Positions 1-64,000 of a stretch of 64,000 nt of DNA are shown here, in pieces. Origin of the DNA: Acidobacteriota bacterium (lineage in GTDB: Bacteria > Acidobacteriota > Terriglobia > UBA7540); contig SCRD01000024.1 of the NCBI GenBank assembly GCA_004298155.1, forward strand, positions 248,001 to 312,000, given 5' to 3'. Below the pieces are notes generated by a model, which was given only the letters and a program-made list of their open reading frames with translations, was not told the DNA's origin and did not search any database. A program made the position numbers and the translations under genes. Each line of letters opens with the position of its first letter. Within the stretch, counting starts at the first letter, position 1.

Positions 1-437
1 GTCGCCGCAGTCAGGGATGTCAGAGAGCGCCAAATTCTCACAGCTTTTTTGGAATCGGTCGGCCTCGCCGCGGAAACCCGCTCCGAGCTTGGATTCGTTT
101 TGTGCTCGGGAAGAAGGTGCAAAGGTCAAAATCGCAATGAGAATGAGAAGATCACGGAAGACAGCCTTCCTCATGTCTTGACCTTTCTGGCAAGGTGGGG
201 ATGGAGGACCGCAGTGACTTTCCTCGCGTATTCTGCAACATCCCCCTCGGTCTTGAGTTCGTTGAGGTCAGTCGCCAGAAGCACCTCGACGTCAGCATGA
301 TGTTTTATGAGCCCTTGCCGGAGGTGAGCCGCCTGAGCCTGCAAAAGGATCCCAGCGGGGCGGTGCTTGTTGAAAGAGTCGGGGGAGGGCCTAGGAACCT
401 TGATAATTTTATTTGTTCTGGGCATCGCAATCCTCGG
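1..437. other. No convincing gene at window start
   Basis: Short open frames exist on both strands. The least unlikely is a minus-strand frame at 171-425 of 84 codons, ending just downstream of the phosphoesterase gene, with no recognised family and no clear ribosome binding site. I see no RNA gene or repeat here. Confidence 0.4.
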
Positions 438-1694
438 CTACGATAGATCGAAATATGGACAGTCGTCGTCGGGCTGCCGGTCGTCGGTAAGTAGATCAAG
501 GAAGGTTTGCGCGGCCTTTTCGCGCTGGGTGGCGGTGAGGAATTTCTGTCGGTCCTCCGGCGACAACGTATTCGGATCATAATCCGACTGGATCCACTGC
601 ATCACCGTCGCAGGGATTGATGCGTGCTCGAACGTGCGGCCATTCTGCTCGTACGGACCGGGGACAATGAAGCCTTTGTGAACCCAGGGAGAAACAAGTA
701 CCGCTGGCACGCGAACGCCTAGCCGGTCGAATGCAAAGGGCGCCCCAGTGCCAGTGTCCTGCGCCATCGCGGTGTATCCATCAGGGATGCACGCGGGCGG
801 AAAGACGTGGTCGAAAATACCGCCGTGTTCGTCATAAACGACGAGCAATGCGGTGCTATTCCAGAGCCGCTCATTATCGAAAATTGCGTCATAGACCATC
901 CCTATGAATCGTTCGCCGTGCTGCACATTATGATCCGGATGTTGATCAGAGGCTGGTTCTTCGCCGCCCTGACCGTCGTGGTCGCTATAGTTAGGCTCAA
1001 CAAAGCTGTAATCAGGCAGATCGCCCGACTTACAATCGGCGAGGAACTGGTCGAAGGTGCCAAAAATCTCCGGCTGGTTCTTCAGCAGATTCATAATTTC
1101 TGTCGTGGAACTAGGTCCGTCGTAGTAGTAGATGCGCGCGGTTCGTCCGGCCACCAGCGCTCGTTCATAGATGCTGTACGGAGGAGACTTCCAATAAAAA
1201 ATATCCATCCCCACCCGCCCGAATGAGGTACCGTAATGGGCGAAAGCCCGATTGCAGACAGTTGGCCCCGGAATGGAAGAAAACCAGCCGTTGAACACGA
1301 CGAACTGCTTGGCAAGGGTCGTCAAAACAGGCAACTTTTCCGGTGGGAAGTAGTGCATAATCTTGTGCGAGTTCGCGACGTTCTTTTGTTGTTGGTAATA
1401 GTCTTTGATGAATCCTTGCATGTTGGCTTTGCGGTCGGCATCTTCTTGCCCGCCAAAAATCTGCAAGTCCACACCTTGAAAATGGTGGTCTGGGTCAGGG
1501 TCGAGCTGGCCCTGGTATTCAGCTAATGGCCGCACAGCGATCTGTGCTCCGGTCGTATCCGGATTGGACTCAGTACTGGTCAGTCCGTCAATAGCTGGAA
1601 TTTCCGCCTTTAAGCCTCCCAGCATGTGGTCGAACGACCGGTTCTCCATCATCAAAACTACGATGTGCCTGAGATTGTCCAGCCCCTTGGCCAT
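438..1694 (-). CDS. Phosphoesterase / phospholipase C-like hydrolase
   Basis: This 418-residue protein belongs to the phosphoesterase family that includes bacterial phospholipases C and AcpA-type acid phosphatases (alkaline-phosphatase superfamily fold). Seen directly: the N-terminal signature HIVVLMMENRSFDHMLG at about residues 10-27, which supplies a metal-ligand Glu-Asn and the phosphate-attacking region, and a downstream VVYDEHGGIFDHV block typical of the second metal site. It hydrolyses phosphate esters; the true substrate cannot be told. There is no signal peptide, unlike many secreted members, so it is either cytoplasmic or exported by another route. The ATG at 1694 directly precedes the conserved block, so the start is well fixed. 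It stands alone, about 640 bases from the end of the B12 cluster. Confidence 0.85.
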   Translation of the reverse strand: MAKGLDNLRHIVVLMMENRSFDHMLGGLKAEIPAIDGLTSTESNPDTTGAQIAVRPLAEYQGQLDPDPDHHFQGVDLQIFGGQEDADRKANMQGFIKDYYQQQKNVANSHKIMHYFPPEKLPVLTTLAKQFVVFNGWFSSIPGPTVCNRAFAHYGTSFGRVGMDIFYWKSPPYSIYERALVAGRTARIYYYDGPSSTTEIMNLLKNQPEIFGTFDQFLADCKSGDLPDYSFVEPNYSDHDGQGGEEPASDQHPDHNVQHGERFIGMVYDAIFDNERLWNSTALLVVYDEHGGIFDHVFPPACIPDGYTAMAQDTGTGAPFAFDRLGVRVPAVLVSPWVHKGFIVPGPYEQNGRTFEHASIPATVMQWIQSDYDPNTLSPEDRQKFLTATQREKAAQTFLDLLTDDRQPDDDCPYFDLS

Positions 1695-2334
1695 AATTAA
1701 TCCCTATTTAGCCGAATTTAGCCGAGTAGGCAGCCCTGTTGATCTGCTGCGCCCCGCCCCTTGCCGGCGATTTCCATTTCCAGCGCTTCATCCCCCATTA
1801 TCATATACGTGAGTGCTAGGGAGCACAATCGGACCGTATGACCTGCATGCCGGAACGGACGAGGCGAGTGGTTAAGTTTGCTTCATCTAAAGCTCTCAAG
1901 TTTCGGAGCAGGTCCGCTTTGAGCCGTCAACTCCCATAATTCATCCAAATCTAATCTTTCGTGGCTTAAGAACCAGTTCTGTCCGCGGCTCATCCGGATA
2001 AGTCCCAAGCCATTCTTGTAACCTCAGTTTCGGTGACAAGCGACAAAAAGAGACGTTAGGCCGTCAACTTGACCGCTTTTGTCAAACTTCCGCGTGCCCC
2101 GTAATCCGGCCGGAACGAAAAATGCTCGCACGGGTTGGATTTAGACTGATCAAGGCCTTGAAGTTGCGAATCGAGCAGTCTCGGTGGGTCCCTAGAGATA
2201 GCTGGCTATGACCGCTTTTGGCGAAAGACCTTTAGCGTTCGGAAGGCGAAGTGAATGGGATTCGGAGCCAAACGTGAGCCCCCAAACTTGGCTTAATGGC
2301 TCTAAGGCTCGTCAGCCTGGGTCTCTCGGGTAAA
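1695..2334. other. Intergenic region, nothing recognised
   Basis: About 640 bases between the phosphoesterase gene and the end of cobQ. No frame has coding character, and I found no clear tRNA, riboswitch or terminator hairpin. It presumably holds the phosphoesterase promoter and the end of the cobalamin transcript. Confidence 0.4.
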
Positions 2335-3849
2335 CTACAATGATCCATTCAAAATCTCTTCCAGCATCGCTAAGTCAACATGCTCCCGAATCAGCGTGGC
2401 CAGAGAATCGAGATCCTTGTTCGCGGCGGAACGACTACTGGGTGGAAGCGGCTCCCAGTTTCGCCGTACTCGCAGATCATTGAGGATTCGGCGACGGAAA
2501 GTCGGGGAGTCAAACACTCCGTGCAAATACGTTCCCCACACTAAACCGTCGGCCGACACGGCCCCGTCAAAGCGGTCCGTGAGTTTTCCGCCTTCGCTGG
2601 TGATCCTGAACATAGGCCGGGTGGACTGCGCGCACTGCGTTTGTCCCATGTGAATCTCGTAGCCAACGATTTCTTCCTCATGATCAAGACTCAGCGCACG
2701 CACCTGAATTGTAGTTTTCTCAGGTTCAAACGTGGTTGTGGTCTCGAGGAGACGCAAGCCTTCCATTGAGTATGTACTCGACTCAATCCCCATGGGGTCA
2801 AGCAACTCCTGGCCCAGCATTTGATAGCCACCGCAGATTCCCACGATGAAAGCGCCGGATTCGTGGCAAAGGCGGATATAATCCGCAAGCCCCGAGGATC
2901 GTAGGTGTGCAAGGTCGTCCATCGTGCTTTTGGAGCCAGGGATAAGGAGCAGGTCGGGAAGAGGACCGCCAGGTTGCGGCGCGTCTGGCAAATAGCGCAA
3001 GTTCACATCAGGCTCAAGTTCGAGGCTTTCAAAGTCCGTGGAGTTTGAAATATGTGGCAGGAGGATGACCTGGATCTGAAGCTTTGTGGGGGCTTGAACC
3101 CATGGCCTCTTCCATTTTGAATCGGGAAGTCCGTCTTCTTCCGCCACCGCGAGATCCTTGACGAAAGGCAGCACTCCCAGGACTTTCTTGCCTGTTTTGC
3201 TTTCCAGGGACTCCAGTCCTCCTTTCAAGAGCGAAATGTCACCCCGGAATTTGTTAATGATAAATGCCTTGACCCGCGATCGCTCCTCGACGGTGAGCAA
3301 TTCAAGGGTCCCTACCAGCCAGGCGAACACTCCACCGAGATTAATGTCACCCACAAGAACAACGGGCGCAGAGGCCATACGGGCCATCGCCATATTGACG
3401 ATGTCGAATGAACGGAGATTGATCTCGGCTGGGCTGCCGGCTCCTTCAATGACCACGATGTCGCTTTCCCGTGAAAGCCTCTGGAAAGACTCCCGAACGA
3501 CATTCAGCAGGTGGGGCTGATACTGGTGATACTCGCGCGCGCTCATGACCTTGAGGGCTTTCCCCAACACCACGACTTGGGCGCCGATTTCACTGCTGGG
3601 CTTTAGCAGGATGGGATTCATATCCACATGTGGTTCGATCCCGCAGGCCTGGGCCTGGAACGCCTGAGCCCGCCCTATTTCTCTACCTTCGGTGGTGACG
3701 AATGAGTTGTTGGACATGTTCTGCGCTTTAAAAGGGGCAACTCGAAACCCCTCCTGCCGGAAGTATCGGCAGAGGGCAGCCGTTACCACACTCTTCCCAA
3801 CGTAAGAGCCTGTTCCCTGAATCATGATTGTGCGCGCGGCGATATTCAA
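2335..3849 (-). CDS. cobQ: Cobyric acid synthase
   Basis: This ATP- and glutamine-dependent amidotransferase amidates four carboxyl groups of adenosylcobyrinic a,c-diamide to give adenosylcobyric acid. The 504 residues match the family length. Seen: an N-terminal dethiobiotin-synthetase-like domain with the nucleotide loop GTGSYVGKS at about residues 12-20, and a C-terminal class I glutaminase-like domain with the nucleophile Cys in GICGGYQMLG (about residues 340-349). The start ATG at 3849 overlaps the end of the upstream cobD by four bases (ATGA), implying translational coupling. It is the last gene of the btuB-led transcription unit. The same enzyme is called CbiP in anaerobic-pathway organisms. 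Confidence 0.95.
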   Translation of the reverse strand: MNIAARTIMIQGTGSYVGKSVVTAALCRYFRQEGFRVAPFKAQNMSNNSFVTTEGREIGRAQAFQAQACGIEPHVDMNPILLKPSSEIGAQVVVLGKALKVMSAREYHQYQPHLLNVVRESFQRLSRESDIVVIEGAGSPAEINLRSFDIVNMAMARMASAPVVLVGDINLGGVFAWLVGTLELLTVEERSRVKAFIINKFRGDISLLKGGLESLESKTGKKVLGVLPFVKDLAVAEEDGLPDSKWKRPWVQAPTKLQIQVILLPHISNSTDFESLELEPDVNLRYLPDAPQPGGPLPDLLLIPGSKSTMDDLAHLRSSGLADYIRLCHESGAFIVGICGGYQMLGQELLDPMGIESSTYSMEGLRLLETTTTFEPEKTTIQVRALSLDHEEEIVGYEIHMGQTQCAQSTRPMFRITSEGGKLTDRFDGAVSADGLVWGTYLHGVFDSPTFRRRILNDLRVRRNWEPLPPSSRSAANKDLDSLATLIREHVDLAMLEEILNGSL

Positions 3850-4949
3850 ACCCTCCGCCGTTCAGTAAGGATGCCGCCCGCCTGGCGCAAGGCTTCCAAC
3901 AGACAACGGTTTTCTTTTCGGGAGCGAATCGCAACACGGATGTATTTCTGACCCAGACCCCGGAAGTCCGTACAGCCGCGAATGAGGATGTGTATCGCCT
4001 CAAGTTCCCTTTGCAAATGATTGGCCCGAATCGCTTGATGCTGGATACGCACCAGGAGGAAATTTGCCTCTGAGGGGTACGGAACAAGCCAGCCAAGGCT
4101 TGTAAGGCCTGCGGACAGATACCGGCGTTCTTTGGCGATCAGGTTGAGTGACTTTTCCCGAAAAGCGGAGTCCGAGATCGATTCTGCCGCCGCAATCACG
4201 GCCAGGGTATTCACCGACCACGGTTCTTGTTGATGGGAAAGTTCTACGACCAGGCTAGGGTGGGTCACGAGGTACCCAATTCTCAAGCCTGGGATTGCGA
4301 AGAATTTCGTGAAGGACCGCAGGACAATAAGGTGCCGCTGCTGGCTGGCCCGTCTGGAAAGCGACGGCTGGGAGGTGAAATCGATAAAAGATTCATCAGC
4401 AACGAAGTAAATTCGCCTTCGAAAGCAGAGGTCGCTGATGGCGGACAGCGTTTCCGGGGGGATCACAGCACCTGTCGGATTATTGGGGTTGGCAAGGATG
4501 AGCATATCAGGGGCTTCATCCGTTAGCGTGCGAAGAAATTCAGTCAACTCAATTTGGAAGCCCCTTCTGGAATTGAGATGGTATTCGCGGATACGGCAGC
4601 CTGAACGCCGAAGAGCGGCAGCGTATTCGGAGAAGGCCGGCTGAGCCAGCAGTGCTTTTCGGGGGTTCAGATGGCGTGGAATGAGGTGAAGAAGTTGTGT
4701 AGCGCCGTTGCCGAAAAGAATACTTTCCGGATCGATGCTCTCGTGGGAAGCCACCAGATTTCGGAGACCTGCCATGCTCTGGTCCGGGTAATGGCAAACC
4801 AGACCTAGTTCTTTCTTCAACCTGTGGTGAGCTCCCGGTGAAAGTCCCAAAGGGTTGATGCTGGCGCTAAAGTCCATGATGGCCGATACCGGCACGCCGA
4901 GCCGCTGGGCTGCGCCGAAGATATCACCACCATGTCGTGCTACGGTCAT
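3846..4949 (-). CDS. cobD: Threonine-phosphate decarboxylase-like PLP enzyme
   Basis: A pyridoxal-phosphate fold type I protein of 367 residues resembling histidinol-phosphate aminotransferase. In cobalamin clusters this family (Salmonella CobD, also named CobC) decarboxylates L-threonine-O-3-phosphate to (R)-1-aminopropan-2-ol phosphate, the linker between corrin ring and nucleotide loop. Seen: the N-terminal HGGDIFGAAQRLG block, the NPNNPTG motif near the middle and the PLP lysine in SFTKFFAIPGLRIGY. An upstream in-frame ATG at 5024 would overlap cbiB by 76 bases. The ATG at 4949 fits the family N-terminus and overlaps the cbiB stop by one base (TGATG), so I chose it. It sits between cbiB and cobQ, consistent with its role. 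Confidence 0.92.
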   Translation of the reverse strand: MTVARHGGDIFGAAQRLGVPVSAIMDFSASINPLGLSPGAHHRLKKELGLVCHYPDQSMAGLRNLVASHESIDPESILFGNGATQLLHLIPRHLNPRKALLAQPAFSEYAAALRRSGCRIREYHLNSRRGFQIELTEFLRTLTDEAPDMLILANPNNPTGAVIPPETLSAISDLCFRRRIYFVADESFIDFTSQPSLSRRASQQRHLIVLRSFTKFFAIPGLRIGYLVTHPSLVVELSHQQEPWSVNTLAVIAAAESISDSAFREKSLNLIAKERRYLSAGLTSLGWLVPYPSEANFLLVRIQHQAIRANHLQRELEAIHILIRGCTDFRGLGQKYIRVAIRSRKENRCLLEALRQAGGILTERRRV

Positions 4950-5905
4950 CAGATTTTCCCCATCAGAGCAGCGAGTCCAGCGGAAACCACTAGCGCTAAC
5001 GCCGAGGTGAGATAGAGAAGGCATCGCACCTGCGAGTAAAGCTCCGGCTTGAGTTCCCGAACAGGCTTCCCGAGATACGCCTTGCGGATTGGCCAGCCAT
5101 TATAGAAGTTGGTCCCTCCAAGCTGCACACCGAGGGCCCCGGCGTACGCCGCTTCAGGATATCCACTGTTCGGACTGGGCTGTAGGCTGGCATCCTGCCG
5201 GACGGCGCGGTAGGACTCTTTCCAGCCGAGGCGCAAAACGAACGATCCGGCAATCACCAACACTGCCGTCAGACGAGCGGGCACAAGGTTGACAGCATCG
5301 TCCAGGCGCGCCGCAGCCCAGCCAAAGTCGCGATATCGATCATTCTTGTAACCGATCATGGAGTCCAGGGTGTTGACGGCCTTGTACGCAAGAGCCAAAG
5401 GTACTCCTCCAATAGCAAGATAGAACAAGGGTGCGACAACCCCATCCGAAGTGTTTTCCGCCACCGTCTCGATGACGGCGCGCACAATCTCAGCCTCGTC
5501 CGCCGTTCCAGTGTCGCGACCCACAATCTTGCCCAGGCTGGATCGCGCAAGATCACGGCGGCCACTCCTGAGGTAATCGAGAACTTCCCCTCCCGCAAGG
5601 TCCAGGCCCCGTATCGAGAGTGTGGTGTAAGCAAGGTAAATCGCCGTAGCCGACGCCGCAAGCGCCGAAAACTTACGGATCCACGCTAGCAGCAGCCAGG
5701 ACCCCAAACCCACCGTAAAGACGATGAGCAAAGTTGTCAAAACGCCGGCCAGGCGCAAGGCCCATGGGGTGCGGGCAAGTTTCCGGCAAGTTTTCTCCAG
5801 GGCTGTGGCCGCCAACCCAAAGAACCGGACCGGATGGGGCAGCCAGGGTGGATCGGCGAACGCCAAGTCGGCGGCGTAAGCCAGCAAGATTTGAAGACCG
5901 TTCAC
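4949..5905 (-). CDS. cbiB: Adenosylcobinamide-phosphate synthase, membrane protein
   Basis: CbiB/CobD-type integral membrane protein of 318 residues. It condenses adenosylcobyric acid with aminopropanol (phosphate) to make adenosylcobinamide (phosphate). Seen: the family opening with LAFADPPWLPHPVRFFG at about residues 14-30, several hydrophobic segments (about 57-75, 80-95, 155-172, 205-222 and a C-terminal one near 295-312), and the conserved GYKNDRYRDFGWAAARLDD region. The start is a GTG at 5905. It follows the btuF-like gene by 15 bases and overlaps cobD by one base, so all three are probably cotranscribed. Confidence 0.94.
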   Translation of the reverse strand: MNGLQILLAYAADLAFADPPWLPHPVRFFGLAATALEKTCRKLARTPWALRLAGVLTTLLIVFTVGLGSWLLLAWIRKFSALAASATAIYLAYTTLSIRGLDLAGGEVLDYLRSGRRDLARSSLGKIVGRDTGTADEAEIVRAVIETVAENTSDGVVAPLFYLAIGGVPLALAYKAVNTLDSMIGYKNDRYRDFGWAAARLDDAVNLVPARLTAVLVIAGSFVLRLGWKESYRAVRQDASLQPSPNSGYPEAAYAGALGVQLGGTNFYNGWPIRKAYLGKPVRELKPELYSQVRCLLYLTSALALVVSAGLAALMGKI

Positions 5906-5920
5906 AACAATGACCGTCTT

Positions 5921-6898
5921 TCAGGGTTGACCTAGCGATGAGAATCGCTCCGACATGCGCTGTGCATGGATCGGCATCTTTTGGACCAAATCGAGCTTCA
6001 CTGCCGCCCCCACAGGAATTGATCCGGAAAAAAGTTCCGGATGAATGATCTCCGCCAGCATTTCGAGTCCTTTGACGGTGCGAGGTCCCGGCCGGCTGAA
6101 ATAAGACGGGCTGTCCACAATGTATACACGCCCGGCACGCACGGCGGGAAGGTCGTACCAACCCACCCGGGTCGAAAATCGGTCCACTTCAGTTAAGGTT
6201 CGCTCAATCTTGTAGCCACACGGCATAATCACCATGACTTCGGGGGCGAATTCAACCACCTGCTGCCACGGGATGACCGTTGATGGCGCGCCTTCGTGGC
6301 CCAAGCCGTCGATTCCCCCTGCGAGACGTATCATCTCCGGTACCCAGTGGCCGCCTGCCATCGGCGGATCCATCCATTCCATGCAGCACACCCGCGGACG
6401 CTCGGCGACGTGTGAGGCCGCGGCGGCGACCTTATCGATCCGTTCCTGGAGTAAGAGGGTTACGGCGTGTGCGCGCTCTTCTTGCCCCGTCACTTCACCA
6501 ACTGTCAGAATGTTGTCAAGAATCTGGCGGAGATTGTTCGGTTCGAGAGAAACAATGCGGCAGGGGCCGGCCAATATCCTTGCCGCATTGCGCACCTGCG
6601 CAACAGGAATCGCACATACGGTGCAAAGCTCCTGGGTAAGGATCACTTCGGGATCGATCTGCCGAAGCAATTGCTCGTCGATGCGGTACAGGCTGTGGGT
6701 CGGATGACGATGCGCGCTGACCGCGCCGTGGATTTCCGCGCTGCGCAGCGTGGAGGAAAGATCGCTTGTCGAGACCACAGGCTTTGTCTTGACCTCGGGC
6801 GGATAATCGCACTCATGGGAGACTCCCACCAGGTTGTCCCCGAGGCCCAATGCATACACGATCTCGGTCGCGCTCGGAAGAAGAGATAGAATTCGCAT
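5921..6898 (-). CDS. btuF: BtuF-like cobalamin-binding protein without signal peptide
   Basis: A 325-residue periplasmic-binding-fold protein of the BtuF/helical-backbone family. Seen: the hallmark RILSLLPSATEIVYALGLG at the N-terminus, GVSHECDYPPE, ILTQELCTVCAI and the PRTVKGLEMLAEIIHP C-terminal helix. It lies directly between btuD and cbiB, so corrinoid delivery to the BtuCD transporter is the natural role. The protein begins straight at the mature-domain strand with no signal peptide, and a strong AAGGAGACC ribosome binding site lies ahead of the ATG at 6898, so this start is likely real. It may therefore be cytoplasmic, unlike the second BtuF paralogue at 12154-13062, which has a clear leader. 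Confidence 0.88.
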   Translation of the reverse strand: MRILSLLPSATEIVYALGLGDNLVGVSHECDYPPEVKTKPVVSTSDLSSTLRSAEIHGAVSAHRHPTHSLYRIDEQLLRQIDPEVILTQELCTVCAIPVAQVRNAARILAGPCRIVSLEPNNLRQILDNILTVGEVTGQEERAHAVTLLLQERIDKVAAAASHVAERPRVCCMEWMDPPMAGGHWVPEMIRLAGGIDGLGHEGAPSTVIPWQQVVEFAPEVMVIMPCGYKIERTLTEVDRFSTRVGWYDLPAVRAGRVYIVDSPSYFSRPGPRTVKGLEMLAEIIHPELFSGSIPVGAAVKLDLVQKMPIHAQRMSERFSSLGQP

Positions 6899-6963
6899 GT
6901 TGGTCTCCTTTGGGTAGCCCTCGTTTTGCCGAAATTGATAACAGACTTACCCACACACCCAGG

Positions 6964-7767
6964 TCATTGCTCTATCACGCGGTCGCGATATCGGGACACT
7001 GGAAGGAGGATGGGAGCCCGTCCGCTACCCGTCCGTACAATCTCCACGGGCCCGCCATAAGCCTCTTCCACAACTTCAGCGCGCAACACGTCCTCCGGCG
7101 CCCCGTCGGCCAGCACCGCCCCTCGATGCAGGACCATCAGGCGGTTAAAGTACCGGCCGGCCAGGTTCAAATCATGGATGGCAGCCACGATGGTGAGACC
7201 CCGGCTGCGATTGAGCTCGGTGACCAAATCCAGGATTTCAGCCTGCCGGGTGATATCGAGCAGATGCGTCGGTTCATCCACCAGCAGGATTTCCGGTTCC
7301 TGGGCAAGCGCCATGGCAATGATGACGCGCTGGCGCTCGCCGCCACTCAGTTCGTTGATGATCCGGCCACTGAGATCAGTCGTATCCGTCAAGAACATCG
7401 CCTGCTCCACCGCGCACCGGTCGTTCGACCGGAAACCCCGCAGCAAGCCTAAATGCGGCGTGCGTCCAAGCTCAACGATTTCTTGCGCTGTGAAAGCAAA
7501 CGGCACCGCCAAATCCTGAGGTACAACAGCAATTTTACGCGCCAACTCTTGCCGAGACACGGAACGAAGGTCACGTCCGTCCAGGAGAATAGAACCTCTG
7601 CTTGGAGACCTTGCGCCGCTCAAGAGTTTCAAGAGCGTTGTTTTTCCCACCCCGTTGGGACCAAGGATTGCGACCCGCTCGCCGGCATGGATTTCCAGAG
7701 AAATGCCCGTAAGGACCGGCTGGCCGTCGTAGTCGAAGCACACCTGGGAAGCAAGAATCATTGCCAT
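6964..7767 (-). CDS. btuD: Cobalamin/iron-chelate ABC transporter ATPase
   Basis: A 267-residue ATP-binding subunit of the FecE/BtuD class that powers the BtuC permease. Seen in order: Walker A GPNGVGKTT at about residues 37-45, Q-loop around VPQDLAVPF, ABC signature LSGGERQR at about 140-147, Walker B ILLVDEPTHLLD at about 160-171 and the switch His in AAIHDLNLAG. The C-terminal 35 residues are a family-typical extension. The start could be the ATG at 7767 or the one two codons in. It follows btuC almost directly (stop at 7770), so it is translated from the same message. Substrate assignment rests on the riboswitch and neighbours. Confidence 0.93.
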   Translation of the reverse strand: MAMILASQVCFDYDGQPVLTGISLEIHAGERVAILGPNGVGKTTLLKLLSGARSPSRGSILLDGRDLRSVSRQELARKIAVVPQDLAVPFAFTAQEIVELGRTPHLGLLRGFRSNDRCAVEQAMFLTDTTDLSGRIINELSGGERQRVIIAMALAQEPEILLVDEPTHLLDITRQAEILDLVTELNRSRGLTIVAAIHDLNLAGRYFNRLMVLHRGAVLADGAPEDVLRAEVVEEAYGGPVEIVRTGSGRAPILLPVSRYRDRVIEQ

Positions 7768-7769
7768 GC

Positions 7770-8885
7770 TTAAAACCTGTACTCTCGTTTGGTCCGGTGC
7801 AAAAGCAGCAGGAAAGCCGGGCCGCCCACGAGGGCGGTCAGAATTCCCACCGGAATCTCATTCGGGGGCATGACGATCCGGGCAAGCAGGTCGGCGATCA
7901 CCAGGAACGACGCCCCGCCGAGAGCCGCGAGCGGAAGCAGACGGACATGGTTGGGTCCAAACAGTAACCGGAGGAAGTGGGGCACGATCAGCCCCACAAA
8001 CCCGATTAAGCCGCCCGCCGATACGGCCGCGGCAGTGAGAAGCGACCCAACGACAATCACTCCAGCCTTCTGGCGTTCAACCGCGATGCCGAGATATCCC
8101 GCGCATTCCTCACCGAGCGCCAGGCCATTCAAACTCCTCGTCAGCGTCAACGCGCCCACAGTGCCGACGATGATAATGAGGGCGATGAGTCCGAGCTGGC
8201 TCCAGTGTTCGATCCAAATTCCGCCCAGGAGCCATCCGTAAATGATGCGCGTGTTTAACTCGAATCGTTCATTGACGATGAGCAAGAAGGAGACGCTGTA
8301 ACCGAGAATGACGCTGACCGCGAACCCCACCAGCAATAACGTCACCACCGGTGTGCGCCCTCCCACTCGGGAGAGACGGAAGACGAGCACCATTGCTCCC
8401 AAGGCTCCGAGAAATGCCAGCGTCGGAATAGCGCCGAAGTGCAGAATAGAGAAATGGGAAAAGAGTACCGCTCCCAGGCAGGCTCCGAAAGCCGCGCCAC
8501 CGGAAGTGCCAATCACATAGGGATCCGCCAGGGGATTTCGGAAAATCCCTTGGAAAAGAACTCCTGCTACGGAAAGCGCCGCACCCACCAGTGCTGCCGC
8601 CAGAACCCGCGGCATCCGAATCTGGAAAATGATGGTTTCGTCGGTTTGCGGCCACGTTCGGGGCAGGTGGACCAAACCCGATCGGTTGAGCAGCATGCAG
8701 ACGATCTCCCGGGAAGGAATGTGCACGGCGCCAATCCCGGACGCCACCACAACGCTCACGGCGGCCAGCAGTACGAGCAGCCCCAAACCGGCGCGGAAGC
8801 GAAGCGTGGAAGATGAACCTGCCGCGCGGGTGCCCGTCGTCATATCTCTGACCGTGCAGGACGGCTCGTTTGTGGACGCTGCCAT
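7770..8885 (-). CDS. btuC: Cobalamin ABC transporter permease
   Basis: FecCD/BtuC-type permease of 371 residues with about ten hydrophobic helices. It forms the inner-membrane channel for corrinoids. Seen: a first membrane helix near residues 33-52, the conserved RMPRVLAAALVGAALSVAGVLFQ block, NPLADPYVIGTSGGAAFGA, and the C-terminal GLIGFVGLIVPHFLR and NEIPVGILTALVGGPAFL motifs. The frame stays open to a TTG at 8909, but the ATG at 8885 has an AAAGG ribosome binding site seven bases upstream and is preferred. It lies 40 bases after btuB and just ahead of btuD. Confidence 0.93.
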   Translation of the reverse strand: MAASTNEPSCTVRDMTTGTRAAGSSSTLRFRAGLGLLVLLAAVSVVVASGIGAVHIPSREIVCMLLNRSGLVHLPRTWPQTDETIIFQIRMPRVLAAALVGAALSVAGVLFQGIFRNPLADPYVIGTSGGAAFGACLGAVLFSHFSILHFGAIPTLAFLGALGAMVLVFRLSRVGGRTPVVTLLLVGFAVSVILGYSVSFLLIVNERFELNTRIIYGWLLGGIWIEHWSQLGLIALIIIVGTVGALTLTRSLNGLALGEECAGYLGIAVERQKAGVIVVGSLLTAAAVSAGGLIGFVGLIVPHFLRLLFGPNHVRLLPLAALGGASFLVIADLLARIVMPPNEIPVGILTALVGGPAFLLLLHRTKREYRF

Positions 8886-8925
8886 TTTGGCCTTTCTCAG
8901 TCTCGTCAAAGTCTGATCGAAATTG

Positions 8926-11379
8926 TTACGGGCGCTTCCATCCCTCCCCCCCGATGGTCAGTTTGATCCCGGTGCGAAAGTTAAAGGGCAGGGCGGGGTA
9001 TCCGAAAGCTCCCTGATAATGCTCACCCAGAACATTTCCAATATTGGTGAAGAACGTAATACCGTGGCAAACCTCAAACCAGCCGCTCCAATCGACAAGC
9101 TGATAGGCGTTGAGCAGGTTCCGGTTGGGCAGAAGCAGCGTATTGCCATAGTCCTTATCCGAAAGAAAGGTGCTGTCATCCGACCGGCTGACAAAATAAC
9201 CGGTGGCGGACATACCGAATCGTCGCTTGGAATAGATGAGCGCCATGCTTCCGGAATTTCGCGGCACCCGGAACGGCCTGCCACCGACGAGGGGGCCATA
9301 GGCCCCGATCGGGATATTGGGGAAAGTGGGATTGTAAGCCGGGAACTGGGCGCTGCTGGCAAACGACTGCGTTACAACGGCGTCCGTGTACGTATAATTG
9401 GCGTTCAGCCTGAAATCCCGGCTGAGCTTGGCCTCCAGGTTGACCTCAGTTCCCAGACTGTGATAGGAGTTCGAGTTGACGGTAGCCCCGAAGGGTGCCG
9501 CGGCGGCAACCGGGCCCGGAACGCCGAGTTCCGGAAGCAGGCTGTTGTTCACAAAAGCAATCAAGTCATAGAAATTCTCGCGAAAACCGGTGACCCCGAG
9601 GCGGGCCCGTCCGCCCCACAACGATTGCTCAATTCCCCAATCAAAGTCCCTGCTTCTCTCCGGCCCAATGGGAGAAACATGATACATGGAAATCAACTCC
9701 GGTCCGTTCGGCAGCGTAGAGAGCAGATGGTAGAGTGATGACCCTTGATTGAAGATACTGGGCTCATCAATCCCCGTGCCGTAATTGAACCTCAGCTTGG
9801 TACCGCCGAAGAAAGACATCGAGGACGGCCGGCGAACATAGTAGGCGAATGAAATCCGGGGCGTAGCCGCGAACCCATAGACGGCATTATCTTCAAAACC
9901 CATTCCCGCCGTTGCAAAGGCCCGGTGGCCAAGGCTGCCGTGAGCTTCCATGAAATAGTCAAAGTTGTTGCGACTGGTCGGAGACACCGTACCGGCGAAG
10001 TTGGTATAGCCGCTTTCGTGATCGTACCGAATGCCGGCGCTCACGCTGAGGTCAGGGTTAAAGTCGTAGTTCGAGAGGCCGTAGAGCGACTGCACAGCGG
10101 TATGGGAATTGTAGAGGCTCGGATAAGTACCTCCATAGTCGAGGATGGCCTGGCCACTCGAGCAGAATCCATTGGCGCCACACAGGGTGACCGGGTCCCC
10201 GAGATAGTTTCCTTCAAAGGGTATTCCCGCCGGCGCGGGTTCGTCATAATTGTACCGGAGGCTCGTAGAACTCAGTTGGAACGAATTCCGCCATTGTGAA
10301 GTGGTCTGGTTTTCCACTTTCATTCCCATATAGGAGTCTTGCTCCCGTTGAAAGGCATCATCCGGGATACCGTAAAGGGCCAGCGCGTTGGAAAGACCCA
10401 AACCGGTTGCGGTATGACGAATCGTGAATCGAATGTCAGTGCTTTGGTTTGCCTGCCATCCAAAGTTTCCGGAAAACGTCCCGTTATGAAAGGAGTTGTT
10501 GGGAAGGCTGTTCTGGGTTTCGAAATCCATGAAATCCATAAAGTAATCGAATTTGTGAAAAACACCCCCCAGCGAAGCTTCCTGGTGCAAAGTGTGAAAA
10601 TTGCCCCCGTCTGCTGAGTAAGTGAACTCTGGAAGGGTAGAAGATCCCCGGCGGGTCGTGATCTGGATCACGCTGCCCAAGGCGTCAGCTCCGTACAAAA
10701 CGCTATTGGCCCCTCGAAACACCTCCACCTGATTTGCGCTGTTGGCTGGAAGGTTGGCGAACTCGACGGCCCCCCCGATGTCGTTAGCGGGAATGCCGTC
10801 GATCAGGACCTTGTTGAACTCATTGTTACCACCGCGCGCGAAAACCGAAGTCGTGCCTCCGCGTTCGCCGGTTTGCACGACGGCGAGGCCGGGCACCTGG
10901 CGGAGCACGTCGAGCAGATCCAGCTTGTTGAACGCATCCAGCTCTGATTGATCAACCACGGTGACCGAGGCGCCCACCTGCGATTCCGGCAGGTCGCTGC
11001 CGGTATCCGATACCACGATTTGCTGCCGGAGTATGCCGACCTGGAGCATCACTTTGATGCTGACTGTTCGGGCCGGCGCAAGATGCACGGGTTGGCTTTC
11101 CTGCTGTGCGAATCCGGGTGCTTTGACCTGCACCTGATATTGGCCCGCGCCAACTGAAGAGAAGGCAAAACTTCCTTCCTGGCCTGTCTTGGTAACGCCG
11201 ACGACTTTCCCATTCTGGAGCAGGGTTACGTCCGCTTGGGGGACAACCGCCCCGAGCGGATCGAAAACCTTGCCCCTGATCGTACCCATAGCGCTGGCCC
11301 CTGCGATGGACGTGAAAACGGTGATGAAGATTGTCAAAAGCAGAAGAGTGGCGCATGAACGGAACTTCGATATAAACAT
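8926..11379 (-). CDS. btuB: TonB-dependent receptor, probable vitamin B12 receptor BtuB
   Basis: An outer-membrane gated barrel of 817 residues that takes up its ligand with energy from TonB. Seen: a signal peptide (about residues 1-30), a carboxypeptidase-regulatory-like domain (about 33-105, beginning TIRGKVFDPLGAVVPQADV), a plug domain starting with SQVGASVTVVDQSEL and containing the NEFNKVLIDGIPAND segment, then a long beta-barrel with TonB-receptor features to the C-terminus. The ATG at 11379 has an AGGAGG site seven bases ahead; longer frames run into the riboswitch and are rejected. The specificity for corrinoids comes from the cobalamin riboswitch immediately upstream and from btuCDF downstream. 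The N-terminal extra domain is unlike enterobacterial BtuB and is typical of Acidobacteriota and Bacteroidota receptors. Confidence 0.9.
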   Translation of the reverse strand: MFISKFRSCATLLLLTIFITVFTSIAGASAMGTIRGKVFDPLGAVVPQADVTLLQNGKVVGVTKTGQEGSFAFSSVGAGQYQVQVKAPGFAQQESQPVHLAPARTVSIKVMLQVGILRQQIVVSDTGSDLPESQVGASVTVVDQSELDAFNKLDLLDVLRQVPGLAVVQTGERGGTTSVFARGGNNEFNKVLIDGIPANDIGGAVEFANLPANSANQVEVFRGANSVLYGADALGSVIQITTRRGSSTLPEFTYSADGGNFHTLHQEASLGGVFHKFDYFMDFMDFETQNSLPNNSFHNGTFSGNFGWQANQSTDIRFTIRHTATGLGLSNALALYGIPDDAFQREQDSYMGMKVENQTTSQWRNSFQLSSTSLRYNYDEPAPAGIPFEGNYLGDPVTLCGANGFCSSGQAILDYGGTYPSLYNSHTAVQSLYGLSNYDFNPDLSVSAGIRYDHESGYTNFAGTVSPTSRNNFDYFMEAHGSLGHRAFATAGMGFEDNAVYGFAATPRISFAYYVRRPSSMSFFGGTKLRFNYGTGIDEPSIFNQGSSLYHLLSTLPNGPELISMYHVSPIGPERSRDFDWGIEQSLWGGRARLGVTGFRENFYDLIAFVNNSLLPELGVPGPVAAAAPFGATVNSNSYHSLGTEVNLEAKLSRDFRLNANYTYTDAVVTQSFASSAQFPAYNPTFPNIPIGAYGPLVGGRPFRVPRNSGSMALIYSKRRFGMSATGYFVSRSDDSTFLSDKDYGNTLLLPNRNLLNAYQLVDWSGWFEVCHGITFFTNIGNVLGEHYQGAFGYPALPFNFRTGIKLTIGGEGWKRP

Positions 11380-11414
11380 ATTGTCCTCCTTTCCCCTCGA
11401 AAGAGTGGACCCTG

Positions 11415-11585
11415 ACAAACGCTGGCAAGACCGGTCTCCTGGCTCGCGACGCATTCCACATCGCCTGCGCCTTCCCACCCGTGCTGGCAGTGGCTTATAG
11501 CAGGCTTCTACCGTCGCTTACAGTTGCGGGGCAGTGGCGGATTTTCACCGCGCTTCCCGTTCATCTCACCATGAGTTTTCTGTGA
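11415..11585 (-). promoter_or_regulatory. Cobalamin riboswitch upstream of btuB
   Basis: On the minus strand this segment carries the conserved adenosylcobalamin riboswitch core in the right order: GGGAAG followed by GGTGAAAATCCGCC, then CCCCGCAACTGTAAGC, the GCCACTG element, GGGAAGGC, and finally the B12 box GAGCCAGGAGACCGGTC. It ends about 40 bases before the btuB start, whose AGGAGG site lies just downstream. When cobalamin is plentiful such RNAs shut off expression, here of btuB, btuC, btuD and the genes behind them. Confidence 0.93.
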
Positions 11586-11599
11586 CCTTGTCCTTCGAA

Positions 11600-12157
11600 C
11601 TAAAACTCGATTCCTTTTTGAGCCACAATGCCCTTGTGAAAGGGATGCTTGATTTCGCGCATTTCGGTGACCATGTCCGCGATTTGGATGACTTCGGGCT
11701 TGGCATCGCGCCCGGTCAGGATCACGTGGAGCATGGCTGGTTTCTTCTTCAAGAAGTCCACCACGTCTTCCACGGGCAAGAAGCCATAACTAAGCGCGTA
11801 GTTGATTTCATCCAGAATGACCAAATCATACTTTCCGGACAGAATCTCTGCGCTGGCTGCTTGCCAGGCCTCCCGGACCATGCGCTTATCAACTTCAATA
11901 TCTTTGCTCTCCCAGGTGAAACCGTGCCCCATCGGACGGATTTCGAAGGTCCCGAGCTTCGGAGCGCTCCGCAGCTCTCCGTACTTCCATTTCCCTTTGA
12001 AGAACTGGAGCATGCTCACTTTCATCCCATAACCGCAGGCGCGTAGCGCGACCCCCAAGGCCGCCGTCGTCTTTCCCTTCCCATTGCCGGTGTTGACGAT
12101 AATCAGGCCTTTCTTTTTCTTCGCCGTGGCTCCGGCTCGTTCAATTTTTACCTTCAC
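11600..12157 (-). CDS. cobA: Cob(I)yrinic acid a,c-diamide adenosyltransferase
   Basis: CobA/BtuR-type ATP:corrinoid adenosyltransferase of 185 residues. It adds the upper 5'-deoxyadenosyl ligand. Seen: the glycine-rich P-loop TGNGKGKTTAALG at about residues 23-35, the DLVILDEINYAL Walker-B-like motif and the LTGRDAKPEVIQIADMVTEM segment. The start is a GTG at 12157 overlapping the stop of the upstream btuF by four bases (GTGA), with GGAGAG ahead of it. It is the last gene of the cobU-led unit; the btuB riboswitch begins right after its stop. This family is unrelated to PduO-type adenosyltransferases. Confidence 0.95.
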   Translation of the reverse strand: MKVKIERAGATAKKKKGLIIVNTGNGKGKTTAALGVALRACGYGMKVSMLQFFKGKWKYGELRSAPKLGTFEIRPMGHGFTWESKDIEVDKRMVREAWQAASAEILSGKYDLVILDEINYALSYGFLPVEDVVDFLKKKPAMLHVILTGRDAKPEVIQIADMVTEMREIKHPFHKGIVAQKGIEF

Positions 12158-13062
12158 GGTTTGTCTCTCCTCGATTGGAAGGCTTTCGGATGAAGCTCTT
12201 TCGCAAGCTGCTCCAACGCATCAAAAACAACGGGGCTTGGATGGAAGAGCCGCTCGCTCAGGTAAATCACATGATGATCCCTGAGCGCCTGAAGATGGTC
12301 CCAGCCGGCGTGGGCTTTGAGGTCTTCCTCCGTAATCCCGCCGTGGGCACCTCGGACCAGCAGGATGTAATCCGGTGACAGATGCAGCATCTCCTCCAGG
12401 CTGATTTGCGGCCACCCCTGCTGGATATTCGCGGTAACTGATTGCGCTCCGGCATATGAAATAACATCGGTCACGAACGATTTGCTGCCGGCCGTGATCA
12501 GCGGGTCATACCAGATAACGACGAGAACCTTCGGCCGCGGTAGTCCCTTCACGCGTGCAACCACGGCCGCGCGTTGCGCTTCCAGGTGCTTCACCAACGT
12601 TCGAGCCTGACGGCTTCGGTTGAGCGCATCGCCAACATCCTGGACTGACGCCAGAATCCCCTGCAACCCCTGGGGGTCCACCACAAAAACGGGTATCCCC
12701 ACGTGTTCCAGCTCATCAACAGTCTCTTCCCTGTTGATTTCAGCCATGGCCAGTACCAGGTCCGGATGAAGCGAAACAATTTTCTCTAATGAGGGATCGG
12801 TCAAACCGCCCACGCTCGGTTTCGCCTGCGCCTCCGGCGGGTAATCTGTATAATCCGTTACGCCCACCACAACCTTTCCCAGACCCAGCGCATAAACCGT
12901 TTCGGTGAGACTCGGGGCCAGGCAAACAACACGCTGGGGGTTATCGGGCAGAGTTACGCGCCGGCCCAGTTCGTCCTTCAATCCTCGTGAAGCGAGCACA
13001 GGGGCGCACATCAAGAGAGACCAACCGGCCAGAATCGCTACTCGCTTGAAAAGTCTTCGCAT
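12154..13062 (-). CDS. btuF: Periplasmic cobalamin-binding protein BtuF paralogue
   Basis: A 302-residue substrate-binding protein with a signal peptide (MRRLFKRVAILAGWSLLMCA, residues 1-20, cleavage near 25). Mature-domain motifs are CLAPSLTETVYALGLG, GVTDYTDYPPEA, VGGLTDPSLEKIVSLHPDLVLA and the C-terminal helix. It should bind corrinoids in the periplasm and present them to BtuCD. The frame remains open far upstream, inside cbiA, but the ATG at 13062 overlaps the cbiA stop by one base and starts the leader, so it is the start. It is one of two BtuF-like genes in the cluster; only this one is clearly exported. Confidence 0.9.
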   Translation of the reverse strand: MRRLFKRVAILAGWSLLMCAPVLASRGLKDELGRRVTLPDNPQRVVCLAPSLTETVYALGLGKVVVGVTDYTDYPPEAQAKPSVGGLTDPSLEKIVSLHPDLVLAMAEINREETVDELEHVGIPVFVVDPQGLQGILASVQDVGDALNRSRQARTLVKHLEAQRAAVVARVKGLPRPKVLVVIWYDPLITAGSKSFVTDVISYAGAQSVTANIQQGWPQISLEEMLHLSPDYILLVRGAHGGITEEDLKAHAGWDHLQALRDHHVIYLSERLFHPSPVVFDALEQLAKELHPKAFQSRRDKP

Positions 13063-14459
13063 TAGTCTCCCGCCTTCAAGAGCATCTTCTGCTTTGCGCG
13101 TTGAACATTCTCGACGAAAGTTCCCGCGAGTCCCGGGCTGGAAAGGAAGTGAAGATGAATGTAGCTGGCCAATACATTCTTGACGTGGAAGCCTTCGGCT
13201 TCTTCGCGTCGGCCAAGCGTGTAACGGACCCTGTATGCTTGGTCTATCGGCTCCGGCCCCATAATCGTCGAACAGTGGAAGCTGTGCCCGCGAGCACGAG
13301 TCCCGGCCGTTCCCCAAAGGCAATCCGTCGTCAGGCAAAGCTCTGCATAACCAAAATTCACCAGGCGATCGGTCATCTGTACGCCCAACGGCAGAATGCC
13401 CGCCATGGGAAAAGCTTTGCCGTCGCGAGTCACTATTTGATTGGCCAGGTACATCAGGCCGCCGCACTCGGCGTAGATGGCTCCTCCTTCGTCCGCGAAT
13501 TTCTTCACTGAGGCGATCATTCCTTCATTCGCGCTGAGCTGGCCGGCGTAGAGCTCCGGATATCCACCGCCGAAGTAGAGGGCATCGAGCTTTGCGGGCA
13601 GCCCGGCGTCCTTCATGGGGCTGAATTCCACAATTTCAGCGCCAGCCCCGCGAAGTGCGTCGAGGTTGTCTTCATAGTAGAAGCAAAAGGCTCGATCACG
13701 AGCGACACCGACACGCGCGCGGGAGACTGTCGGTGCTGATTGCCCTTCAGTGGGCGCGGCAACGAAAGACTTGGCAGATTCCAACAGCTTTTCCAGGTCG
13801 ATATTCCCTTCCGCTATTTCGGCGAGCACGCTCAACTTCGAGTCCGGCAACAGGTCTTCGCCTGCGGTAAATAACCCAAGGTATCGTTCCGGGACTTGAA
13901 TCCGCTCATCCCGCGGCATGTAACCCAAGGAAGCAGCGCCGCACGCGCTTTCAACCGCGTCACGGAGCAAGGCATAGTGAGTTGGCCCCGCTACCTTATT
14001 GAAGATCACACCGAGTATTCTCACTTCACGATCAAAAGTCTCAAACCCGTGCACCAGGGGGGCCACGCTTCGCGCAACCTTGGAGGCATCGACTACAAAG
14101 ACGACCGGTAGGCCCAGGAGCTTTGCCATTTCTGCCGTGCTGCCCGTTTCGGATTTTCCGCTTGCGCCGTCGAAGAGCCCCATCACTCCTTCCACGATAC
14201 AAACGTCAGCGCCCGCCGCATTGCGACAGAAGATATCGCGATTTTTGTCGGCTGGGAGCATCCATCCGTCCAGGTTGCGCGATGAGCGCCTGCAGGCGCG
14301 AGTATGGTGTCCCGCATCGATGAAATCCGGCCCGCATTTGAAAGGCTGGACCTGCATTCCCCGTCTCCGGAATGCCGCCATCAGGGCCAGCGTCACGGTG
14401 GTTTTGCCCACTCCGCTAGCCGGACCCGCAACAACAAATCCTTTAATCATTTCAGGCAT
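13062..14459 (-). CDS. cbiA: Cobyrinic acid a,c-diamide synthase
   Basis: CbiA/CobB of about 465 residues amidates the a and c carboxylates of cobyrinic (or hydrogenobyrinic) acid using ATP and glutamine. Seen: the N-terminal P-loop-like GPASGVGKTTVTLALMAAF (about residues 12-30), EGVMGLFDG, and a C-terminal glutaminase domain with the Cys nucleophile in YAECGGLMYL. Two nearby ATGs (14459 and 14450) are plausible, and neither has a strong ribosome binding site; the longer frame to 14504 would run deep into the phosphatase gene. The chosen start overlaps the upstream phosphatase stop by a few bases, fitting coupled translation. Confidence 0.94.
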   Translation of the reverse strand: MPEMIKGFVVAGPASGVGKTTVTLALMAAFRRRGMQVQPFKCGPDFIDAGHHTRACRRSSRNLDGWMLPADKNRDIFCRNAAGADVCIVEGVMGLFDGASGKSETGSTAEMAKLLGLPVVFVVDASKVARSVAPLVHGFETFDREVRILGVIFNKVAGPTHYALLRDAVESACGAASLGYMPRDERIQVPERYLGLFTAGEDLLPDSKLSVLAEIAEGNIDLEKLLESAKSFVAAPTEGQSAPTVSRARVGVARDRAFCFYYEDNLDALRGAGAEIVEFSPMKDAGLPAKLDALYFGGGYPELYAGQLSANEGMIASVKKFADEGGAIYAECGGLMYLANQIVTRDGKAFPMAGILPLGVQMTDRLVNFGYAELCLTTDCLWGTAGTRARGHSFHCSTIMGPEPIDQAYRVRYTLGRREEAEGFHVKNVLASYIHLHFLSSPGLAGTFVENVQRAKQKMLLKAGD

Positions 14460-15087
14460 TGATACACCGCACGACCGCGCCAGTTTCCAGAAAGTCGATG
14501 ACATTCACCGCGCAAGAATCCTGCGCCAGCCGAAACAGATTTTGCGCGGGCAAGCCCAGAACTTTTCCCAGAGTGAAGCGAATTACCCCGGCGTGGGTGA
14601 CGATGAGGGCGCATTGCCCTCGATTCGCTGCGACGATCCCGCTTACTCCCGCTGCTATGCGTTTCTTGAACCGGCTGAGGGGCTCGGCGCCAGGGATCGT
14701 CTGGCGCGGAAACCGCTCGACCCATAAAGCGGCCAGCTTGGGAAAGCGCCTGACGATCTGATTCCACGAAAGTCCCTCCCACTGGCCGAATTGCATCTCC
14801 CGCAAGTCCGGCCGAACATCCACTTCGAGTCCAAAGGTCTGAGCGACGGCGTTCGCGGTCTGGCGCGCACGCCGCAAATCGCTCGAATACACGGCCCGGA
14901 CAGGGTATTGCGAACACTTCTCGCACAGGAGACGCAGTTCCCGCCGGCCCGCACTCGTCAGAGAAACGTCCCTGTGACCCTGAAAGCGCCCATTGCCCTC
15001 TGCGGTCGCGTGTCTGACCAGGAGCAGCCGGCAAGTTGTCGCGGGCAGGTCTCTACCGCTCCGTTGTTTTCCTTCCCCAGTTCTCAT
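14452..15087 (-). CDS. cobC: Alpha-ribazole phosphatase-like histidine phosphatase (copy 1)
   Basis: A 211-residue histidine phosphatase of the phosphoglycerate-mutase superfamily. CobC members remove the 5'-phosphate from alpha-ribazole-phosphate or from adenosylcobalamin-5'-phosphate. Seen: the catalytic RHATAEG near residues 25-31 (RHG equivalent), the acid in LREMQFGQWEGLSW, and the second His in LIVTHAGVIRF. The start at 15087 overlaps bluB by 35 bases, a long overlap, but no later ATG precedes the catalytic His. A second gene of the same family lies at 17625-18164, so the cluster encodes two, perhaps with different substrates. Confidence 0.85.
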   Translation of the reverse strand: MRTGEGKQRSGRDLPATTCRLLLVRHATAEGNGRFQGHRDVSLTSAGRRELRLLCEKCSQYPVRAVYSSDLRRARQTANAVAQTFGLEVDVRPDLREMQFGQWEGLSWNQIVRRFPKLAALWVERFPRQTIPGAEPLSRFKKRIAAGVSGIVAANRGQCALIVTHAGVIRFTLGKVLGLPAQNLFRLAQDSCAVNVIDFLETGAVVRCINA

Positions 15088-15748
15088 AAAAAATCAGTTC
15101 TTCCAAAGGAAGCCGTGCAAGCCAGCCCGCACTTTCCAGTTCCGGACGCGGCGCAAATTCCGATACGTATCCGACGCAAAGATAAGCCACGGGAATGATA
15201 TGAGAGGGAATTCCTAAAATTTGACGAAGCTTGACGGGGTCAAAAACACTTACCCAACCCACGCCTAATCCCTCGGCCCGCGCCGCCAGCCAGAAGTTCT
15301 GTACTGCACAACAAGTGCTGTAAACGTCGGTTTCAGGAATAGTGTGGCGGCCCAACACGTGTGGTCCATTGCGGGTTGGATCGCAGGTGACGCAGAGATT
15401 GACCGGGGATTCCAGAATCCCCTCCAGCTTCAGGCGCGAGTAAATCTCCCTCTTCTCGCCATCAAATACCTTAATGGCCTCCTTGTTTGCTTCCTGGAAG
15501 ATATCCTTCACCTGCTTCTTCATGCCCTTGCTGCGGATGACGATGAACGACCACGGCTGCATGAATCCCACCGAGCCGCTGTGATGGGCCGCATCCAGCA
15601 GTTTGTGAAGTAGTGCGTCCGGAACCGGATCGTCAAGAAACTTCCCGCGCACATCGCGACGCTTGTAAATGGCGTCATAGACGCCCTGCTTTTCTCTTGC
15701 GCCAAACTCCAGTGAATGATTTCGCATTGAGGTGTTTTCCCCCATCAT
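15053..15748 (-). CDS. bluB: 5,6-dimethylbenzimidazole synthase
   Basis: BluB is a flavin-destructase in the nitroreductase fold that converts FMNH2 plus oxygen to dimethylbenzimidazole, the lower ligand of B12. The protein has about 231 residues. Seen: VYDAIYKRRDVRGKFLDDPVPD near the N-terminus, the HHSGSVGFMQPWSFIVI segment holding the conserved Asp/Ser environment, and the YSTCCAVQNFWLAARAEGLGVGWVS block. Starts at 15748, 15745 and 15727 are all possible. The first makes an ATGA-type overlap with cobS, while 15727 has GGGGGA upstream. Its presence means the lower ligand is made by the oxygen-dependent route. Confidence 0.9.
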   Translation of the reverse strand: MMGENTSMRNHSLEFGAREKQGVYDAIYKRRDVRGKFLDDPVPDALLHKLLDAAHHSGSVGFMQPWSFIVIRSKGMKKQVKDIFQEANKEAIKVFDGEKREIYSRLKLEGILESPVNLCVTCDPTRNGPHVLGRHTIPETDVYSTCCAVQNFWLAARAEGLGVGWVSVFDPVKLRQILGIPSHIIPVAYLCVGYVSEFAPRPELESAGWLARLPLEELIFYENWGRKTTER

Positions 15749-16494
15749 CCCATGACGACGCCGGTCAAATAGACCGCCACTTCTGTGACGTGGTTTGTTG
15801 CCCCCAGGCAATCACCGGTAACTCCTCCGATCCTGCGGTGGTAATAGGCTCCGCTCGCTGCCGTGATCACCACCGCTGCCAACATCACCCATACCGCCTT
15901 CGCCCCCAGAGCAACCCCCACAATTACGACTGTCAGGAGAGTTCCCGTTACCAGGGAGAAGGTCGTAATCTTCCCGGCCACCCGGGCGCCTTGCCCGCTT
16001 TGCTCCCGGGCCGGCGGCAAAAAGAAAGCCAGCGGCAATGCGGTCCAACGGCAGGCCACCTGCCCCGCCACCAGATAGCTGTCAAACCTTTGCGGCGGAA
16101 TGTTTCTGAGAAAAACAAAGCGGGCAAGTAGCGCGAGTGCGATAGCCAGTACACCAAAACTTCCAACGCGACTGTCCCGCATGATGCTGAGAATCTCATC
16201 CTTTCCCCAGCCGCCACCGAAGCCGTCTGCAGCGTCCGCCAAAGCGTCTTCGTGGAGACCGCCCGTGACGGCAACAAGGAAGACGAGAACAAGGACGATC
16301 ACAACATCGTGGCCGACAAACCTGGAGAAAACCTGATTCAAGAATATGGCTCCTGCACTCACCAGTAATCCCACGAGAGGGAAAAACGCTGCCGACCCTG
16401 CCAGGGCATCCGGCCCAACCTGCATCCCGTGGGGTACCGGCAGCCTCGTCAAAAAGGCCACGGCACTCAGGAAAAGTTTCAGGAGCCGCTTCAT
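15745..16494 (-). CDS. cobS: Adenosylcobinamide-GDP ribazoletransferase (cobalamin synthase)
   Basis: CobS is an integral membrane enzyme that joins adenosylcobinamide-GDP with alpha-ribazole(-phosphate), closing the nucleotide loop. Length 249 residues, typical. Seen: LSAVAFLTRLPVP near residues 10-22, the acidic metal-binding GGLHEDALADAADGFGGG motif at about 78-95, the DSRVGSFGVLA segment, and about six hydrophobic helices. Its start at 16494 overlaps cobT by four bases (ATGA) and its end overlaps the bluB start, so it is translationally coupled on both sides. Confidence 0.95.
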   Translation of the reverse strand: MKRLLKLFLSAVAFLTRLPVPHGMQVGPDALAGSAAFFPLVGLLVSAGAIFLNQVFSRFVGHDVVIVLVLVFLVAVTGGLHEDALADAADGFGGGWGKDEILSIMRDSRVGSFGVLAIALALLARFVFLRNIPPQRFDSYLVAGQVACRWTALPLAFFLPPAREQSGQGARVAGKITTFSLVTGTLLTVVIVGVALGAKAVWVMLAAVVITAASGAYYHRRIGGVTGDCLGATNHVTEVAVYLTGVVMG

Positions 16495-17573
16495 GCCGAT
16501 GCCTCGCTGACGCCGGCCGACGAGAACGTGGCCATCTCGTCTAACAGCTTCGCAGCCGCTTCAATCAGCGTCATGGCCAGGGCTGCGCCCGTGCCTTCAC
16601 CGAGTCTCATTCGCAAATCCAAAAGGGGTGTTTCTCCTACAAATTCCAGTAGCGCAGCGTGTCCCGGTTCCGGCGACCGGTGTCCGGCAAAAAGAAACTG
16701 CCTGACTTTGGGCTCCACGGCGCAGGCGACGGCCGCGGCCGCAGTTGAGATAAAGCCATCGATGACCACCGGAATTCGCCGGGCGGCCGCACCGATAATC
16801 AAGCCCGTGAGGCCGGCAATTTCCAGGCCTCCAACCTTTCGCAACAGGTCAAGAGGATCGGATGGGTCGGGCCGGTTTACCTCCAGGGCCCGCTCGATGA
16901 CTTCGATCTTCCGCCTTAGACCGGGCTCATCCAAACCCGTCCCGCGGCCTGTCACCTGCGCGACCGGCCGGCCCGTCAGGACGGAGGTGATGGCGCTGGC
17001 GGCTGTCGTATTGCCGATTCCCATCTCGCCGGTTCCGATGAGGGTGTGGCCCTGCTTCTTGGCCAGGTCCGCCAGTTCAATCCCGATTCCCAGCGCTGAA
17101 TAGAGTTCGGCTTCATTCATCGCAGGCCCTTGGGCCATATTCCGCGTTCCGCGGCAGACCTTCACGTGCACGAGACCTGCGACTTCACGCATATCGCCAT
17201 CGACACCGATATCCACAACCACCACGTCAATCCCACAGTGCCGGGAGAGAACATTGATCGCCGCCCCTCCGGCAAGGAAATTGCGCACCATCTGTCTTGT
17301 CACCGCTTTGGGATAAGCGCTGACTCCCTCATCCGTAACTCCGTGATCGGCAGCCAGGGTGAAGATCGCCTTCCTGGCGCATCGAGGGCGTTCTTCCTCG
17401 CGAATCGCAACCAGGCGGATCGCGATCTCCTCCAGGCGGCCTAAACTTCCCGGCGGTTTGGTCAGACTATCCAACCGGGCCACAGCTCGTGCTTGCCATT
17501 CCGGCGCGAGCAATGGCACGGATGCAAGGCTGTCCCGAAAAGTGTTCCCATCATTGCTGTATTCGATGATCAT
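16491..17573 (-). CDS. cobT: Nicotinate-nucleotide-dimethylbenzimidazole phosphoribosyltransferase
   Basis: CobT of 360 residues activates dimethylbenzimidazole to alpha-ribazole-5'-phosphate using nicotinate mononucleotide. Seen: KPPGSLGRLEEIAIRL near residues 38-53, TLAADHGVTDEGVSAYP, GEMGIGNTTAASAI, the TGRGTGLDEPGL segment and the C-terminal LGEGTGAALAMTLIEAAAKLL that carries the catalytic Glu. The ATG at 17573 is preceded by AGGGAGGAAG. It lies between a phosphatase gene upstream and cobS downstream, the usual nucleotide-loop assembly grouping. Confidence 0.95.
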   Translation of the reverse strand: MIIEYSNDGNTFRDSLASVPLLAPEWQARAVARLDSLTKPPGSLGRLEEIAIRLVAIREEERPRCARKAIFTLAADHGVTDEGVSAYPKAVTRQMVRNFLAGGAAINVLSRHCGIDVVVVDIGVDGDMREVAGLVHVKVCRGTRNMAQGPAMNEAELYSALGIGIELADLAKKQGHTLIGTGEMGIGNTTAASAITSVLTGRPVAQVTGRGTGLDEPGLRRKIEVIERALEVNRPDPSDPLDLLRKVGGLEIAGLTGLIIGAAARRIPVVIDGFISTAAAAVACAVEPKVRQFLFAGHRSPEPGHAALLEFVGETPLLDLRMRLGEGTGAALAMTLIEAAAKLLDEMATFSSAGVSEASA

Positions 17574-17624
17574 CTTCCTCCCTCTTAATGCCCGCGACCT
17601 TTCGGCCTTCGACCCAGAGGACCG

Positions 17625-18164
17625 TTACGCGGGCATTCGGCTGAGGGAAATCCCAAAGCCTGGCCAGTGGCGCCCCCAAGCGGCGCACACGAGGAGTGCA
17701 TTGATTACCCCGTGACTGACGATCAGGACGCTGCTGCCCGTGGAGGTCTTTGTGAAATCGTGCAAGAAGCCCGTGGCTCGACGATAGGCTTCTTGCAGTG
17801 ACTCCCCGCCACGGGGCCGCACACGATCCGGCCTTGACTGCCACCTCTCGAACTCGTCTGGGAAATCACGGGCAATCCGGTCCATCGTCAGGCCCGACCA
17901 CGCCCCGTGGTCAATCTCTCGCAGGCGCGGCTCAACCATCACCGGGCAGTCTCTCCCATGGCGCTGGAGCAGCGTGGCGGTGTGGAGTGCGCGCCTGAGC
18001 GGGCTCGTGTACACCTTCAACGCCCGCAGACTCGAAAAGCGTTTGGCGATCCGCCTACCCTGAGTGATCCCTATTTCGTTCAGCCCCACATCTAAAATCC
18101 CTTGTAACCGCCGGTCGCGATTCCAGTCGGTTTCTCCATGGCGAACCAGATAAATGCGAGTCAC
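17625..18164 (-). CDS. cobC: Alpha-ribazole phosphatase-like histidine phosphatase (copy 2)
   Basis: A 179-residue histidine phosphatase with the catalytic LVRHGETDWNRD at residues 6-17, the acid in LREIDHGAWSGLTMDRIA and the second His in VLIVSHGVINALL. This size and these motifs are closer to classical CobC than those of the 211-residue paralogue at 14452-15087. It should dephosphorylate alpha-ribazole-5'-phosphate made by CobT. The start is a GTG at 18164, seven bases after the cobU stop, with AAGGAC ahead of it. The gene sits between cobU and cobT in the nucleotide-loop block. Confidence 0.87.
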   Translation of the reverse strand: MTRIYLVRHGETDWNRDRRLQGILDVGLNEIGITQGRRIAKRFSSLRALKVYTSPLRRALHTATLLQRHGRDCPVMVEPRLREIDHGAWSGLTMDRIARDFPDEFERWQSRPDRVRPRGGESLQEAYRRATGFLHDFTKTSTGSSVLIVSHGVINALLVCAAWGRHWPGFGISLSRMPA

Positions 18165-18171
18165 ATTGTCC

Positions 18172-18720
18172 TTAGGCCGCGGGTCTGTCCTTGACGATCA
18201 GCGGCAAGCCTGCAACCATCAGGATCACTCGGTCGGCTACTTTGGCAATTTGTTGGTTCAATTCCCCGAGAAAGTCCCGGTAATCGCGCCCACTCCGATA
18301 TGGGGGAACGACCCCGCAACCGACCTCATTTGACACGATGATCACGGAAGCCTCGACGTCTCGCACGGCCTCGCAGAGGAGTTGGATGTGGTCTCGAACC
18401 TTTCTGCGCCCACTTCTCTTGCGGCCCATGAGATTGGCCATATAGAGGGTCAGGCAATCAATAAGCAGCAGATCACCCTGCGGACCTGCCTCCCGCAGAG
18501 CACGGTCGAGCCCCATGGAAACCTCGATGGTCTTCCACGACGAAGGTCGCTCGCGACGGTGTTGCGCGATCCGGGCTCGCATCTCCGCGTCATCGCGGTG
18601 TGCCGTGGCGATATAGACAACTCGCTTGAAGGCGGAGGCAAGTTCTTGCGCGTAACGACTCTTTCCGCTGCGAGCTCCGCCCAATACGAGCGTCACCATC
18701 TTCGGTGGACCCGATTGCAT
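18172..18720 (-). CDS. cobU: Adenosylcobinamide kinase / guanylyltransferase
   Basis: CobU/CobP (182 residues) phosphorylates adenosylcobinamide and transfers GMP to it, giving adenosylcobinamide-GDP for CobS. Seen: P-loop GGARSGKS at about residues 14-21, the AHRDDAEMRARIAQHRRERPSSW segment that includes the guanylylated-His region, DCLTLYMANLM, and the NEVGCGVVPP motif. The start may be 18720 or the internal ATG at 18699; neither has a decisive ribosome binding site. It is the first gene after the second cobalamin riboswitch and so heads that unit. Confidence 0.94.
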   Translation of the reverse strand: MQSGPPKMVTLVLGGARSGKSRYAQELASAFKRVVYIATAHRDDAEMRARIAQHRRERPSSWKTIEVSMGLDRALREAGPQGDLLLIDCLTLYMANLMGRKRSGRRKVRDHIQLLCEAVRDVEASVIIVSNEVGCGVVPPYRSGRDYRDFLGELNQQIAKVADRVILMVAGLPLIVKDRPAA

Positions 18721-18845
18721 ACGCCAAAAAACCTAGCGTTCTGACGGGAAAGACACTTAGAGCTTCCTGGCTGGAGATGTCAAATAAATTGACTGCCTGC
18801 GAATGCCCATCGACTCTCCCATCGAAGTCGAATCAAGCTGCTGTG
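18721..18845 (-). other. Leader between riboswitch and cobU
   Basis: About 125 bases of minus-strand leader separate the B12 box from the cobU start. This is where an expression platform would lie. I see no textbook terminator (no GC-hairpin plus T run), so regulation could be at translation initiation or by another structure. Confidence 0.35.
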
Positions 18846-18995
18846 AGAGCCTGGTCGGTCTCCTGACTCGCGCATCATCTTCCCGGAACTGCCTTCCCAG
18901 AGTTTCTACTCCAGTGGCTTGCTTCGCTCCGGTTCTCCGCGCTTACAGTGGCGTGGGCCGTGCCGGGTTTACACCGGCTTCCCAAATTAACCAAG
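18846..18995 (-). promoter_or_regulatory. Cobalamin riboswitch upstream of cobU
   Basis: Minus-strand order: GGGAAGCCGGTGTAAACCCGGC, CGCCACTGTAAGCG, AAGCCACTGG, GGGAAGGC and the B12 box GAGTCAGGAGACCGACC. These are the invariant parts of the adenosylcobalamin riboswitch. It governs the cobU-cobC-cobT-cobS-bluB-cobC-cbiA-btuF-cobA unit. It differs in sequence from the btuB riboswitch outside the core, so it is not a fresh duplication. Confidence 0.93.
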
Positions 18996-19239
18996 CGTAT
19001 AGATTTATAGCGCAGTGCAAAGGAGGGAGTCAAGCCAAAGTTTTGCCCACAACAAAACGCACGATGCAGAAGACCGGTTTGAAAGCAGTCCCGACGCAAA
19101 TTCGAAGTTATACCTGGATTACCGATGATGTGTAGTCTTGCAACCTTCGGAGCAGATGGATCGGATAACTCTCTCGGTGTAGATGTGCATCCCCTGACTC
19201 TTCTGAGTTAGCATTCGAGGAAGTCTGTGGTGGCAGTGC

Positions 19240-19434
19240 ATGCGTTCGAACGGCGTAGCCTTAGCCGATGCTGACATCCCCGGACTCGGCAAGGCTGTCA
19301 AGGCACGCCGGAAAGCACGCAGCGGGCGAAACCCTCACACGGGGGAGGCCATCAAGATTCCGGTTACGACCGTGGTGAAATTCCGCTTGGCGAAAACCTT
19401 CAAAGATGCCGTGTTTCCACCCAAAAAGAAATAG
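19240..19434 (+). pseudogene. 5'-truncated HU-family DNA-binding protein fragment
   Basis: The 64-codon frame encodes the C-terminal arm of an HU-like nucleoid protein: PGLGKAVKARRKARSGRNPHTGEAIKIP followed by VVKFRLAKTFKDAVFPPKK. HU proteins are about 90-100 residues and this piece lacks the N-terminal helical dimerisation part. I see no continuation of it in the other plus-strand frames just upstream. It is most likely a remnant left by a deletion or insertion. Its neighbours are the cobU riboswitch on one side and other remnants on the other, marking a recombination-scarred junction. Confidence 0.7.
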
Positions 19435-19869
19435 CTAGGACCGCTTGCGCCCCAAATAATCTCGTTGAGCCCGACGGTCGAACAGGCGGGCGTGCGCTGC
19501 GCTGATCGCTGGCCCCCCTCAGAGCCTACTTGAAGCAGGGCAAGATTTTCCGTTGGGTTCTCCTTCAAGATTTCGATTGCTTCGGCGATCAGAAGGACTT
19601 GCAACTCTGCCATCCCTCACCCCACTTTGATTCTAACTTGCTTCATCAGAGGCACAGAACCGTAGGTTCAGGTCCAAGCCACCCACTGCTGGTATTCTCG
19701 GGAGCTTGTTTCATCAACGGGCTAGAGTTGTGAAACTTGCCGCCATCATCCAGGATGTCGTTGAGGTGAGTGATCTCATCGAATTGGATCGAGCCGCTGG
19801 ATTAGTTACCACACTGCTATTCAAACCTCGGGGATTATTCCAGCGGACGAGGGTTCACGCCCGCGCAGG
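19435..19869. other. Non-coding or decayed stretch
   Basis: About 435 bases between the HU fragment and the zinc-peptidase-like fragment. The frames present have no recognisable family and no ribosome binding site. Probably decayed sequence. Confidence 0.35.
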
Positions 19870-20172
19870 TCAGCCCCCTCGATTGGTACTCTGCCAGACG
19901 ATCCTCCAGCGGCTATCCGGCAGTTTGATCCAGATTAACCCTTTTGCTGGCGTGCCCCTCGCGAGGCGGTAAAGCGCCGCGATACGCTCATAAAAGCCGC
20001 GGATCTGCGAGCGGTCCCGGTACCCGAATCGCCGATAGTCAAGGTGATGGCAAAATTCATGGCATAGCGTACTAAGAAAGGTCGCGAAAGAAGTGACTTG
20101 CTTGCGGGCCGCGGTCTTCATCCAGACGCGGATGAGCCGGGGTTGAGGGTCGTAATCTCCGAAGCGCTCGGT
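19870..20172 (-). pseudogene. C-terminal fragment of a zinc-peptidase-like protein (HEFCH motif)
   Basis: Read on the minus strand, an open frame encodes TERFGDYDPQPRLIRVW and then, after an internal ATG at 20121, a segment with TLCHEFCHHLDYRRFG, an HExxH zinc-site motif followed by a third His, and RGFYERIAALYRLARGTP. It resembles the C-terminal half of conserved bacterial hypothetical proteins with a minimal metallopeptidase signature. The frame has no start codon upstream before a stop at about 20212, and the N-terminal half is missing, so it is a remnant. Its upstream side is cut at the toxin-antitoxin promoter, suggesting that insertion of that module truncated it. Confidence 0.55.
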
Positions 20173-20181
20173 GGGTCGCGC

Positions 20182-20214
20182 TTGACATCGAGCAATTGTG
20201 AAGTGTACAGTTCA
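20182..20214 (+). promoter_or_regulatory. Promoter and palindromic operator of the toxin-antitoxin pair
   Basis: A consensus -35 TTGACA at 20182-20187 is followed 16 bases later by TGTACA at 20204-20209. The latter lies inside a near-perfect palindrome, TGAAGTGTACAGTTCA (20199-20214, 14 of 16 positions symmetric). Phd/YefM antitoxins usually repress their own promoter by binding such a site. It lies about 45 bases ahead of the antitoxin start. Confidence 0.5.
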
Positions 20215-20258
20215 GATAGACGAACTGGATAGTGTTATCTAACAGCCAGGAGAGAAAA

Positions 20259-20537
20259 GTGACAATTGTAGTTTCCGCCCTTGGCGCACGGACTAATTTC
20301 GGCAAGCTGCTACGGCAAGTCGAAGATGAACGTCGTTCTCTCGTGATCGAGAAGCGCGGCACACCCAAAGCGGTGATGCTCAGCATCCGGGATTATGTGC
20401 GCTTAGCTTCGCCCGAGCCGGAGGTGCTTCGCATCATCGGCGAGGAATCGCGGCGCAAGGGCACGGCCAACCTTACCTCGCGGCAGATTGACTGGATCAT
20501 TAAATCCACTCGCGCCAAAAAGCGGAAGCGAGGGTGA
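20259..20537 (+). CDS. Antitoxin, Phd/YefM family
   Basis: A 92-residue antitoxin. The N-terminal SALGARTNFGKLLRQV and the VIEKRGTPKAVMLSIRDYVRL segment are the DNA-binding Phd/YefM fold; the basic C-terminal tail (SRQIDWIIKSTRAKKRKRG) would bind and mask the toxin. The start is a GTG at 20259 with AGGAGAG seven bases ahead; the upstream ATG frame from 20232 lacks a site. Its stop overlaps the toxin start (GTGA at 20534), the standard arrangement for a coupled toxin-antitoxin operon. Confidence 0.85.
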   Translation: MTIVVSALGARTNFGKLLRQVEDERRSLVIEKRGTPKAVMLSIRDYVRLASPEPEVLRIIGEESRRKGTANLTSRQIDWIIKSTRAKKRKRG

Positions 20538-20956
20538 TCCCGCTTCGGGTTGTGCTCGATACCAACATCGTCGTGTCAGCGGCCCTCAAGCCAGATGGAC
20601 TCCAGCGCACCGTTCTGCTGTTGGCAATCACCAAACCGGCGAGCCTCTACATCTCCGATACCATTCTCGAAGAATACCAGGAAGTGCTCGCCCGCCCCGA
20701 GCTTCAGATTCGCAAGGGCCTCCGGCAGCAACTCCTTCAGCTAGTTCGGAGCCATGCGCATCGCGTCAATCCATCGCGGCCTCTTCAGGTGACTCACGAC
20801 CCAGACGACAATAAGTTTCTCGAATGCGCCGATGCTGCCCGCGCCGATTACCTGGTCACCGGCAACCAGAAGCACTTTCCTAGATTCTGGAAGAAAACCA
20901 CGGTGATCACATCCCGTGATTTCATAAGCATAGTGGCACGGCATTTGATTCCCTGA
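20534..20956 (+). CDS. PIN-domain toxin (COG1569-type putative ribonuclease)
   Basis: A 140-residue PIN-domain protein. PIN toxins are Mg-dependent ribonucleases. Seen: the first catalytic Asp in VVLDTNIVVSAALKP at residues 7-9, an acidic residue in SDTILEEYQEVLARPE, and the later acidic cluster HDPDDNKFLECADAARADYLVTGNQKHF. Full family length and an intact frame suggest a functional toxin neutralised by the antitoxin just upstream. The start is the GTG overlapping the antitoxin stop. Confidence 0.85.
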   Translation: MIPLRVVLDTNIVVSAALKPDGLQRTVLLLAITKPASLYISDTILEEYQEVLARPELQIRKGLRQQLLQLVRSHAHRVNPSRPLQVTHDPDDNKFLECADAARADYLVTGNQKHFPRFWKKTTVITSRDFISIVARHLIP

Positions 20957-21714
20957 ACGACCTGGCGGGCGCTGCTTTAGCTATGTGCAAATGAATCCCC
21001 CATCAGTGGCACCGATTTAGGACCCGCATGAATACTGGCCTCCACACATATGTGTGTGCAACTTGTGTGCGGCGTTTAGCTCCCGAAGATAAATCTGGAT
21101 GACTGGAGAATACGGGCACACCTTCTAACCAAGAATATTCAAGTTTCAATACAAGCCGAAAACTCTACCAGCAACCGCAGCAGCCTTTCTGGAGGTCTGG
21201 AGCAATCCAGCACTGGTCAGGTTATGGCCGTTTAGCCGCCCAATCACTGCCCATTCTCAGGGCGTGCGGAGTTTGCGCTTCGGTAGCGAGCTTTGTGAGG
21301 CGGTTGGAGAGCCGACCCAGAAAACTACAGGTAGGGCCGGCAGGCAGCGAACGCCGGACCATCTCCAGCACGTGTTGAGTGGCGAGCAAGGAATCTATAA
21401 CCCCGTCGAGGCGAGTCTGGATAAGGGCGAACGAGGTTTTCGGGTGAGGAATGGGATGCCGAGGTCTTGACCCCTCCAGCTGGAACCCGCGCTGGAGGTC
21501 ATTCAACATCAATTCAACATAGAGCACCGTCATATTGGGGGAGGTGTAGCTGAGACAGCTGAGGAAGTTACTCACGGTCCCGCGATAGTGAGACGGCTTT
21601 CCGGGCTGGGGCCGTGCTGAGAGATTTGACGGCGGGGTCGAAGACGGAGACCAGCGGATGTAGGAGCAGAGGGTGTCGGGTGCGGCTCATAAAGGCAGCC
21701 TCGGAAGGGAACGA
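20957..21714. other. Decayed stretch with unassigned minus-strand ORF
   Basis: Mostly unrecognised. A minus-strand frame at 21222-21575 (117 codons) reads smoothly and has some protein-like character (for example PHPKTSFALIQTRLDGVIDSLLA), but I cannot assign a family. It may be a piece of another transposase or an unknown gene. Plus-strand frames are not convincing. Confidence 0.3.
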
Positions 21715-22310
21715 ACTTGTTGTGCCAGAGTGCGCGCATACTGCTGGTGGAAGTCTTGCGGCGTGATCTGCAAGTGGCGGCCGAAGTGACGCAAGAGAGG
21801 AATGACAAGAAGCAATTTGTGCCGATGCTGGAGCAGGTGAAAGCGCTCATAGGAGCAAGCCGCAGCAGGCGATGGCGGATGCGGGATATTTCAGCGAGGA
21901 AAGTGTCACGGGCGGCGGGTTGGAAGGAATTGATTTATTCGTAGCGCCTGACAAGCAGAAGCACAGCGATGAAGTGAGGGGCGACGGGGCAGCCTCCGCC
22001 CGAGTTCTCGAGTGCGACCGAGCGGATGCAGTACAAGCTGAGGACGGCAGAACGACGGGCGGTATACAAGTGGCGCAACGCAATAAATAGTGGAACCGGT
22101 TTTTGGACAGATCAGAGAGGCGAGAGGCATTCGGAGATTTCTGCTGCGCGGGCTGGGGAAGGTCTCGGCGGAATGGAAGCTGCTTTGCGCCACGCACAAT
22201 CTGCCGAACTTTAAGGCTCCGGATGGAGCCCCCAGCCCGCCTGAAGACAAGTTCAGACCTGACCAACTCACTTTCCGGGCCGCCTTGCCAAAGGGAAACG
22301 CTTAAAATCC
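21715..22310 (+). pseudogene. Decayed IS1182-type transposase remnant
   Basis: Transposase segments appear in order but in changing frames: VAAEVTQERNDKKQFVPMLEQVKA (from about 21760), then MADAGYFSEESVTGGGLEGIDLFVAPDKQKH (from 21872), then MQYKLRTAERRAVYK (22026) and EPVFGQIREARGIRRFLLRGL followed by AEWKLLCATHNL (from 22090). These match the C-terminal half of IS1182-family transposases, including the catalytic Glu region EPVFGQI. At least two frame changes separate them, so the gene is dead. The N-terminal half and terminal repeats were not found. It marks the left border of the defence island. Confidence 0.8.
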
Positions 22311-22636
22311 GGCTTCACCAAGACCAGGAAACACGGAAAGGAAAATTCCAGAAGGTTTTCTCCTGCACACGCCCATAGGCATGATGTTCCCTTGAATTAG
22401 TGCCTTTCCAAGAAGGTGGAATATTTGGTCACTTCGCCCTGTAGGGGTTCCAGTCCGGTATCGCTGTCGTGGTCATCTGAGATCAGCACTCGCATTTTAC
22501 CTGGCCGGCCCAGGAGGGTCATAGCCCTGCGCTGTGCAACTTGCAGGAAACACTGGCGTCGTCGGCACCTGAAACTCCAGTGATGCGCAGAAGAACTCAC
22601 TTGTGCGCACTGCAGTGTTTTGATATGCTTTCCGCC
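22311..22636. other. Upstream region of the defence operon
   Basis: No recognised gene. Close to the small regulator there is an 8-base perfect palindrome GTGCGCAC (22603-22610) and a weak promoter-like pair (TTGTGC at 22601, TATGCT at 22624, 17-base spacing). These could be an autoregulatory promoter/operator, but the evidence is slight. Confidence 0.3.
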
Positions 22637-22831
22637 ATGGCACCCAAAATACGCAAAATCTCGGTGCTCCTGGACCAAGTAAACTACGAACGGTTCGACT
22701 CGTATTGCAGGACGAGGGGATATAAGAAAAGCACTCTTGCGTCCAAGCTTATTCGTGACCTCTTGGACCGCGAGCAGGCTCACGTGATGCAACAACTGTT
22801 TCGCGGTGCTACGCGAGAGAAAATGGGCTGA
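22637..22831 (+). CDS. Small ribbon-helix-helix-like protein, possible regulator
   Basis: A 64-residue basic protein. The start of the sequence, KIRKISVLLDQVNYERFDSYCRTRG, followed by KKSTLASKLIRDLLDREQ, has the strand-helix-helix pattern of CopG/Arc-type repressors: an alternating beta strand (ISVLLD), a first helix and a second helix. It ends 28 bases before the DUF4007 gene and is on the same strand. I infer it may autoregulate the operon or act as an antitoxin-like control element. No ribosome binding site is obvious before the ATG at 22637; a start three codons upstream is possible. Confidence 0.55.
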   Translation: MAPKIRKISVLLDQVNYERFDSYCRTRGYKKSTLASKLIRDLLDREQAHVMQQLFRGATREKMG

Positions 22832-22859
22832 TGCGTTTGGGGTATCACTCGGATGGAAC

Positions 22860-23813
22860 ATGAACTATAGGTTTTCCGGTCACGAAACGTTTCCTTTCCG
22901 ATATACTTGGCTTCCCAAGGCGTATCGGGAGGTTCGCGAGAATCGCGACGTCTTCGCGGACGAAGAGAACGCTATGGTCTTGCTGGGGGTCGGCAAGAAC
23001 ATGGTGAGGGCGATGAGATTCTGGGTTCAGGCTGCTGGAATTGCAACGGCAGGCAAACCCGGCGGTTATATCGTTACAGAGTTCGGCAAGCAGCTTCTCG
23101 ATCCGGACGGCGGTCTAGACCCGTTCCTTGAACATCGGCAGACGCTTTGGCTGCTGCACTGGAAGCTGTCGACGCATGTAGAGGAGCCGCTTTTTGCATG
23201 GGACTTCCTCCTGAACAAGTGGGCGCATCCTGAAATGACGCGATCCGATGTCTTGCGACAGTTCGCCGAAGAGGCTGAGAGACTTGGGCGGAAGCTTTCA
23301 ATGGTCACGTTGGGACAGCATTTCGACACATTTCTGCACACATACGTGCCGACCCGAAGCCTTAAGGGTGAGATCCAGGAAGACAACCTCGATTGCCCGC
23401 TTGTCGAACTAGAGTTCATTCAACGTATCGGGGATCGCGACTCGCGTACCAAAGGGCGAAGGGAACCCATTTTCGCCTTTCGGCGCGAAGCAAAAAATGA
23501 TATTTCGCCGGAACTCTTCGCCTTCTGCCTAGACGACTTCTGGCAACAACGACGCCAGAAGGAGCTGACCCTTACGTTTCGCGACGTTGCTATTGCACAT
23601 GGCAGTCCGGGGCAGATATTTAAACTTCCGGAATGGGACATTCGGCAGCGGCTCGATTCCTTCAATAGCGAAGCAGATGCGCCGTTCAAATATGAAGAGA
23701 CTGCTGCCATCCAGCGCGTAACGAGGAGGGATGGTTCCCAGAGTACATCCCCAACGTTGCTTGCGGCAATTTTTGGTTTCGAGGATGTTGATGCACGCCG
23801 AGCAAATCTCTGA
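22860..23813 (+). CDS. sspB: DUF4007 protein, SspB-like nickase of DNA phosphorothioation
   Basis: A 317-residue DUF4007 protein. From family knowledge, SspB (DUF4007) is the DNA nickase of the SspABCD system, which puts sulfur into one DNA strand. Seen: the characteristic opening YRFSGHETFPFRYTWLPKAY, then VLLGVGKNMVRAMRFWVQAAGIA, FGKQLLDPDGGLDPFLEHRQTLWLLHWKL and EPLFAWDFLLNKW. The ATG at 22860 begins the conserved block; longer frames read back into the small gene. The next gene overlaps by 23 bases. The identification is strengthened by the SspC-like and SspD-like genes following directly. Confidence 0.85.
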   Translation: MNYRFSGHETFPFRYTWLPKAYREVRENRDVFADEENAMVLLGVGKNMVRAMRFWVQAAGIATAGKPGGYIVTEFGKQLLDPDGGLDPFLEHRQTLWLLHWKLSTHVEEPLFAWDFLLNKWAHPEMTRSDVLRQFAEEAERLGRKLSMVTLGQHFDTFLHTYVPTRSLKGEIQEDNLDCPLVELEFIQRIGDRDSRTKGRREPIFAFRREAKNDISPELFAFCLDDFWQQRRQKELTLTFRDVAIAHGSPGQIFKLPEWDIRQRLDSFNSEADAPFKYEETAAIQRVTRRDGSQSTSPTLLAAIFGFEDVDARRANL

Positions 23814-26800
23814 TCTCTTCAGGGTTCAAGAACGCTTCCTTCGGTCGGCCCACCTGGAAAGAGATTTCGCCGACGCGAAGGCGCTCAAGGGGTACATCCT
23901 AACCCCACAAACGACAATGTACCTTAAACAATTGGCTGGCGGGTTGGACGATAACTCCGGCCAACGCGCGTGGCGCATCACGGGAGATTACGGATCCGGC
24001 AAGTCTTCGTTTGCTCTGCTCCTTGCTCACCTTTTCGGAACCCAGCGCGGTCATCTTCCGGGGCATCTCCGCCAGGCCCTAGATTTCAAGAGCCTTGGCA
24101 TCCAGAAGCCCCAACTGGTCCCGGTGCTTACCACGGGTGCGCAAGAACCGATCGCCGTGGCGCTCCTTCGGTCCCTTCACCGGACCCTGCTCGACACCTG
24201 CGGACGCGGACGGCCGCCGGCGATCATGGGTCAGATACAAACCCAATTGGCCAGCGTCCCGCGGACCCCAATACCTGATGCCACGGTTGTGAGGCTGCTT
24301 ACCGAGGCGGCCACTCATGTCGTCGCCGCACAGAAGGGTTCAGGGCTTCTCATCATTTTGGACGAATTGGGGAAATTCCTGGAATATGGCGCTCTGCATC
24401 CGGAGGTGCAAGATGTCCTTCTCCTACAGAGCATTGCCGAAGCAGCTGCACGGAGCGGGCGTAATCCGCTTTTTGTCGTGGGATTGCTCCACCAAGGGTT
24501 CAATGCTTATGCGGAGCACCTGTCGCAATCGGCGCAGAAGGAATGGGAGAAAGTGGCAGGTCGATTCGACGAGCTCGTTTTCAACCAGCCGCTCGAACAA
24601 ACTGCTAAGTTGATCGCAGATGCATTGAATATCCGGACCGAGGAGCTGCACCGGTGCGTCACCGCAGAGATGCGCCGTGATATGGCGGCCTTGCTCGATT
24701 TGGGGTGGTACGGTGCGGCTTTCACGCGAAAGAGCCTGCTCGACATCGCCCCGCGACTCTACCCGCTCCATCCAAGCGTCATTCCAGTACTCATAAAGCT
24801 GTTCAGCCGCTTTGGCCAGAACGAACGATCGCTGTTCAGCTTTCTTCTTTCGAACGAGCCATTTGGGCTGAAGGATTTTGCCCGTCAGCCCATCGCCAAC
24901 CGCGAGTTTTACCGGATCCACAACCTGTACGATTATGCGCGGTACTCATTCGGTTACCGTCTCGGGAGGGAAAGCTTCCGGAGCCACTGGAATCATATCG
25001 ACTCCATGGTGGAAAGTTTCCCCGCCGAAAACATAACAGAGCTGCAAATCATGAAGACGGTGGGATTGTTGAATCTTGTAGATAGCGCATATCTTCTTCC
25101 ATCGGAACAGGCGCTCGTACTATCGATCGCCGCTGAAGAGCCGGAGATGAAGGGGTGCCTTCGGAGGCTCAAGAGCAAGTGCGTTATGTATCACCGCGGT
25201 GTGGCCGGGGGGTATTGCCTGTGGCCGCACACAAGCGTGAATCTAGAGAAGGCGTATGGAGAAGCGACGCGAAGGCTGGGACAAGCGCCGCGCCGTGTGG
25301 CGCCGTACATTGATACATATCTGGAAACGCGGCCGATCGTTGCCCGCCGCCATTACATCAAGACCGGCAACTTGCGTCATTTCGAAGTGTGCTTCTCCCC
25401 GGTTGACCAGCTTAGCCGGCACCTCGGATTCGATAGCGAGCGCACCGATGGCCGGATCATCGTTGCACTGTGCGAAACCGAAGAAGAGCGTGTATCTGCC
25501 TTGCAGTTTGCCGAAAGCGATGCTGTGCATGGCCGGTCAGAGATCCTTATAGCAATTCCACGGCCCCTGCGCGTTTTGGGCAGACTCGTCCAGGAAGTGC
25601 AGTGGTGGGAATGGGTCATCGCAAACACACCGGAGCTAGCCAACGACAGTTTCGCGACCGAAGAGGTTTCCCGGCAGGTCGCCGCCGCGCGCGACGCCCT
25701 CCACCAGCGCCTCAAGTCCTTCATCAGTGTTCAGCACTCAGGGAGCGGCGATCTTTGCTGGTTTCGCCAGGGCAACCGGCTCGCGATCGCGCGTGGAAGC
25801 GAGCTCGTGGCTTATCTGTCCACGGTCTGTGAGGAGATCTACCGCCAGGCGCCCAAAATTGAAAACGAGCTGGTAAACAGACGAGTTCTGAGCTCAGCGG
25901 CGGCGGCCGCGCGGATGCGGCTTCTCGAAGGAATCTTTGCTGCATCCAGTAAGCCCTATCTTGGAATGGAGCAAACCAAGAAGCCGCCTGAGATGTCCAT
26001 TTATCTTTCCATTCTCAAGCGCGCGAAACTGCACAGAGAGGGCGGGCATAGTTGGGTGCTCGTTGTTCCAAAAGCGAGCGCAGATCCTTGCTCGGTGAGG
26101 CCTGCGCTGGAGCGAATACAGGAATTGTTCGATTCAAACGGCTCGCGGCGAATCAAAGTATCTGCGATTTTCGGTGAGTTGCGCAAGGCTCCATTCGGCA
26201 TCCGCGACGGTTTGGCGCCCATTCTTCTCGCCGTTTATGCCGTTATCAACGAGCAGCATATCGCTTTTTATGATAATGGCGCCTTCATGCGCGAGATGGT
26301 CGGCCTGGATGTGATGCGGCTTGTCAAGCGCCCAGAGATTTTCGAGATTCAGTACTGCAAAATGGCCGGGTTGCGTACAGAACTGTTTGAGCGTTTGCTC
26401 AAGGTGCTAGGCATCGAGCGGGTTTCGGATGGGAGGCGGAGCGAGCAGAAAAGCGTGGACATCCTGGACGTCGTGAAGCCGCTAAGTGTCTTTGCCGCCA
26501 AACTGCAACCTTTCACACAAAAGACAAAACGGCTCCCTGCTCATGCCGTAGCAGTCCGAACCGCGTTGTTGACTGCCCGGGAACCCGCGACCCTTCTCTT
26601 TCATGACCTGCCTGTTGCATGCGGTTTTAGCCATTTCACGGAGAAAAGCGCGCAGAGCAAAAAAGAGATTGATTTGTTTGTCGCTGAGCTGAAGAGCTGT
26701 CTTACCGAACTCCGCATGGCCTATCCGGCATTGCTCGACCGGATCAAGACGGAGATAGTAGAAGCATGTGGTATCCAAGGAACCCCGATGGAGTTCCGAG

Positions 26801-27270
26801 CTACTCTGGCAAGACGCGCGCGACAACTGCTCCTCACGGTCACCGAGCCTCGGATGAAGGCGTTCTGTAACCGGCTTCTTGATACCGAGATGGCGGAGCC
26901 AGAATGGATCGAGTCCGTCGGGAGCCTCCTGTGCTCAATCCCGCCGTCCAGATGGTCGGACGCCGACGTCGACCGGTTCAGTCAGGAGCTCGCCCATATC
27001 TGCACACGTTTTCAACGGATCGAGGCGCTTGCATTTGACACGCATCGCGAGGGCGACGCGGAGTCCGCGACGCGGTTTACTATAACGCAGTTAGATGGCT
27101 CCGAAACCAACCGGGTGATTTACGTAACAAAGGAAGAAGAGGCTCGCGTGAAGGAAGTTGAAAAGAGGGTATCCGAGATTTTGGCTGAGGCATCCTCCGT
27201 CGGGCTCGCGGGGGCGGTTCGGGCGCTTTGGGAAGCCCTTTGTGCGCATTCAGAGGGGGTGACGCAGTGA
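23791..27270 (+). CDS. sspC: Large P-loop ATPase, SspC-like
   Basis: A 1159-residue ATPase. Seen: Walker A in GDYGSGKSSFALLLAHLFG (residues 65-72 for the core) and Walker B in LLIILDELGKFLEYG with Asp-Glu at about 191-192. An arginine- and leucine-rich middle follows, then a long C-terminal part with no motif I can name. In SspBCD modules the ATPase SspC drives the modification complex. BrxC/PglY-type ATPases of BREX have a similar size and P-loop context and are an alternative relation. The start at 23791 has GAGG six bases ahead and overlaps sspB by 23 bases. The end overlaps the next gene (GTGA). Confidence 0.75.
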   Translation: MHAEQISDLFRVQERFLRSAHLERDFADAKALKGYILTPQTTMYLKQLAGGLDDNSGQRAWRITGDYGSGKSSFALLLAHLFGTQRGHLPGHLRQALDFKSLGIQKPQLVPVLTTGAQEPIAVALLRSLHRTLLDTCGRGRPPAIMGQIQTQLASVPRTPIPDATVVRLLTEAATHVVAAQKGSGLLIILDELGKFLEYGALHPEVQDVLLLQSIAEAAARSGRNPLFVVGLLHQGFNAYAEHLSQSAQKEWEKVAGRFDELVFNQPLEQTAKLIADALNIRTEELHRCVTAEMRRDMAALLDLGWYGAAFTRKSLLDIAPRLYPLHPSVIPVLIKLFSRFGQNERSLFSFLLSNEPFGLKDFARQPIANREFYRIHNLYDYARYSFGYRLGRESFRSHWNHIDSMVESFPAENITELQIMKTVGLLNLVDSAYLLPSEQALVLSIAAEEPEMKGCLRRLKSKCVMYHRGVAGGYCLWPHTSVNLEKAYGEATRRLGQAPRRVAPYIDTYLETRPIVARRHYIKTGNLRHFEVCFSPVDQLSRHLGFDSERTDGRIIVALCETEEERVSALQFAESDAVHGRSEILIAIPRPLRVLGRLVQEVQWWEWVIANTPELANDSFATEEVSRQVAAARDALHQRLKSFISVQHSGSGDLCWFRQGNRLAIARGSELVAYLSTVCEEIYRQAPKIENELVNRRVLSSAAAAARMRLLEGIFAASSKPYLGMEQTKKPPEMSIYLSILKRAKLHREGGHSWVLVVPKASADPCSVRPALERIQELFDSNGSRRIKVSAIFGELRKAPFGIRDGLAPILLAVYAVINEQHIAFYDNGAFMREMVGLDVMRLVKRPEIFEIQYCKMAGLRTELFERLLKVLGIERVSDGRRSEQKSVDILDVVKPLSVFAAKLQPFTQKTKRLPAHAVAVRTALLTAREPATLLFHDLPVACGFSHFTEKSAQSKKEIDLFVAELKSCLTELRMAYPALLDRIKTEIVEACGIQGTPMEFRATLARRARQLLLTVTEPRMKAFCNRLLDTEMAEPEWIESVGSLLCSIPPSRWSDADVDRFSQELAHICTRFQRIEALAFDTHREGDAESATRFTITQLDGSETNRVIYVTKEEEARVKEVEKRVSEILAEASSVGLAGAVRALWEALCAHSEGVTQ

Positions 27271-28073
27271 GCAAAACGGTTCGCCACATTCTAAGTTTGT
27301 CGGGAGGGAAGGATAGTGCGGCTTTAGCCATCTATATGCGGGACCGCGTTCCGCAGATGGAGTACATTTTTCACGATACGGAGCGGGAGCTACCGGAGAC
27401 ATACGAATACTTAAGTCGGCTTGAGGCTTACCTAGGAAAACCAATTCACAAGACGCGTCCGGATTATAGCTTCGATAAGTGGTTAGAAGTATTCGGGGGA
27501 ATGATTCCGTCCAGCCATCGCCGTTGGTGCACGAAGCTCCTCAAGCTGAATCCCTTCGAGGACTATATCGGCGATGACCGGGTGGTGAACTATGTAGGTC
27601 TCCGTGCGGATGAGGAGCGGGAGGGCTACATCAGTCACAAGGCGAACATCCGTACAGTCTATCCGTTCCGCGAGGACGGTAAGGGCATTGAGGACATCAT
27701 CCAGATTCTGGAGGACTCCGGTCTTGGCTTGCCGACGTTTACAAAATGGGGACGGACTCGGTCGGGTTGCTATTTCTGTTTTTTCCAGCAGAAGATCGAA
27801 TGGGTTCGCCTGAAGGAGACACACCCTGATCTTTTCGAAAAGGCGAAAGCGTATGAATACGCAAATAAGAAAAACGGGAATGCGTTCTATTGGAGCGGAG
27901 ACGAACCGCTTGAGGAGTTGGAGAAACCCGAGCGAGTAGCGGAAATCAAAAAGAAGTGGGAGGTCGGGAGAGCAGCACGCCTAAAGGGCAATTCGGACAA
28001 ACTCGTGCAGATACTTGGAGGAGCCGATCCCGAGGATGAAGAGCGGGTCGGCTGTCTCATCTGCCAAATCTGA
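27267..28073 (+). CDS. sspD: PAPS reductase-family ATP pyrophosphatase, SspD/DndC-like
   Basis: A 268-residue PP-loop protein. The adenylation motif SGGKDSAALA lies at residues 12-21. Cysteines consistent with an iron-sulfur site occur in HRRWCTK, in GCYFCFF (Cys168 and Cys171) and in the C-terminal GCLICQI. DndC and SspD use such a fold to activate the DNA backbone and transfer sulfur during phosphorothioation; BREX type 4 BrxP is another relative. The start is a GTG at 27267 overlapping the sspC stop, preceded by GAGGGGGTGA. No cysteine desulfurase (SspA/DndA) gene is present, so sulfur would have to come from an IscS-like enzyme encoded elsewhere. Confidence 0.85.
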   Translation: MSKTVRHILSLSGGKDSAALAIYMRDRVPQMEYIFHDTERELPETYEYLSRLEAYLGKPIHKTRPDYSFDKWLEVFGGMIPSSHRRWCTKLLKLNPFEDYIGDDRVVNYVGLRADEEREGYISHKANIRTVYPFREDGKGIEDIIQILEDSGLGLPTFTKWGRTRSGCYFCFFQQKIEWVRLKETHPDLFEKAKAYEYANKKNGNAFYWSGDEPLEELEKPERVAEIKKKWEVGRAARLKGNSDKLVQILGGADPEDEERVGCLICQI

Positions 28074-28090
28074 GGCCCATCCTACCGACA

Positions 28091-29929
28091 ATGAATTGGG
28101 TAAAGTTCGTTCGCCAATACGGTCCGATTCCGCGCAACGATAATATGTACGACGAGCACATCCAGGGTGCGGCCCGACGTGCTCATGTGCGCCCAATCAG
28201 CTTCGAACATCCGTTCCGCAATGACGTGCTTTCTCTTTTTGACACGACTCGCGAGCCGGTATCCGTGATCTTGACAGGCGATGCGGGCGACGGGAAGACG
28301 CATTTGTGCCGCGAAGTCTGGCAGAAGCTTACGGGAGCGACGACTGCGCTCACTGAGCCCTATCTGCAGGCATCGTTCACCGGTGCGGGAGGGCGCACCA
28401 TAACGGTGCACATTATTAAAGACCTAAGTGAATGGGCACCGCAACGGGATGCCGTTTGGGAACCGCAGAAACAAGTGGTGCTGCAACAATTCTGCCGCAG
28501 CATTTTTGAGCCAAATCCTTCGGACGTGTTCTTCATAGCCGCAAACGATGGGCAACTAGTAGAGTCGTGGCGGCGGTTAGCTGACGACGAATATGTCGTG
28601 CGAACACGTCGGCTGCTCGAAACGCTGCTCGTCGAGAACAAACAACAACTCCCCGGCATCCACCTTATGTTCTTTAACCTTAGCCGTTGCAGTTCTGCTC
28701 TGCTTTTCGATCGGGCCCTTGACGCCTTTGTGGGCCACGAAGGATGGGAAGAATGCCTGCAACTCCATTCGGCAGAGCATGAGTTCTTCGGGGCAAAGTG
28801 TCCGATTCGCCACAACTATGAACTCTTGCACAAACCATTGGTGCGAAAGCGACTTCGGGCGCTGCTCGAACTGTGCGACTTGAACGATCTCCATACCCCT
28901 ATTCGGCAAATCCTTCTCTTATTATCCAACGCATTGCTTGGCCATCCGGATGTGAAAGACGGAGTGATGCGTCCAACCGACGTACCCGCCGTGATTCAAA
29001 GCGGCACGGTCTCGAAAGCGAGCCTGTACAGCAATATCTTCGGCGAAAACCTTTTGGAAAACCGCCGCGTGGCCATTACAGTTTTCGATTACCTGGGACG
29101 CTTTCGTATCGGCCACGAGACTACAAATGAAATTGACAACATTTTGATCTTTGGTGAAGCGGACGAAAAATTTCGTCGCCATTTTGACATGCTCGTCGGA
29201 AGCGATACGTTCTACGGAGCGGACGACCTCTATCGAGCTGCCCAGTTGCAATATCTGGAGGGAAGCGAAGAAGAATCGCGTCATAAACCCTTTCTGCAAC
29301 TCCTCGTGCATAAGCGTCAGGGATTGTTCTTCACCGTCCCAGAGGACTGCGAAGAGGAACTCAACCTCTGGGAAATGACCGTATTCAAATACGCGGGGGA
29401 GTATCTTTCCCACCTCATGCCAACACTGCGCGTGGGTCGTCCGGTAGAGCAGCCTATTCTGTCCCGGCTTGTAAGGGGCCTTAACCGAGTGTTTGCAGGA
29501 ATGCTTGTTTCGAGCGATCGCGAACTGCTTCTTGCAACAAGCCTCTCTTTTTCGAATGCCAAAATCAGTCGATTGCTTGAAGACCGGCTTTCTGTTAGGC
29601 CCCGGCGGGACGAAAAGATCGACGTTATTCTCGGCAATGGCATACCAAGACTGAGGGTGTGCCTCACAAACCAAATTTGGCGATGTCTGGATTTGCACCT
29701 CGTGCGCTATGAATTTCTCAGCCGCGTCGCCGAAGGAGCGCTGCCCAGTAGTTTCTCCCGGGAGTGCTACGAAGATATTCTCGCCTTCAAGAGCCAGCTG
29801 CTGGCGGCTGTCGCCGAACGGGAGCAGTCACACGCGACGAATGAGGACGATCTGCTCACGGTGCGGCTCCTTAATCTGGACGATGCAGGTAATCCCATGG
29901 AGGAGGTCATCGAGGTGCTGAATGATTGA
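28091..29929 (+). CDS. P-loop ATPase, DptF/SspF-like restriction component
   Basis: A 612-residue protein with Walker A GDAGDGKTH at residues 63-71, preceded by the strand VSVILT. This resembles the DptF style of phosphorothioation-dependent restriction ATPases (GxxGDGKSH). Later sequence has no named motif: FFIAANDGQLVESW (about 150-163) looks like a Walker B/sensor region and the C-terminal half is helical. It starts 17 bases after sspD and its end overlaps the next gene by eight bases. By position it should be the first gene of the restriction (effector) half; candidates for homology are DptF, SspF or PbeA, which I cannot separate without alignment. Confidence 0.6.
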   Translation: MNWVKFVRQYGPIPRNDNMYDEHIQGAARRAHVRPISFEHPFRNDVLSLFDTTREPVSVILTGDAGDGKTHLCREVWQKLTGATTALTEPYLQASFTGAGGRTITVHIIKDLSEWAPQRDAVWEPQKQVVLQQFCRSIFEPNPSDVFFIAANDGQLVESWRRLADDEYVVRTRRLLETLLVENKQQLPGIHLMFFNLSRCSSALLFDRALDAFVGHEGWEECLQLHSAEHEFFGAKCPIRHNYELLHKPLVRKRLRALLELCDLNDLHTPIRQILLLLSNALLGHPDVKDGVMRPTDVPAVIQSGTVSKASLYSNIFGENLLENRRVAITVFDYLGRFRIGHETTNEIDNILIFGEADEKFRRHFDMLVGSDTFYGADDLYRAAQLQYLEGSEEESRHKPFLQLLVHKRQGLFFTVPEDCEEELNLWEMTVFKYAGEYLSHLMPTLRVGRPVEQPILSRLVRGLNRVFAGMLVSSDRELLLATSLSFSNAKISRLLEDRLSVRPRRDEKIDVILGNGIPRLRVCLTNQIWRCLDLHLVRYEFLSRVAEGALPSSFSRECYEDILAFKSQLLAAVAEREQSHATNEDDLLTVRLLNLDDAGNPMEEVIEVLND

Positions 29930-31481
29930 TCCCGAGTCTATCGTCCCCCCGCCACATCCAAATGAGCACAAGATATCCCCTTGGGTGGATGAGCAGATTT
30001 GGGGTCACCGCTTGTGGGATTCCGAATCATCCTGGCTCTTATTTCTGGAATTCCTCACCGTCGCCGAAGCATGTTACCGCGATGGAAGGCTCCTCGCCGA
30101 AGGCGAGAGCTTTCGGCCGCTTGCCTTTAAGCCCTATAAGCGAATGTACCTGCGCAACATCCTTTTCAATAACGATGAAATATTACGCATTGCCGAACGG
30201 CATCCGGACAATCCATCGGCATGGACTGCCTGGATGGAATCGATGGAGGAGAAAGCGTTCGGAATCCCGGCACCCCGGGATTTTTCTTACCTCAAAAGGA
30301 GATTCCATTCGTTCCACCAATTTGCTTCGATCGTTGCGATGATCCGCGGAGCCGACGTGGAAGGAATGAAGAATAAACGGTGGACCTCCCGCTTTGTGTT
30401 TCCGTTCGGTCCGAATGCACTGTATGAAGACCTTATCGGCAATCCCTCCTCCGGAACTGTGAGCCGCGATTATGTGAATTTCGGCCGTACCGGGGAACTT
30501 TTGTATCTGATGATATCCCGTTCGAGCCTGCGGGGCGAATTACAGCAGGGTCTTGAAGGGGTATTAAGGCCCAAGGGCCCTTGGAACAGATTAATCGGCC
30601 TCCTCCAGCCAAACGCTGAGGACGATGACCGTTCAACGCGGGGCAACAGTTACTTGCCCTACAAATATCACCCGAGCTTCGACCAGCTTGCCCGGGACTG
30701 GGTCAGCATTCTCGAGCTGCCCATGCCACAGTATGACGCCTTCCCTCACCTCGTCACGCTGGGCGCGCTTCACGTTTTGCTGTACCAACTGGCGGCTGCG
30801 CTCGAATGGCTTGGGAAGGGTGATGCCGTGCAGATCGTCTGTGAGATTGTTGCTCCAAAGAGATCGCTCGTCAGAGAGCTTTCGTCCGACAGCTATTTGG
30901 AGAATAACTTGTTGCCCGCGCACGCGGTTGGCGTCTACATCGACGACATTGCCGCTTCCGCAGAATGGCGCCAAGCGCTCGCAGAGCCCGGCACATTCAT
31001 TCGGTGCCGTCAGATTCTACAGGACCGGGTGCGATGGGGAGAAAGCCCGACGGATTACGACGGTCCGAGCGACTCTGAAGCTCTTCTTGCGGAGTTACGA
31101 GCCTTCGCTCTCGCCGGCCATAAGCAGCATGTTGCGAATATCCATCGGTCCTATGGCCGTGATATCGGCCTCGTCTCGAAACGCGGCACGAATAAACTGC
31201 GTTATGCCCCTACTGATGGTTTACTAAAGACATTGCTTCTTGCCAATGTCGCCGATCGAATGGAATTAAATGCGTTTCTCCAACGCCTTCACGAGAGGTA
31301 TGGATTCATTATTGACGATCGCCAAGCCGAAAAAGCATTGGCGAAGGAGTTGTTTGACAAGAAAGCGTTTAAGGCGAACTCTAGAAGGTTGGAGGAACGG
31401 CTTGGGAGCTTGGGATTGTTGCGGCGGCTTTCGGATGGCTGCGCGTATGTCGAAAATCCTTACAGAAATCGCTCATTATGA
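29922..31481 (+). CDS. Unknown protein, second gene of restriction module
   Basis: A 519-residue soluble protein with no motif I recognise. It is rich in aromatic and charged residues at the N-terminus (HKISPWVDEQIWGHRLWDSE) and has a helical C-terminal region ending in a winged-helix-like stretch (FLQRLHERYGFIIDDRQAEK). Gene order, an eight-base overlap with the ATPase before it and a four-base ATGA overlap with the next gene say it is a core part of this system. The DptG or PbeB/SspG position would match. Function is not assigned. Confidence 0.5.
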   Translation: MIDPESIVPPPHPNEHKISPWVDEQIWGHRLWDSESSWLLFLEFLTVAEACYRDGRLLAEGESFRPLAFKPYKRMYLRNILFNNDEILRIAERHPDNPSAWTAWMESMEEKAFGIPAPRDFSYLKRRFHSFHQFASIVAMIRGADVEGMKNKRWTSRFVFPFGPNALYEDLIGNPSSGTVSRDYVNFGRTGELLYLMISRSSLRGELQQGLEGVLRPKGPWNRLIGLLQPNAEDDDRSTRGNSYLPYKYHPSFDQLARDWVSILELPMPQYDAFPHLVTLGALHVLLYQLAAALEWLGKGDAVQIVCEIVAPKRSLVRELSSDSYLENNLLPAHAVGVYIDDIAASAEWRQALAEPGTFIRCRQILQDRVRWGESPTDYDGPSDSEALLAELRAFALAGHKQHVANIHRSYGRDIGLVSKRGTNKLRYAPTDGLLKTLLLANVADRMELNAFLQRLHERYGFIIDDRQAEKALAKELFDKKAFKANSRRLEERLGSLGLLRRLSDGCAYVENPYRNRSL

Positions 31482-34400
31482 ATACTGCTGGTCTTATCGG
31501 TGCCATTGCAGCCCGTTACTTGCAAGATCAACTTGAGGCCATCGGCGAAGATTCGAGCGGGACTGCCCGATTCATTATCGACTGTCTGACGGCCGAACAG
31601 ACAGCGTCAGTCGCAACCGCAATCCTGCAGGACGCACAGCTCGCACCCCAGATTGAGATCAAGCTCCCGGCCAGCTTCATGGCCGGCCAAGGATTGCCGG
31701 ACTCGGTTTTGACTGATCACCGTGCCACCCATTTCCGCAATGCTACATGCGAAAAACCCGTATTGCTAGTCGCCAACACGGGCGACGACGAGGAGCAGTC
31801 GCTCAAAGAACTCGTACCGATCGGGGCTTCCCAGCTTCAGGATCGGCCGGACCTGTGGGTCAGAGTGGCAGCAGAGGGGCTGCTACTAACCTCGGACCAT
31901 CGTAAATGGTGGGAGCGCGCATTGGCCGGCTTGTGCGAGTTGCGGATATCCTCGCTTGATCGTCTTGCGGGGTACGTTCTACAGACCCGTGTTGGAATTC
32001 AAGAAGATGGTCTCCCCGTTATCGTAGCGCTGGGAGCCGCTTTGTCCGCGCTGCGCATTCCACGCGACTCCGCGTATTTTAACAGCCTTAACGAAAAGAC
32101 GAGAGGCTACACCTCACGATGGAAGAAGCTGTTCGACACGGCCCAGAAGAAACGTGCGTGCTTTCTGCTGAAGCAGACCCCTTCACAGGTACCACTCACC
32201 GAGGATGATCTTCAGACAACATTCGAGAGGGTCAAAGACAGCATTCCCGAAACGGTGCATGACATCGTCCGAGCATTTATCTCCTCACCCGCTGGATGGC
32301 ATGACCAGTCCGTGCAGCTTTCCATGTGCGAGTGGGAAGCGGTGGCGCCCTTATTCGATGGCTTCAAACGAGTGCCGTTCAATCTTGGTCAGGCGACCAT
32401 CGACTTCTACGACGAGCGGCAACCGGAGTTGCTCAATGACGCCGAGCTGGACTACCTAAAGCGTCTCATCAGGCGAAAAACGACGGCCTCGGACGACGAT
32501 GAGGACCGCACGTTCTATGAGGACCACCGGAACGAACTCAAGGAGGAGCGCAAATTAAAATTAGCTTGGGACCGCTTCATCTTCGGGAAGGCGTTTGAAA
32601 CCGAGGATTTTCTGACCGGCATCATGCTTTGCATGGAGCGCCTCTTCAGCCAACAGACTCCGGCAACCGAGCGTCATTTGCGCATCCGTTGTGATCGTGG
32701 CACTAAGAAGGAGCTGCGAGAATTGAACGTCGATGCGGGTATTTTCTTCGCAACCCGGTACAGAGGTCTCAAGGCGCTTTTCGGCAACAAGGTCCAGTGG
32801 GAGGTAGGATCGCTCTTCGAGTTTCCCGCCCTCGTAGAGGACTGGCGGGCGGCACGCAAGCTCAACCACTCCACCGCTCGCGCGGCACTGCAATTGAAGT
32901 TTATCGTCGAACTGGAAATTGAAGTGGCACCCGGCCATTCCGAAGTGAATTCCGCGCAGATGATTTGGCATTTTAACCCAGATGCTGTTATTGCGGGGTA
33001 CGCACGAGACTGGGCCCGGCTGCAAGAGCATCCGCTCGTGTACTGTGGTGCGCACCGCAAGCCGCTCAGTGGCAAAGGTCAATTTCAAACGGTGGACCTC
33101 TCGAACGTGTTCACATTCGTTCCAGTATTTGGCAAAGAGCGGGGAACGTTTGTCGGCGTATACAAGAAGGCGATCGATATTGGAATCGCCTGGCTGCAGA
33201 ACCTGAGTCAAGCCCGGCAGCAAAACTTGATCACCGATGAGGCTGCGGACATCCTTGAAAAGCTCTTTTTGGCGTTTCAGACGAGCTATTCAGCGGCCAT
33301 TTCTTTATTTTCAGAGAAGGGTTTGGTCTCGCACGAACTCCCCCGCCAAATGGAATCATATGCGAGCCTTCTCGATGGCGTTTGCACGCATGCGAAAGGC
33401 GACCGCAACCGCGAACTGCTGTTGCGTCCCCTGCTGAGGATCGGGGTCGTTGCCGTGCAGGGCGGGCGCCCGACGGCAGTCGTCGCGCCATGGCATCCTC
33501 TCCGCCTGGGCGCCACCGCAATAAAGGCGCACTTAGTGAGCGACCTTATCAAGCGTTTACTTGTCCCAAAGCAAGTGGAGTTTGGCGATTCCCGTCTCTT
33601 TTTCAGGGATATGCAGGAATGTCTCTCTCATCCGTTTTATCCTGAGCTTGCGATCGGATGGGATGAAAACCAACCCGAATTGCTGTGCGCCACCGACACC
33701 GTTAGTGATTACACGCTGCACGAGTCGTCCGTCGCGGCCGATGACGGGCTTGACGATACGAACGAGAATCCCGCGGGTGGCGCCAATTGCGTCGTGGACC
33801 TGGTGAAGCGGTATCTCGCTTTGCAGCCACATGAGCACGCGAACCTGTCCGTCGTGTTGTATAACTGCGATTCTTCGCGTCTCCCGCAAGCGGTGGTTGA
33901 GAAGATCGCCGCGATGGATGAGGATGAAGAAAACGAGGTCCGCTGCCAGGTCATTCTGCGACACCGTGATGCCAAGCGTCTGCGCGGTCTTTACGAAAAA
34001 ATCATTGCCGCCTCGGACGGCGATCCCGATGCCTACAGTGCAAGTGAAGCGACCCGCGACTTTATGGCGCGTCTGCGCATTGGCATCATGGCGGATCAGG
34101 CGCCGATTCCGGCAAGTGACGACAGCAGACCAACTGACATAGTGTTTTCGCAGGATGTGATTGCCCGCCACGCCCGCGTGGAGTGGTTCGAAGAAGACGC
34201 TACCCCGGTAGATCCCTTTTCGCTCATTCCGGCACACTGGTCGCGGCGGAGGCCGGCAGCTAGTGATGACCTAAAGTCGGTCGTGTATCTCTGTTGTCCC
34301 GCGCAGACTGTGGAGGGATGGTCGTATTTAGCGGCAATCGGCAGCTTCTATAAAGGCAATTGCGACCGGAATGCGCAGGTGCGCTGGCTCCCGGCGCGTC

Positions 34401-34501
34401 TGTTGGATTTCAGGGACACATCGACCGCGCGGATTTTTGAAGAAACTCACAACCTCGCAACCTGGGTGGTCAATTATGACGAATTGCTGGACCGTCGCTA
34501 G
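31478..34501 (+). CDS. Large unknown protein, third gene of restriction module
   Basis: A 1007-residue protein. I see no Walker motif, no nuclease signature and no membrane segment. The N-terminal part is helical (NTAGLIGAIAARYLQDQLEAIG); an acidic stretch EEDATPVDPFSLIPAHWSRR lies close to the C-terminus; the final part contains YLCCPAQTVEGWSYLAAIGSFY. It is followed after 15 bases by the FtsK-like motor. DptH of other phosphorothioation systems is a protein of roughly 1700 residues with a C-terminal motor domain; the pair here (1007 plus 743) could be that protein split into two genes. This is an inference from size and order only. Confidence 0.45.
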   Translation: MNTAGLIGAIAARYLQDQLEAIGEDSSGTARFIIDCLTAEQTASVATAILQDAQLAPQIEIKLPASFMAGQGLPDSVLTDHRATHFRNATCEKPVLLVANTGDDEEQSLKELVPIGASQLQDRPDLWVRVAAEGLLLTSDHRKWWERALAGLCELRISSLDRLAGYVLQTRVGIQEDGLPVIVALGAALSALRIPRDSAYFNSLNEKTRGYTSRWKKLFDTAQKKRACFLLKQTPSQVPLTEDDLQTTFERVKDSIPETVHDIVRAFISSPAGWHDQSVQLSMCEWEAVAPLFDGFKRVPFNLGQATIDFYDERQPELLNDAELDYLKRLIRRKTTASDDDEDRTFYEDHRNELKEERKLKLAWDRFIFGKAFETEDFLTGIMLCMERLFSQQTPATERHLRIRCDRGTKKELRELNVDAGIFFATRYRGLKALFGNKVQWEVGSLFEFPALVEDWRAARKLNHSTARAALQLKFIVELEIEVAPGHSEVNSAQMIWHFNPDAVIAGYARDWARLQEHPLVYCGAHRKPLSGKGQFQTVDLSNVFTFVPVFGKERGTFVGVYKKAIDIGIAWLQNLSQARQQNLITDEAADILEKLFLAFQTSYSAAISLFSEKGLVSHELPRQMESYASLLDGVCTHAKGDRNRELLLRPLLRIGVVAVQGGRPTAVVAPWHPLRLGATAIKAHLVSDLIKRLLVPKQVEFGDSRLFFRDMQECLSHPFYPELAIGWDENQPELLCATDTVSDYTLHESSVAADDGLDDTNENPAGGANCVVDLVKRYLALQPHEHANLSVVLYNCDSSRLPQAVVEKIAAMDEDEENEVRCQVILRHRDAKRLRGLYEKIIAASDGDPDAYSASEATRDFMARLRIGIMADQAPIPASDDSRPTDIVFSQDVIARHARVEWFEEDATPVDPFSLIPAHWSRRRPAASDDLKSVVYLCCPAQTVEGWSYLAAIGSFYKGNCDRNAQVRWLPARLLDFRDTSTARIFEETHNLATWVVNYDELLDRR

Positions 34502-34516
34502 CTCCTGAACCAGAAT

Positions 34517-36748
34517 GTGCGGGTAATCCGTTACAAACAATCGGTCACCCAAGGCCGCAATGTGATCATTTCATCAAAGGCTCCCTTGGGATTGCTCCGA
34601 TCTATGGTTCTCGGCCGGTTAAAGGCATTGAACTTGGAATTGCAGGATAGCGAATATCTTGCGTTCGCCGATAAATTCCTCGACGATGCGAAGGAAATCT
34701 CGGGAGAGATCGTCCTTCGCGCAGCGAAGCACGGGCGCAATGCCAGCGAACTTTTGGGCGTAGTCTTGAGCCGCCACCTGATCCGGCATGAGTTGGGGAT
34801 CGATCGTCTCTTTGGCTGGTACTTCCTCGACGATTATTCGGAGTGGTTGGGACAGCGCGAGGAGCAGATTGCGGATGTCTTGGCTCTAAGCCCTGAGCTT
34901 ACGCCTGAAGGCAATCTGCGACTTGCGGTGATCGTCAGCGAAGCAAAGTACATTGATGCTGCGAGCCTTGCCGCAAAGCGGAAGGAATCCCAGAAACAGC
35001 TGCGCGATACGGTGAAGAGAATCACTGAAGCGGTATTCGGTAACCCTGAGCGGTTTGATCGGACATTGTGGTTGTCGCGCCTTTCCGATCTGATTCTGGA
35101 TGGGGTTCAAGTGTCCGCGAGCGCTCCGGTCAGATTGTCGGAATGGAGGAGAGCGATCCGAGATGGACGTTGCGAAATTTACGTGCGCGGCTACTCGCAT
35201 ATATTCGTGTCAGGCCCTACAGACGCCGCCGTGTCATCCGACTTTGTAGCCGTTGCGGGTTTGGAAAATTCGTTTCAAGAGGTTTTTGACCGGCGCCACG
35301 TTCGCCAGCTTGTTCTCAAATTTTTCCGGAACGAGGACACGACCTCGATTCGGGAGGAAAACGCAGGCGGCAATTCGTGGCTGTGTCAAAACTTCCACCA
35401 GCCATCCACGATATTGACGAGACATGGCCCGGAAGCCCATGTGGAGCGGCAAACTGCGGCTGGGTTGGTTCCTTCACGGGACGAGGCCGCTGCTGCGCCT
35501 AGCGCCGAGGTATCGCCCGAAAGCCCGTCAGAAACGTTACACCGTGCGGAAGCATGTCCCTCGGAAGAAGGTACACCGCGCTGGGCATATCAAGCCATCA
35601 ACGGCCTCCTGGAGCGCAGCACTGGCGCAGGCAGCGATTCGGCAGAGGATCAGGGCTGGTTGAGGGAGACGGAAAGTAAAATGAAAGGCGCTCTCCAGCA
35701 GTTCCAATTGCAGTCGAAGCTGGTCCAGAGCGTACTCACACCAAATTCCGCTTTACTTAAATTCGCCGGAAGCTCGAACCTCACAGTCGAGCAGGTCCTC
35801 CGAAAGCGGTCAGAATTCCTGACAACGCATGGCATCAACATTATTTCGGTGACGCCGGAACCGGGACTGGTGTCTATCGCTGTCGAACGGCTGCACCGAC
35901 AACTCATGCAGATCCAAGAGGTCTGGAAGCGATGGCGACCAAACAGCGCAATGGGCAACCAAGAGCTCTTGATAGGAGTTCGGGAAGACAATGGAGAACT
36001 CCTCTTCCTTTCCCCAGGTATTGTCCACGCTCCGCATACTCTGATTGCAGGTTCGACCGGAAGCGGCAAGTCGGTCCTAATGCAGAACCTTATTCTGGGA
36101 ATTGTCGCAACTAATGCTCCCGTTTACGCTAGGATCGTTTTGATCGACCCGAAGCAGGGGGTGGACTACGTGTCGTTCGAGGGACTGCCTCACCTACAGA
36201 GCGGCATTATCGATGAGCAAGGGAATGCGTTAGCCCAGTTGCGGGAGCTCGTGGGCGAGATGGATTTGCGGTATGCCAAGCTTAGGTCCTCACGCTGCAA
36301 CTCATTGGCAGCCTACAATCAGAAGGTTCCGGAACGGGAGCGGTTACCTGTAATCTGGGTCATTCACGATGAGTTTGCAGAATGGATGCTGGTCGACGAC
36401 TACAAGGAGGAAGTTACTTCTCTCGTCAGCCGTCTTGGCGTGAAAGCGCGCGCCGCCGGCATTCACCTTGTCTTCGCCGCGCAAAGACCTGATGCCAATG
36501 TCATGCCGATGCAGCTCCGGGCAAACTTGGGAAACCGCCTGATACTGCGCGTGGATTCGGAAGGCACATCAGAAATTGCGTTGGGAGAAAAGGGGGCCGA
36601 ACGGCTTTTGGGCCGAGGGCATCTGCTGGCCAAACTGGAAGGATGTGCGCTTGCCTATGCACAGGTCCCATTTTTCGACACCGGGTTTATCGACCGTCTC
36701 GTAGAAGCGATTCGCAGCAGTCCGCATGCAGACCGTCCGAGCATTTAA
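34517..36748 (+). CDS. FtsK/HerA-type DNA translocase, DptH-like motor
   Basis: A 743-residue protein with a C-terminal FtsK/SpoIIIE-class motor domain. Seen: Walker A in LIAGSTGSGKSVLMQNLILG (about residues 509-528), the RIVLIDPKQGVDY strand, Walker B in PVIWVIHDEFAEW (about 611-623), the arginine-finger-like AAGIHLVFAAQRPDANVMP and a sensor NLGNRLILRVDSEGTSEIALG. These match FtsK gamma-less motors used in defence (DptH, PbeD, SspH-like). The N-terminal 350 residues lack known motifs. The start is a GTG at 34517. It probably moves along DNA as the effector arm of the system; no catalytic nuclease site is visible to me. Confidence 0.75.
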   Translation: MRVIRYKQSVTQGRNVIISSKAPLGLLRSMVLGRLKALNLELQDSEYLAFADKFLDDAKEISGEIVLRAAKHGRNASELLGVVLSRHLIRHELGIDRLFGWYFLDDYSEWLGQREEQIADVLALSPELTPEGNLRLAVIVSEAKYIDAASLAAKRKESQKQLRDTVKRITEAVFGNPERFDRTLWLSRLSDLILDGVQVSASAPVRLSEWRRAIRDGRCEIYVRGYSHIFVSGPTDAAVSSDFVAVAGLENSFQEVFDRRHVRQLVLKFFRNEDTTSIREENAGGNSWLCQNFHQPSTILTRHGPEAHVERQTAAGLVPSRDEAAAAPSAEVSPESPSETLHRAEACPSEEGTPRWAYQAINGLLERSTGAGSDSAEDQGWLRETESKMKGALQQFQLQSKLVQSVLTPNSALLKFAGSSNLTVEQVLRKRSEFLTTHGINIISVTPEPGLVSIAVERLHRQLMQIQEVWKRWRPNSAMGNQELLIGVREDNGELLFLSPGIVHAPHTLIAGSTGSGKSVLMQNLILGIVATNAPVYARIVLIDPKQGVDYVSFEGLPHLQSGIIDEQGNALAQLRELVGEMDLRYAKLRSSRCNSLAAYNQKVPERERLPVIWVIHDEFAEWMLVDDYKEEVTSLVSRLGVKARAAGIHLVFAAQRPDANVMPMQLRANLGNRLILRVDSEGTSEIALGEKGAERLLGRGHLLAKLEGCALAYAQVPFFDTGFIDRLVEAIRSSPHADRPSI

Positions 36749-36777
36749 ACACCGCGAACCTGTGTTAAACATAAAAT

Positions 36778-38698
36778 ATGCCCTTCCGGGTTACAGCACG
36801 AACCGTACTTCAGCTCGGAGCTGAACTCATTAGTTCAGACGCAGTCGCATTTTATGAACTAATCAAGAACTCCTTCGACGCACGTTCAAAGCGTGTGGAA
36901 ATTGATGTCGTCATTGCACTACCCTCCAGCGTATACACTTCCGCTCTTTCCCGCCTTCCATCGGACTCCGAAATTGATCAGGCCGCGCTACCGGCAATCA
37001 AAGGCGACGTTAAGGCAGCCTTAGATTTTGCGCTTCCCGGTGCTCGTGAACAGGCGAAGGCTATTGACGCTGCAGAGGATGGCGGCACGCTGCGACGAGC
37101 GATTCAAGAATGCAACTACATCGAGATCAAGGACACCGGCCATGGCATGTCGCTTGAGGACCTGGAAAACATTTACCTGATGATTGGCACGCCGAACAAG
37201 ATACGGGAAGCAGAACAGGTGGTGCCGGGGGGGCCAACCGATTTTGGGAGAGAAGGGACTGGGTCGCTTGTCCACGATGCGGCTCGGGACATTGCTGCGG
37301 GTGAAATCTACTACGCAGGATGATCTCTATTGGAATGTGCTGGAGGTCAACTGGGCGGCATTCGCTGAATCATTGGATGCATTGATTGAGGATATTCCCC
37401 TGGCGCCGCACAGGGGGAAAAGGAAGTCGGAGCGATCAATACAAGGGACGGTAATCCACATATCAGCCTTAAGCGGCGAATGGAGGAAAGAGACACTCGA
37501 AGAGGCGGCGGAAAGGGAACTGGCGCGGCTTAATGATCCATTTTCGCCCGAAAAGCGCTTCAGGATTACCCTCCAGTTCAACGGTGAGCTGGTTGCTGTC
37601 CCGCCGATCAGTACCCTCCTGTTCGAACATGCCGATGCCGATCTGGACGCACAGGTCAGCAAGAACTCCTCGGGTAGGTTTCAGTTGACCGGGACGATGA
37701 ATTACCGACTGCGGCAGAAGAGATCGCCGATTCACATCGAAGAAGATCATCTTCTGAATCTTGCCGGCCTGCAGTCACCCTATGAGCTTCTAGGGGGATT
37801 TTCCGTCCGTTTGTATTGGTTTAACCGGCAGCGTCTTCGGGCGATTGAGGGCATCGGCGATATCGAACACGTGCGGCGGTTGGTGGACCAGTGGGGTGGC
37901 GGTCTCATGCTGTATCGAGACGGCTTCCGGGTTCATCCCTACGGGGGGCCAAGCGATGATTGGCTTGAACTAGACCCCAGGGCCTTCCGAGCCAAAGGCT
38001 ACAAAGTAAACCGGAAGCAGATCATAGGTAAAGTGGACATCGGTCGCAGGTCAAATCCTTACCTGTTGGACCAGACAAGCCGCGAAGGGCTCCGCGATAC
38101 CCCAGAAAAGCTCGCGCTAGTAGCGATACTTCAGAGTATCCTCACAAATTTCCGGACGTTCTTGGATCGCGTAGACGCAACCCTCAAAGAGCAACAGCGT
38201 CAGAGCTTCGAAGCGCTGGAGGAGCGCGCGAGCGAAACCGACGACGAGCTCCGGAGAACGCTTGCGACTTTTGCGAAGAAGTATCCAGCAGAGCGGCGAC
38301 TGACCGATACAATCTTTGACCTCTCGACCCAGCTTAATGAACTCATCGCGCAAGGCAAGATCCTGGCGGCGAACTATGAGAACCGGCAGTCGCAACTCGT
38401 CCATCTGGCCGGCGTTGGTCTCATGGTTGAAGTCGTTGCGCACGAGCTCAACCGTGCAACGCACCACGCTCTCGGGGTCCTGTCCGGCACTGATTTGAAA
38501 GCCGCGCCTACCGAAATTCGGACTGCATTCCGGAATCTCGAGAGTCAGCTCAAGACCTTGCAAAAGCGCTTGCGGATTTTAGATCCACTCAGCACCGCGG
38601 GCCGTCAGGTCAAAGGTGAGCTTTCGGCAGAACTGCGTAGGTGCACCGTGCGGTCCGGGGTCGAATCGGGATTCCAGACACTGGGAGGGTTGGATTGA
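36778..38698 (+). pseudogene. GHKL-type ATPase gene with a frameshift and a shortened 3' end
   Basis: Two overlapping frames make one protein. The first (36778-37323) has the N-box ELIKNSFDARSKRVEIDV and the G1 box DTGHGMSLEDLE. The second (used from about 37226 to 38698) has the G2 box GEKGLGRLSTMRLG and a histidine-kinase-like VVAHELNRATHH region. The join falls on a run of seven G at about 37229-37235; removing one G gives a continuous reading PGGQPILGEKGLGR. The C-terminus also stops abruptly after LRILDPLSTAGRQ, earlier than family members usually do. The gene lies 29 bases after the motor gene and looks like an accessory part of the operon. Causes could be a real mutation, a phase-variable tract or an assembly error. 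Confidence 0.7.
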
Positions 38699-38702
38699 TG
38701 TG

Positions 38703-39245
38703 CTACGTATTCTCCGCAAAGATGTCGTCCATGGCGTCTGCGACGGCATAGCCGAAGTTTCGGCAGATGTCTCGCACTCGATCCAGCCTGTCGAGCAAGG
38801 CATCCCGGCTCTCGGCAGGTAAAGTCTTCGCAGTATTGAGGGCCTGCTCGAACATGCGCACCAGGGCGTTGAGGTAGTCTTCATCGTCGTTTCCAAACTC
38901 TTTGCAAAAGCCGGCGGCCAACTCGCAATAGAAGACCCTCAACTCGGCGAGTCCCGTAGGTTCACCGACGGCCTTCTGGTAATGGGAAATGGCCTGCTTG
39001 GCTTTGGCGACCGAAGTCTTCTGGTTTCGTAAGACATCTGGCCATAGCCAACGATCGATCATCTGCTTGTACGATTTCAGGACGTCCTTTGCCAGACCCA
39101 AACGGGCATGAAGAAACGTCCGGTTATCCTTGTGCGCTGCGTAGAGATCCTGGACCAAGCCCAGCAAGGCTGTACGATCGAAACTCTCGAGCCCGGCCTT
39201 GACATCTTTCCACGTCGGTTGTGATTTTGACTGACCTCTGATCAT
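38703..39245 (-). CDS. Conserved hypothetical helical protein
   Basis: A 180-residue protein, mainly helical, with FDRTALLGLVQDLYAAHKDNRTFLHARLG near the N-terminus and YCELAAGFCKEFGNDDEDYLNALVRMFEQAL in the C-terminal half. It is reminiscent of small DUF6155-like proteins, but I am not certain. It is convergent with the truncated GHKL gene and ends four bases from it, so this border could be where the 3' part of the GHKL gene was lost. The ATG at 39245 has no strong ribosome binding site. Confidence 0.6.
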   Translation of the reverse strand: MIRGQSKSQPTWKDVKAGLESFDRTALLGLVQDLYAAHKDNRTFLHARLGLAKDVLKSYKQMIDRWLWPDVLRNQKTSVAKAKQAISHYQKAVGEPTGLAELRVFYCELAAGFCKEFGNDDEDYLNALVRMFEQALNTAKTLPAESRDALLDRLDRVRDICRNFGYAVADAMDDIFAENT

Positions 39246-39296
39246 GTGTTGGATTCTATCAGCGAAGCAGGATGAATGGTGCGTGCCGCCGTGAAT

Positions 39297-39665
39297 TCAG
39301 AAGCAGTAACCTTGGGCGACCCAGTAATGCCAGTCGGCGATGGCCTCGGCGGTTGATTCGTCGGCATCGAGGGGAGTCAATTGGGACAAGGGAATGGCAA
39401 CCTTCCGGCCTTTCCAGCGGATCAGCACGAACATTTCGCTGGAGCACGCATCTTCAGGAGCCATGTGGCGGACTTCGACCGTTTCACCTTTGCGGAGCGG
39501 CGAAACCACCTTGGCCACGATGCACTTGGCTTGGAATGGGAATCGGATTTTATCGTCCAAGTAGTAGTACCAGCCCATGGCCTGCTCTTCCGGTCCATAC
39601 GCATCCACGATAACTTCGTTCTGGATGCGGTCCTCTCGAATTGGATCTCTTTTGATCTTCTTCAT
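39297..39665 (-). CDS. CcbP-like calcium-binding protein
   Basis: A 122-residue acidic protein. The block NEVIVDAYGPEEQAMGWYYY and the following LDDKIRFPFQAKCIV and EVRHMAPEDACSSEMFVLIRW match the small cyanobacterial-type calcium-binding protein CcbP family. The role in the cell outside cyanobacteria is not established. The start ATG overlaps the stop of the resolvase fragment by four bases. It often rides in mobile or accessory regions, which fits here. Confidence 0.75.
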   Translation of the reverse strand: MKKIKRDPIREDRIQNEVIVDAYGPEEQAMGWYYYLDDKIRFPFQAKCIVAKVVSPLRKGETVEVRHMAPEDACSSEMFVLIRWKGRKVAIPLSQLTPLDADESTAEAIADWHYWVAQGYCF

Positions 39666-39972
39666 CGCGTTGCTGCCAGAATACGGCGCACGGAGGTGCG
39701 GCCGATCTGCAACTGACGGGCGATTTCGGATTGACTCGTGCCCGCGCGGTAGAGCTTTCGGATCTGGTCAGCGTGGAGGGCCGCCGTGAGTGGCCGACCC
39801 AAGCGTTGGCCGTTCTGAAGGGCGTGCTCCAAGCCTGCCCGCACCCGTTCCCGCAGAATCTCCCGCTTGAATTCGGCAAAGATCGCCAGCAACCCGGCCA
39901 TCGCCCTTCCGGCGGGCGTCGTCAGATCCAGCGCTTCCGTCAGCGAGACGAAACCGACGCCCAGAGGCTCAA
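39662..39972 (-). pseudogene. Serine recombinase (resolvase/invertase) C-terminal remnant
   Basis: The open frame contains LGVGFVSLTEALDLTTPAGRAM, then AGLLAIFAEFKREILRERVRAGLEHALQNGQRLGRP, and a C-terminal helix-turn-helix (SQSEIARQLQIGRTSVRRIL). These are the last third of a Tn3-resolvase-type recombinase including the DNA-binding domain. The catalytic N-terminal serine domain is missing; upstream DNA belongs to another truncated frame (39940-40080) in a different phase. It is a recombination scar of a mobile element. Confidence 0.8.
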
Positions 39973-40080
39973 AGCAAGGGTTCGACCTGCCAGAGCCGCC
40001 GCCAGTTCTTCGGGCATATTGATCTCTTCGAGGCGGAACCTTTCATCAGGAAGCGTGAACTGCCGGGTAGTTGGTGCCAT
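39940..40080 (-). pseudogene. Orphan N-terminal fragment abutting the resolvase remnant
   Basis: A 46-codon frame starting APTTRQFTLPDERFRLEEI and PEELAAALAGRTLALSL, then running out of homology-like sequence at the point where the resolvase sequence begins in another frame. It looks like the first part of a different gene fused by deletion to the recombinase. Family not recognised. Confidence 0.4.
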
Positions 40081-41187
40081 TGTGGGTCTCCGGAATGGGT
40101 TTGAATGCGCTGCAAGCAGGGGAGCGCATCATTGACACTATACATCCAGACTCAAACATGCTCGGGGGAGGTGTGCGGCTGTTTCGGTCATGTGTATGAC
40201 CGTGCCTATTGAGATTAGGCGAGAGAAACGGCGTCACAGATAAGCGCAAATAGAGCCATATCAGGCATGCAATTTGGGTTCAGCGGTCCTGTAAATTTAA
40301 TTATTTAAGCTGCTGAAAACTACTCGCTGCGAATTCCTAAGCCGTGGGTCGGGAGTTCGAATCTACGACGCACACACTTCGCACACAAATCCCGCCTTGA
40401 CTGGCTGCAATCGCAACAAAACACGCCGCCTGCCTTCGTCTGGCCACTGATCGGGGCGAATCAGTGGCGCCAACCCGCAAAACGTCCGGGTCCGCCACTG
40501 GCCAGGGTTCAAGGCAACTGATTCAGCGTCCATCCAACCTCCCGCGACGCTGACCACGACACGCGCGAACTCACTCGGCGATTGGGTATAGAATACCCCC
40601 CTGCCTACTTGAACGCTGCCGTTCCGCACACCTTTGTGGGGTAGACTGACTGGGAATCAGTGGAACAATCGTTGGCACGCCAGCTAAACCGCGGTCGGCC
40701 TACGCCACAGCGTGCAGGGGGGTGGGTCACATCCCACTTTTGATCTGCAAGAGCCTATGCCCAGTCGTGCACGAGGTTTCTATGCCTGGGTAGTGAGCTG
40801 TGGCTTGGCGAACTCGAAAATGCTCTCGGGCGCTGGCGCCCGCGAATCCGCAGGGACCTCGCCATTGACTCGACTGGATTCCGTACATGAATCGGGACAA
40901 CGGATGACTCTTGTCGGCGTCCCACATTCGTGCAGCCAGCTTGGTTGCCAGGCGAACGCAGCCCGCGTATATGGCAATCCCGAGCTGCCAGGCAGCAACC
41001 GCGCACTCCGGCCCAATCTCTCAGCGGGGCAAAATCTGTTGACCGCCCTTGGCCGAGGTGAGCGTTTGTCGATTCACGCGCTCACGCTGGGCGGGAGAAA
41101 TCCACTACAGACGCGGCCGTTTTGCGTTGTGGCGAGCGGGCTTCCTCTGTCTCGCCCCTATTTCTCAAGGGTGCTATTGAGTTCTGC
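40081..41187. other. Accessory stretch without assignable genes
   Basis: About 1.1 kb between the resolvase scar and the IS630 element. A tRNA-T-arm-like string (GGGTCGGGAGTTCGAATC near 40347) is present but its stem is mispaired, so I do not call it a tRNA. Open frames at 40363-40629 (minus) and 40712-41191 (plus) have no recognisable family and poor start signals. Probably decayed mobile DNA. Confidence 0.35.
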
Positions 41188-41204
41188 ATAAATAATGCAA
41201 CGAT

Positions 41205-41714
41205 TTAGGACAAAAAATGAGGGAGGTCGGATTCGAGGATGCAGCCCCGGAGTTTTTCGGGGGAAGTTCGAATCTCGTTGATCGAGCGGATGACGCTGTT
41301 CATCAGCTCATCCACGTCGAGCGGGCATCCGTTGGCGAGGTCGCGTTTGGCCAGAGACCAAACGCCTTCGTCGGGGTTGAGCTCTGGGGCGTAGGCGGGA
41401 AAGTGCTCGATGTGCAGGCGCGGGTGCCGACGGAGCAGCCTGGCCAGAGGCGCGCCATGATGGGTGGAGGAGTTGTCCAGCAGAACGATCACGGGACCCC
41501 GGAAGTGGCGCAGCAACTCGCGGAGGAAGAGGCACACTTCTTCCTGTCCGATGTTGTCGAAGAAAAGCAGGTAGTAGAGGCCCAAGCGCTGCCTTCGGGA
41601 GCTGACCGAGATTCCGGAGATGACGGAGATTTTGTCCCGGCGTCCTTGGCGATGATACTGAAAGGGAGTCGCACCCTGGGGCGCCCAACTTCGGACCACC
41701 AAGGGAGCCAACAA
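41205..41714 (-). CDS. IS630 transposase, downstream frame (DDE catalytic part)
   Basis: This frame encodes the catalytic part of the IS630 transposase: after the frameshift junction comes LVFADESGFLLAP (first Asp), later VIVLLDNSSTHHGAPLARLL (second Asp) and PELNPDEGVWSLAKRDLANG (the Glu). It is read by a -1 shift from the upstream frame; the independent ATG-like start at 41714 is probably not used, because the first catalytic Asp lies upstream of it. Confidence 0.85.
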   Translation of the reverse strand: MLAPLVVRSWAPQGATPFQYHRQGRRDKISVISGISVSSRRQRLGLYYLLFFDNIGQEEVCLFLRELLRHFRGPVIVLLDNSSTHHGAPLARLLRRHPRLHIEHFPAYAPELNPDEGVWSLAKRDLANGCPLDVDELMNSVIRSINEIRTSPEKLRGCILESDLPHFLS

Positions 41715-41737
41715 GAAGCCCGATTCATCGGCAAAAA

Positions 41738-42265
41738 CTAGGTGGGCGCCCAGCCGTGCGGCGTTTTTTTTACGCGCGGCCAGTCGTTCCGCTTCCAGCG
41801 TTCGATGGCTCGCTCGTCGCGCTCGAGGGCGCGCGTTTCGGGCTTCTGAGGGCTCCAGTTGAGGCTATGCAGCAGCCGGCCGACATGATCGCGATGGTAG
41901 TGTACGCCGAACTCCCGCCGGATGACTTCGGCGATGCGAGCGGTGGTCCACAACTGCGTCCGGTAGCCGTGCGCCCGCGCTCCCTGGAGCAGCAGCTTCA
42001 GCAAGCGGCGCCGCTGACTCAGACCCAGCTTCAGCGGGCGTCCCGGCGAGAAGCGCACCCGCAAGGCGTTGGAACCTCCTCGGCGGCGCGCCCGCAGCCA
42101 GCGCATAACGGAACTGGGCGCGCAGCCGATGCGACGCCCCACTTCGTTCAGCGACAAGCCCGTGTCCCACAAGGCCAAGGCTCGCCGGCGACGGTCTTCG
42201 AGAAGATCGGCACTGCCCTTCAGTCGGGCCATACGTGTTCCCTCCTGAAGGATATTATATTGCAT
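41738..42265 (-). CDS. IS630 transposase, upstream frame (DNA-binding part)
   Basis: A 175-residue frame with the DNA-binding region: ALALWDTGLSLNEVGRRIGCAPSSVMRWLRARR (helix-turn-helix), then a second domain with TARIAEVIRREFGVHYHRDHVGRLLHSLNWSPQKPE. The probable start is the ATG at 42232 (MARLKGSADLLEDR), with GGAGGGAACA ahead. Near its end is a run of eight A (reading GTA AAA AAA ACG), where a -1 slip leads into KNAARLGAHLVFADESG and so yields the full transposase. Confidence 0.85.
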   Translation of the reverse strand: MQYNILQEGTRMARLKGSADLLEDRRRRALALWDTGLSLNEVGRRIGCAPSSVMRWLRARRRGGSNALRVRFSPGRPLKLGLSQRRRLLKLLLQGARAHGYRTQLWTTARIAEVIRREFGVHYHRDHVGRLLHSLNWSPQKPETRALERDERAIERWKRNDWPRVKKTPHGWAPT

Positions 42266-42271
42266 TATTTA

Positions 42272-42544
42272 TACAGAGATCAATAAGCCCGATCCCAGGG
42301 ATGGCGAGCAGTTCCTGGTTGGTTGCCGGGCGGCTGGCGGCCAGAGATCTTAGTGTGCGGTCGTTGAAGATTCGGAACGCTGCAGGCCGCGCCGCCGGGC
42401 CTCGGTCAGACGCCAGGCGCGCAGCGCCGCTTCAACGCTGACCTCTATCCCGGCCTGCACAGAAAACCTAGCGCGAAAGTTCAACACGGAAGTCGTGGTC
42501 CAAAAAGTGCTCCTACCCCCTTACTCCTGGGTATTTTATGACCG
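42272..42544. other. Short non-coding region beside IS630
   Basis: About 270 bases between the IS and the tolC-like gene. No clear gene or terminator is recognised. Confidence 0.3.
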
Positions 42545-43855
42545 TCAGGGTTGGAGGCCGATTGCCGAGCTCAAGCGGGTTCGGGCTATTTGGTAATCAT
42601 AGAGCGCCTGTGCGTAAGCCACTCGCGCGGATTCGGCTGTCGATTCTGCGGCCAGAAGCTCGACCATTGAAATGAGCTGCGCGTCGTAGCGTGTCTGAGC
42701 AAGTCTGAGGGCTTCTTCTGCGTAGGAAGCGATCTCCTGATCCGCCTTCGCTGAGTTCAGCGCCTTCATCTCGCTGGCACGGGCCCGACTTACTTCCTTT
42801 CGGATTTCGAGTGTCTTAAACGAGTATTCCGCGCGGATAGCGTCCAGGCCGCTCTCCTCAGCCTGAATCTGCGCTTTCAGGCTGCCACCTGCATAGATCG
42901 GCGCAAAAACGCCAAGGCCGCCGGCCATCAACTGCGAGGCGGTCAGCTCAGCAAAGCGGGCGTAGCCGCCGGTAAATACAGCCCGCAAGGATGGCCACCG
43001 AAGGCTCCGAGCGTACTCGACGCGTTCTTCCTGCGCCTTGATCTCCGCCTTCATTTCCATCAGGTCCGGGCGGCTGGCCAGTGCCTGCCCGATTTCAACA
43101 TCGAGCGTGGCTGGAGCTTCAAGCTCGATTTGCGGCTCGGCGAGTTGATAGTTCCCGCCTTCTGGCCGCCCGAGTGCGGCGAACAGCGCAGTCCACGCCG
43201 CGTTCTCGCCCGCGCGCGACCGGGCCATGGCCAGTTCGGCGGAGCTTGTCCCAACTTTGGCCAGATCGAAATCCAATTTTGAGCTCAAGCCCACTTCAAA
43301 AAACTCCTGGGCTTTACGCTCAACCTGCCGCCTCTCTTTCAGATCCTGTTCATTGACCTGGATGGCGCTCTGAAGGCTGAGGACCTTCAGAAAAGCGACG
43401 GTGGCCTGCTCCGCGGTCCGATCGCGAACTTCATCGAGGGCGCTCTCGGCGGCCCTCACTTCCCCGTTCGCAATCTTGATCGAGTGCCTGGTTTGGCCAA
43501 AATCGAAAATGTTCTGGTTGACATTGGCCGCGTCGCTCAGGTTGCGGAAGAACGGCGAAGCTGGAAGGCCCAGAAGTCCCAGGCCGTTGGTGGCCCCGGA
43601 AAGCCCAAGCTTTCCGATACCGTTAAAGCTTAGCTGCGGATAGTAACCGGATTTTCGTATTCGAACGTTTGCCTTGGCCTGCTTCACCCGCGCCTGCGCC
43701 GCGCGAAGCTCAGGGCTGTTGGCCAGCGCGATTTTGACGGCCTGATTGAGGCTGAGATTTTCGGGCGGTCCGGCCGCACCCTGGCACCTTGAGGTGACGG
43801 GCCATTGAACAATTGCCATAAACGCGCAGGCTATCAAGACTTTTCGACCACTCAT
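42545..43855 (-). CDS. TolC-like outer membrane efflux protein
   Basis: An outer-membrane factor of about 436 residues that forms the exit duct of a tripartite pump. Seen: a signal peptide (SGRKVLIACAFMAIVQWPVTS), two OEP repeats each opening with an L-N-x-A-V-x-x-A-L-A-NSPEL type helix (LSLNQAVKIALANSPELRAAQ) and long coiled-coil helices, and a C-terminal SALYDYQIARTRLSSAIG-like end. The ATG at 43855 is the start of the leader, with GGAGAC upstream; the frame open to 43915 lies in the intergenic gap. It is the third gene of the efflux operon. Confidence 0.9.
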   Translation of the reverse strand: MSGRKVLIACAFMAIVQWPVTSRCQGAAGPPENLSLNQAVKIALANSPELRAAQARVKQAKANVRIRKSGYYPQLSFNGIGKLGLSGATNGLGLLGLPASPFFRNLSDAANVNQNIFDFGQTRHSIKIANGEVRAAESALDEVRDRTAEQATVAFLKVLSLQSAIQVNEQDLKERRQVERKAQEFFEVGLSSKLDFDLAKVGTSSAELAMARSRAGENAAWTALFAALGRPEGGNYQLAEPQIELEAPATLDVEIGQALASRPDLMEMKAEIKAQEERVEYARSLRWPSLRAVFTGGYARFAELTASQLMAGGLGVFAPIYAGGSLKAQIQAEESGLDAIRAEYSFKTLEIRKEVSRARASEMKALNSAKADQEIASYAEEALRLAQTRYDAQLISMVELLAAESTAESARVAYAQALYDYQIARTRLSSAIGLQP

Positions 43856-43948
43856 TGCCGTTTGTCTCCAGCACAACATGCGGGCATTTGGAAATTCAAA
43901 TTGCACAGGGACCATCAGGTCCCGGCTCTCTGTCCATTGAGTCCGGGA

Positions 43949-45163
43949 TCACACGCTGCCTCCGGCCACGCCCGAAACTTCCACGGCACTGCCCTCCGTC
44001 AGCCCGCCCTTGCCTTCGATGATGACTTGCCGACCCTTGGAAACCCCTGATCGAATTTGAACTTCGGCGCCATTGTCGAGTCCGGTTTCCACCTCGACCC
44101 GATGCGCTGTTCCATGGCGGACAACCCACACAAACGTCCGGGTTCCCTGCATCGCAAGCGCCGAATCGGGGATCACAATCGCGTTGTGAACGGTCTGGAT
44201 ATCCAGCGTCACGTTGGCGTACATTCCGGGCCGCAGAGTACGGCTGCGGTTGCGAACGTCGATTTCCGTTTTCATCGTGCGCGTGGCCGGATCGAGCGCC
44301 TCGGCAAAACGAGTCACCGAAGCCTTGAAAACCGTGCCCGGGTAAGCGGCCGTCGTCAAGGTAGCTGGCGTACCAACACGAACGAAAGGCACGTCAACCT
44401 CGGGGACGCTGACGTAAATCCGGATCGTATCCAAATCCTGCAAGGTTACGACCGGTTGTCCCTTTTGAGATGAGGTGCCGGCCTGAATCAGGGCGCCCGG
44501 GTCCACAAAGCGCGCCGTTACGACCCCGCTGAAGGGAGCGATGATTTCGGAGTACTGCTGCAAAGTGACCAGACGCTCCACGTTGGCGCGCGCCGTGCTC
44601 ACCCTGGCCTTTGCAAGCTCGACATCGGCTGCGGCCACTTCGTTCTTGCTTCGATACTGATCGAGTTCCTGCTTTGAGATGGCGTCCGGGTCTTTCGTGT
44701 GGACTTCGAGATAGCGTTCGAAGGTGGCCGCTTGCAAATCGGCCTCCGCCTTGGAGCGGTTCAAATCAGCGAGCGCCTGCTGGTAAGCGGCTTGGGCCTG
44801 ATCGACTTCCTTCACCATCTCCGGGACTTCGAGCACAGCGAGCACATCTCCTCGGCGTACCCGGTCACCCTTGTCCACGCGGATCGAGCGGAGATACCCT
44901 GCCACTCTTCCGTAGAGGGTGGCCTCGTTGAGAGCGACCAAGGTTCCAGGAAGGCTAATCTTGCGAGCGAGATCCTTTTGTTGAGCTGTTACAACTCCGA
45001 CGGTCACTCTGGATCCAGCGGGATTCGAAGCCTCGGAGTCGGCACGGGTCGTGTGAGAACACGCCGACAGGGTCATCAACGCAAGGGTCAGCAGGGCAGG
45101 TCCCGCAGATCGCTGAATTAAATGACAAAGTATCCGTCTATTATTGCTGCGAATTGGATTCAT
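43949..45163 (-). CDS. RND efflux periplasmic adaptor (membrane fusion protein)
   Basis: A 404-residue HlyD/AcrA-type adaptor. The N-terminus is a lipoprotein leader with the lipobox LSAC (about residue 34). Then come KISLPGTLVALNEATLYGRVAGYL (lipoyl half), an alpha-hairpin with QAQAAYQQALADLNRSKAEADL, and PFSGVVTARFVDPGALIQAG (second lipoyl half), followed by the beta-barrel and membrane-proximal domains. It links the inner-membrane pump with the TolC-like duct. Its start overlaps the pump gene end by 23 bases. Confidence 0.92.
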   Translation of the reverse strand: MNPIRSNNRRILCHLIQRSAGPALLTLALMTLSACSHTTRADSEASNPAGSRVTVGVVTAQQKDLARKISLPGTLVALNEATLYGRVAGYLRSIRVDKGDRVRRGDVLAVLEVPEMVKEVDQAQAAYQQALADLNRSKAEADLQAATFERYLEVHTKDPDAISKQELDQYRSKNEVAAADVELAKARVSTARANVERLVTLQQYSEIIAPFSGVVTARFVDPGALIQAGTSSQKGQPVVTLQDLDTIRIYVSVPEVDVPFVRVGTPATLTTAAYPGTVFKASVTRFAEALDPATRTMKTEIDVRNRSRTLRPGMYANVTLDIQTVHNAIVIPDSALAMQGTRTFVWVVRHGTAHRVEVETGLDNGAEVQIRSGVSKGRQVIIEGKGGLTEGSAVEVSGVAGGSV

Positions 45164-48100
45164 CAGGAAGTGTCAATCCTCCGGATTCTTCTTTGACTGA
45201 CTTGAGCGTGACATAAAGAGCTGGAACAACGAAAAGCGTCAGAACAGTCGATGCCGCCAGCCCTCCGACGACTGCCCGCGCAAGCGGAACGTTCGCCTCT
45301 GAACCTGTGCCGAGATGAAACGCCATCGGCAGCAGGCCCACAATGGCTGCGCATGACGTCATCAGAATGGGCCGCAGGCGTATGCCGCCGGCACGAACCG
45401 CCGCTTCATGGGCTGGCATCCCTTCAGACCGCAGGCGGTTCGCGAACTCCACGAGCAGGATGCTGTTCGAAACAGCGATGCCCACCATAAAGATCGTGCC
45501 GATGTAGGATTGAATGTTGACGGTGGTCCCGGTCAGCAACAGGATGAGGATGACGCCAACAATCCCCAACGGTACGGCGAAGAGAATAATCAACGGGTCG
45601 AGGAATGACCGAAACTGCGCCACCATCACTAGGTAAACCAGAGCAACCGCCATCAATAGCCCGAACCCAAGTCCCGAAAACGATTCCCCCATGCTCTGCA
45701 CTTCACCGCGCATGGCCACGTGATAGCCAGACGGGAGGGTGACATGAGCGAGACGCTTCTCAATATCGCTCGCAACCGAACCAATGTCGCGCCCGCTGAC
45801 GTTTGAGTAAACATTGGTTACGCGGGTGATGGCGCGATGCTCCACCTCAACGGGCGCCACACCGCGCGTAATTTTGGCGATGTTTTTCACCAGGGTGACG
45901 TCTTGTCCTGTCTTGCCATCCGGAGCGGGATCAGTGAGCGGAATGTTCTCAAGCGTCGCAATGTTGCGGATCAGGTCCTCTGGATACTGAGCGCCCAGAA
46001 AATAGTGGTTGCCGTTGTTTCGGTCGATCCAGAATGCGGGAAGGAAATTGACACTCGAGTTGATGGCGGTCTCAATGTTCTTGACGACGTCCTCCTGAGT
46101 CAGTCCAAGGTAAGCGGCTTTTACTCGATCCACGTCGATATTCAAAACTGGGTAGTCGAGGTTCTCTGCAATGCGCACGTCCACCGCGCCGGCCACCTGC
46201 TGGACTTGGGCCTGAACCTTTCGCGCGATTCCTTGTGCAACATCCAGGCTGTTGCCGGAAACCTGGATGTCAATCGGCGAGGGCAGGCCGTAGTTGAGGG
46301 CGGCACTCAGCAATCCGCCCGTATCGAAGGCGAAGCCCACTCCGGGAAACTGTCCAGGCAGAGCTTTTCGCAGGCGGCGAACATACTCTTGCGCGCTGGC
46401 CTTATGATCCTCGGCAAGCTGGACATTCATGAAACTGTCCATAGGCCCCGCATTCGGCGTATAGGCCGCGGGCCAGTCGTAGAGTACCCCAGTGTTTGTA
46501 ACAATCGTGTTTAATTCGTGGGGCGGAATCACCTTTCGGACTGCCCCTTCTACTTTTGCCGCCAAATCCTCGCTCAACTCGATGCGCATGCCGGACGGGC
46601 CATGTATCAGGATGGCGAACTGCCCGGCATCAATGGGCGGAAAGAGTTCTTTGCCCAGCAACGGGTAAAGCGCCAGAGCGCCCACAAAGGCCAGCGCTGC
46701 CGTGGCCAGCACGGTTTTCTTCCGTGCCAGCGCTCGGCGGAGCCAGCGCTCGTAAAAATCCTTCAGATTTTCAAGCTTGGACGACAGAGCAACCAATAGC
46801 GATCGCCCGTGCGTGAACGAAGCCTCCTTCTCTGGATGCAAGAAGCGCGAACTGTAGGCCGGTATTAGAGTTAATGCCAGCACATAGGAAGCCGCCATGG
46901 CAAAGGCCACACTCAGAGCCAGGGGCGAAAAGAGGAAGCTTCCGAGCCCTGAAATAAAAACCACCGGAAAGAACACTACAACGGTGGTAATGGTGGAAAC
47001 GATGACTGGCATGGCCACTTCTTCCGCCGCGTCTTTGGCGGCGGCCAGCGCAGACTTCCCCAGGCGTAAGTGCCGGACGGTGTTTTCCAGCACCACAATC
47101 GAGTCATCAACGAGCCTTCCGACAGCAAGCGCCAGACCTCCCAGCGTCATGCTGTTGAGCGTATTGCCGGTCGCATAAAGCCCGATAAAGGCTGCCAAAA
47201 TGGAAAGAGGAATCGTCAGGAAAATGACCACGGTAAAGCGCGCGCTGCCGAGAAAGAGCAGCACCACCAGGGCCGCCAGCACAGCGCCCAGGATAACCTC
47301 TTTCTCAAGCGATCCGAGGGATCGGCGGACGTATACAGACTGGTCAAAGATCACTTTCAGGTCAACGCCCTGGGGAATCCGAGCCTGGATGCCCGCAAGG
47401 GCTTTCTTGACGCCCTCCACCACCTGGATGGTATTCGCTCCGGGCTGGCGGTAGATTGGAATGTAGACCTGCCGTCGGCCGTCGATGTGAACCACATTCG
47501 TCTGAATCTGGTAGGTGTCTTCGGCACGGCCAACATCCTTTACGAAAACCGGAGAACCATCCACAACCTTCAGCGGGAAATCGTTAATCTGGGTGACCGT
47601 CGGTACCATGCCGTTCGTCACGACCATGTAATCGGTTGCCCCGAGCTTGGCGTCGCCGGTGGGGATCAGTGTGTTCCACCTGCCTAGTCCGTTCGCCACA
47701 TCCATCGGAGAGAGTCCGCGCGCCGCCAGTTTATTGGGGTCAACGTAGACCAGGATGCGGCGAATGCGCCCGCCAAAGACCGCGGGAGCGATCGTACCGG
47801 TGATCCCGCTCAGCATGTTGCGGATGTTGAAGTACGCGATATCGTAAAGGCCGGTTTCGCCCATCGTCTTGCTGGAAACGGTCACCAGCGCAAGGGGAAT
47901 GGTGGCGGTGGGGTCGAAGGGCATGACCATCGGCGGGATCGTGCCCGGCGGCATGTAATAAAGGTCGGAAATGGCAAGTGATGACACCTGGGAGAGAGCT
48001 GTGTTGGGGTCGATGTCCGGACGGAAGAAATCCCGCACAACGCTCACCCCGAGCAGGCTTTTCGACGTCTGAAGAGCAATCCCGTTGGCCTGCGACGTCC

Positions 48101-48302
48101 AGCGCTCAATGCGGTTGGTGATGTCGCGTTCCATCACTTCGGTCGGCATTCCGGGATAGAGGGTCAAGATCTGGACTGCGGGTGTCTTGAAGATCGGTAG
48201 GATGTCCGCCGGGATGCGCAACAAGACTGTGATCCCCAGCAAAACGATAGCGAGGATTCCAACGACGACAAGATAAGGGTTTCTAAGGGCTGCTCGGACC
48301 AT
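45141..48302 (-). CDS. RND efflux transporter permease
   Basis: A 1053-residue AcrB/CzcA-type proton antiporter. Seen: the first helix VVGILAIVLLGITVLLRIPADI, the porter-domain repeats, the TM4 pair of acidic residues in ALAVGRLVDDSIVVLENTVRH, which is the proton-relay pattern of the drug-efflux (HAE) branch rather than the metal-efflux (HME) one, and C-terminal helices such as GIAVSNSILLVEFANRLRSEG and LGTGSEANVPLARAVVGG. Substrates cannot be read from sequence. It is the first structural gene of the operon, 40 bases after the anti-sigma gene, so it may be controlled by the sigma factor upstream. Confidence 0.94.
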   Translation of the reverse strand: MVRAALRNPYLVVVGILAIVLLGITVLLRIPADILPIFKTPAVQILTLYPGMPTEVMERDITNRIERWTSQANGIALQTSKSLLGVSVVRDFFRPDIDPNTALSQVSSLAISDLYYMPPGTIPPMVMPFDPTATIPLALVTVSSKTMGETGLYDIAYFNIRNMLSGITGTIAPAVFGGRIRRILVYVDPNKLAARGLSPMDVANGLGRWNTLIPTGDAKLGATDYMVVTNGMVPTVTQINDFPLKVVDGSPVFVKDVGRAEDTYQIQTNVVHIDGRRQVYIPIYRQPGANTIQVVEGVKKALAGIQARIPQGVDLKVIFDQSVYVRRSLGSLEKEVILGAVLAALVVLLFLGSARFTVVIFLTIPLSILAAFIGLYATGNTLNSMTLGGLALAVGRLVDDSIVVLENTVRHLRLGKSALAAAKDAAEEVAMPVIVSTITTVVVFFPVVFISGLGSFLFSPLALSVAFAMAASYVLALTLIPAYSSRFLHPEKEASFTHGRSLLVALSSKLENLKDFYERWLRRALARKKTVLATAALAFVGALALYPLLGKELFPPIDAGQFAILIHGPSGMRIELSEDLAAKVEGAVRKVIPPHELNTIVTNTGVLYDWPAAYTPNAGPMDSFMNVQLAEDHKASAQEYVRRLRKALPGQFPGVGFAFDTGGLLSAALNYGLPSPIDIQVSGNSLDVAQGIARKVQAQVQQVAGAVDVRIAENLDYPVLNIDVDRVKAAYLGLTQEDVVKNIETAINSSVNFLPAFWIDRNNGNHYFLGAQYPEDLIRNIATLENIPLTDPAPDGKTGQDVTLVKNIAKITRGVAPVEVEHRAITRVTNVYSNVSGRDIGSVASDIEKRLAHVTLPSGYHVAMRGEVQSMGESFSGLGFGLLMAVALVYLVMVAQFRSFLDPLIILFAVPLGIVGVILILLLTGTTVNIQSYIGTIFMVGIAVSNSILLVEFANRLRSEGMPAHEAAVRAGGIRLRPILMTSCAAIVGLLPMAFHLGTGSEANVPLARAVVGGLAASTVLTLFVVPALYVTLKSVKEESGGLTLPDESNSQQ

Positions 48303-48342
48303 TGTCTTCTTCTGGTGTCTCCATGGGGACGACAGTGAGAGT

Positions 48343-49095
48343 TCAGGGAGACTGCCGTCTGATCGACTCAGCGATCTGTTGTAATGAAGTTGTGTCTAGT
48401 GCTGCGACGAGACTGTAAACCAACCCTCGATGGCACCAGAGGGCAGAATTCAGGCCCTGGTTCGATTCCCAGACCTCAATGGGCCTTTTATCTTTCTCAA
48501 ATGACTTGGGCTCAGGGGTGACAAACAAAGAGACCAACGTTTGATCGGCCTCACGCCGGTAGTGAAGGAGCGCAGCCTTTCGTCCAGCGATATCGCAAAC
48601 TCTGGCGTCCTGAAGCACAGCGGATGGAACCTCCGGAACCCGTACGGAGAAATCAACCCGCCCTTGGAACCAGCTTTCAACCTGCCGCGCCGATGGAGAA
48701 ACGATTTCTTCCCGGCCTGGAAGGTAGTGCAGATGGTCAGCGATGAAATCCTGGGCCAGACGGTTCGGAGTTAGCGAGTAGTTGCTGCGATACCAATGCA
48801 GACCGGTGACGGTTAAGACCAAGAGAGCAATGGCCGCAGCCACCCCACTCCAAAACCGACGGCCCATAGCTTTAGAGGGTCTGCGACCCTGAATCATTGC
48901 CTCGACTTGCTCGCGAAGCGACGCCGGGGCGGATTCGGTTTTCGCGAGTCTGCGCACATGGCCTCGCAACATCTCCTGTCCGTAGATAAACTCCTGGCAC
49001 AAGGCGCAATTAGTGACGTGCCCAAGAATTTCGGGCGGCGCTTCTTTGCCGTTCTCGGCTTGGATCCATGCCTGCTGGTATTCCTTGCAGGTCAT
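48343..49095 (-). CDS. Anti-sigma factor with N-terminal zinc finger
   Basis: A 250-residue membrane protein. The N-terminal ZAS-type motif is HVTNCALCQEF (H-x3-C-x2-C) at about residues 26-36. One transmembrane helix, VAAAIALLVLTVTGLHWY (about 84-101), follows, then a periplasmic domain. This is the architecture of a one-pass anti-sigma factor that holds its ECF sigma factor until a signal arrives. Its start overlaps the sigma gene stop by four bases. Confidence 0.9.
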   Translation of the reverse strand: MTCKEYQQAWIQAENGKEAPPEILGHVTNCALCQEFIYGQEMLRGHVRRLAKTESAPASLREQVEAMIQGRRPSKAMGRRFWSGVAAAIALLVLTVTGLHWYRSNYSLTPNRLAQDFIADHLHYLPGREEIVSPSARQVESWFQGRVDFSVRVPEVPSAVLQDARVCDIAGRKAALLHYRREADQTLVSLFVTPEPKSFEKDKRPIEVWESNQGLNSALWCHRGLVYSLVAALDTTSLQQIAESIRRQSP

Positions 49096-49649
49096 AGGTT
49101 CTTCTCCTCCAATGGCCCATAGGCAGACAACAACCGTCGCAGTTCCTGACGGGCTCTGAACAACTTCGAAGCAACCGTCCCAAGCGGTAATTCGAGTATT
49201 TCCGCAATTTCCCTGAGCCGGAATTCCTCGGCATCCGAGAGCCAGATGACGGCGCGGAGATCCTCGGGGAGGCTTTCGATGGCGGTTCGAACGTCCCGGA
49301 CGGCGATGAACTCCGGCATTGGATCTGAATGGATTTCAGAATCCAATTCAAAGGCTTTTCCCTGGTCATCGAATGTCCTATGAGAGAGTCGTCGCCTGTA
49401 TTCGCTGACAAAGGTGTTGTAGAGAGTCCGAAAAAGCCAGGCTTTGGCATTTTTCATGATCCGCCCCTGGTTTTTCAGGGCGCGAAAGATACACTCCTGG
49501 GTCAGCTCCTGGGCGCGGTCCGGATCGCGCGTCATATGCAGGGCAAAGCGATAGAGCTCATCGAGGTAGCGCGTTACGGCTCCTTCGACTGAGAGAGCCT
49601 GGCTTGCTGCCGCATTCTCGATACTAACCACCGTACTCCGGAGTTCCAT
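49092..49649 (-). CDS. ECF RNA polymerase sigma factor
   Basis: A 185-residue sigma-70-family ECF factor. Region 2 shows RYLDELYRFALHMTRDPDRAQELTQECIFRAL; NAKAWLFRTLYNTFVSEYRRR is the end of region 2.4; region 4 shows AIESLPEDLRAVIWLSDAEEFRLREIAEILELPLGTVASKLFRARQELRRLL, the helix-turn-helix that reads the -35 box. The first gene of a sigma/anti-sigma/RND/MFP/TolC operon, it probably activates its own operon. Start ATG at 49649 as in the family. Confidence 0.94.
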   Translation of the reverse strand: MELRSTVVSIENAAASQALSVEGAVTRYLDELYRFALHMTRDPDRAQELTQECIFRALKNQGRIMKNAKAWLFRTLYNTFVSEYRRRLSHRTFDDQGKAFELDSEIHSDPMPEFIAVRDVRTAIESLPEDLRAVIWLSDAEEFRLREIAEILELPLGTVASKLFRARQELRRLLSAYGPLEEKNL

Positions 49650-49949
49650 GCCTATAGATTAGACGCGCAGGGGCCCCAAATTTATCTGGGATATCGAAAA
49701 ACACTTCCGAATTCCAGCCGGGACCACAGATAATTCGCACCCCTTGTCCTTCGATGAGATGTGGGGCCTCGTCACAGGAACTGTAATGAACCGCCGGGCA
49801 CAATCACTTACTTAACGGAGGCATTTGAGCCAGGCTGGGTAGGCATGTCCTGCCTGATCTGTGTCGAGGCTTCGAGCGATTTGGCGTGTGAGTTCTGTGG
49901 AGCTATCACGGCCAGAAGCTAAGATCACAATTCCATGACGGAGGAAAGA
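49650..49949. other. Divergent intergenic region
   Basis: About 300 bases between the sigma factor gene (minus) and the DUF302 gene (plus). It should hold divergent promoters. I saw no clear ECF-type -35/-10 pair or terminator that I could defend. Confidence 0.35.
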
Positions 49950-50408
49950 ATGAAACGTAAATTGTTGATGTCATTAGGGATCGCCGTAATCGGCATTGCC
50001 TTTAGCGGGCTGGCGATGGCGCAGGATTCTGTCGTCAAGGTCGAAAGTCAGCACAGCTTTGACCAAACCGTGTCACAAGTTAAGTCGGCCACGAGCCAGA
50101 ACGGCTTGATGGTTATGGGCCATCTGGACCAGGGGAAAATGCTCTCCATGACGGGGTTACAGTTGAAGGGCGAGTCGTTTCTGGTGGGCAACCCGAACAT
50201 GGGAAAGAAGTTGTTTACTGCGGATCCCACTGTCGGCGTGTTTGTTCCCATTCGTATTTTCGTATACGAAGGGTCAGACGGCCACACTTACGTAAGCTAC
50301 GAAAAGCCATCGGTGGCGCTCGGCCAGCTTAACAACCCGCAAGTCAGCATGATGGCCAAAATGCTGGACATGAAAATCCAGGGCATCGCTCAGGCAGCCA
50401 CGCACTAA
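49950..50408 (+). CDS. Secreted DUF302 protein
   Basis: A 152-residue DUF302 protein with a clean Sec signal peptide (MKRKLLMSLGIAVIGIAFSG, cleaved after AMA). The mature part has VKVESQHSFDQTVSQVKSATS and FLVGNPNMGKKLFTADPTVGVFVPIRIFVY, the DUF302 fold. The biochemical role of this family is not established. The ATG at 49950 has GGAGGAAAGA directly ahead, so the upstream ATG at 49935 is not used. It may form an operon with the membrane protein 47 bases downstream. Confidence 0.85.
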   Translation: MKRKLLMSLGIAVIGIAFSGLAMAQDSVVKVESQHSFDQTVSQVKSATSQNGLMVMGHLDQGKMLSMTGLQLKGESFLVGNPNMGKKLFTADPTVGVFVPIRIFVYEGSDGHTYVSYEKPSVALGQLNNPQVSMMAKMLDMKIQGIAQAATH

Positions 50409-50455
50409 GCGGCCGCAAACCCCTGGCGCAAGCGCGTTGAGAAAGCGAGGTTAAT

Positions 50456-51163
50456 GTGAGAAAAGGTTTGGGAACTCTATTACTCACGGGTCTGACTTTG
50501 GCGCTGGCGTCCGTGGGGCCAAACATATTCCCTGCAGCAATGGCTGGCTACGGAACGCTGAACGTCCTGGCAAAGCAGTGGTTGATCCCATCCATCGTCG
50601 GACTGGCAATCATCGCACTGCTTGCCAGGAAGCGGAATCCGCTGGTAGCCCGGTCTATCGTCTGGGGGGCAGTGGCCGGCGCCATTGCCACCGTAGCTTT
50701 GGAGGTTGTCCGGTCCACGGGGTTTCATCTCGGTTACATGCCGGGCAGCCTGCCCAAGCTGATGGGAGTGTTGTTGCTCGACCGGTTTGAGCTGGGCCCC
50801 AACACGGCGTCGAACATCGCTGGATGGGCCTATCATTTCTGGAATGGAGCGGCGTTCGGAATTATTTTTGTTCTGCTCATCGGAACGAAAAGAGTATGGG
50901 CGGCCGTTCTGTACGGCCTGGCGCTCGGTGTGGGATTCATGGTTAGTCCGGTCGTGCAGTCACTAGGCGTGGGCTATTTTGGCTTGGACTTCTCAGTTGG
51001 GTTCCCCGTTGTGGTCTCATTGGCTCACGCGGCCTTCGGCTTGGCGCTGGGACTCCTGGCTCGCCGTTTTCTGGGTCCGCAGCCAAGCGTGGTGCTTTCC
51101 AGGATCCGATTAACTCTGTCTCACTGTGCCCCGGAGGCAAATCCAAGTCACTCCACGGGCTAA
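50456..51163 (+). CDS. Multi-pass membrane protein of unknown function
   Basis: A 235-residue hydrophobic protein with about six membrane spans: residues 5-20, 42-58, 64-84, 124-142, 146-165 and 180-202. Loops carry LARKRNPLVARSIVWG and HFWNGAAFGIIFVLLIGTKR. I do not recognise a named family. The start is a GTG at 50456; a GCGAGG element lies upstream. It is on the same strand as the DUF302 gene and probably cotranscribed. Confidence 0.65.
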   Translation: MRKGLGTLLLTGLTLALASVGPNIFPAAMAGYGTLNVLAKQWLIPSIVGLAIIALLARKRNPLVARSIVWGAVAGAIATVALEVVRSTGFHLGYMPGSLPKLMGVLLLDRFELGPNTASNIAGWAYHFWNGAAFGIIFVLLIGTKRVWAAVLYGLALGVGFMVSPVVQSLGVGYFGLDFSVGFPVVVSLAHAAFGLALGLLARRFLGPQPSVVLSRIRLTLSHCAPEANPSHSTG

Positions 51164-51213
51164 TTCTTGGCATGTAGCGCAGGGGAGGCTGGGCTCGCCC
51201 GGCGGAAGGTTCA

Positions 51214-52221
51214 ATTTGGAATAGGGGTATTTACTTCACGCCACCAACCCCAACAGGTTGTGGTTTGATCAAAGTTGCGAACGGAGCCGGGTCTACTTGC
51301 ACCGCCTGTTGAGCCAAACGATAGAACAGCTTTCCCCGGGATGCCGACGTGCGACGGTTAAACCGGAAAGTGAATTCGTCGAGGTAAGCATCCAGTTGAT
51401 CGTGCCCGACCGCACCTTGGTGGGTACCCAGCATCCATCGCTTCAGGAGCGAAACGACCCGATGCACGCGCGGCAACAAATATTCTCCCTCCGCTTGACG
51501 ACGCTGAACCTGTCGGTCGTGGACATAGCTCAACCCCAGGTAGGCAGGCAAGCCATCGGTTCGGACGGTGCTTCCCGGCTGGATGGCCTCAGCGATGAAC
51601 CCGTGCAGGCGGGCGCGAGTCAGATCGGGGATGCGGCGCAGCCGGATGTGGCCAAGGCCTTTCCCATCCTCCTGAGCGGCCACGAGGATCAGGGCTTTAG
51701 CTTCCGCTCCTCGTCCAATAACGCCGGGTTCCTCACCGCCCCAGTACGTTTCGTCGACTTCAACCACACCCCTCAGCCGGTCGCGGCTTGGCCGGACCAT
51801 GGCTCGACGCAACTTGTGCAAGATCGCCCAAGCGGTTTTGTAGCTGCCCAGACCCAGCGCACGCTGCAATCCCAAGGCGCTGATGCCGTTCTTCTGGTTG
51901 GTGATGTACCACATGGCTCGAAACCAAGTCCCCAGCGGGAGGTGGCTGTCCTGAAAGATGGTGCCGGCCGTGACCGATACTTCATACCGGCAATGCCCGC
52001 ACCGCCAGCGACTCCGCCGAACCTGCCAAGCCTCTCGTCCTTGGCACCGAGGACATCTCCAACCGTTAGGCCAGCGCAGCCTCGCAAGGTATTCAGCGCA
52101 GGCCTGTTCATCGTGAAAGCGTCGTTCCAATTCCATCAAGGTTCGTGGATAATCCCCGACCATGCCCTTGAACACTACAGGTTGTGGTCGGTGGCGTCAA
52201 GTAAATACCCCTAATTTGGAA
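51214..52221 (-). mobile_element. IS1595-family insertion sequence with 8-bp target duplication
   Basis: The element spans 51222-52213 with terminal inverted repeats starting TAGGGGTATTTACTT at both ends. It is bounded by a perfect 8-bp direct repeat ATTTGGAA at 51214-51221 and 52214-52221, the target-site duplication length known for IS1595 elements. It carries one intact transposase. Exact ends and duplication indicate a fairly recent insertion between the membrane-protein gene and the DUF3179 gene. Confidence 0.93.
51231..52175 (-). CDS. IS1595-family transposase
   Basis: A 314-residue transposase of the ISXO2/IS1595 type. The N-terminal zinc ribbon is CPRCQGREAWQVRRSRWRCGHC (spanning about residues 41-62). 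The following helix segment has WFRAMWYITNQKNGISALGLQRALGLGSYKTAW, and the catalytic core begins with GVVEVDETYWGG. Later acidic and Asn/His residues would complete the DDE/N/H site, with RFNRRTS near the C-terminus. It occupies nearly the whole element. Confidence 0.92.
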   Translation of the reverse strand: MFKGMVGDYPRTLMELERRFHDEQACAEYLARLRWPNGWRCPRCQGREAWQVRRSRWRCGHCRYEVSVTAGTIFQDSHLPLGTWFRAMWYITNQKNGISALGLQRALGLGSYKTAWAILHKLRRAMVRPSRDRLRGVVEVDETYWGGEEPGVIGRGAEAKALILVAAQEDGKGLGHIRLRRIPDLTRARLHGFIAEAIQPGSTVRTDGLPAYLGLSYVHDRQVQRRQAEGEYLLPRVHRVVSLLKRWMLGTHQGAVGHDQLDAYLDEFTFRFNRRTSASRGKLFYRLAQQAVQVDPAPFATLIKPQPVGVGGVK

Positions 52222-52327
52222 TCATCGCCGGGCTAGTGAAGGCAGGCACGGATGCTCCCCAAACTCAGGTTTTCAGCAAACTCTTGGTGGCGGCAGACCA
52301 GTTCGCATGCAACGCCAGGAAGGATAC

Positions 52328-53311
52328 ATGTCAGAGAAAAGGAAGTATTGGGCGTTTCAACTTGCCGTCCTCATTTTGTTGACCCTGACCGCCGCCATCG
52401 GTTCGGGTCAGCAAGTTCGCGTCGAGCGGAAACCTAAATTCATAAAGAACGGTCAAAAGACTCTTCCGTTCGAGGTGACACGCCACATCGTTCCGTTACG
52501 TCAAATCGAGGGTGGAGGCCCTCCGCGTGACGGTATTCCTGCATTGATTGATCCTGAGTATATTCCTGCGGAGGAGGCTGGGCGCCTTCTCGAACCCTCT
52601 GACCGCGTGCTTGGGGTCCTCTTTAATGGGGAGGCGAGAGCATATCCAATTCGCATCTTGAATTGGCACGAGCTTGTCAACGATACCGTGGGAGGAAGAC
52701 CTATTCTGGTCAGTTGGTGCCCGCTCTGTGGTTCGGGCGTAGTTTACGACCCGATGATCGGCGGCCGGCGGCATATTTTCGGAGTGTCAGGGCTGCTTTA
52801 CAAGCGCAACCTCTTGTTCTTCGACAGACAGACAGGAAGCCTTTGGTCGCAACTGCTGTCGGAGGCGGTGACAGGACCGATGGCAGGAACCAAGCTTCAC
52901 GCCCTGCCTGCTGAAGACACAACGTGGAAAAATTGGGAGAGCCCGCATCCGGACACACTGGTCCTCTCCTTCGCCACAGGTTACCAGCGGGATTATCGCG
53001 CTGATCCCTATGCCGCTATGCCACTTGCCCGAGACCCGGCGTTATTCGTAGCGGCTGAGGGAGAGGCGGAAATCTTCCCGTTCTCGCAGCTGCATAAAGC
53101 CCAGACTCCGGTAACCGAGCAACTCGCGGGTCAACGTTTTATCATCCGTTTTGAACCCCATTCGAAGACAGCGCGGGTTGAATCTGAATCGCCCGGTCGA
53201 ATAACTTGGTTTGTGGGATTCAAAGAGGATCTCCGGCACTTTTTCCCAAAGGCGCAGGTCTATCACTTCCGCAAATCAAAGAGACGATCTAATGAAAGCA
53301 ATGGCATATAG
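52328..53311 (+). CDS. DUF3179-domain secreted protein
   Basis: A 327-residue DUF3179 protein with an N-terminal signal peptide/anchor (YWAFQLAVLILLTLTAAIGS). The conserved motifs are DRVLGVLFNGEARAYPIRIL, NWHELVNDTVGGRPILVSWCPLCG and SGLLYKRNLLFFDRQTGSLWSQ. The SWCPLCG motif holds two cysteines four residues... that is, in a CxxC pattern, hinting at metal or redox function, which is not established for the family. The ATG at 52328 has AGGAAGG ahead, so the ATG at 52307 is rejected. Confidence 0.88.
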   Translation: MSEKRKYWAFQLAVLILLTLTAAIGSGQQVRVERKPKFIKNGQKTLPFEVTRHIVPLRQIEGGGPPRDGIPALIDPEYIPAEEAGRLLEPSDRVLGVLFNGEARAYPIRILNWHELVNDTVGGRPILVSWCPLCGSGVVYDPMIGGRRHIFGVSGLLYKRNLLFFDRQTGSLWSQLLSEAVTGPMAGTKLHALPAEDTTWKNWESPHPDTLVLSFATGYQRDYRADPYAAMPLARDPALFVAAEGEAEIFPFSQLHKAQTPVTEQLAGQRFIIRFEPHSKTARVESESPGRITWFVGFKEDLRHFFPKAQVYHFRKSKRRSNESNGI

Positions 53312-53361
53312 ATATTTGACGGACTCCGTATTGCCAGTCAAAGATTTTAGGGGGTGAATAA

Positions 53362-54717
53362 ATGGCGAAGACATACGACTTGGTCGTGATCGGAACGGGT
53401 TCGGCGGGTTCGACGGTAGCATCGGCCTGCCGTCACGAAGGCTGGAAGGTGGCAATTATTGATTCGCGGCCCTTCGGAGGGACCTGCGCCCTGCGTGGTT
53501 GCGATCCGAAGAAAGTGTTGGTCGGTGCGGCCGAAGCCATCGACTGGGTGCAGCGGATGAACGGAAGCAGAATAATCGCTGGAAATGCACGCATCGACTG
53601 GCCGGAACTGATCCGCTTCAAGCGCACCTTCACGGAGCCGGTACCCAAAGCGCGCGAAGAAGGCTTTGCCAAGTCGGGGATCGCCACCTTCCACGGAAGA
53701 GCGCATTTCGTGGAACCGGGGACGATCCAGGTCGGCGGCGAAATGCTCGCAGCAAAGCACATCGTGATTGCAACCGGAGCGCGGCCTGCCAAGCTGAACA
53801 TTGAGGGTGATGAGCACTTGATCACGAGCGACGAATTTCTGGAACTTGAAGCTCTGCCGCAGCGCATCGTCTTTGTCGGTGGCGGCTACATCTCCTTCGA
53901 GTTTGCCCACGTGGCAGCACGCGCAGGATCGCAGGTCACAATCCTGCATCGTGGCCCGCACGGACTGGAACGCTTTGATGCGGACCTGGTGGACCGGCTT
54001 GTGAAGTGGTCTCGGCAGGTCGGGATCGATATCCAGTTGGAGACGTCGGTGAAGAGCATCGAGAAGAAGCCTTCCAGTCTGATTGTGAAGACATCACGTC
54101 ATGGCGAAGAAAAGGAATATCCAACAGATTTGGTTGTGCATGGCGCGGGCCGTGTGCCCGAGATTGACGGTCTGGATCTTGTCCGAGGAGGAGTAGAACA
54201 CGACCGACATGGAGTGAAAGTGAACGAGTACCTGCAGAGCACATCGAATCCAGCGGTTTACGCCGCGGGCGATTGTGCTGCAAGTGAAAACGCGCCGCTG
54301 ACTCCCGTCGCGGGGTATGAGGGCCGGGTCGTTGCTTCCAACCTGCTGCACGGAAATCATCAGAAAGCGGATTATGGAAGCGTTCCAAGCGTCGCCTTCA
54401 CTATTCCCCCACTGGCAGCGGTAGGCCTCGACGAGCGAACGGCCCGCAATCACGGTCTGCGTTTTCGTGCGGGAGCGGGCGACATGTCAAGCTGGTACTC
54501 GTCGCGCCGAACCGGAGAAACCTGTGCCGCCTATAAAATCCTGGTGGAGGAAGGAACTGAACGTATTCTCGGCGCACATCTCCTCGGGTCTCACGCTGAG
54601 GAACACATCAATCTTTTCGCGCTGGCAATCCGCAAGGGGATACAGGCCTCGGACTTAAAGGAAACGATCTACTCCTATCCGACGCATACTTCGAACACTC
54701 AATATCTGATTCCCTGA
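53362..54717 (+). CDS. FAD-dependent pyridine nucleotide-disulfide oxidoreductase
   Basis: A 451-residue member of the glutathione/mercuric reductase group. Seen: FAD-binding VVIGTGSAGSTVASACRHEG at the N-terminus, a redox-active disulfide in GTCALRGCDPKK (C-x4-C at about residues 42-47), the NAD(P)-binding IVFVGGGYISFEFAHVAARAG, and the second FAD contact VYAAGDCAASE. The C-terminal tail ends SYPTHTSNTQYLIP, which keeps a His but lacks the usual HxHPTxSE pattern of lipoamide or mercuric reductases. Substrate unknown. It lies upstream of a selenoprotein-rich region and could supply reducing power to it, but that is only inference. Confidence 0.9.
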   Translation: MAKTYDLVVIGTGSAGSTVASACRHEGWKVAIIDSRPFGGTCALRGCDPKKVLVGAAEAIDWVQRMNGSRIIAGNARIDWPELIRFKRTFTEPVPKAREEGFAKSGIATFHGRAHFVEPGTIQVGGEMLAAKHIVIATGARPAKLNIEGDEHLITSDEFLELEALPQRIVFVGGGYISFEFAHVAARAGSQVTILHRGPHGLERFDADLVDRLVKWSRQVGIDIQLETSVKSIEKKPSSLIVKTSRHGEEKEYPTDLVVHGAGRVPEIDGLDLVRGGVEHDRHGVKVNEYLQSTSNPAVYAAGDCAASENAPLTPVAGYEGRVVASNLLHGNHQKADYGSVPSVAFTIPPLAAVGLDERTARNHGLRFRAGAGDMSSWYSSRRTGETCAAYKILVEEGTERILGAHLLGSHAEEHINLFALAIRKGIQASDLKETIYSYPTHTSNTQYLIP

Positions 54718-54954
54718 GTGCTGCGGTAGAGACGAAAGACACATCTTGAATCTCGGTCGAACGATCGCAAGAACTGTTGTGACCCAAGGAGACCAGCAAG
54801 GCTGGCATCGCCTTAGGAGGTCTGCCGTTCTTGAAGGGGATGATTATCCCGCCGGTGTCTCTGACCAGTGCGTCGTTGCGCCCACGCAGGGTTCTCGCTC
54901 GGCGGGAGGCCGTCGCGCCATGCCTGCGAGGCTGCAAACCTGGAAGGTAAAAAT

Positions 54955-55422
54955 ATGCAACTTCTGGAAATAGCCCCCTTGATAACGGCAGTGGCTCTTG
55001 TCATCAGTGCCATCTTTGTTGCCGTCCAATTGCGGAACGCGCGTCGCGACCGCTTTGTGGCGGTCACCAACGAATTGTTCGACATCTGGCAGAGACCTGA
55101 TTTCATGGCAGCACAACTGTGGTTGATTCACGATGTGACTGAAGATTCCTGGGAGGAATTCCTGAACCGGCACGGGAAGGAAGGCGAGACCGCATTTCTG
55201 CGCGTGACGGGTTTCTACAATCGAGTGGGTGCGCTGGTCACTCTCGGTATTGTGGACGAGCGAACAATCCTGAGAACCATTGGCTCCACGGCTTACGCCG
55301 TTTGGGCCAAAACAAAGCCGCTTATTGAAGGAGCACGGGCAGAGAATCTGGCGCTGCTTCGAGAATTTGAGTTGTTGGTACCCATTTGCGAGTCTTTCCT
55401 GAAAGGACGAAGCGGCGGCTAG
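54955..55422 (+). CDS. Single-pass membrane hypothetical protein (DUF4760-like)
   Basis: A 155-residue protein with an N-terminal membrane helix (IAPLITAVALVISAIFVAVQL) followed by a cytosolic helical domain (FVAVTNELFDIWQRPDFM, NRVGALVTLGIVDERTILR). Such small one-pass proteins are common and mostly uncharacterised. The start ATG at 54955 has GGAAGG ahead; the longer frame from 54868 has no signal. It lies 45 bases ahead of the NADHX epimerase gene. Confidence 0.6.
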   Translation: MQLLEIAPLITAVALVISAIFVAVQLRNARRDRFVAVTNELFDIWQRPDFMAAQLWLIHDVTEDSWEEFLNRHGKEGETAFLRVTGFYNRVGALVTLGIVDERTILRTIGSTAYAVWAKTKPLIEGARAENLALLREFELLVPICESFLKGRSGG

Positions 55423-55466
55423 GTTGGCAGCCTCCCATCGGGCCGCTGGGGGAAGTCGAAACAAGC

Positions 55467-56234
55467 ATGCCAAACGACCAGTTCAATTTTCGGTTCTTTA
55501 CAGCGACAGGCAAGCAAGTTCCAGCCGTAACGGCGGACGAAATGCGTGAGGTGGACCGCATCGCAACGGAAGAGACTGGCCCCAATCTCTACCAGATGAT
55601 GGAAAATGCCGGGAGGAATCTGGCGCTCCTGGTGATCGAACTTCTTGGAGAAAACTGGCAAAAGGCCAGGATCGTCGTGCTGGCAGGGAGCGGTGGCAAT
55701 GGAGGCGGCGGCATTTGTGCGGCGCGGCACCTTGCCAATCGCAACGTTGATGTTCGGCTGTGTCTCGCCCAACCCGAGCGCCTGGGCGAAGTTTCCGGAT
55801 GGCAACGGAAGATCTTCCAATCTACACGCGGGCAGGAAATTGACAGGAGTCGGCTTCCTGAAGAACGGCCGAATCTTGTCCTGGATGCCCTGATCGGATA
55901 CGGCTTGAAATCGGCTCCTGATGCGGGTATGGCACAGCTTATCCGCTGGGCGAACTCATCCCTGAGCCAGGTTCTTGCGCTTGACGTACCTTCCGGCTTG
56001 AACGCCACAACTGGCGAAACTTCAGGGACATGGACATGCATCGAGCCGAAATGGACCATGACCCTGGCGCTGCCTAAGACAGGACTTCTTCCAGAAAGGG
56101 CAGGAGAACTTTACCTCGCCGATATTGGCATTCCAGCGGGAACGTACCGGCGTCTGAACCTCAAATACGAAAGCCCTTTCGAATCTCGTGTCTGGGTCCG
56201 GCTCCATTGCCGAAAAGTTCTGGGGTTGACCTGA
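55467..56234 (+). CDS. nnrE: NAD(P)H-hydrate epimerase (YjeF N-terminal domain)
   Basis: A 255-residue protein with only the YjeF_N domain: the opening VPAVTADEMREVDRIATEETG, the substrate loop VLAGSGGNGGGGICAARHLANR, the DALIGYGL motif and LALDVPSGLNATTG. It interconverts the R and S forms of damaged NAD(P)H hydrate. The ADP-dependent dehydratase domain often fused to it is absent here and would have to be elsewhere. The ATG at 55467 follows GGGGGAAG; the frame is open to 55386 but the extra part overlaps the gene before. Confidence 0.88.
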   Translation: MPNDQFNFRFFTATGKQVPAVTADEMREVDRIATEETGPNLYQMMENAGRNLALLVIELLGENWQKARIVVLAGSGGNGGGGICAARHLANRNVDVRLCLAQPERLGEVSGWQRKIFQSTRGQEIDRSRLPEERPNLVLDALIGYGLKSAPDAGMAQLIRWANSSLSQVLALDVPSGLNATTGETSGTWTCIEPKWTMTLALPKTGLLPERAGELYLADIGIPAGTYRRLNLKYESPFESRVWVRLHCRKVLGLT

Positions 56235-56369
56235 GTCTGGTAATTCGTGTCGACCCAGAAGTCTCCAAGGCTGCAAATCGCCGCACATGGCGAGCACCTC
56301 ATGAAGACCTGCGGTCCTCGCGGCGATGAATTCATTGGGGAAGGAAGTCGACTATCTGTCGTAGACATT

Positions 56370-57113
56370 ATGGCCAAGCTATCCGATCTAAAACTGAAGT
56401 ATCGAATCTTCATGAAGACCTACCGGTATCGCCAGTTTGACTGGCGCCCTGGCGCGGTACTGCAGAAGCCGCTTTCTCAATCGCGAATTGCTGTGGTGAC
56501 CAGCGCGGCCTTCTTCCGCCCCGATCAACTGCCATTCGATCCGTCAATTCGCGGCGGCGATTATTCATTTCGGGAGATGCCGGTCGAAGTCGATTTGGTC
56601 ACACTGCGGATCGGTCACAAAAGCGACGCATTTGATCACTCCGGAATTGAGAGCGATAAGAATCTGGCGCTGCCACTGGATCGTTTGCGAGAATTGGAGG
56701 CTGAGGCGCGCATCGGGGACGTGGCGCCGCGTCACTACAGTGTGATGGGCTCGATCTCCGCTCCGGCGCGCTTGGTCACTATTACTGCACCGGAGATCGC
56801 GCGCAGGTTGTCGGAAGACGAAACGGACGGAGTCTTGCTGACTCCGGTTTGACCTCTTTGCCACCAGTCTGTAGGACTGGTCCAAAGCGTGATCGAGAAG
56901 TCAGGCATACCAACCGTTTCGATCAGCTTGCTGCGCGAGGTAACGGAGCGGGTCCGGCCGCCTCGCGCACTCGTCGTCGATCGTCCGCTGGGATATCCGC
57001 TCGGAGCGCCGCACGACATTGACTTACAGAAGCGCATCGTGATGGCGGCTCTCGAACTTCTCGCGCACCCCGTCCAGGAGCCGCTTCTTGTGGATTTCAC
57101 AGAGAGAGCATGA
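56370..57113 (+). CDS. GrdB-like selenoprotein 1 (in-frame UGA as Sec161)
   Basis: A 247-residue protein of the selenoprotein B family of glycine/sarcosine/betaine/proline reductases, short version. The first part ends in ETDGVLLTPV, then TGA at 56850-56852, then PLCHQSVGLVQSVIEKSGIPT. Family members read VUPLCHQS here, so the TGA is Sec161 and continuation to 57113 is expected. Directly after it is a hairpin: CTTTG pairs with CAAAG and ACCAGTC with GACTGGT (56856-56887), fitting a bacterial SECIS. The start at 56370 gives the family MAKLSDL opening, though the ribosome binding site (AAGGAAG at about 56341) is distant. The complete enzyme complex is not encoded nearby, so the true reaction is unknown; a thiol- or selenium-based reductase is likely. 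Confidence 0.88.
56856..56887 (+). promoter_or_regulatory. SECIS-like hairpin of GrdB-like gene 1
   Basis: Begins three bases after the TGA. Stem ACCAGTC/GACTGGT with loop TGTAG, extended by CTTTG/CAAAG after a short internal loop. Position and a small G-containing apical loop suit recognition by SelB. Confidence 0.75.
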
Positions 57114-57164
57114 GCCGCCTCGACCGTTCTTCTAATGACACCGGCAACAAGAAGTCAGGTGGCT

Positions 57165-57476
57165 CTATATCTTTACTTCGCTAATCTGCACTGTGGGCTG
57201 AGTGTTTGTGTAGTTTGGGACATCATTCAGAATGGTCTGGGCATGTGGTCCGAAGGAGGACTGAAAGGCTTCCATCGACTCGAACAAAAGATGGCCCACG
57301 GCAACATACGGCGCAGGCGCCCCAGGCGTTGCGCCTGCCAAACCCTGCTCGACAGCAACACCCTTGAGCGCCGTTCCCAGCTTCTGCCGAACCATCGGTA
57401 TATGTTTGTCCAAATAGTACGCCATGGAAAATGTGCTGCCTTCGCCGTTCGGATACATGACGCTGACTTTAATCAT
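57165..57476 (-). CDS. EthD-family protein
   Basis: A 103-residue dimeric alpha/beta-barrel protein. The opening IKVSVMYPNGEGSTFSMAYYLDKHIPMV and the later AVGHLLFESMEAFQSSFGPHAQTILNDVPNYTN are typical of EthD-like stress or degradation proteins; the reaction is unknown for most. The ATG at 57476 has AGGAGG ahead. It is the last minus-strand gene of the selenoprotein group. Confidence 0.85.
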   Translation of the reverse strand: MIKVSVMYPNGEGSTFSMAYYLDKHIPMVRQKLGTALKGVAVEQGLAGATPGAPAPYVAVGHLLFESMEAFQSSFGPHAQTILNDVPNYTNTQPTVQISEVKI

Positions 57477-57779
57477 CCTCAACTCCTCCTGACTTATTTC
57501 GAATCCCCTTCCTGGTGAACAGGGGACCGCATGCATGGCGTTGGTTCCAGCCTCTTTCGCTGCTGCCTGAAGCTCTTTGGCATAGGCCGGCGCCTCCTGC
57601 GCTTGCGGCTTTTGAGGCCCGGTGAGACTTTCCCCGTCGTCTGGCGCGCGCGGAACTTATCGCCTGCTATCGTTGCCCAATGATGCCAGGTTTGTTCATC
57701 GTCGCCCACATTCCCTGTGTTTTGATGAGCGCCCTCGGCTGCTCCTTAATCTCTGTTAGGCGAGCAGACACGCGCGGCG
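57477..57779 (-). other. Open but disrupted stretch ahead of the EthD gene
   Basis: The minus strand reads as protein-like sequence without a start codon, ending QEAPAYAKELQAAAKEAG close to the EthD gene. A phase change at a CGCGCGCG run near 57648 separates it from a GDDEQTWHHWATIAGDKFR segment upstream. It may be a small broken gene; I cannot name it. Confidence 0.3.
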
Positions 57780-58568
57780 TCAATGAGCCTTTTTTTGCAA
57801 CTGCAGCTCTCGAAGATTGTCGTACGTCCATTTGTATGGAAGGTCCGCGATTGTGCCCGGCGTCCTCATCCTCTCGACCGCCTCCAAACAGTCAATCAGA
57901 ATCTGCCGCTGCAAGCCTTTCTCCCCGATATTGCCAAAAGTAAACCCGAAAGGATGCCCCAGGAAAAGAGCGCGTGAGGGCTTCACTTGCTCCGTGATCT
58001 CCTTCACCAGCGTCAGGGACATTGTCGCCAAGCCCGCCTCGTCAAAAATCCTCTGAAGCAGCCCCACGGACTGCTGGCACACCGGTCAGGCAGGCGCGAG
58101 CAGGACGAGGTCCACCCGATCCGTCTTGAGCTTCTCCGCAACCTCGGGACCAGTCTCCTTTATAAGCGGCTCGGCAATCGGGATGTAACCCATAAAGGAA
58201 AAGTGGCGATGATTCAACGGGCCGATCACTCCTTCAGTTTCTAGCTCCCGCAAGCGCTCGAGCGGGAAAACGCAATTGATGTCCTGGCTGACTCTGCGCG
58301 TGTTATAGCCGACGTGTGATAATCGCAGATCCTCAAAACTCACGTCATTCGGAATCTCGCGGTAAGAGGCATCGCCGGTTTTGCTGCGAATATCAAACGC
58401 AGGATCACTCGCCCGATGGACCCCCGCCGTTGTGACCAGCGCCACACGGCATTCCTCGACCGGCTTGGTCAGCGGATTGATGCGCGAAGGGGTTTCGCAG
58501 ACAACCCATTCGAAATCGGGAAGGATCCGTTTGCGGATGTACTCCCGTTCAACTGCGGCAAAGTTCAT
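57780..58568 (-). CDS. GrdB-like selenoprotein 2 (in-frame UGA as Sec161)
   Basis: A 262-residue paralogue of the plus-strand GrdB-like protein. The upstream part ends TDRVDLVLLAPA, then TGA at 58086-58088 (minus), then PVCQQSVGLLQRIFDEAG. The UxxC placement is the same as in copy 1 and again is residue 161. A hairpin AGCAGTCC/GGGCTGCT with loop GTG lies 10 bases after the TGA (58057-58075). Both ATG 58568 and GTG 58577 could start the gene. Sequences of the two copies differ strongly outside the core, so they are old paralogues rather than a fresh copy. It lies next to the AhpD-like gene. The substrate is not known. Confidence 0.88.
58057..58075 (-). promoter_or_regulatory. SECIS-like hairpin of GrdB-like gene 2
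   Basis: Eight-base-pair stem AGCAGTCC/GGGCTGCT with one G-T pair and a GTG loop, 10 bases after the Sec TGA. Confidence 0.65.
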
Positions 58569-58655
58569 CGATGTCACTCTTTTTCATCCGTGGTTTGGCT
58601 TGGCGCCGTCGGGGGCCATTCCCCGAGTTTGACGCTCCCTAATCTGCCGTGAAGC

Positions 58656-59045
58656 CTAAACCCCGATATCGGGCTCGACCATCAAGCCGTCCAGAAACTT
58701 GTTCAAATTGTTGAACAGACCGACGACACCCATGAACTCAACCAAGCCCTTCTCGCTTAGGCCCAGGCCCTTGAGAGCTGCGGTATGGGCGTGAATGCAA
58801 TAATGACAGTTGTTCGTGGCCGAAACCGCAAGCGCCACCAGTTGTTTCTCACGCGGCGTCAACTCCCCAGGACCCATCACCGTTTTGAATTGGTTCCAGG
58901 TCGCTGTTAGAAGCTCCGGATAGTTAGCCATCGCCCGGAAAAGATTGGGGACGGCTGGAATTCCCATTGTCTTCTTGATGTCTTCGTATACATGTTTCAC
59001 ATTCTCTGTAGTCTCGTCTTCAATGACCATTTTCACCTTCGCCAT
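58656..59045 (-). CDS. AhpD-like carboxymuconolactone decarboxylase-family protein
   Basis: A 129-residue AhpD-fold protein with the redox CxxC in NNCHYCIHAHTAALKG (Cys-His-Tyr-Cys) and the nearby LTPREKQLVALAVSATN block. Such proteins act as thiol peroxidase partners or alkylhydroperoxidases. This one uses Cys in both positions, unlike its neighbours that use Sec. The ATG at 59045 has a strong GGAGGG site; the longer frame to 59081 does not. It probably works with the peroxiredoxins encoded upstream. Confidence 0.88.
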   Translation of the reverse strand: MAKVKMVIEDETTENVKHVYEDIKKTMGIPAVPNLFRAMANYPELLTATWNQFKTVMGPGELTPREKQLVALAVSATNNCHYCIHAHTAALKGLGLSEKGLVEFMGVVGLFNNLNKFLDGLMVEPDIGV

Positions 59046-59307
59046 GGTTTCCCTCCGGTTTGCTTCGATTTTCGCGTGCACGGTCTATGTGATGCAACAC
59101 CATCCCAATAAGATTCGGCGGCAAGGATTACATCTTGAAAGCGCAGCCCGGACATCATCGAACCGATACGACCGGAATTTGTCCCGCTCTTGTGGTGTTC
59201 GCCCGACCCGACGCACGTCCCCAGGTATTGCAATAGGAGGAGTGGTTTTGTCCCCTTGCACAAAACATATGATTATGGGAACGGTTCATGCTCGACCGCC
59301 GATCATT

Positions 59308-60756
59308 TTATTTCAGTTCATGCGGCGCGATGGCGATCGGCACATCCTGCCGCCGGTACATGCAAACGCCGTTCACGTCCTCGCACACGTAGTAGAGGGC
59401 GTAGGCGGAAAGAGTGACGGGCCGGGCGCTCCTTTGCTCGGGACCCCGCACTTCGAACTCCACCTCGCGGGGTTCTTTGCTGACCGCCTCGGGAGGGTTA
59501 GGAACACTCACAAGGCGCTGGCTGACCTTCCAGCCAGCGGGCGGGTTGACCCAAAAGACAAGGTTCCCGGCTTCGTTGTTCCAGTGAGCCTTCTTCGCCG
59601 GATTCGGCCGGAACATCACATGCACACGGTCGGTGACATCTTCGGCCCGGGTATCCGGCACGACCGCAGTTTCAACTTGGACGAACTGCCCATCGTCGCG
59701 CAGGATTCGTCCTCGCGGGTCCGGCTCCTTCACGCTCTTTGCGGCGGCCGCAAAAGTCTTTTCGGGATGAGCGATTTCGGCGCCTGCGGGCTCGACCGAG
59801 AGCGGCGCCGGAGTCTCGCCACGTGCAGCGATTTCCTTGCGCGCCGTCTCCACCCAATCGTAAAACGGATAAGGCTTGTCAAGCCGCGGGCCGTATTGCT
59901 GGATGCGCCGCCGCCAGATGTACTGGTTAGGATCGATCTCCAGGGCCGCGCTCCATTGCTCGACCGCCTTCTGGAAATCTTCCGGCTGGCGGAACTCGGA
60001 ATCGTACCGCTTGCGGTACGCAACGCCGAGGCGGAAGTGCAGTGGACCTGCGTCGGGCTCCAGGCGCAGGGCGTGCTCGTACGCCCCGATAGCCCCGTTG
60101 ATCTGCCCGGGACCTCCCCATTCCACCAGAGCATTTGCATAACCTTCCCAGGCCCTCGCTGTGCCTTGGCGAGTGGCTTGCTTCAGAGAAGTCAGGTCCG
60201 GCGCGACGTCCCGGACGGGTGGCAGGTTTGCCGGCTTCTCGAATGTTCGGCTGAGAAACTTCCCGATGTCTTCATGCCTGGGGTTGACTTTACGGATTAC
60301 GCCATACTCGTCAATGAACAGCGTGATGGGGACGGCGGAATTTCCAAGCAGGTTGAGCGAATCCACCAGGATCGGCCATCGCATCTGTTTCCATTGCATG
60401 AAGAGCCGGGCGCGGTCTGGATGCTGCTCTTCAATAATTCCGGCCATTTGGACTTTGCCCTGTTCCTGCAATTTTTTCGTTGCTTCGTGCCACCCGGGCA
60501 CATGCACGCGGCAGCCCGCTCACCAGGAAGCGAAAATGTGGAGGATCAATTTCTTGCCCCGAAAGTCCGCCACAGAGCCGGGCCGGCCGTCGCGCAGCCG
60601 GGGCAAAATTAACGTGGGAAACATTTGGCCTTCATGAAACTCGACCGCGTCAGTCTTCGGGGGAGCTGCTTGTTCCGTGTTGCGGGTTAGCATGATCCCT
60701 GTCGGTCCTCCTGCCGCAAGTCCAATCGCAACGATGCCCATAATCCATTTCTTCAT
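59308..60756 (-). CDS. TlpA-like thioredoxin/TPR selenoprotein (in-frame UGA as Sec79)
   Basis: A 482-residue exported protein read through TGA at 60520-60522. N-terminal signal/anchor KKWIMGIVAIGLAAGGPTG; a thioredoxin-like domain with LILHIFASW-U-AGCRVHVPGWHEA, where the Sec takes the first Cys of the WCxxC motif; a TPR region (ALVEWGGPGQINGAIGAYEHALRLEPD); and a C-terminal domain resembling DsbD N-terminal-like folds, ending YYVCEDVNGVCMYRRQD. It should reduce or isomerise disulfides, or act as a peroxide reductase, on the periplasmic side. The second ATG (60756) has AGGAGGT seven bases ahead. A conventional caller would report only the downstream frame from 60507. Confidence 0.87.
60487..60501 (-). 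promoter_or_regulatory. SECIS-like hairpin of the TlpA-like gene
   Basis: Minus strand GTGCC-CGGGT-GGCAC, five-base-pair stem and five-base loop, 18 bases after the Sec TGA. Confidence 0.6.
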
Positions 60757-60867
60757 CTCCATACCTCCTGCCCGGTCTGCTTGCTGGAAACCGACCGGAC
60801 TCTGCCGGGCAGGACTTTACTTTCGGAGTCTTCCCTTGCTCCCCTGAGTAAAGTCCTCAATCAGAGC

Positions 60868-61458
60868 CTACTTCAGCTTTCGTGCCTGAGCCAGATCCTC
60901 CTCAACCGCTTCGCGAACATGGTAATCTTCGGCCTGATGAATCCAGCGGACCGTGCCGGTCCCGTCAATCAGGACGAGCGTCGGCGTATTGACGCTTAGC
61001 CCCTCGCGGTTGCGGTATTCCGGCGAACGAGTGCCGTAGAGTTCCATGGCCACGTGTTTTGAATCCGAAAGGATAGGAAACGGAGCCCTCAGTTTTTCCT
61101 CGACCCACTTCCCTCTGCTCGGAGGGTCCACGCTGACGGCCAGGATCTGAACGTCCAGCTTTTTGAAATCCGCATTGTGCTTGACGAGCTCACCGAGTTC
61201 GCCCATGCAGTGAGGTCACCAATACCCTCGGTAAAATTCAATGAGGACGTTGTGACCAGCGTAGTCCGAAAGCCTGACCGTCTTGCCATCCGCCGAAGGC
61301 AGCGCGAAATCCGGGGCCTTGTCTCCCACCTTAATCTTGAGTGGCAGAATTTGATCCTGGGCTGCCATGGATGGCGGGTTGGGAAACCCCAGCGCCCCCG
61401 CCAGGATAACCGCGAACAGGATACTCAATGAAAGATACAGGCCTCGTTCCTTTACCAT
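60868..61458 (-). CDS. Peroxiredoxin-like selenoprotein 1 (in-frame UGA as Sec81)
   Basis: A 196-residue AhpC/TSA-type protein with an N-terminal membrane/signal segment ([19 protein letters not shown]). The redoxin domain starts [22 protein letters not shown], followed by [13 protein letters not shown] at 61216-61218, and [14 protein letters not shown], giving the peroxiredoxin-like UxxC. The later part ([44 protein letters not shown]) is typical for the fold. The ATG at 61458 follows AGGAGG by eight bases. Product likely reduces peroxides or disulfides in the periplasm. Without Sec insertion it would be a useless 80-residue piece. Confidence 0.87.
61184..61202 (-). promoter_or_regulatory. 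SECIS-like hairpin of peroxiredoxin-like gene 1
   Basis: Minus strand GCGAACTC-GGT-GAGCTCGT, seven of eight positions pair (one G-T), beginning 13 bases after the Sec TGA. The weakest of the six hairpins. Confidence 0.45.
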
Positions 61459-61506
61459 TGCGCCAACCTCCTCTATTCGAGCATCTGCCAAGCTTCACGG
61501 AACCCC

Positions 61507-61989
61507 CTATGAGGGCGGCTCAAGTTCATAGGAAGTTCGAATCTCGATAGCCGCTCGGATGGAGCGCGCCACGGGGCAGTGATCGGCGTGAAGGGCATGA
61601 ACCCGCTCGATGGTCTCGCGCATTTCCTCAGGAGCGCGAAGCTTGTAGTGAACAGCGATCCGGCGGATGACGAGAACGCTTCCGTCCAGCTCAATTTCTC
61701 CCACTGTTTCCGAGGCCAGCTTGCCATCCGAGGCGTCAATCTGGCGCGCTTCCAGCGCGCCCCCGAAGGTTCCGGTAAGTCAGCCCGCCGCTGCCGCGAC
61801 GACGTAATCGAGCGTCGTTGCGCGCGGTGGATAGGCGTCCGGCGGGACCTTGTAGTGCTCCGCTACTTCAGAATGCACGCCAAAAATAACCGGCGCCGCC
61901 TCAGCGGGCAAATATGCCAGCCGCATCGGACCACGCTGCCTCTCGATACGAACTCGCGAAGTATAAACAACTTTGCCTGAAGAAGACAT
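61507..61989 (-). CDS. OsmC-like selenoprotein (in-frame UGA as Sec70)
   Basis: A 160-residue OsmC/Ohr-fold protein. The first frame ends PRATTLDYVVAAAAG, then TGA at 61780-61782, then LTGTFGGALEARQID. In OsmC proteins the catalytic Cys sits exactly here (GCLTGT), so Sec70 replaces it. The C-terminal part has EEMRETIERVHALHADHCPVARSIRAAI with the second conserved Cys. It should reduce organic hydroperoxides. A perfect seven-base-pair hairpin GGCGCGC/GCGCGCC follows 18 bases after the TGA. The ATG at 61989 has GGAGGT 10 bases ahead. It lies between two Sec peroxiredoxin-like genes. Confidence 0.88.
61743..61761 (-). promoter_or_regulatory. SECIS-like hairpin of the OsmC-like gene
   Basis: Perfect seven-base-pair stem GGCGCGC/GCGCGCC with loop TGGAA, 18 bases after the Sec TGA. 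Confidence 0.7.
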
Positions 61990-62045
61990 AATGACTCAAC
62001 CTCCGTTGTTCTTGAAGATTCGTCCCGGCAGGATGTCCTGAATCA

Positions 62046-62621
62046 CTACTTTCGGACGGTTCCTGCGACAGCAAGCAGCATCTCCGGCCGGATTCGCACG
62101 GTGTAATCGGGATTGGCATAGGTAAATTGAATCACACCGTCCGTTCCCGCTATGAAGACCGCAGGCACCGGAAGCTGGTGGTGATTCTCCCCCGAGGCTT
62201 CTTCCAGGTCGATCCCATACACTTCCAACTGCTTCAGGGTGTTCGCATCCACCTGATACGCCACTCGAAACGCCTGCGCGGCCGCCATCCGGCTGTCGGA
62301 GAGGAAAATGCCTTGAATCCCATATTTCTCCTTTGTCTCACGGAGTTTGGCGGGCCGGTCAGGGGCAATGGCAATAAGCTGGAAGCCCATTTCGTTGAGC
62401 TGTGTTTCGATGCTTCGCAGTTCGCCGAACTGCTTGTTGCAGTGCGGTCACCACCCTCCGCGATAAAAGACCAGAATGGCCGGCTTTTCCTGAACCGCCT
62501 CGACCAGGTTCACTTCGCTCCCGTCTATCGAATGGATGGTGACGGAAGGGACGGAAGTTCCCGGCATCAAAGGGCAAACATCTTTGGGTGAAGCTGGCAT
62601 CTGGCGAGATTCTTGAACCAT
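62046..62621 (-). CDS. Peroxiredoxin-like selenoprotein 2 (in-frame UGA as Sec58)
   Basis: A 191-residue redoxin. The first part contains VPSVTIHSIDGSEVNLVEA and PAILVFYRGGW, then TGA at 62448-62450, then PHCNKQFGELRSIETQLNEM: the pattern FYRGGW-U-PHC of AhpC/TSA-like proteins with a Sec. The rest (FQLIAIAPDRPAKLRETKEK, VPAVFIAGTDGVIQF) is standard. No signal peptide, so probably cytoplasmic, in contrast to the other peroxiredoxin-like protein. The ATG at 62621 has GGGGG nine bases ahead. It heads the minus-strand selenoprotein group. Confidence 0.87.
62417..62433 (-). promoter_or_regulatory. SECIS-like hairpin of peroxiredoxin-like gene 2
   Basis: Perfect seven-base-pair stem GCAGTTC/GAACTGC with a GGC loop, 14 bases after the Sec TGA. 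Confidence 0.7.
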
Positions 62622-62956
62622 TTTATGACCCCCTTATAACTTCCTAACTTTGACAAAAACCATTTGCGTCGGCTGACTTGTAGAAAAAACTTGAGAGATT
62701 GGATGCCACCAGAGTATTTAAGGTTCAGATGGTGCACCCTTGTGACGATGGCGCTCCCCTCCGCATAGGAGCTAATACAACCGCACGCGATCAAGTTACC
62801 CCGAGTTGTAGAGCCGGTGTCCTCACCGGCGAAATCGGCGGCGATGGGAACACCACCACTCCAGCCAGTGTCATTGACTTCGTGCGCTTGCATTTACATG
62901 CGCCCGTTCGCATCGAGATTGCGGAGCCCCGCTCGGGAGCTCTTAGCCGGGTCCGC
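62622..62956. other. Intergenic region upstream of the selenoprotein group
   Basis: About 335 bases with no credible gene; the promoter of the minus-strand selenoprotein genes should be here. No recognised regulator site. Confidence 0.35.
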
Positions 62957-63861
62957 TTAGGCGGCAGAGCGCCCATCCCCGCCCAGTTGCTCGCCAAGGC
63001 TCCTTGAAAATGAATAGATGCTGGAGACAGGGATCAACCCTGCCACCTTGTGCCTTCCGATAGCTAAAAGACCGGCGGAAGCCATACAGCCGCACTCCGT
63101 GCAGACGGGATTGCCGCCGAACTGGCATGGTGTGATTCGCGTGGCCAGATCGGCCGAAACACACAGCGTCGTCTGCGCGAAGATACACTCCTCAGGGGAT
63201 GCCGGCGGGCGCAGGTAACTCTCAAGCGCGTTTTGCGGGAGATCAATTTTCTCGAAGCGGGCGCGCAACTGGGAGAGTTCTTCAACTGCTTTCACTCGGT
63301 CCTGGAGAGTCAGCCTTTCTTCGCTTCGCTCGCCCTCCTGCGGAGTGTAAAGACTGAACCAGATTTTCCGAATCTCCTCACGCTCCGACCAAAAGGCGGC
63401 GAAGTCCCCCAGATAGCCCGGTGGTTTCAAAAGCTGCCTGGTAATCGTACAGTGCACATTGAGCCGGTGCCCGGCAATATGTTTCAGGATTCGTTCATAG
63501 GTGGCGGGCGCACGGCGCTCGTGACGAGTTGCACCCCCACGCCCAAGCCGGATAATTGGGGAAGCAAAACGTCCAGTTCGCGGTAGCGAACCAGGGGTTC
63601 TCCTCCGACGATCGAAACAAACACCGGGCGGAAATGGCTGACCAGCTCCAACACTCCTGAGATCAGTGCTTGGCCCTGAAGGTCGCCCAGTTGGCGCAAG
63701 GGCCCCGCCATGCCCAAATGCCCCGGCTCGTATGCATAGCAGCCGGGGCACCGAAGAGGGCACTCTCGAGTGATTTCAACCGACAGCACCGGCCGACGAC
63801 CTTGCAGAATTGCGCCCCCAGCACGCATCAAGACTGAAAGATCCGAACTCTTTCCTTTCAT
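62957..63861 (-). pseudogene. Radical SAM protein gene with internal deletion and frame change
   Basis: The first frame (63484-63861) has the radical SAM cluster motif ECPLRCPGCYAYEP (CxxxCxxC) and the VFVSIVGGEPLVRYRELD segment. The second frame, used from about 63530 down to 62957, continues with APATYERILKHIAGHRLNVHCTITRQ and ends with a Cys-rich segment CQFGGNPVCTECGCMASAG, a likely second iron-sulfur site. The two parts belong to one protein of about 335 residues, but some 30 residues and the phase are missing where they meet (after VQLVTSAVRP). It may be a real pseudogene or an assembly error. Family role unknown; it lies next to the selenoprotein genes. Confidence 0.7.
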
Positions 63862-64000
63862 TTCTCCATCTCCACGGACAACGATCTCGCGGCTAATCTG
63901 ACAGACTGATCTCTCGCTTCCCGAAATGCGTTTATTCCAGCTATCGCCTTCTCGAACCTTTCTTGCCGGGGCATCCGAAATGATGGGCCACCCGGAACCC

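Follow-up and report, generated by a model that had tools for sequence, protein, structure and literature searches.

The DNA analyzed here (the window; 64,000 nucleotides of contig SCRD01000024.1 from an Acidobacteriota bacterium, assembly GCA_004298155.1) carries a gene in which a selenocysteine (Sec) TGA lies in a TlpA/ResA-type thioredoxin domain that is followed by a TPR region and a C-terminal Ig-like domain. A single in-frame TGA (60522-60520) splits one frame, leaving 80 codons before it and 403 after it, and the standard-code reading shows the gene as two ORFs. An earlier reading of the letters alone (the sequence-only reading) had placed the gene at 59308 to 60756; these coordinates hold, and the strand, absent from that reading, is minus. 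The first candidate ATG is at 60762, while that at 60756 is better spaced from AGGAGG and fits the residue number (79) given for Sec by the sequence-only reading. Residues are numbered here from the ATG at 60762, making Sec residue 81 (79 from the ATG at 60756), and reading TGA as Sec yields a 484-residue protein from this start. The features of the gene are as follows.

59308 to 60756, minus strand: whole gene, with an apparent signal/anchor segment, a TlpA-like Sec thioredoxin domain, a TPR region, and a DsbD_N-like domain
60238 to 60630, minus strand: TlpA/ResA/CcmG-type thioredoxin domain, residues 45 to 175 (Pfam and structure)
60520 to 60522, minus strand: TGA, selenocysteine codon, motif ASWUAGCR (frame and relatives)
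60487 to 60501, minus strand: probable SECIS hairpin, GUGCC-CGGGU-GGCAC (codon constraint, covariation, and fold)
59893 to 60195, minus strand: TPR region, residues 190 to 290 (Pfam and structure)
59851 to 59931, minus strand: PNQYIWRRRIQQYGPRLDKPYPFYDWV, a strongly conserved stretch at the end of the TPR, residues 278 to 304 (alignment)
59329 to 59700, minus strand: C-terminal Ig-like, DsbD_N-like domain, residues 355 to 478 (model pLDDT, 92.4; hhalign)
59383 to 59385, minus strand: Cys460, first Cys of the C-terminal pair, CEDVNGVC (alignment)
59362 to 59364, minus strand: Cys467, second Cys of the C-terminal pair (alignment)

The N-terminus of the protein is hydrophobic. When 72 members of the family were examined with the best candidate start taken for each, 65 of the 70 with a usable start had an N-terminal 15-residue stretch with a mean hydropathy of at least 1.6. 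Export, as the sequence-only reading proposed, is therefore apparent from hydropathy, an assignment that is supported but not proven.

The sequence-only reading had also placed Sec (WUAGC) in the attacking position of a TlpA-like thioredoxin. This assignment is strongly supported because the TGA is conserved, the SECIS hairpin covaries, the genome has the full Sec machinery, and sister proteins also contain TGA. Scanning genome_contigs for peptide patterns that leave out the Sec motif yielded 30 relatives. All 27 that cover the site have TGA there, which excludes chance, and 375 to 426 more codons separate the TGA from the next stop. The motif of the relatives is ASWU-x-GCR, with S79, W80, G83, C84, and R85 invariant in a 28-row alignment. 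Between two paralogs of the window genome, the differences 3' of the TGA (68, 50, and 155 at codon positions 1, 2, and 3) show a pattern that fits coding sequence.

A protein search of 396 Acidobacteriota genomes returned 21 rows at E values of ≤1e-60 from 20 genomes; the site is covered by 19 of these rows, with a single TGA in every one. Another 18, weaker rows (E values of 1e-18 to 1e-10) fall outside the family. They include a UGC-type protein (G188) and a frame-broken UAGC fragment (G008). Among the remaining 16, the 5 that were read are all Cys TlpA-like proteins; outside this reading fall 11 rows, one with an internal TGA and another (G352) with a TAG. For the other three phyla, profile searches were performed at E values of ≤1e-20, and the center genome of each search, which holds the gene, was counted in. 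Matches were obtained in 36 of 343 genomes for Planctomycetota (40 rows, of which 37 reach the site and 36 have TGA), in 6 of 346 for Gemmatimonadota (TGA in 6/6), and in 2 of 387 for Verrucomicrobiota (TGA in 2/2). One of the 36 planctomycete rows with TGA holds two TGAs, one (L146) belongs to the UGC type, and in five (G548, G538, G492, G659, and G736) the TGA was assigned by stop count with the motif unread. At E values of ≤1e-20, a single row, L144 (G477:C197), covers the site and has no TGA there. It was considered as a Cys form but set aside as a distant relative, because its FASWDNSR contains no Sec or Cys and the C-terminal domain is missing. Its ASWDNSR-containing reading (L144:2432-3700, minus strand) is a thioredoxin domain without either redox residue.

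The comparison of Sec with Cys at residue 79 among homologs, which the sequence-only reading had suggested as a check, thus gave TGA in all family members that reach the site, and no cysteine form was found among 1,472 sampled genomes of the four phyla (at most four first-look candidates scored per genome). Real stops or different frames on the two sides of the codon, named in the same reading as grounds for refutation, were not found among the relatives that reach the site; the exceptions are fragments that are apparently frame-broken (L061 and G008 in L147).

Regarding the decoding machinery, tRNA-Sec was detected in the window genome at 68.4 bits (cutoff, 47), in agreement with ARAGORN, and SelA, SelB, and SelD (the last with one TGA) all scored over the cutoff. 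Of 14 control genomes, 5, 2, 2, and 2 were over the cutoff for the tRNA-Sec, SelA, SelB, and SelD models, respectively. Among eight genomes of relatives, tRNA-Sec exceeded the cutoff in six and not in two. The gene therefore combines the hallmarks of a bacterial selenoprotein, namely, an in-frame UGA flanked on either side by conserved coding sequence and Sec machinery in the genome. We conclude from this sequence evidence that the TGA is predicted, on firm grounds, to be decoded as Sec.

A hairpin is located 19 to 33 nt after the UGA, with a 5-bp stem, a 5-nt loop (CGGGU), and a folding energy of -7.6 kcal/mol. The UGA-to-loop spacing is 23 nt, and the hairpin satisfies the bacterial SECIS constraints given in the available text of PMC13188914. 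Its folding energy was unremarkable (z scores of 0.12 for 47 nt and -0.98 for 21 nt), and 32 of 200 shuffles folded as well. We assessed codon constraint in 42 distinct genes, taking the codon usage of each gene as the expectation. Codons within the stem deviated from this expectation: GTG at U+7 in 42/42 (15.2 expected), CCC at U+8 in 38/42 (15.1), GGG at U+9 in 35/37 (7.4), and CAC at U+11 in 36/38 (23.7). Flanking codons deviated as well (TCC at U-2, 25/42 against 11.0 expected; GGC at U+2, 33/42 against 19.4; GAA at U+12, 18/23 against 7.5; GCG at U+13, 22/29 against 8.9), so the constraint extends beyond the stem.

In 71 distinct sequences, the stem was paired in 354 of 355 cells (99.7%), and sliding the partner strand by one to three columns left 21 to 69% paired. 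Three of the stem pairs were invariant, and the other two were altered on both sides in nine cells. In a shuffle control inflated by the kinship of the sequences, none of 500 shuffles reached nine double-changed cells (mean, 0.6) or the seven further pair types observed (mean, 2.6), while the bare count of two double-changing pairs was equaled by 39 of 500. In four rows, VPxWH is replaced by LPxWQ with a CUGCC/GGCAG stem; other variants are IPVWY (AUACC/GGUAU), VPVWD (GUCCC/GGGAC), and VPVWN (GUUCC/GGAAC). Some members have GGUCU in the loop, as does Escherichia coli fdhF; the window hairpin may not suit E. coli SelB. Amino acid pairs exchanged together by such double changes are difficult to account for without the stem. 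Because the codons are constrained and compensatory substitutions carry over into the protein (V/H to L/Q), we consider the hairpin to be very probably the SECIS element.

When the complete read-through protein was searched against Pfam, the thioredoxin and TPR regions scored above the cutoffs and the C-terminus scored below. AhpC-TSA reached 36.6 bits (cutoff, 26), with AhpC-TSA and Redoxin covering residues 44 to 160 and Thioredoxin matching more weakly. The TPR repeats that the sequence-only reading saw behind the thioredoxin domain were recovered as TPR_11 (35.2 bits; cutoff, 26.8), with the TPR matches falling in residues 203 to 279. In the AF2 model of the whole protein (mean pLDDT, 85.6; pTM, 0.82), a helix (residues 82 to 100) follows the motif, as in thioredoxin folds, with Sec replacing the first Cys of the CxxC-type site. 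Foldseek matched the domain to ResA, CcmG, and TlpA (E values down to 1.4e-8). The best VIA-align rows had Z scores of 13 to 14.5 and rmsd values of 1.9 to 4.7 over 126 to 140 residues, including CcmG 3kh9 (Z, 13.9; rmsd, 4.2; 139 residues) and ResA 2f9s (Z, 13.2; rmsd, 2.2; 127 residues), and peroxiredoxin-like chains were lower (Z, 12 to 13). The domain shares with ResA both the fold (TM-score by target, up to 0.78) and the position of the redox motif. Unlike TlpA, ResA, and CcmG (DsbE), the window protein has Sec for the attacking Cys and adds the TPR and C-terminal domains. The peroxiredoxin motif PxxxTxxC(U), given as PxxxTxxU in PMC13188914, is absent from the window protein, whose site reads ASWUAGCR.

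The nearest cataloged family is NCBIfam NF041054 (WAxxUGC_long; ResA-like WAxxUGC motif-containing protein), in which TPR likewise follows a Sec-bearing thioredoxin domain of the TlpA/ResA type. Its alignment with the window protein spans residues 47 to 287, and all 28 members of set A1 match it (best E value, 2.8e-28), but the scores of the window protein (65.6 bits), L031 (62.1), and L036 (61.5) are below its cutoff of 300 bits, and the motif is UAGC in the window protein and UGC in the NF041054 type. Two UGC-type proteins (WASWUGCR), L145 and L146, share with the window protein the Sec, the thioredoxin domain, the TPR, and a related DKFY..YDW segment after the TPR; they differ in ending before any C-terminal Cys-pair domain and in having an extra N-terminal stretch. 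These two proteins (L145:2163-3335 and L146:1407-2591, both on the minus strand) score 172 and 166 on NF041054 and, because both scores are below 300, may constitute a further uncataloged subgroup. We infer that NF041054 corresponds to the "UGC-containing TlpA disulfide reductase family" listed in Table 1 of PMC13188914. In a tree of 33 thioredoxin domains, the UxxC family (24 rows) formed one side of a branch (96/97) and adjoined the UGC-type proteins, apart from six Cys TlpA-like proteins; the deep order of this tree is unsure because several end branches are long.

The sequence-only reading had suggested an undescribed type of selenoprotein. This holds for the fusion and not for the Sec-containing TlpA/Prx-like proteins as such, since these, including the UGC type, are already known. 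A 2026 catalog of 119 families and subfamilies includes, in its available text, TlpA-like Sec entries whose motifs are UxxC and UGC (PMC13188914). Its cd02966 UxxC and PF08534 UxxC entries may include members of the present family, as may "Prx-like 3" in what is accessible of PMC2398784. A description of the fusion of a Sec thioredoxin domain, TPR, and this C-terminal domain was not found in the open literature. NF041054 covers the Sec-thioredoxin-TPR core, so NCBIfam already records that much; what is new is the C-terminal domain, together with a UxxC motif in such a context.

For this C-terminal domain, no Pfam model scored above its cutoff. DsbD_N (PF11412) reached 12.0 bits (cutoff, 25; E value, 0.21) and matched 3 of 30 members (best E value, 0.075), and an unrelated model, NPCBM_assoc, matched 9 of 30 (best E value, 0.0028). 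A PDB sequence search with the domain gave no match, and its profile gave chance matches only. Given that the fold search with the whole model probed well only the thioredoxin and TPR regions, the domain was folded alone. It was predicted as a beta sandwich (pLDDT, 92.4) in which Cys460 would end one long strand and Cys467 would start the next. In Foldseek, other Ig-like folds ranked ahead of the N-terminal domain of Neisseria meningitidis DsbD (ranks 25 to 45; E values, 5e-3 to 1.2e-2; identity, 16 to 18%; poor rmsd, 9 to 12). VIA-align gave generic Ig-like matches (Z scores of ≤9.3), with DsbD_N not among the best 50 rows listed. By contrast, hhalign against a DsbD_N profile built from 19 sequences of related genomes aligned 109 columns (probability, 55%; score, 31.6) with both Cys pairs in register; its controls, consisting of column-shuffled and reversed profiles alone, scored at best 17.4 in 40 shuffles and 13.6 when reversed.

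The presence of Cys in this domain, pointed out by the sequence-only reading, was borne out in 68 of 72 distinct members (C-x6-C in 64; C-x5-C in 4). Of the four members without the pair, L061 is frame-broken before it, and L134, L136, and L137, all from the planctomycete search, keep UxGC. The genome_contigs members were partly selected for the first Cys because the scan pattern YYVCEDVN contains it; members from the other searches were not selected for the C-terminal Cys. On this sequence evidence, we assign the thioredoxin and TPR domains and the conservation of both putative redox centers firmly. The likeness of the C-terminus to DsbD_N, also proposed by the sequence-only reading, is moderately supported: the domain is a probable remote homolog, likely but not proven, because hhalign favors the relationship and the Pfam and Foldseek matches are weak. 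Both the domain and PF11412 are Ig-like with a Y-x-x-C ... C hairpin; they differ in Cys spacing, which is C-x6-C or C-x5-C here and mostly C-x4-C in the DsbD_N sequences read. Unlike DsbD, the window protein has no membrane domain.

The gene is part of a cluster (window positions 52307 to 63861) that holds five further selenoprotein genes.

60868 to 61491, minus strand: Prx-like selenoprotein, WUPHC, with a hydrophobic N-terminus
61507 to 61989, minus strand: OsmC-like selenoprotein (AAGULTGTF)
62046 to 62621, minus strand: Prx-like selenoprotein, WUPHC
57780 to 58577, minus strand: PrdB/GrdB-like selenoprotein, UPVC
56382 to 57113, plus strand: PrdB/GrdB-like selenoprotein, UPLC

The cluster also contains an EthD-like gene, an AhpD-like gene with CxxC, a glutathione reductase (GR)-like flavoprotein gene, DUF3179, and a radical SAM gene. 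Most of it is duplicated in the same genome (L073; G000:C8:96000-111000) at 59 to 85% identity; the L073 copy, on a different contig, has no counterpart of the AhpD-like gene or of the PrdB-like gene at 57780-58577. TGA is kept in both cluster copies of Prx1, OsmC, Prx2, PrdB2, and the Sec thioredoxin fusion gene. DUF3179 has Cys (SWCPLCGSG) at 52307-53311 (plus strand) of the window and Sec (SWUPLCGSG) in its paralog at 12932-13876 (minus strand) of L073, which is a Sec/Cys exchange between paralogs of one genome. The TGA that ends the GR-like gene (53362-54729) was considered as a Sec codon and rejected as an ordinary stop because the paralog stops at the same place. The radical SAM gene (62957-63861, minus strand) is read across two different frames and is therefore frameshifted or split. 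An IS1595-type transposase gene (51231-52175, minus strand) adjoins the cluster, and two cobalamin riboswitches (100 and 98.4 bits) are located elsewhere in the window (11412-11605 and 18836-19010, minus strand).

With few exceptions, the neighborhood differs in other genomes. A Prx-like gene lies beside the fusion gene also in L035 (whose sequence is that of L060) and in L058, and L009 has a weaker Prx-like neighbor as well as a PrdB-like one. Regarding conserved partners, no Pfam family occurred in more than 2 of the 76 neighboring ORFs scanned out of 89 (DUF3179 in 2), a scan that may miss small partners because gene calling cuts Sec genes. One locus of the window genome encodes a CcdA-type DsbD_TM protein together with a Cys TlpA-like protein and a stand-alone DsbD_N protein; a periplasmic electron supply therefore probably exists in this organism.

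With a confidence slightly above even, we favor the view that the protein is an exported Sec reductase in which the nDsbD-like domain most likely feeds electrons to the Sec thioredoxin domain. The UGA would be decoded via the bacterial SelB/SECIS route, and Sec81 and Cys84 would form the UxxC center of the TlpA-type domain, with Sec81 attacking oxidized substrates and Cys84 resolving. The C-terminal Cys460-x6-Cys467 would most likely reduce the thioredoxin domain's selenenylsulfide. The TPR region would link the two domains and may bind a partner, electrons would arrive from a CcdA-type membrane reductase, and the substrate is perhaps the neighboring Prx-like selenoprotein with the hydrophobic N-terminus. 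The direction of electron flow, the intramolecular transfer, and the substrate are the inferred parts of this scheme. In Neisseria, nDsbD reduces the TlpA-fold N-terminal domain of PilB (k2, 6x10^5 per M per s; PMC6210582), and because free nDsbD reduces such a partner, electron delivery within or between chains is suggested. The likeness to that system, as described in the available text, consists in a TlpA-fold domain served by an nDsbD domain; there, nDsbD is on a separate protein, and the Cys enzyme is joined to MSRA/MSRB domains.

The most serious alternative, which we consider unlikely, is that the C-terminal domain plays just a structural part, as an Ig-like fold that contains a structural disulfide and docks the substrate, and that a separate protein, such as a stand-alone DsbD_N protein, reduces the Sec thioredoxin. 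The generic Ig-like matches in Foldseek and VIA-align, the DsbD_N score below the cutoff with NPCBM_assoc matching more members, the three planctomycete members that lack the Cys pair, and the separate DsbD_N gene all fit this alternative; the presence of the pair in 68 of 72 distinct members and its alignment with the pair of DsbD_N argue against it.

That the protein is instead a Sec-dependent peroxidase or detoxification enzyme acting on small molecules (peroxides, metals, or metalloids) as part of the Prx/OsmC/PrdB cluster is improbable. The largely duplicated cluster with two Prx-like selenoproteins and one OsmC-like selenoprotein, the best Pfam domain (AhpC-TSA), and the Prx-like neighbors in L035, L058, and, more weakly, L009 are consistent with such a role. 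However, the active site is a UxxC reductase motif and not PxxxTxxU, thiol-disulfide reductases lead the structural matches, ahead of peroxiredoxin-like chains, and the clustering is not general among relatives. Finally, a genuine stop, a sequencing error, a pseudogene, or another residue through a code change, for which the raw stop codon alone speaks, has a negligible likelihood given the conservation, across four phyla, of both the TGA and the coding sequence before and after it, the SECIS covariation, the Sec machinery, and the ending of PrdB2 in TGA in both cluster copies.

Returning to the exported Sec reductase, we tentatively extend this reading, at somewhat less than an even chance, to a Sec-only family in Acidobacteriota, Planctomycetota, Gemmatimonadota, and Verrucomicrobiota that joins a thioredoxin domain to its own fused nDsbD-type reductant and in which an mRNA hairpin steers the protein sequence. 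If true, this would be a self-contained selenium relay, with V-P-x-W-H swapped for L-P-x-W-Q and other combinations in step with the stem. The SECIS hairpin provides a clear case of an RNA structure constraining a protein through paired amino acid changes. Most selenoproteins have homologs with Cys in place of Sec (PMC1088965, in its accessible part), and the Sec-only pattern in the four sampled phyla raises the question of why selenium is irreplaceable here. With the fusion, the electron route can be tested inside a single polypeptide.
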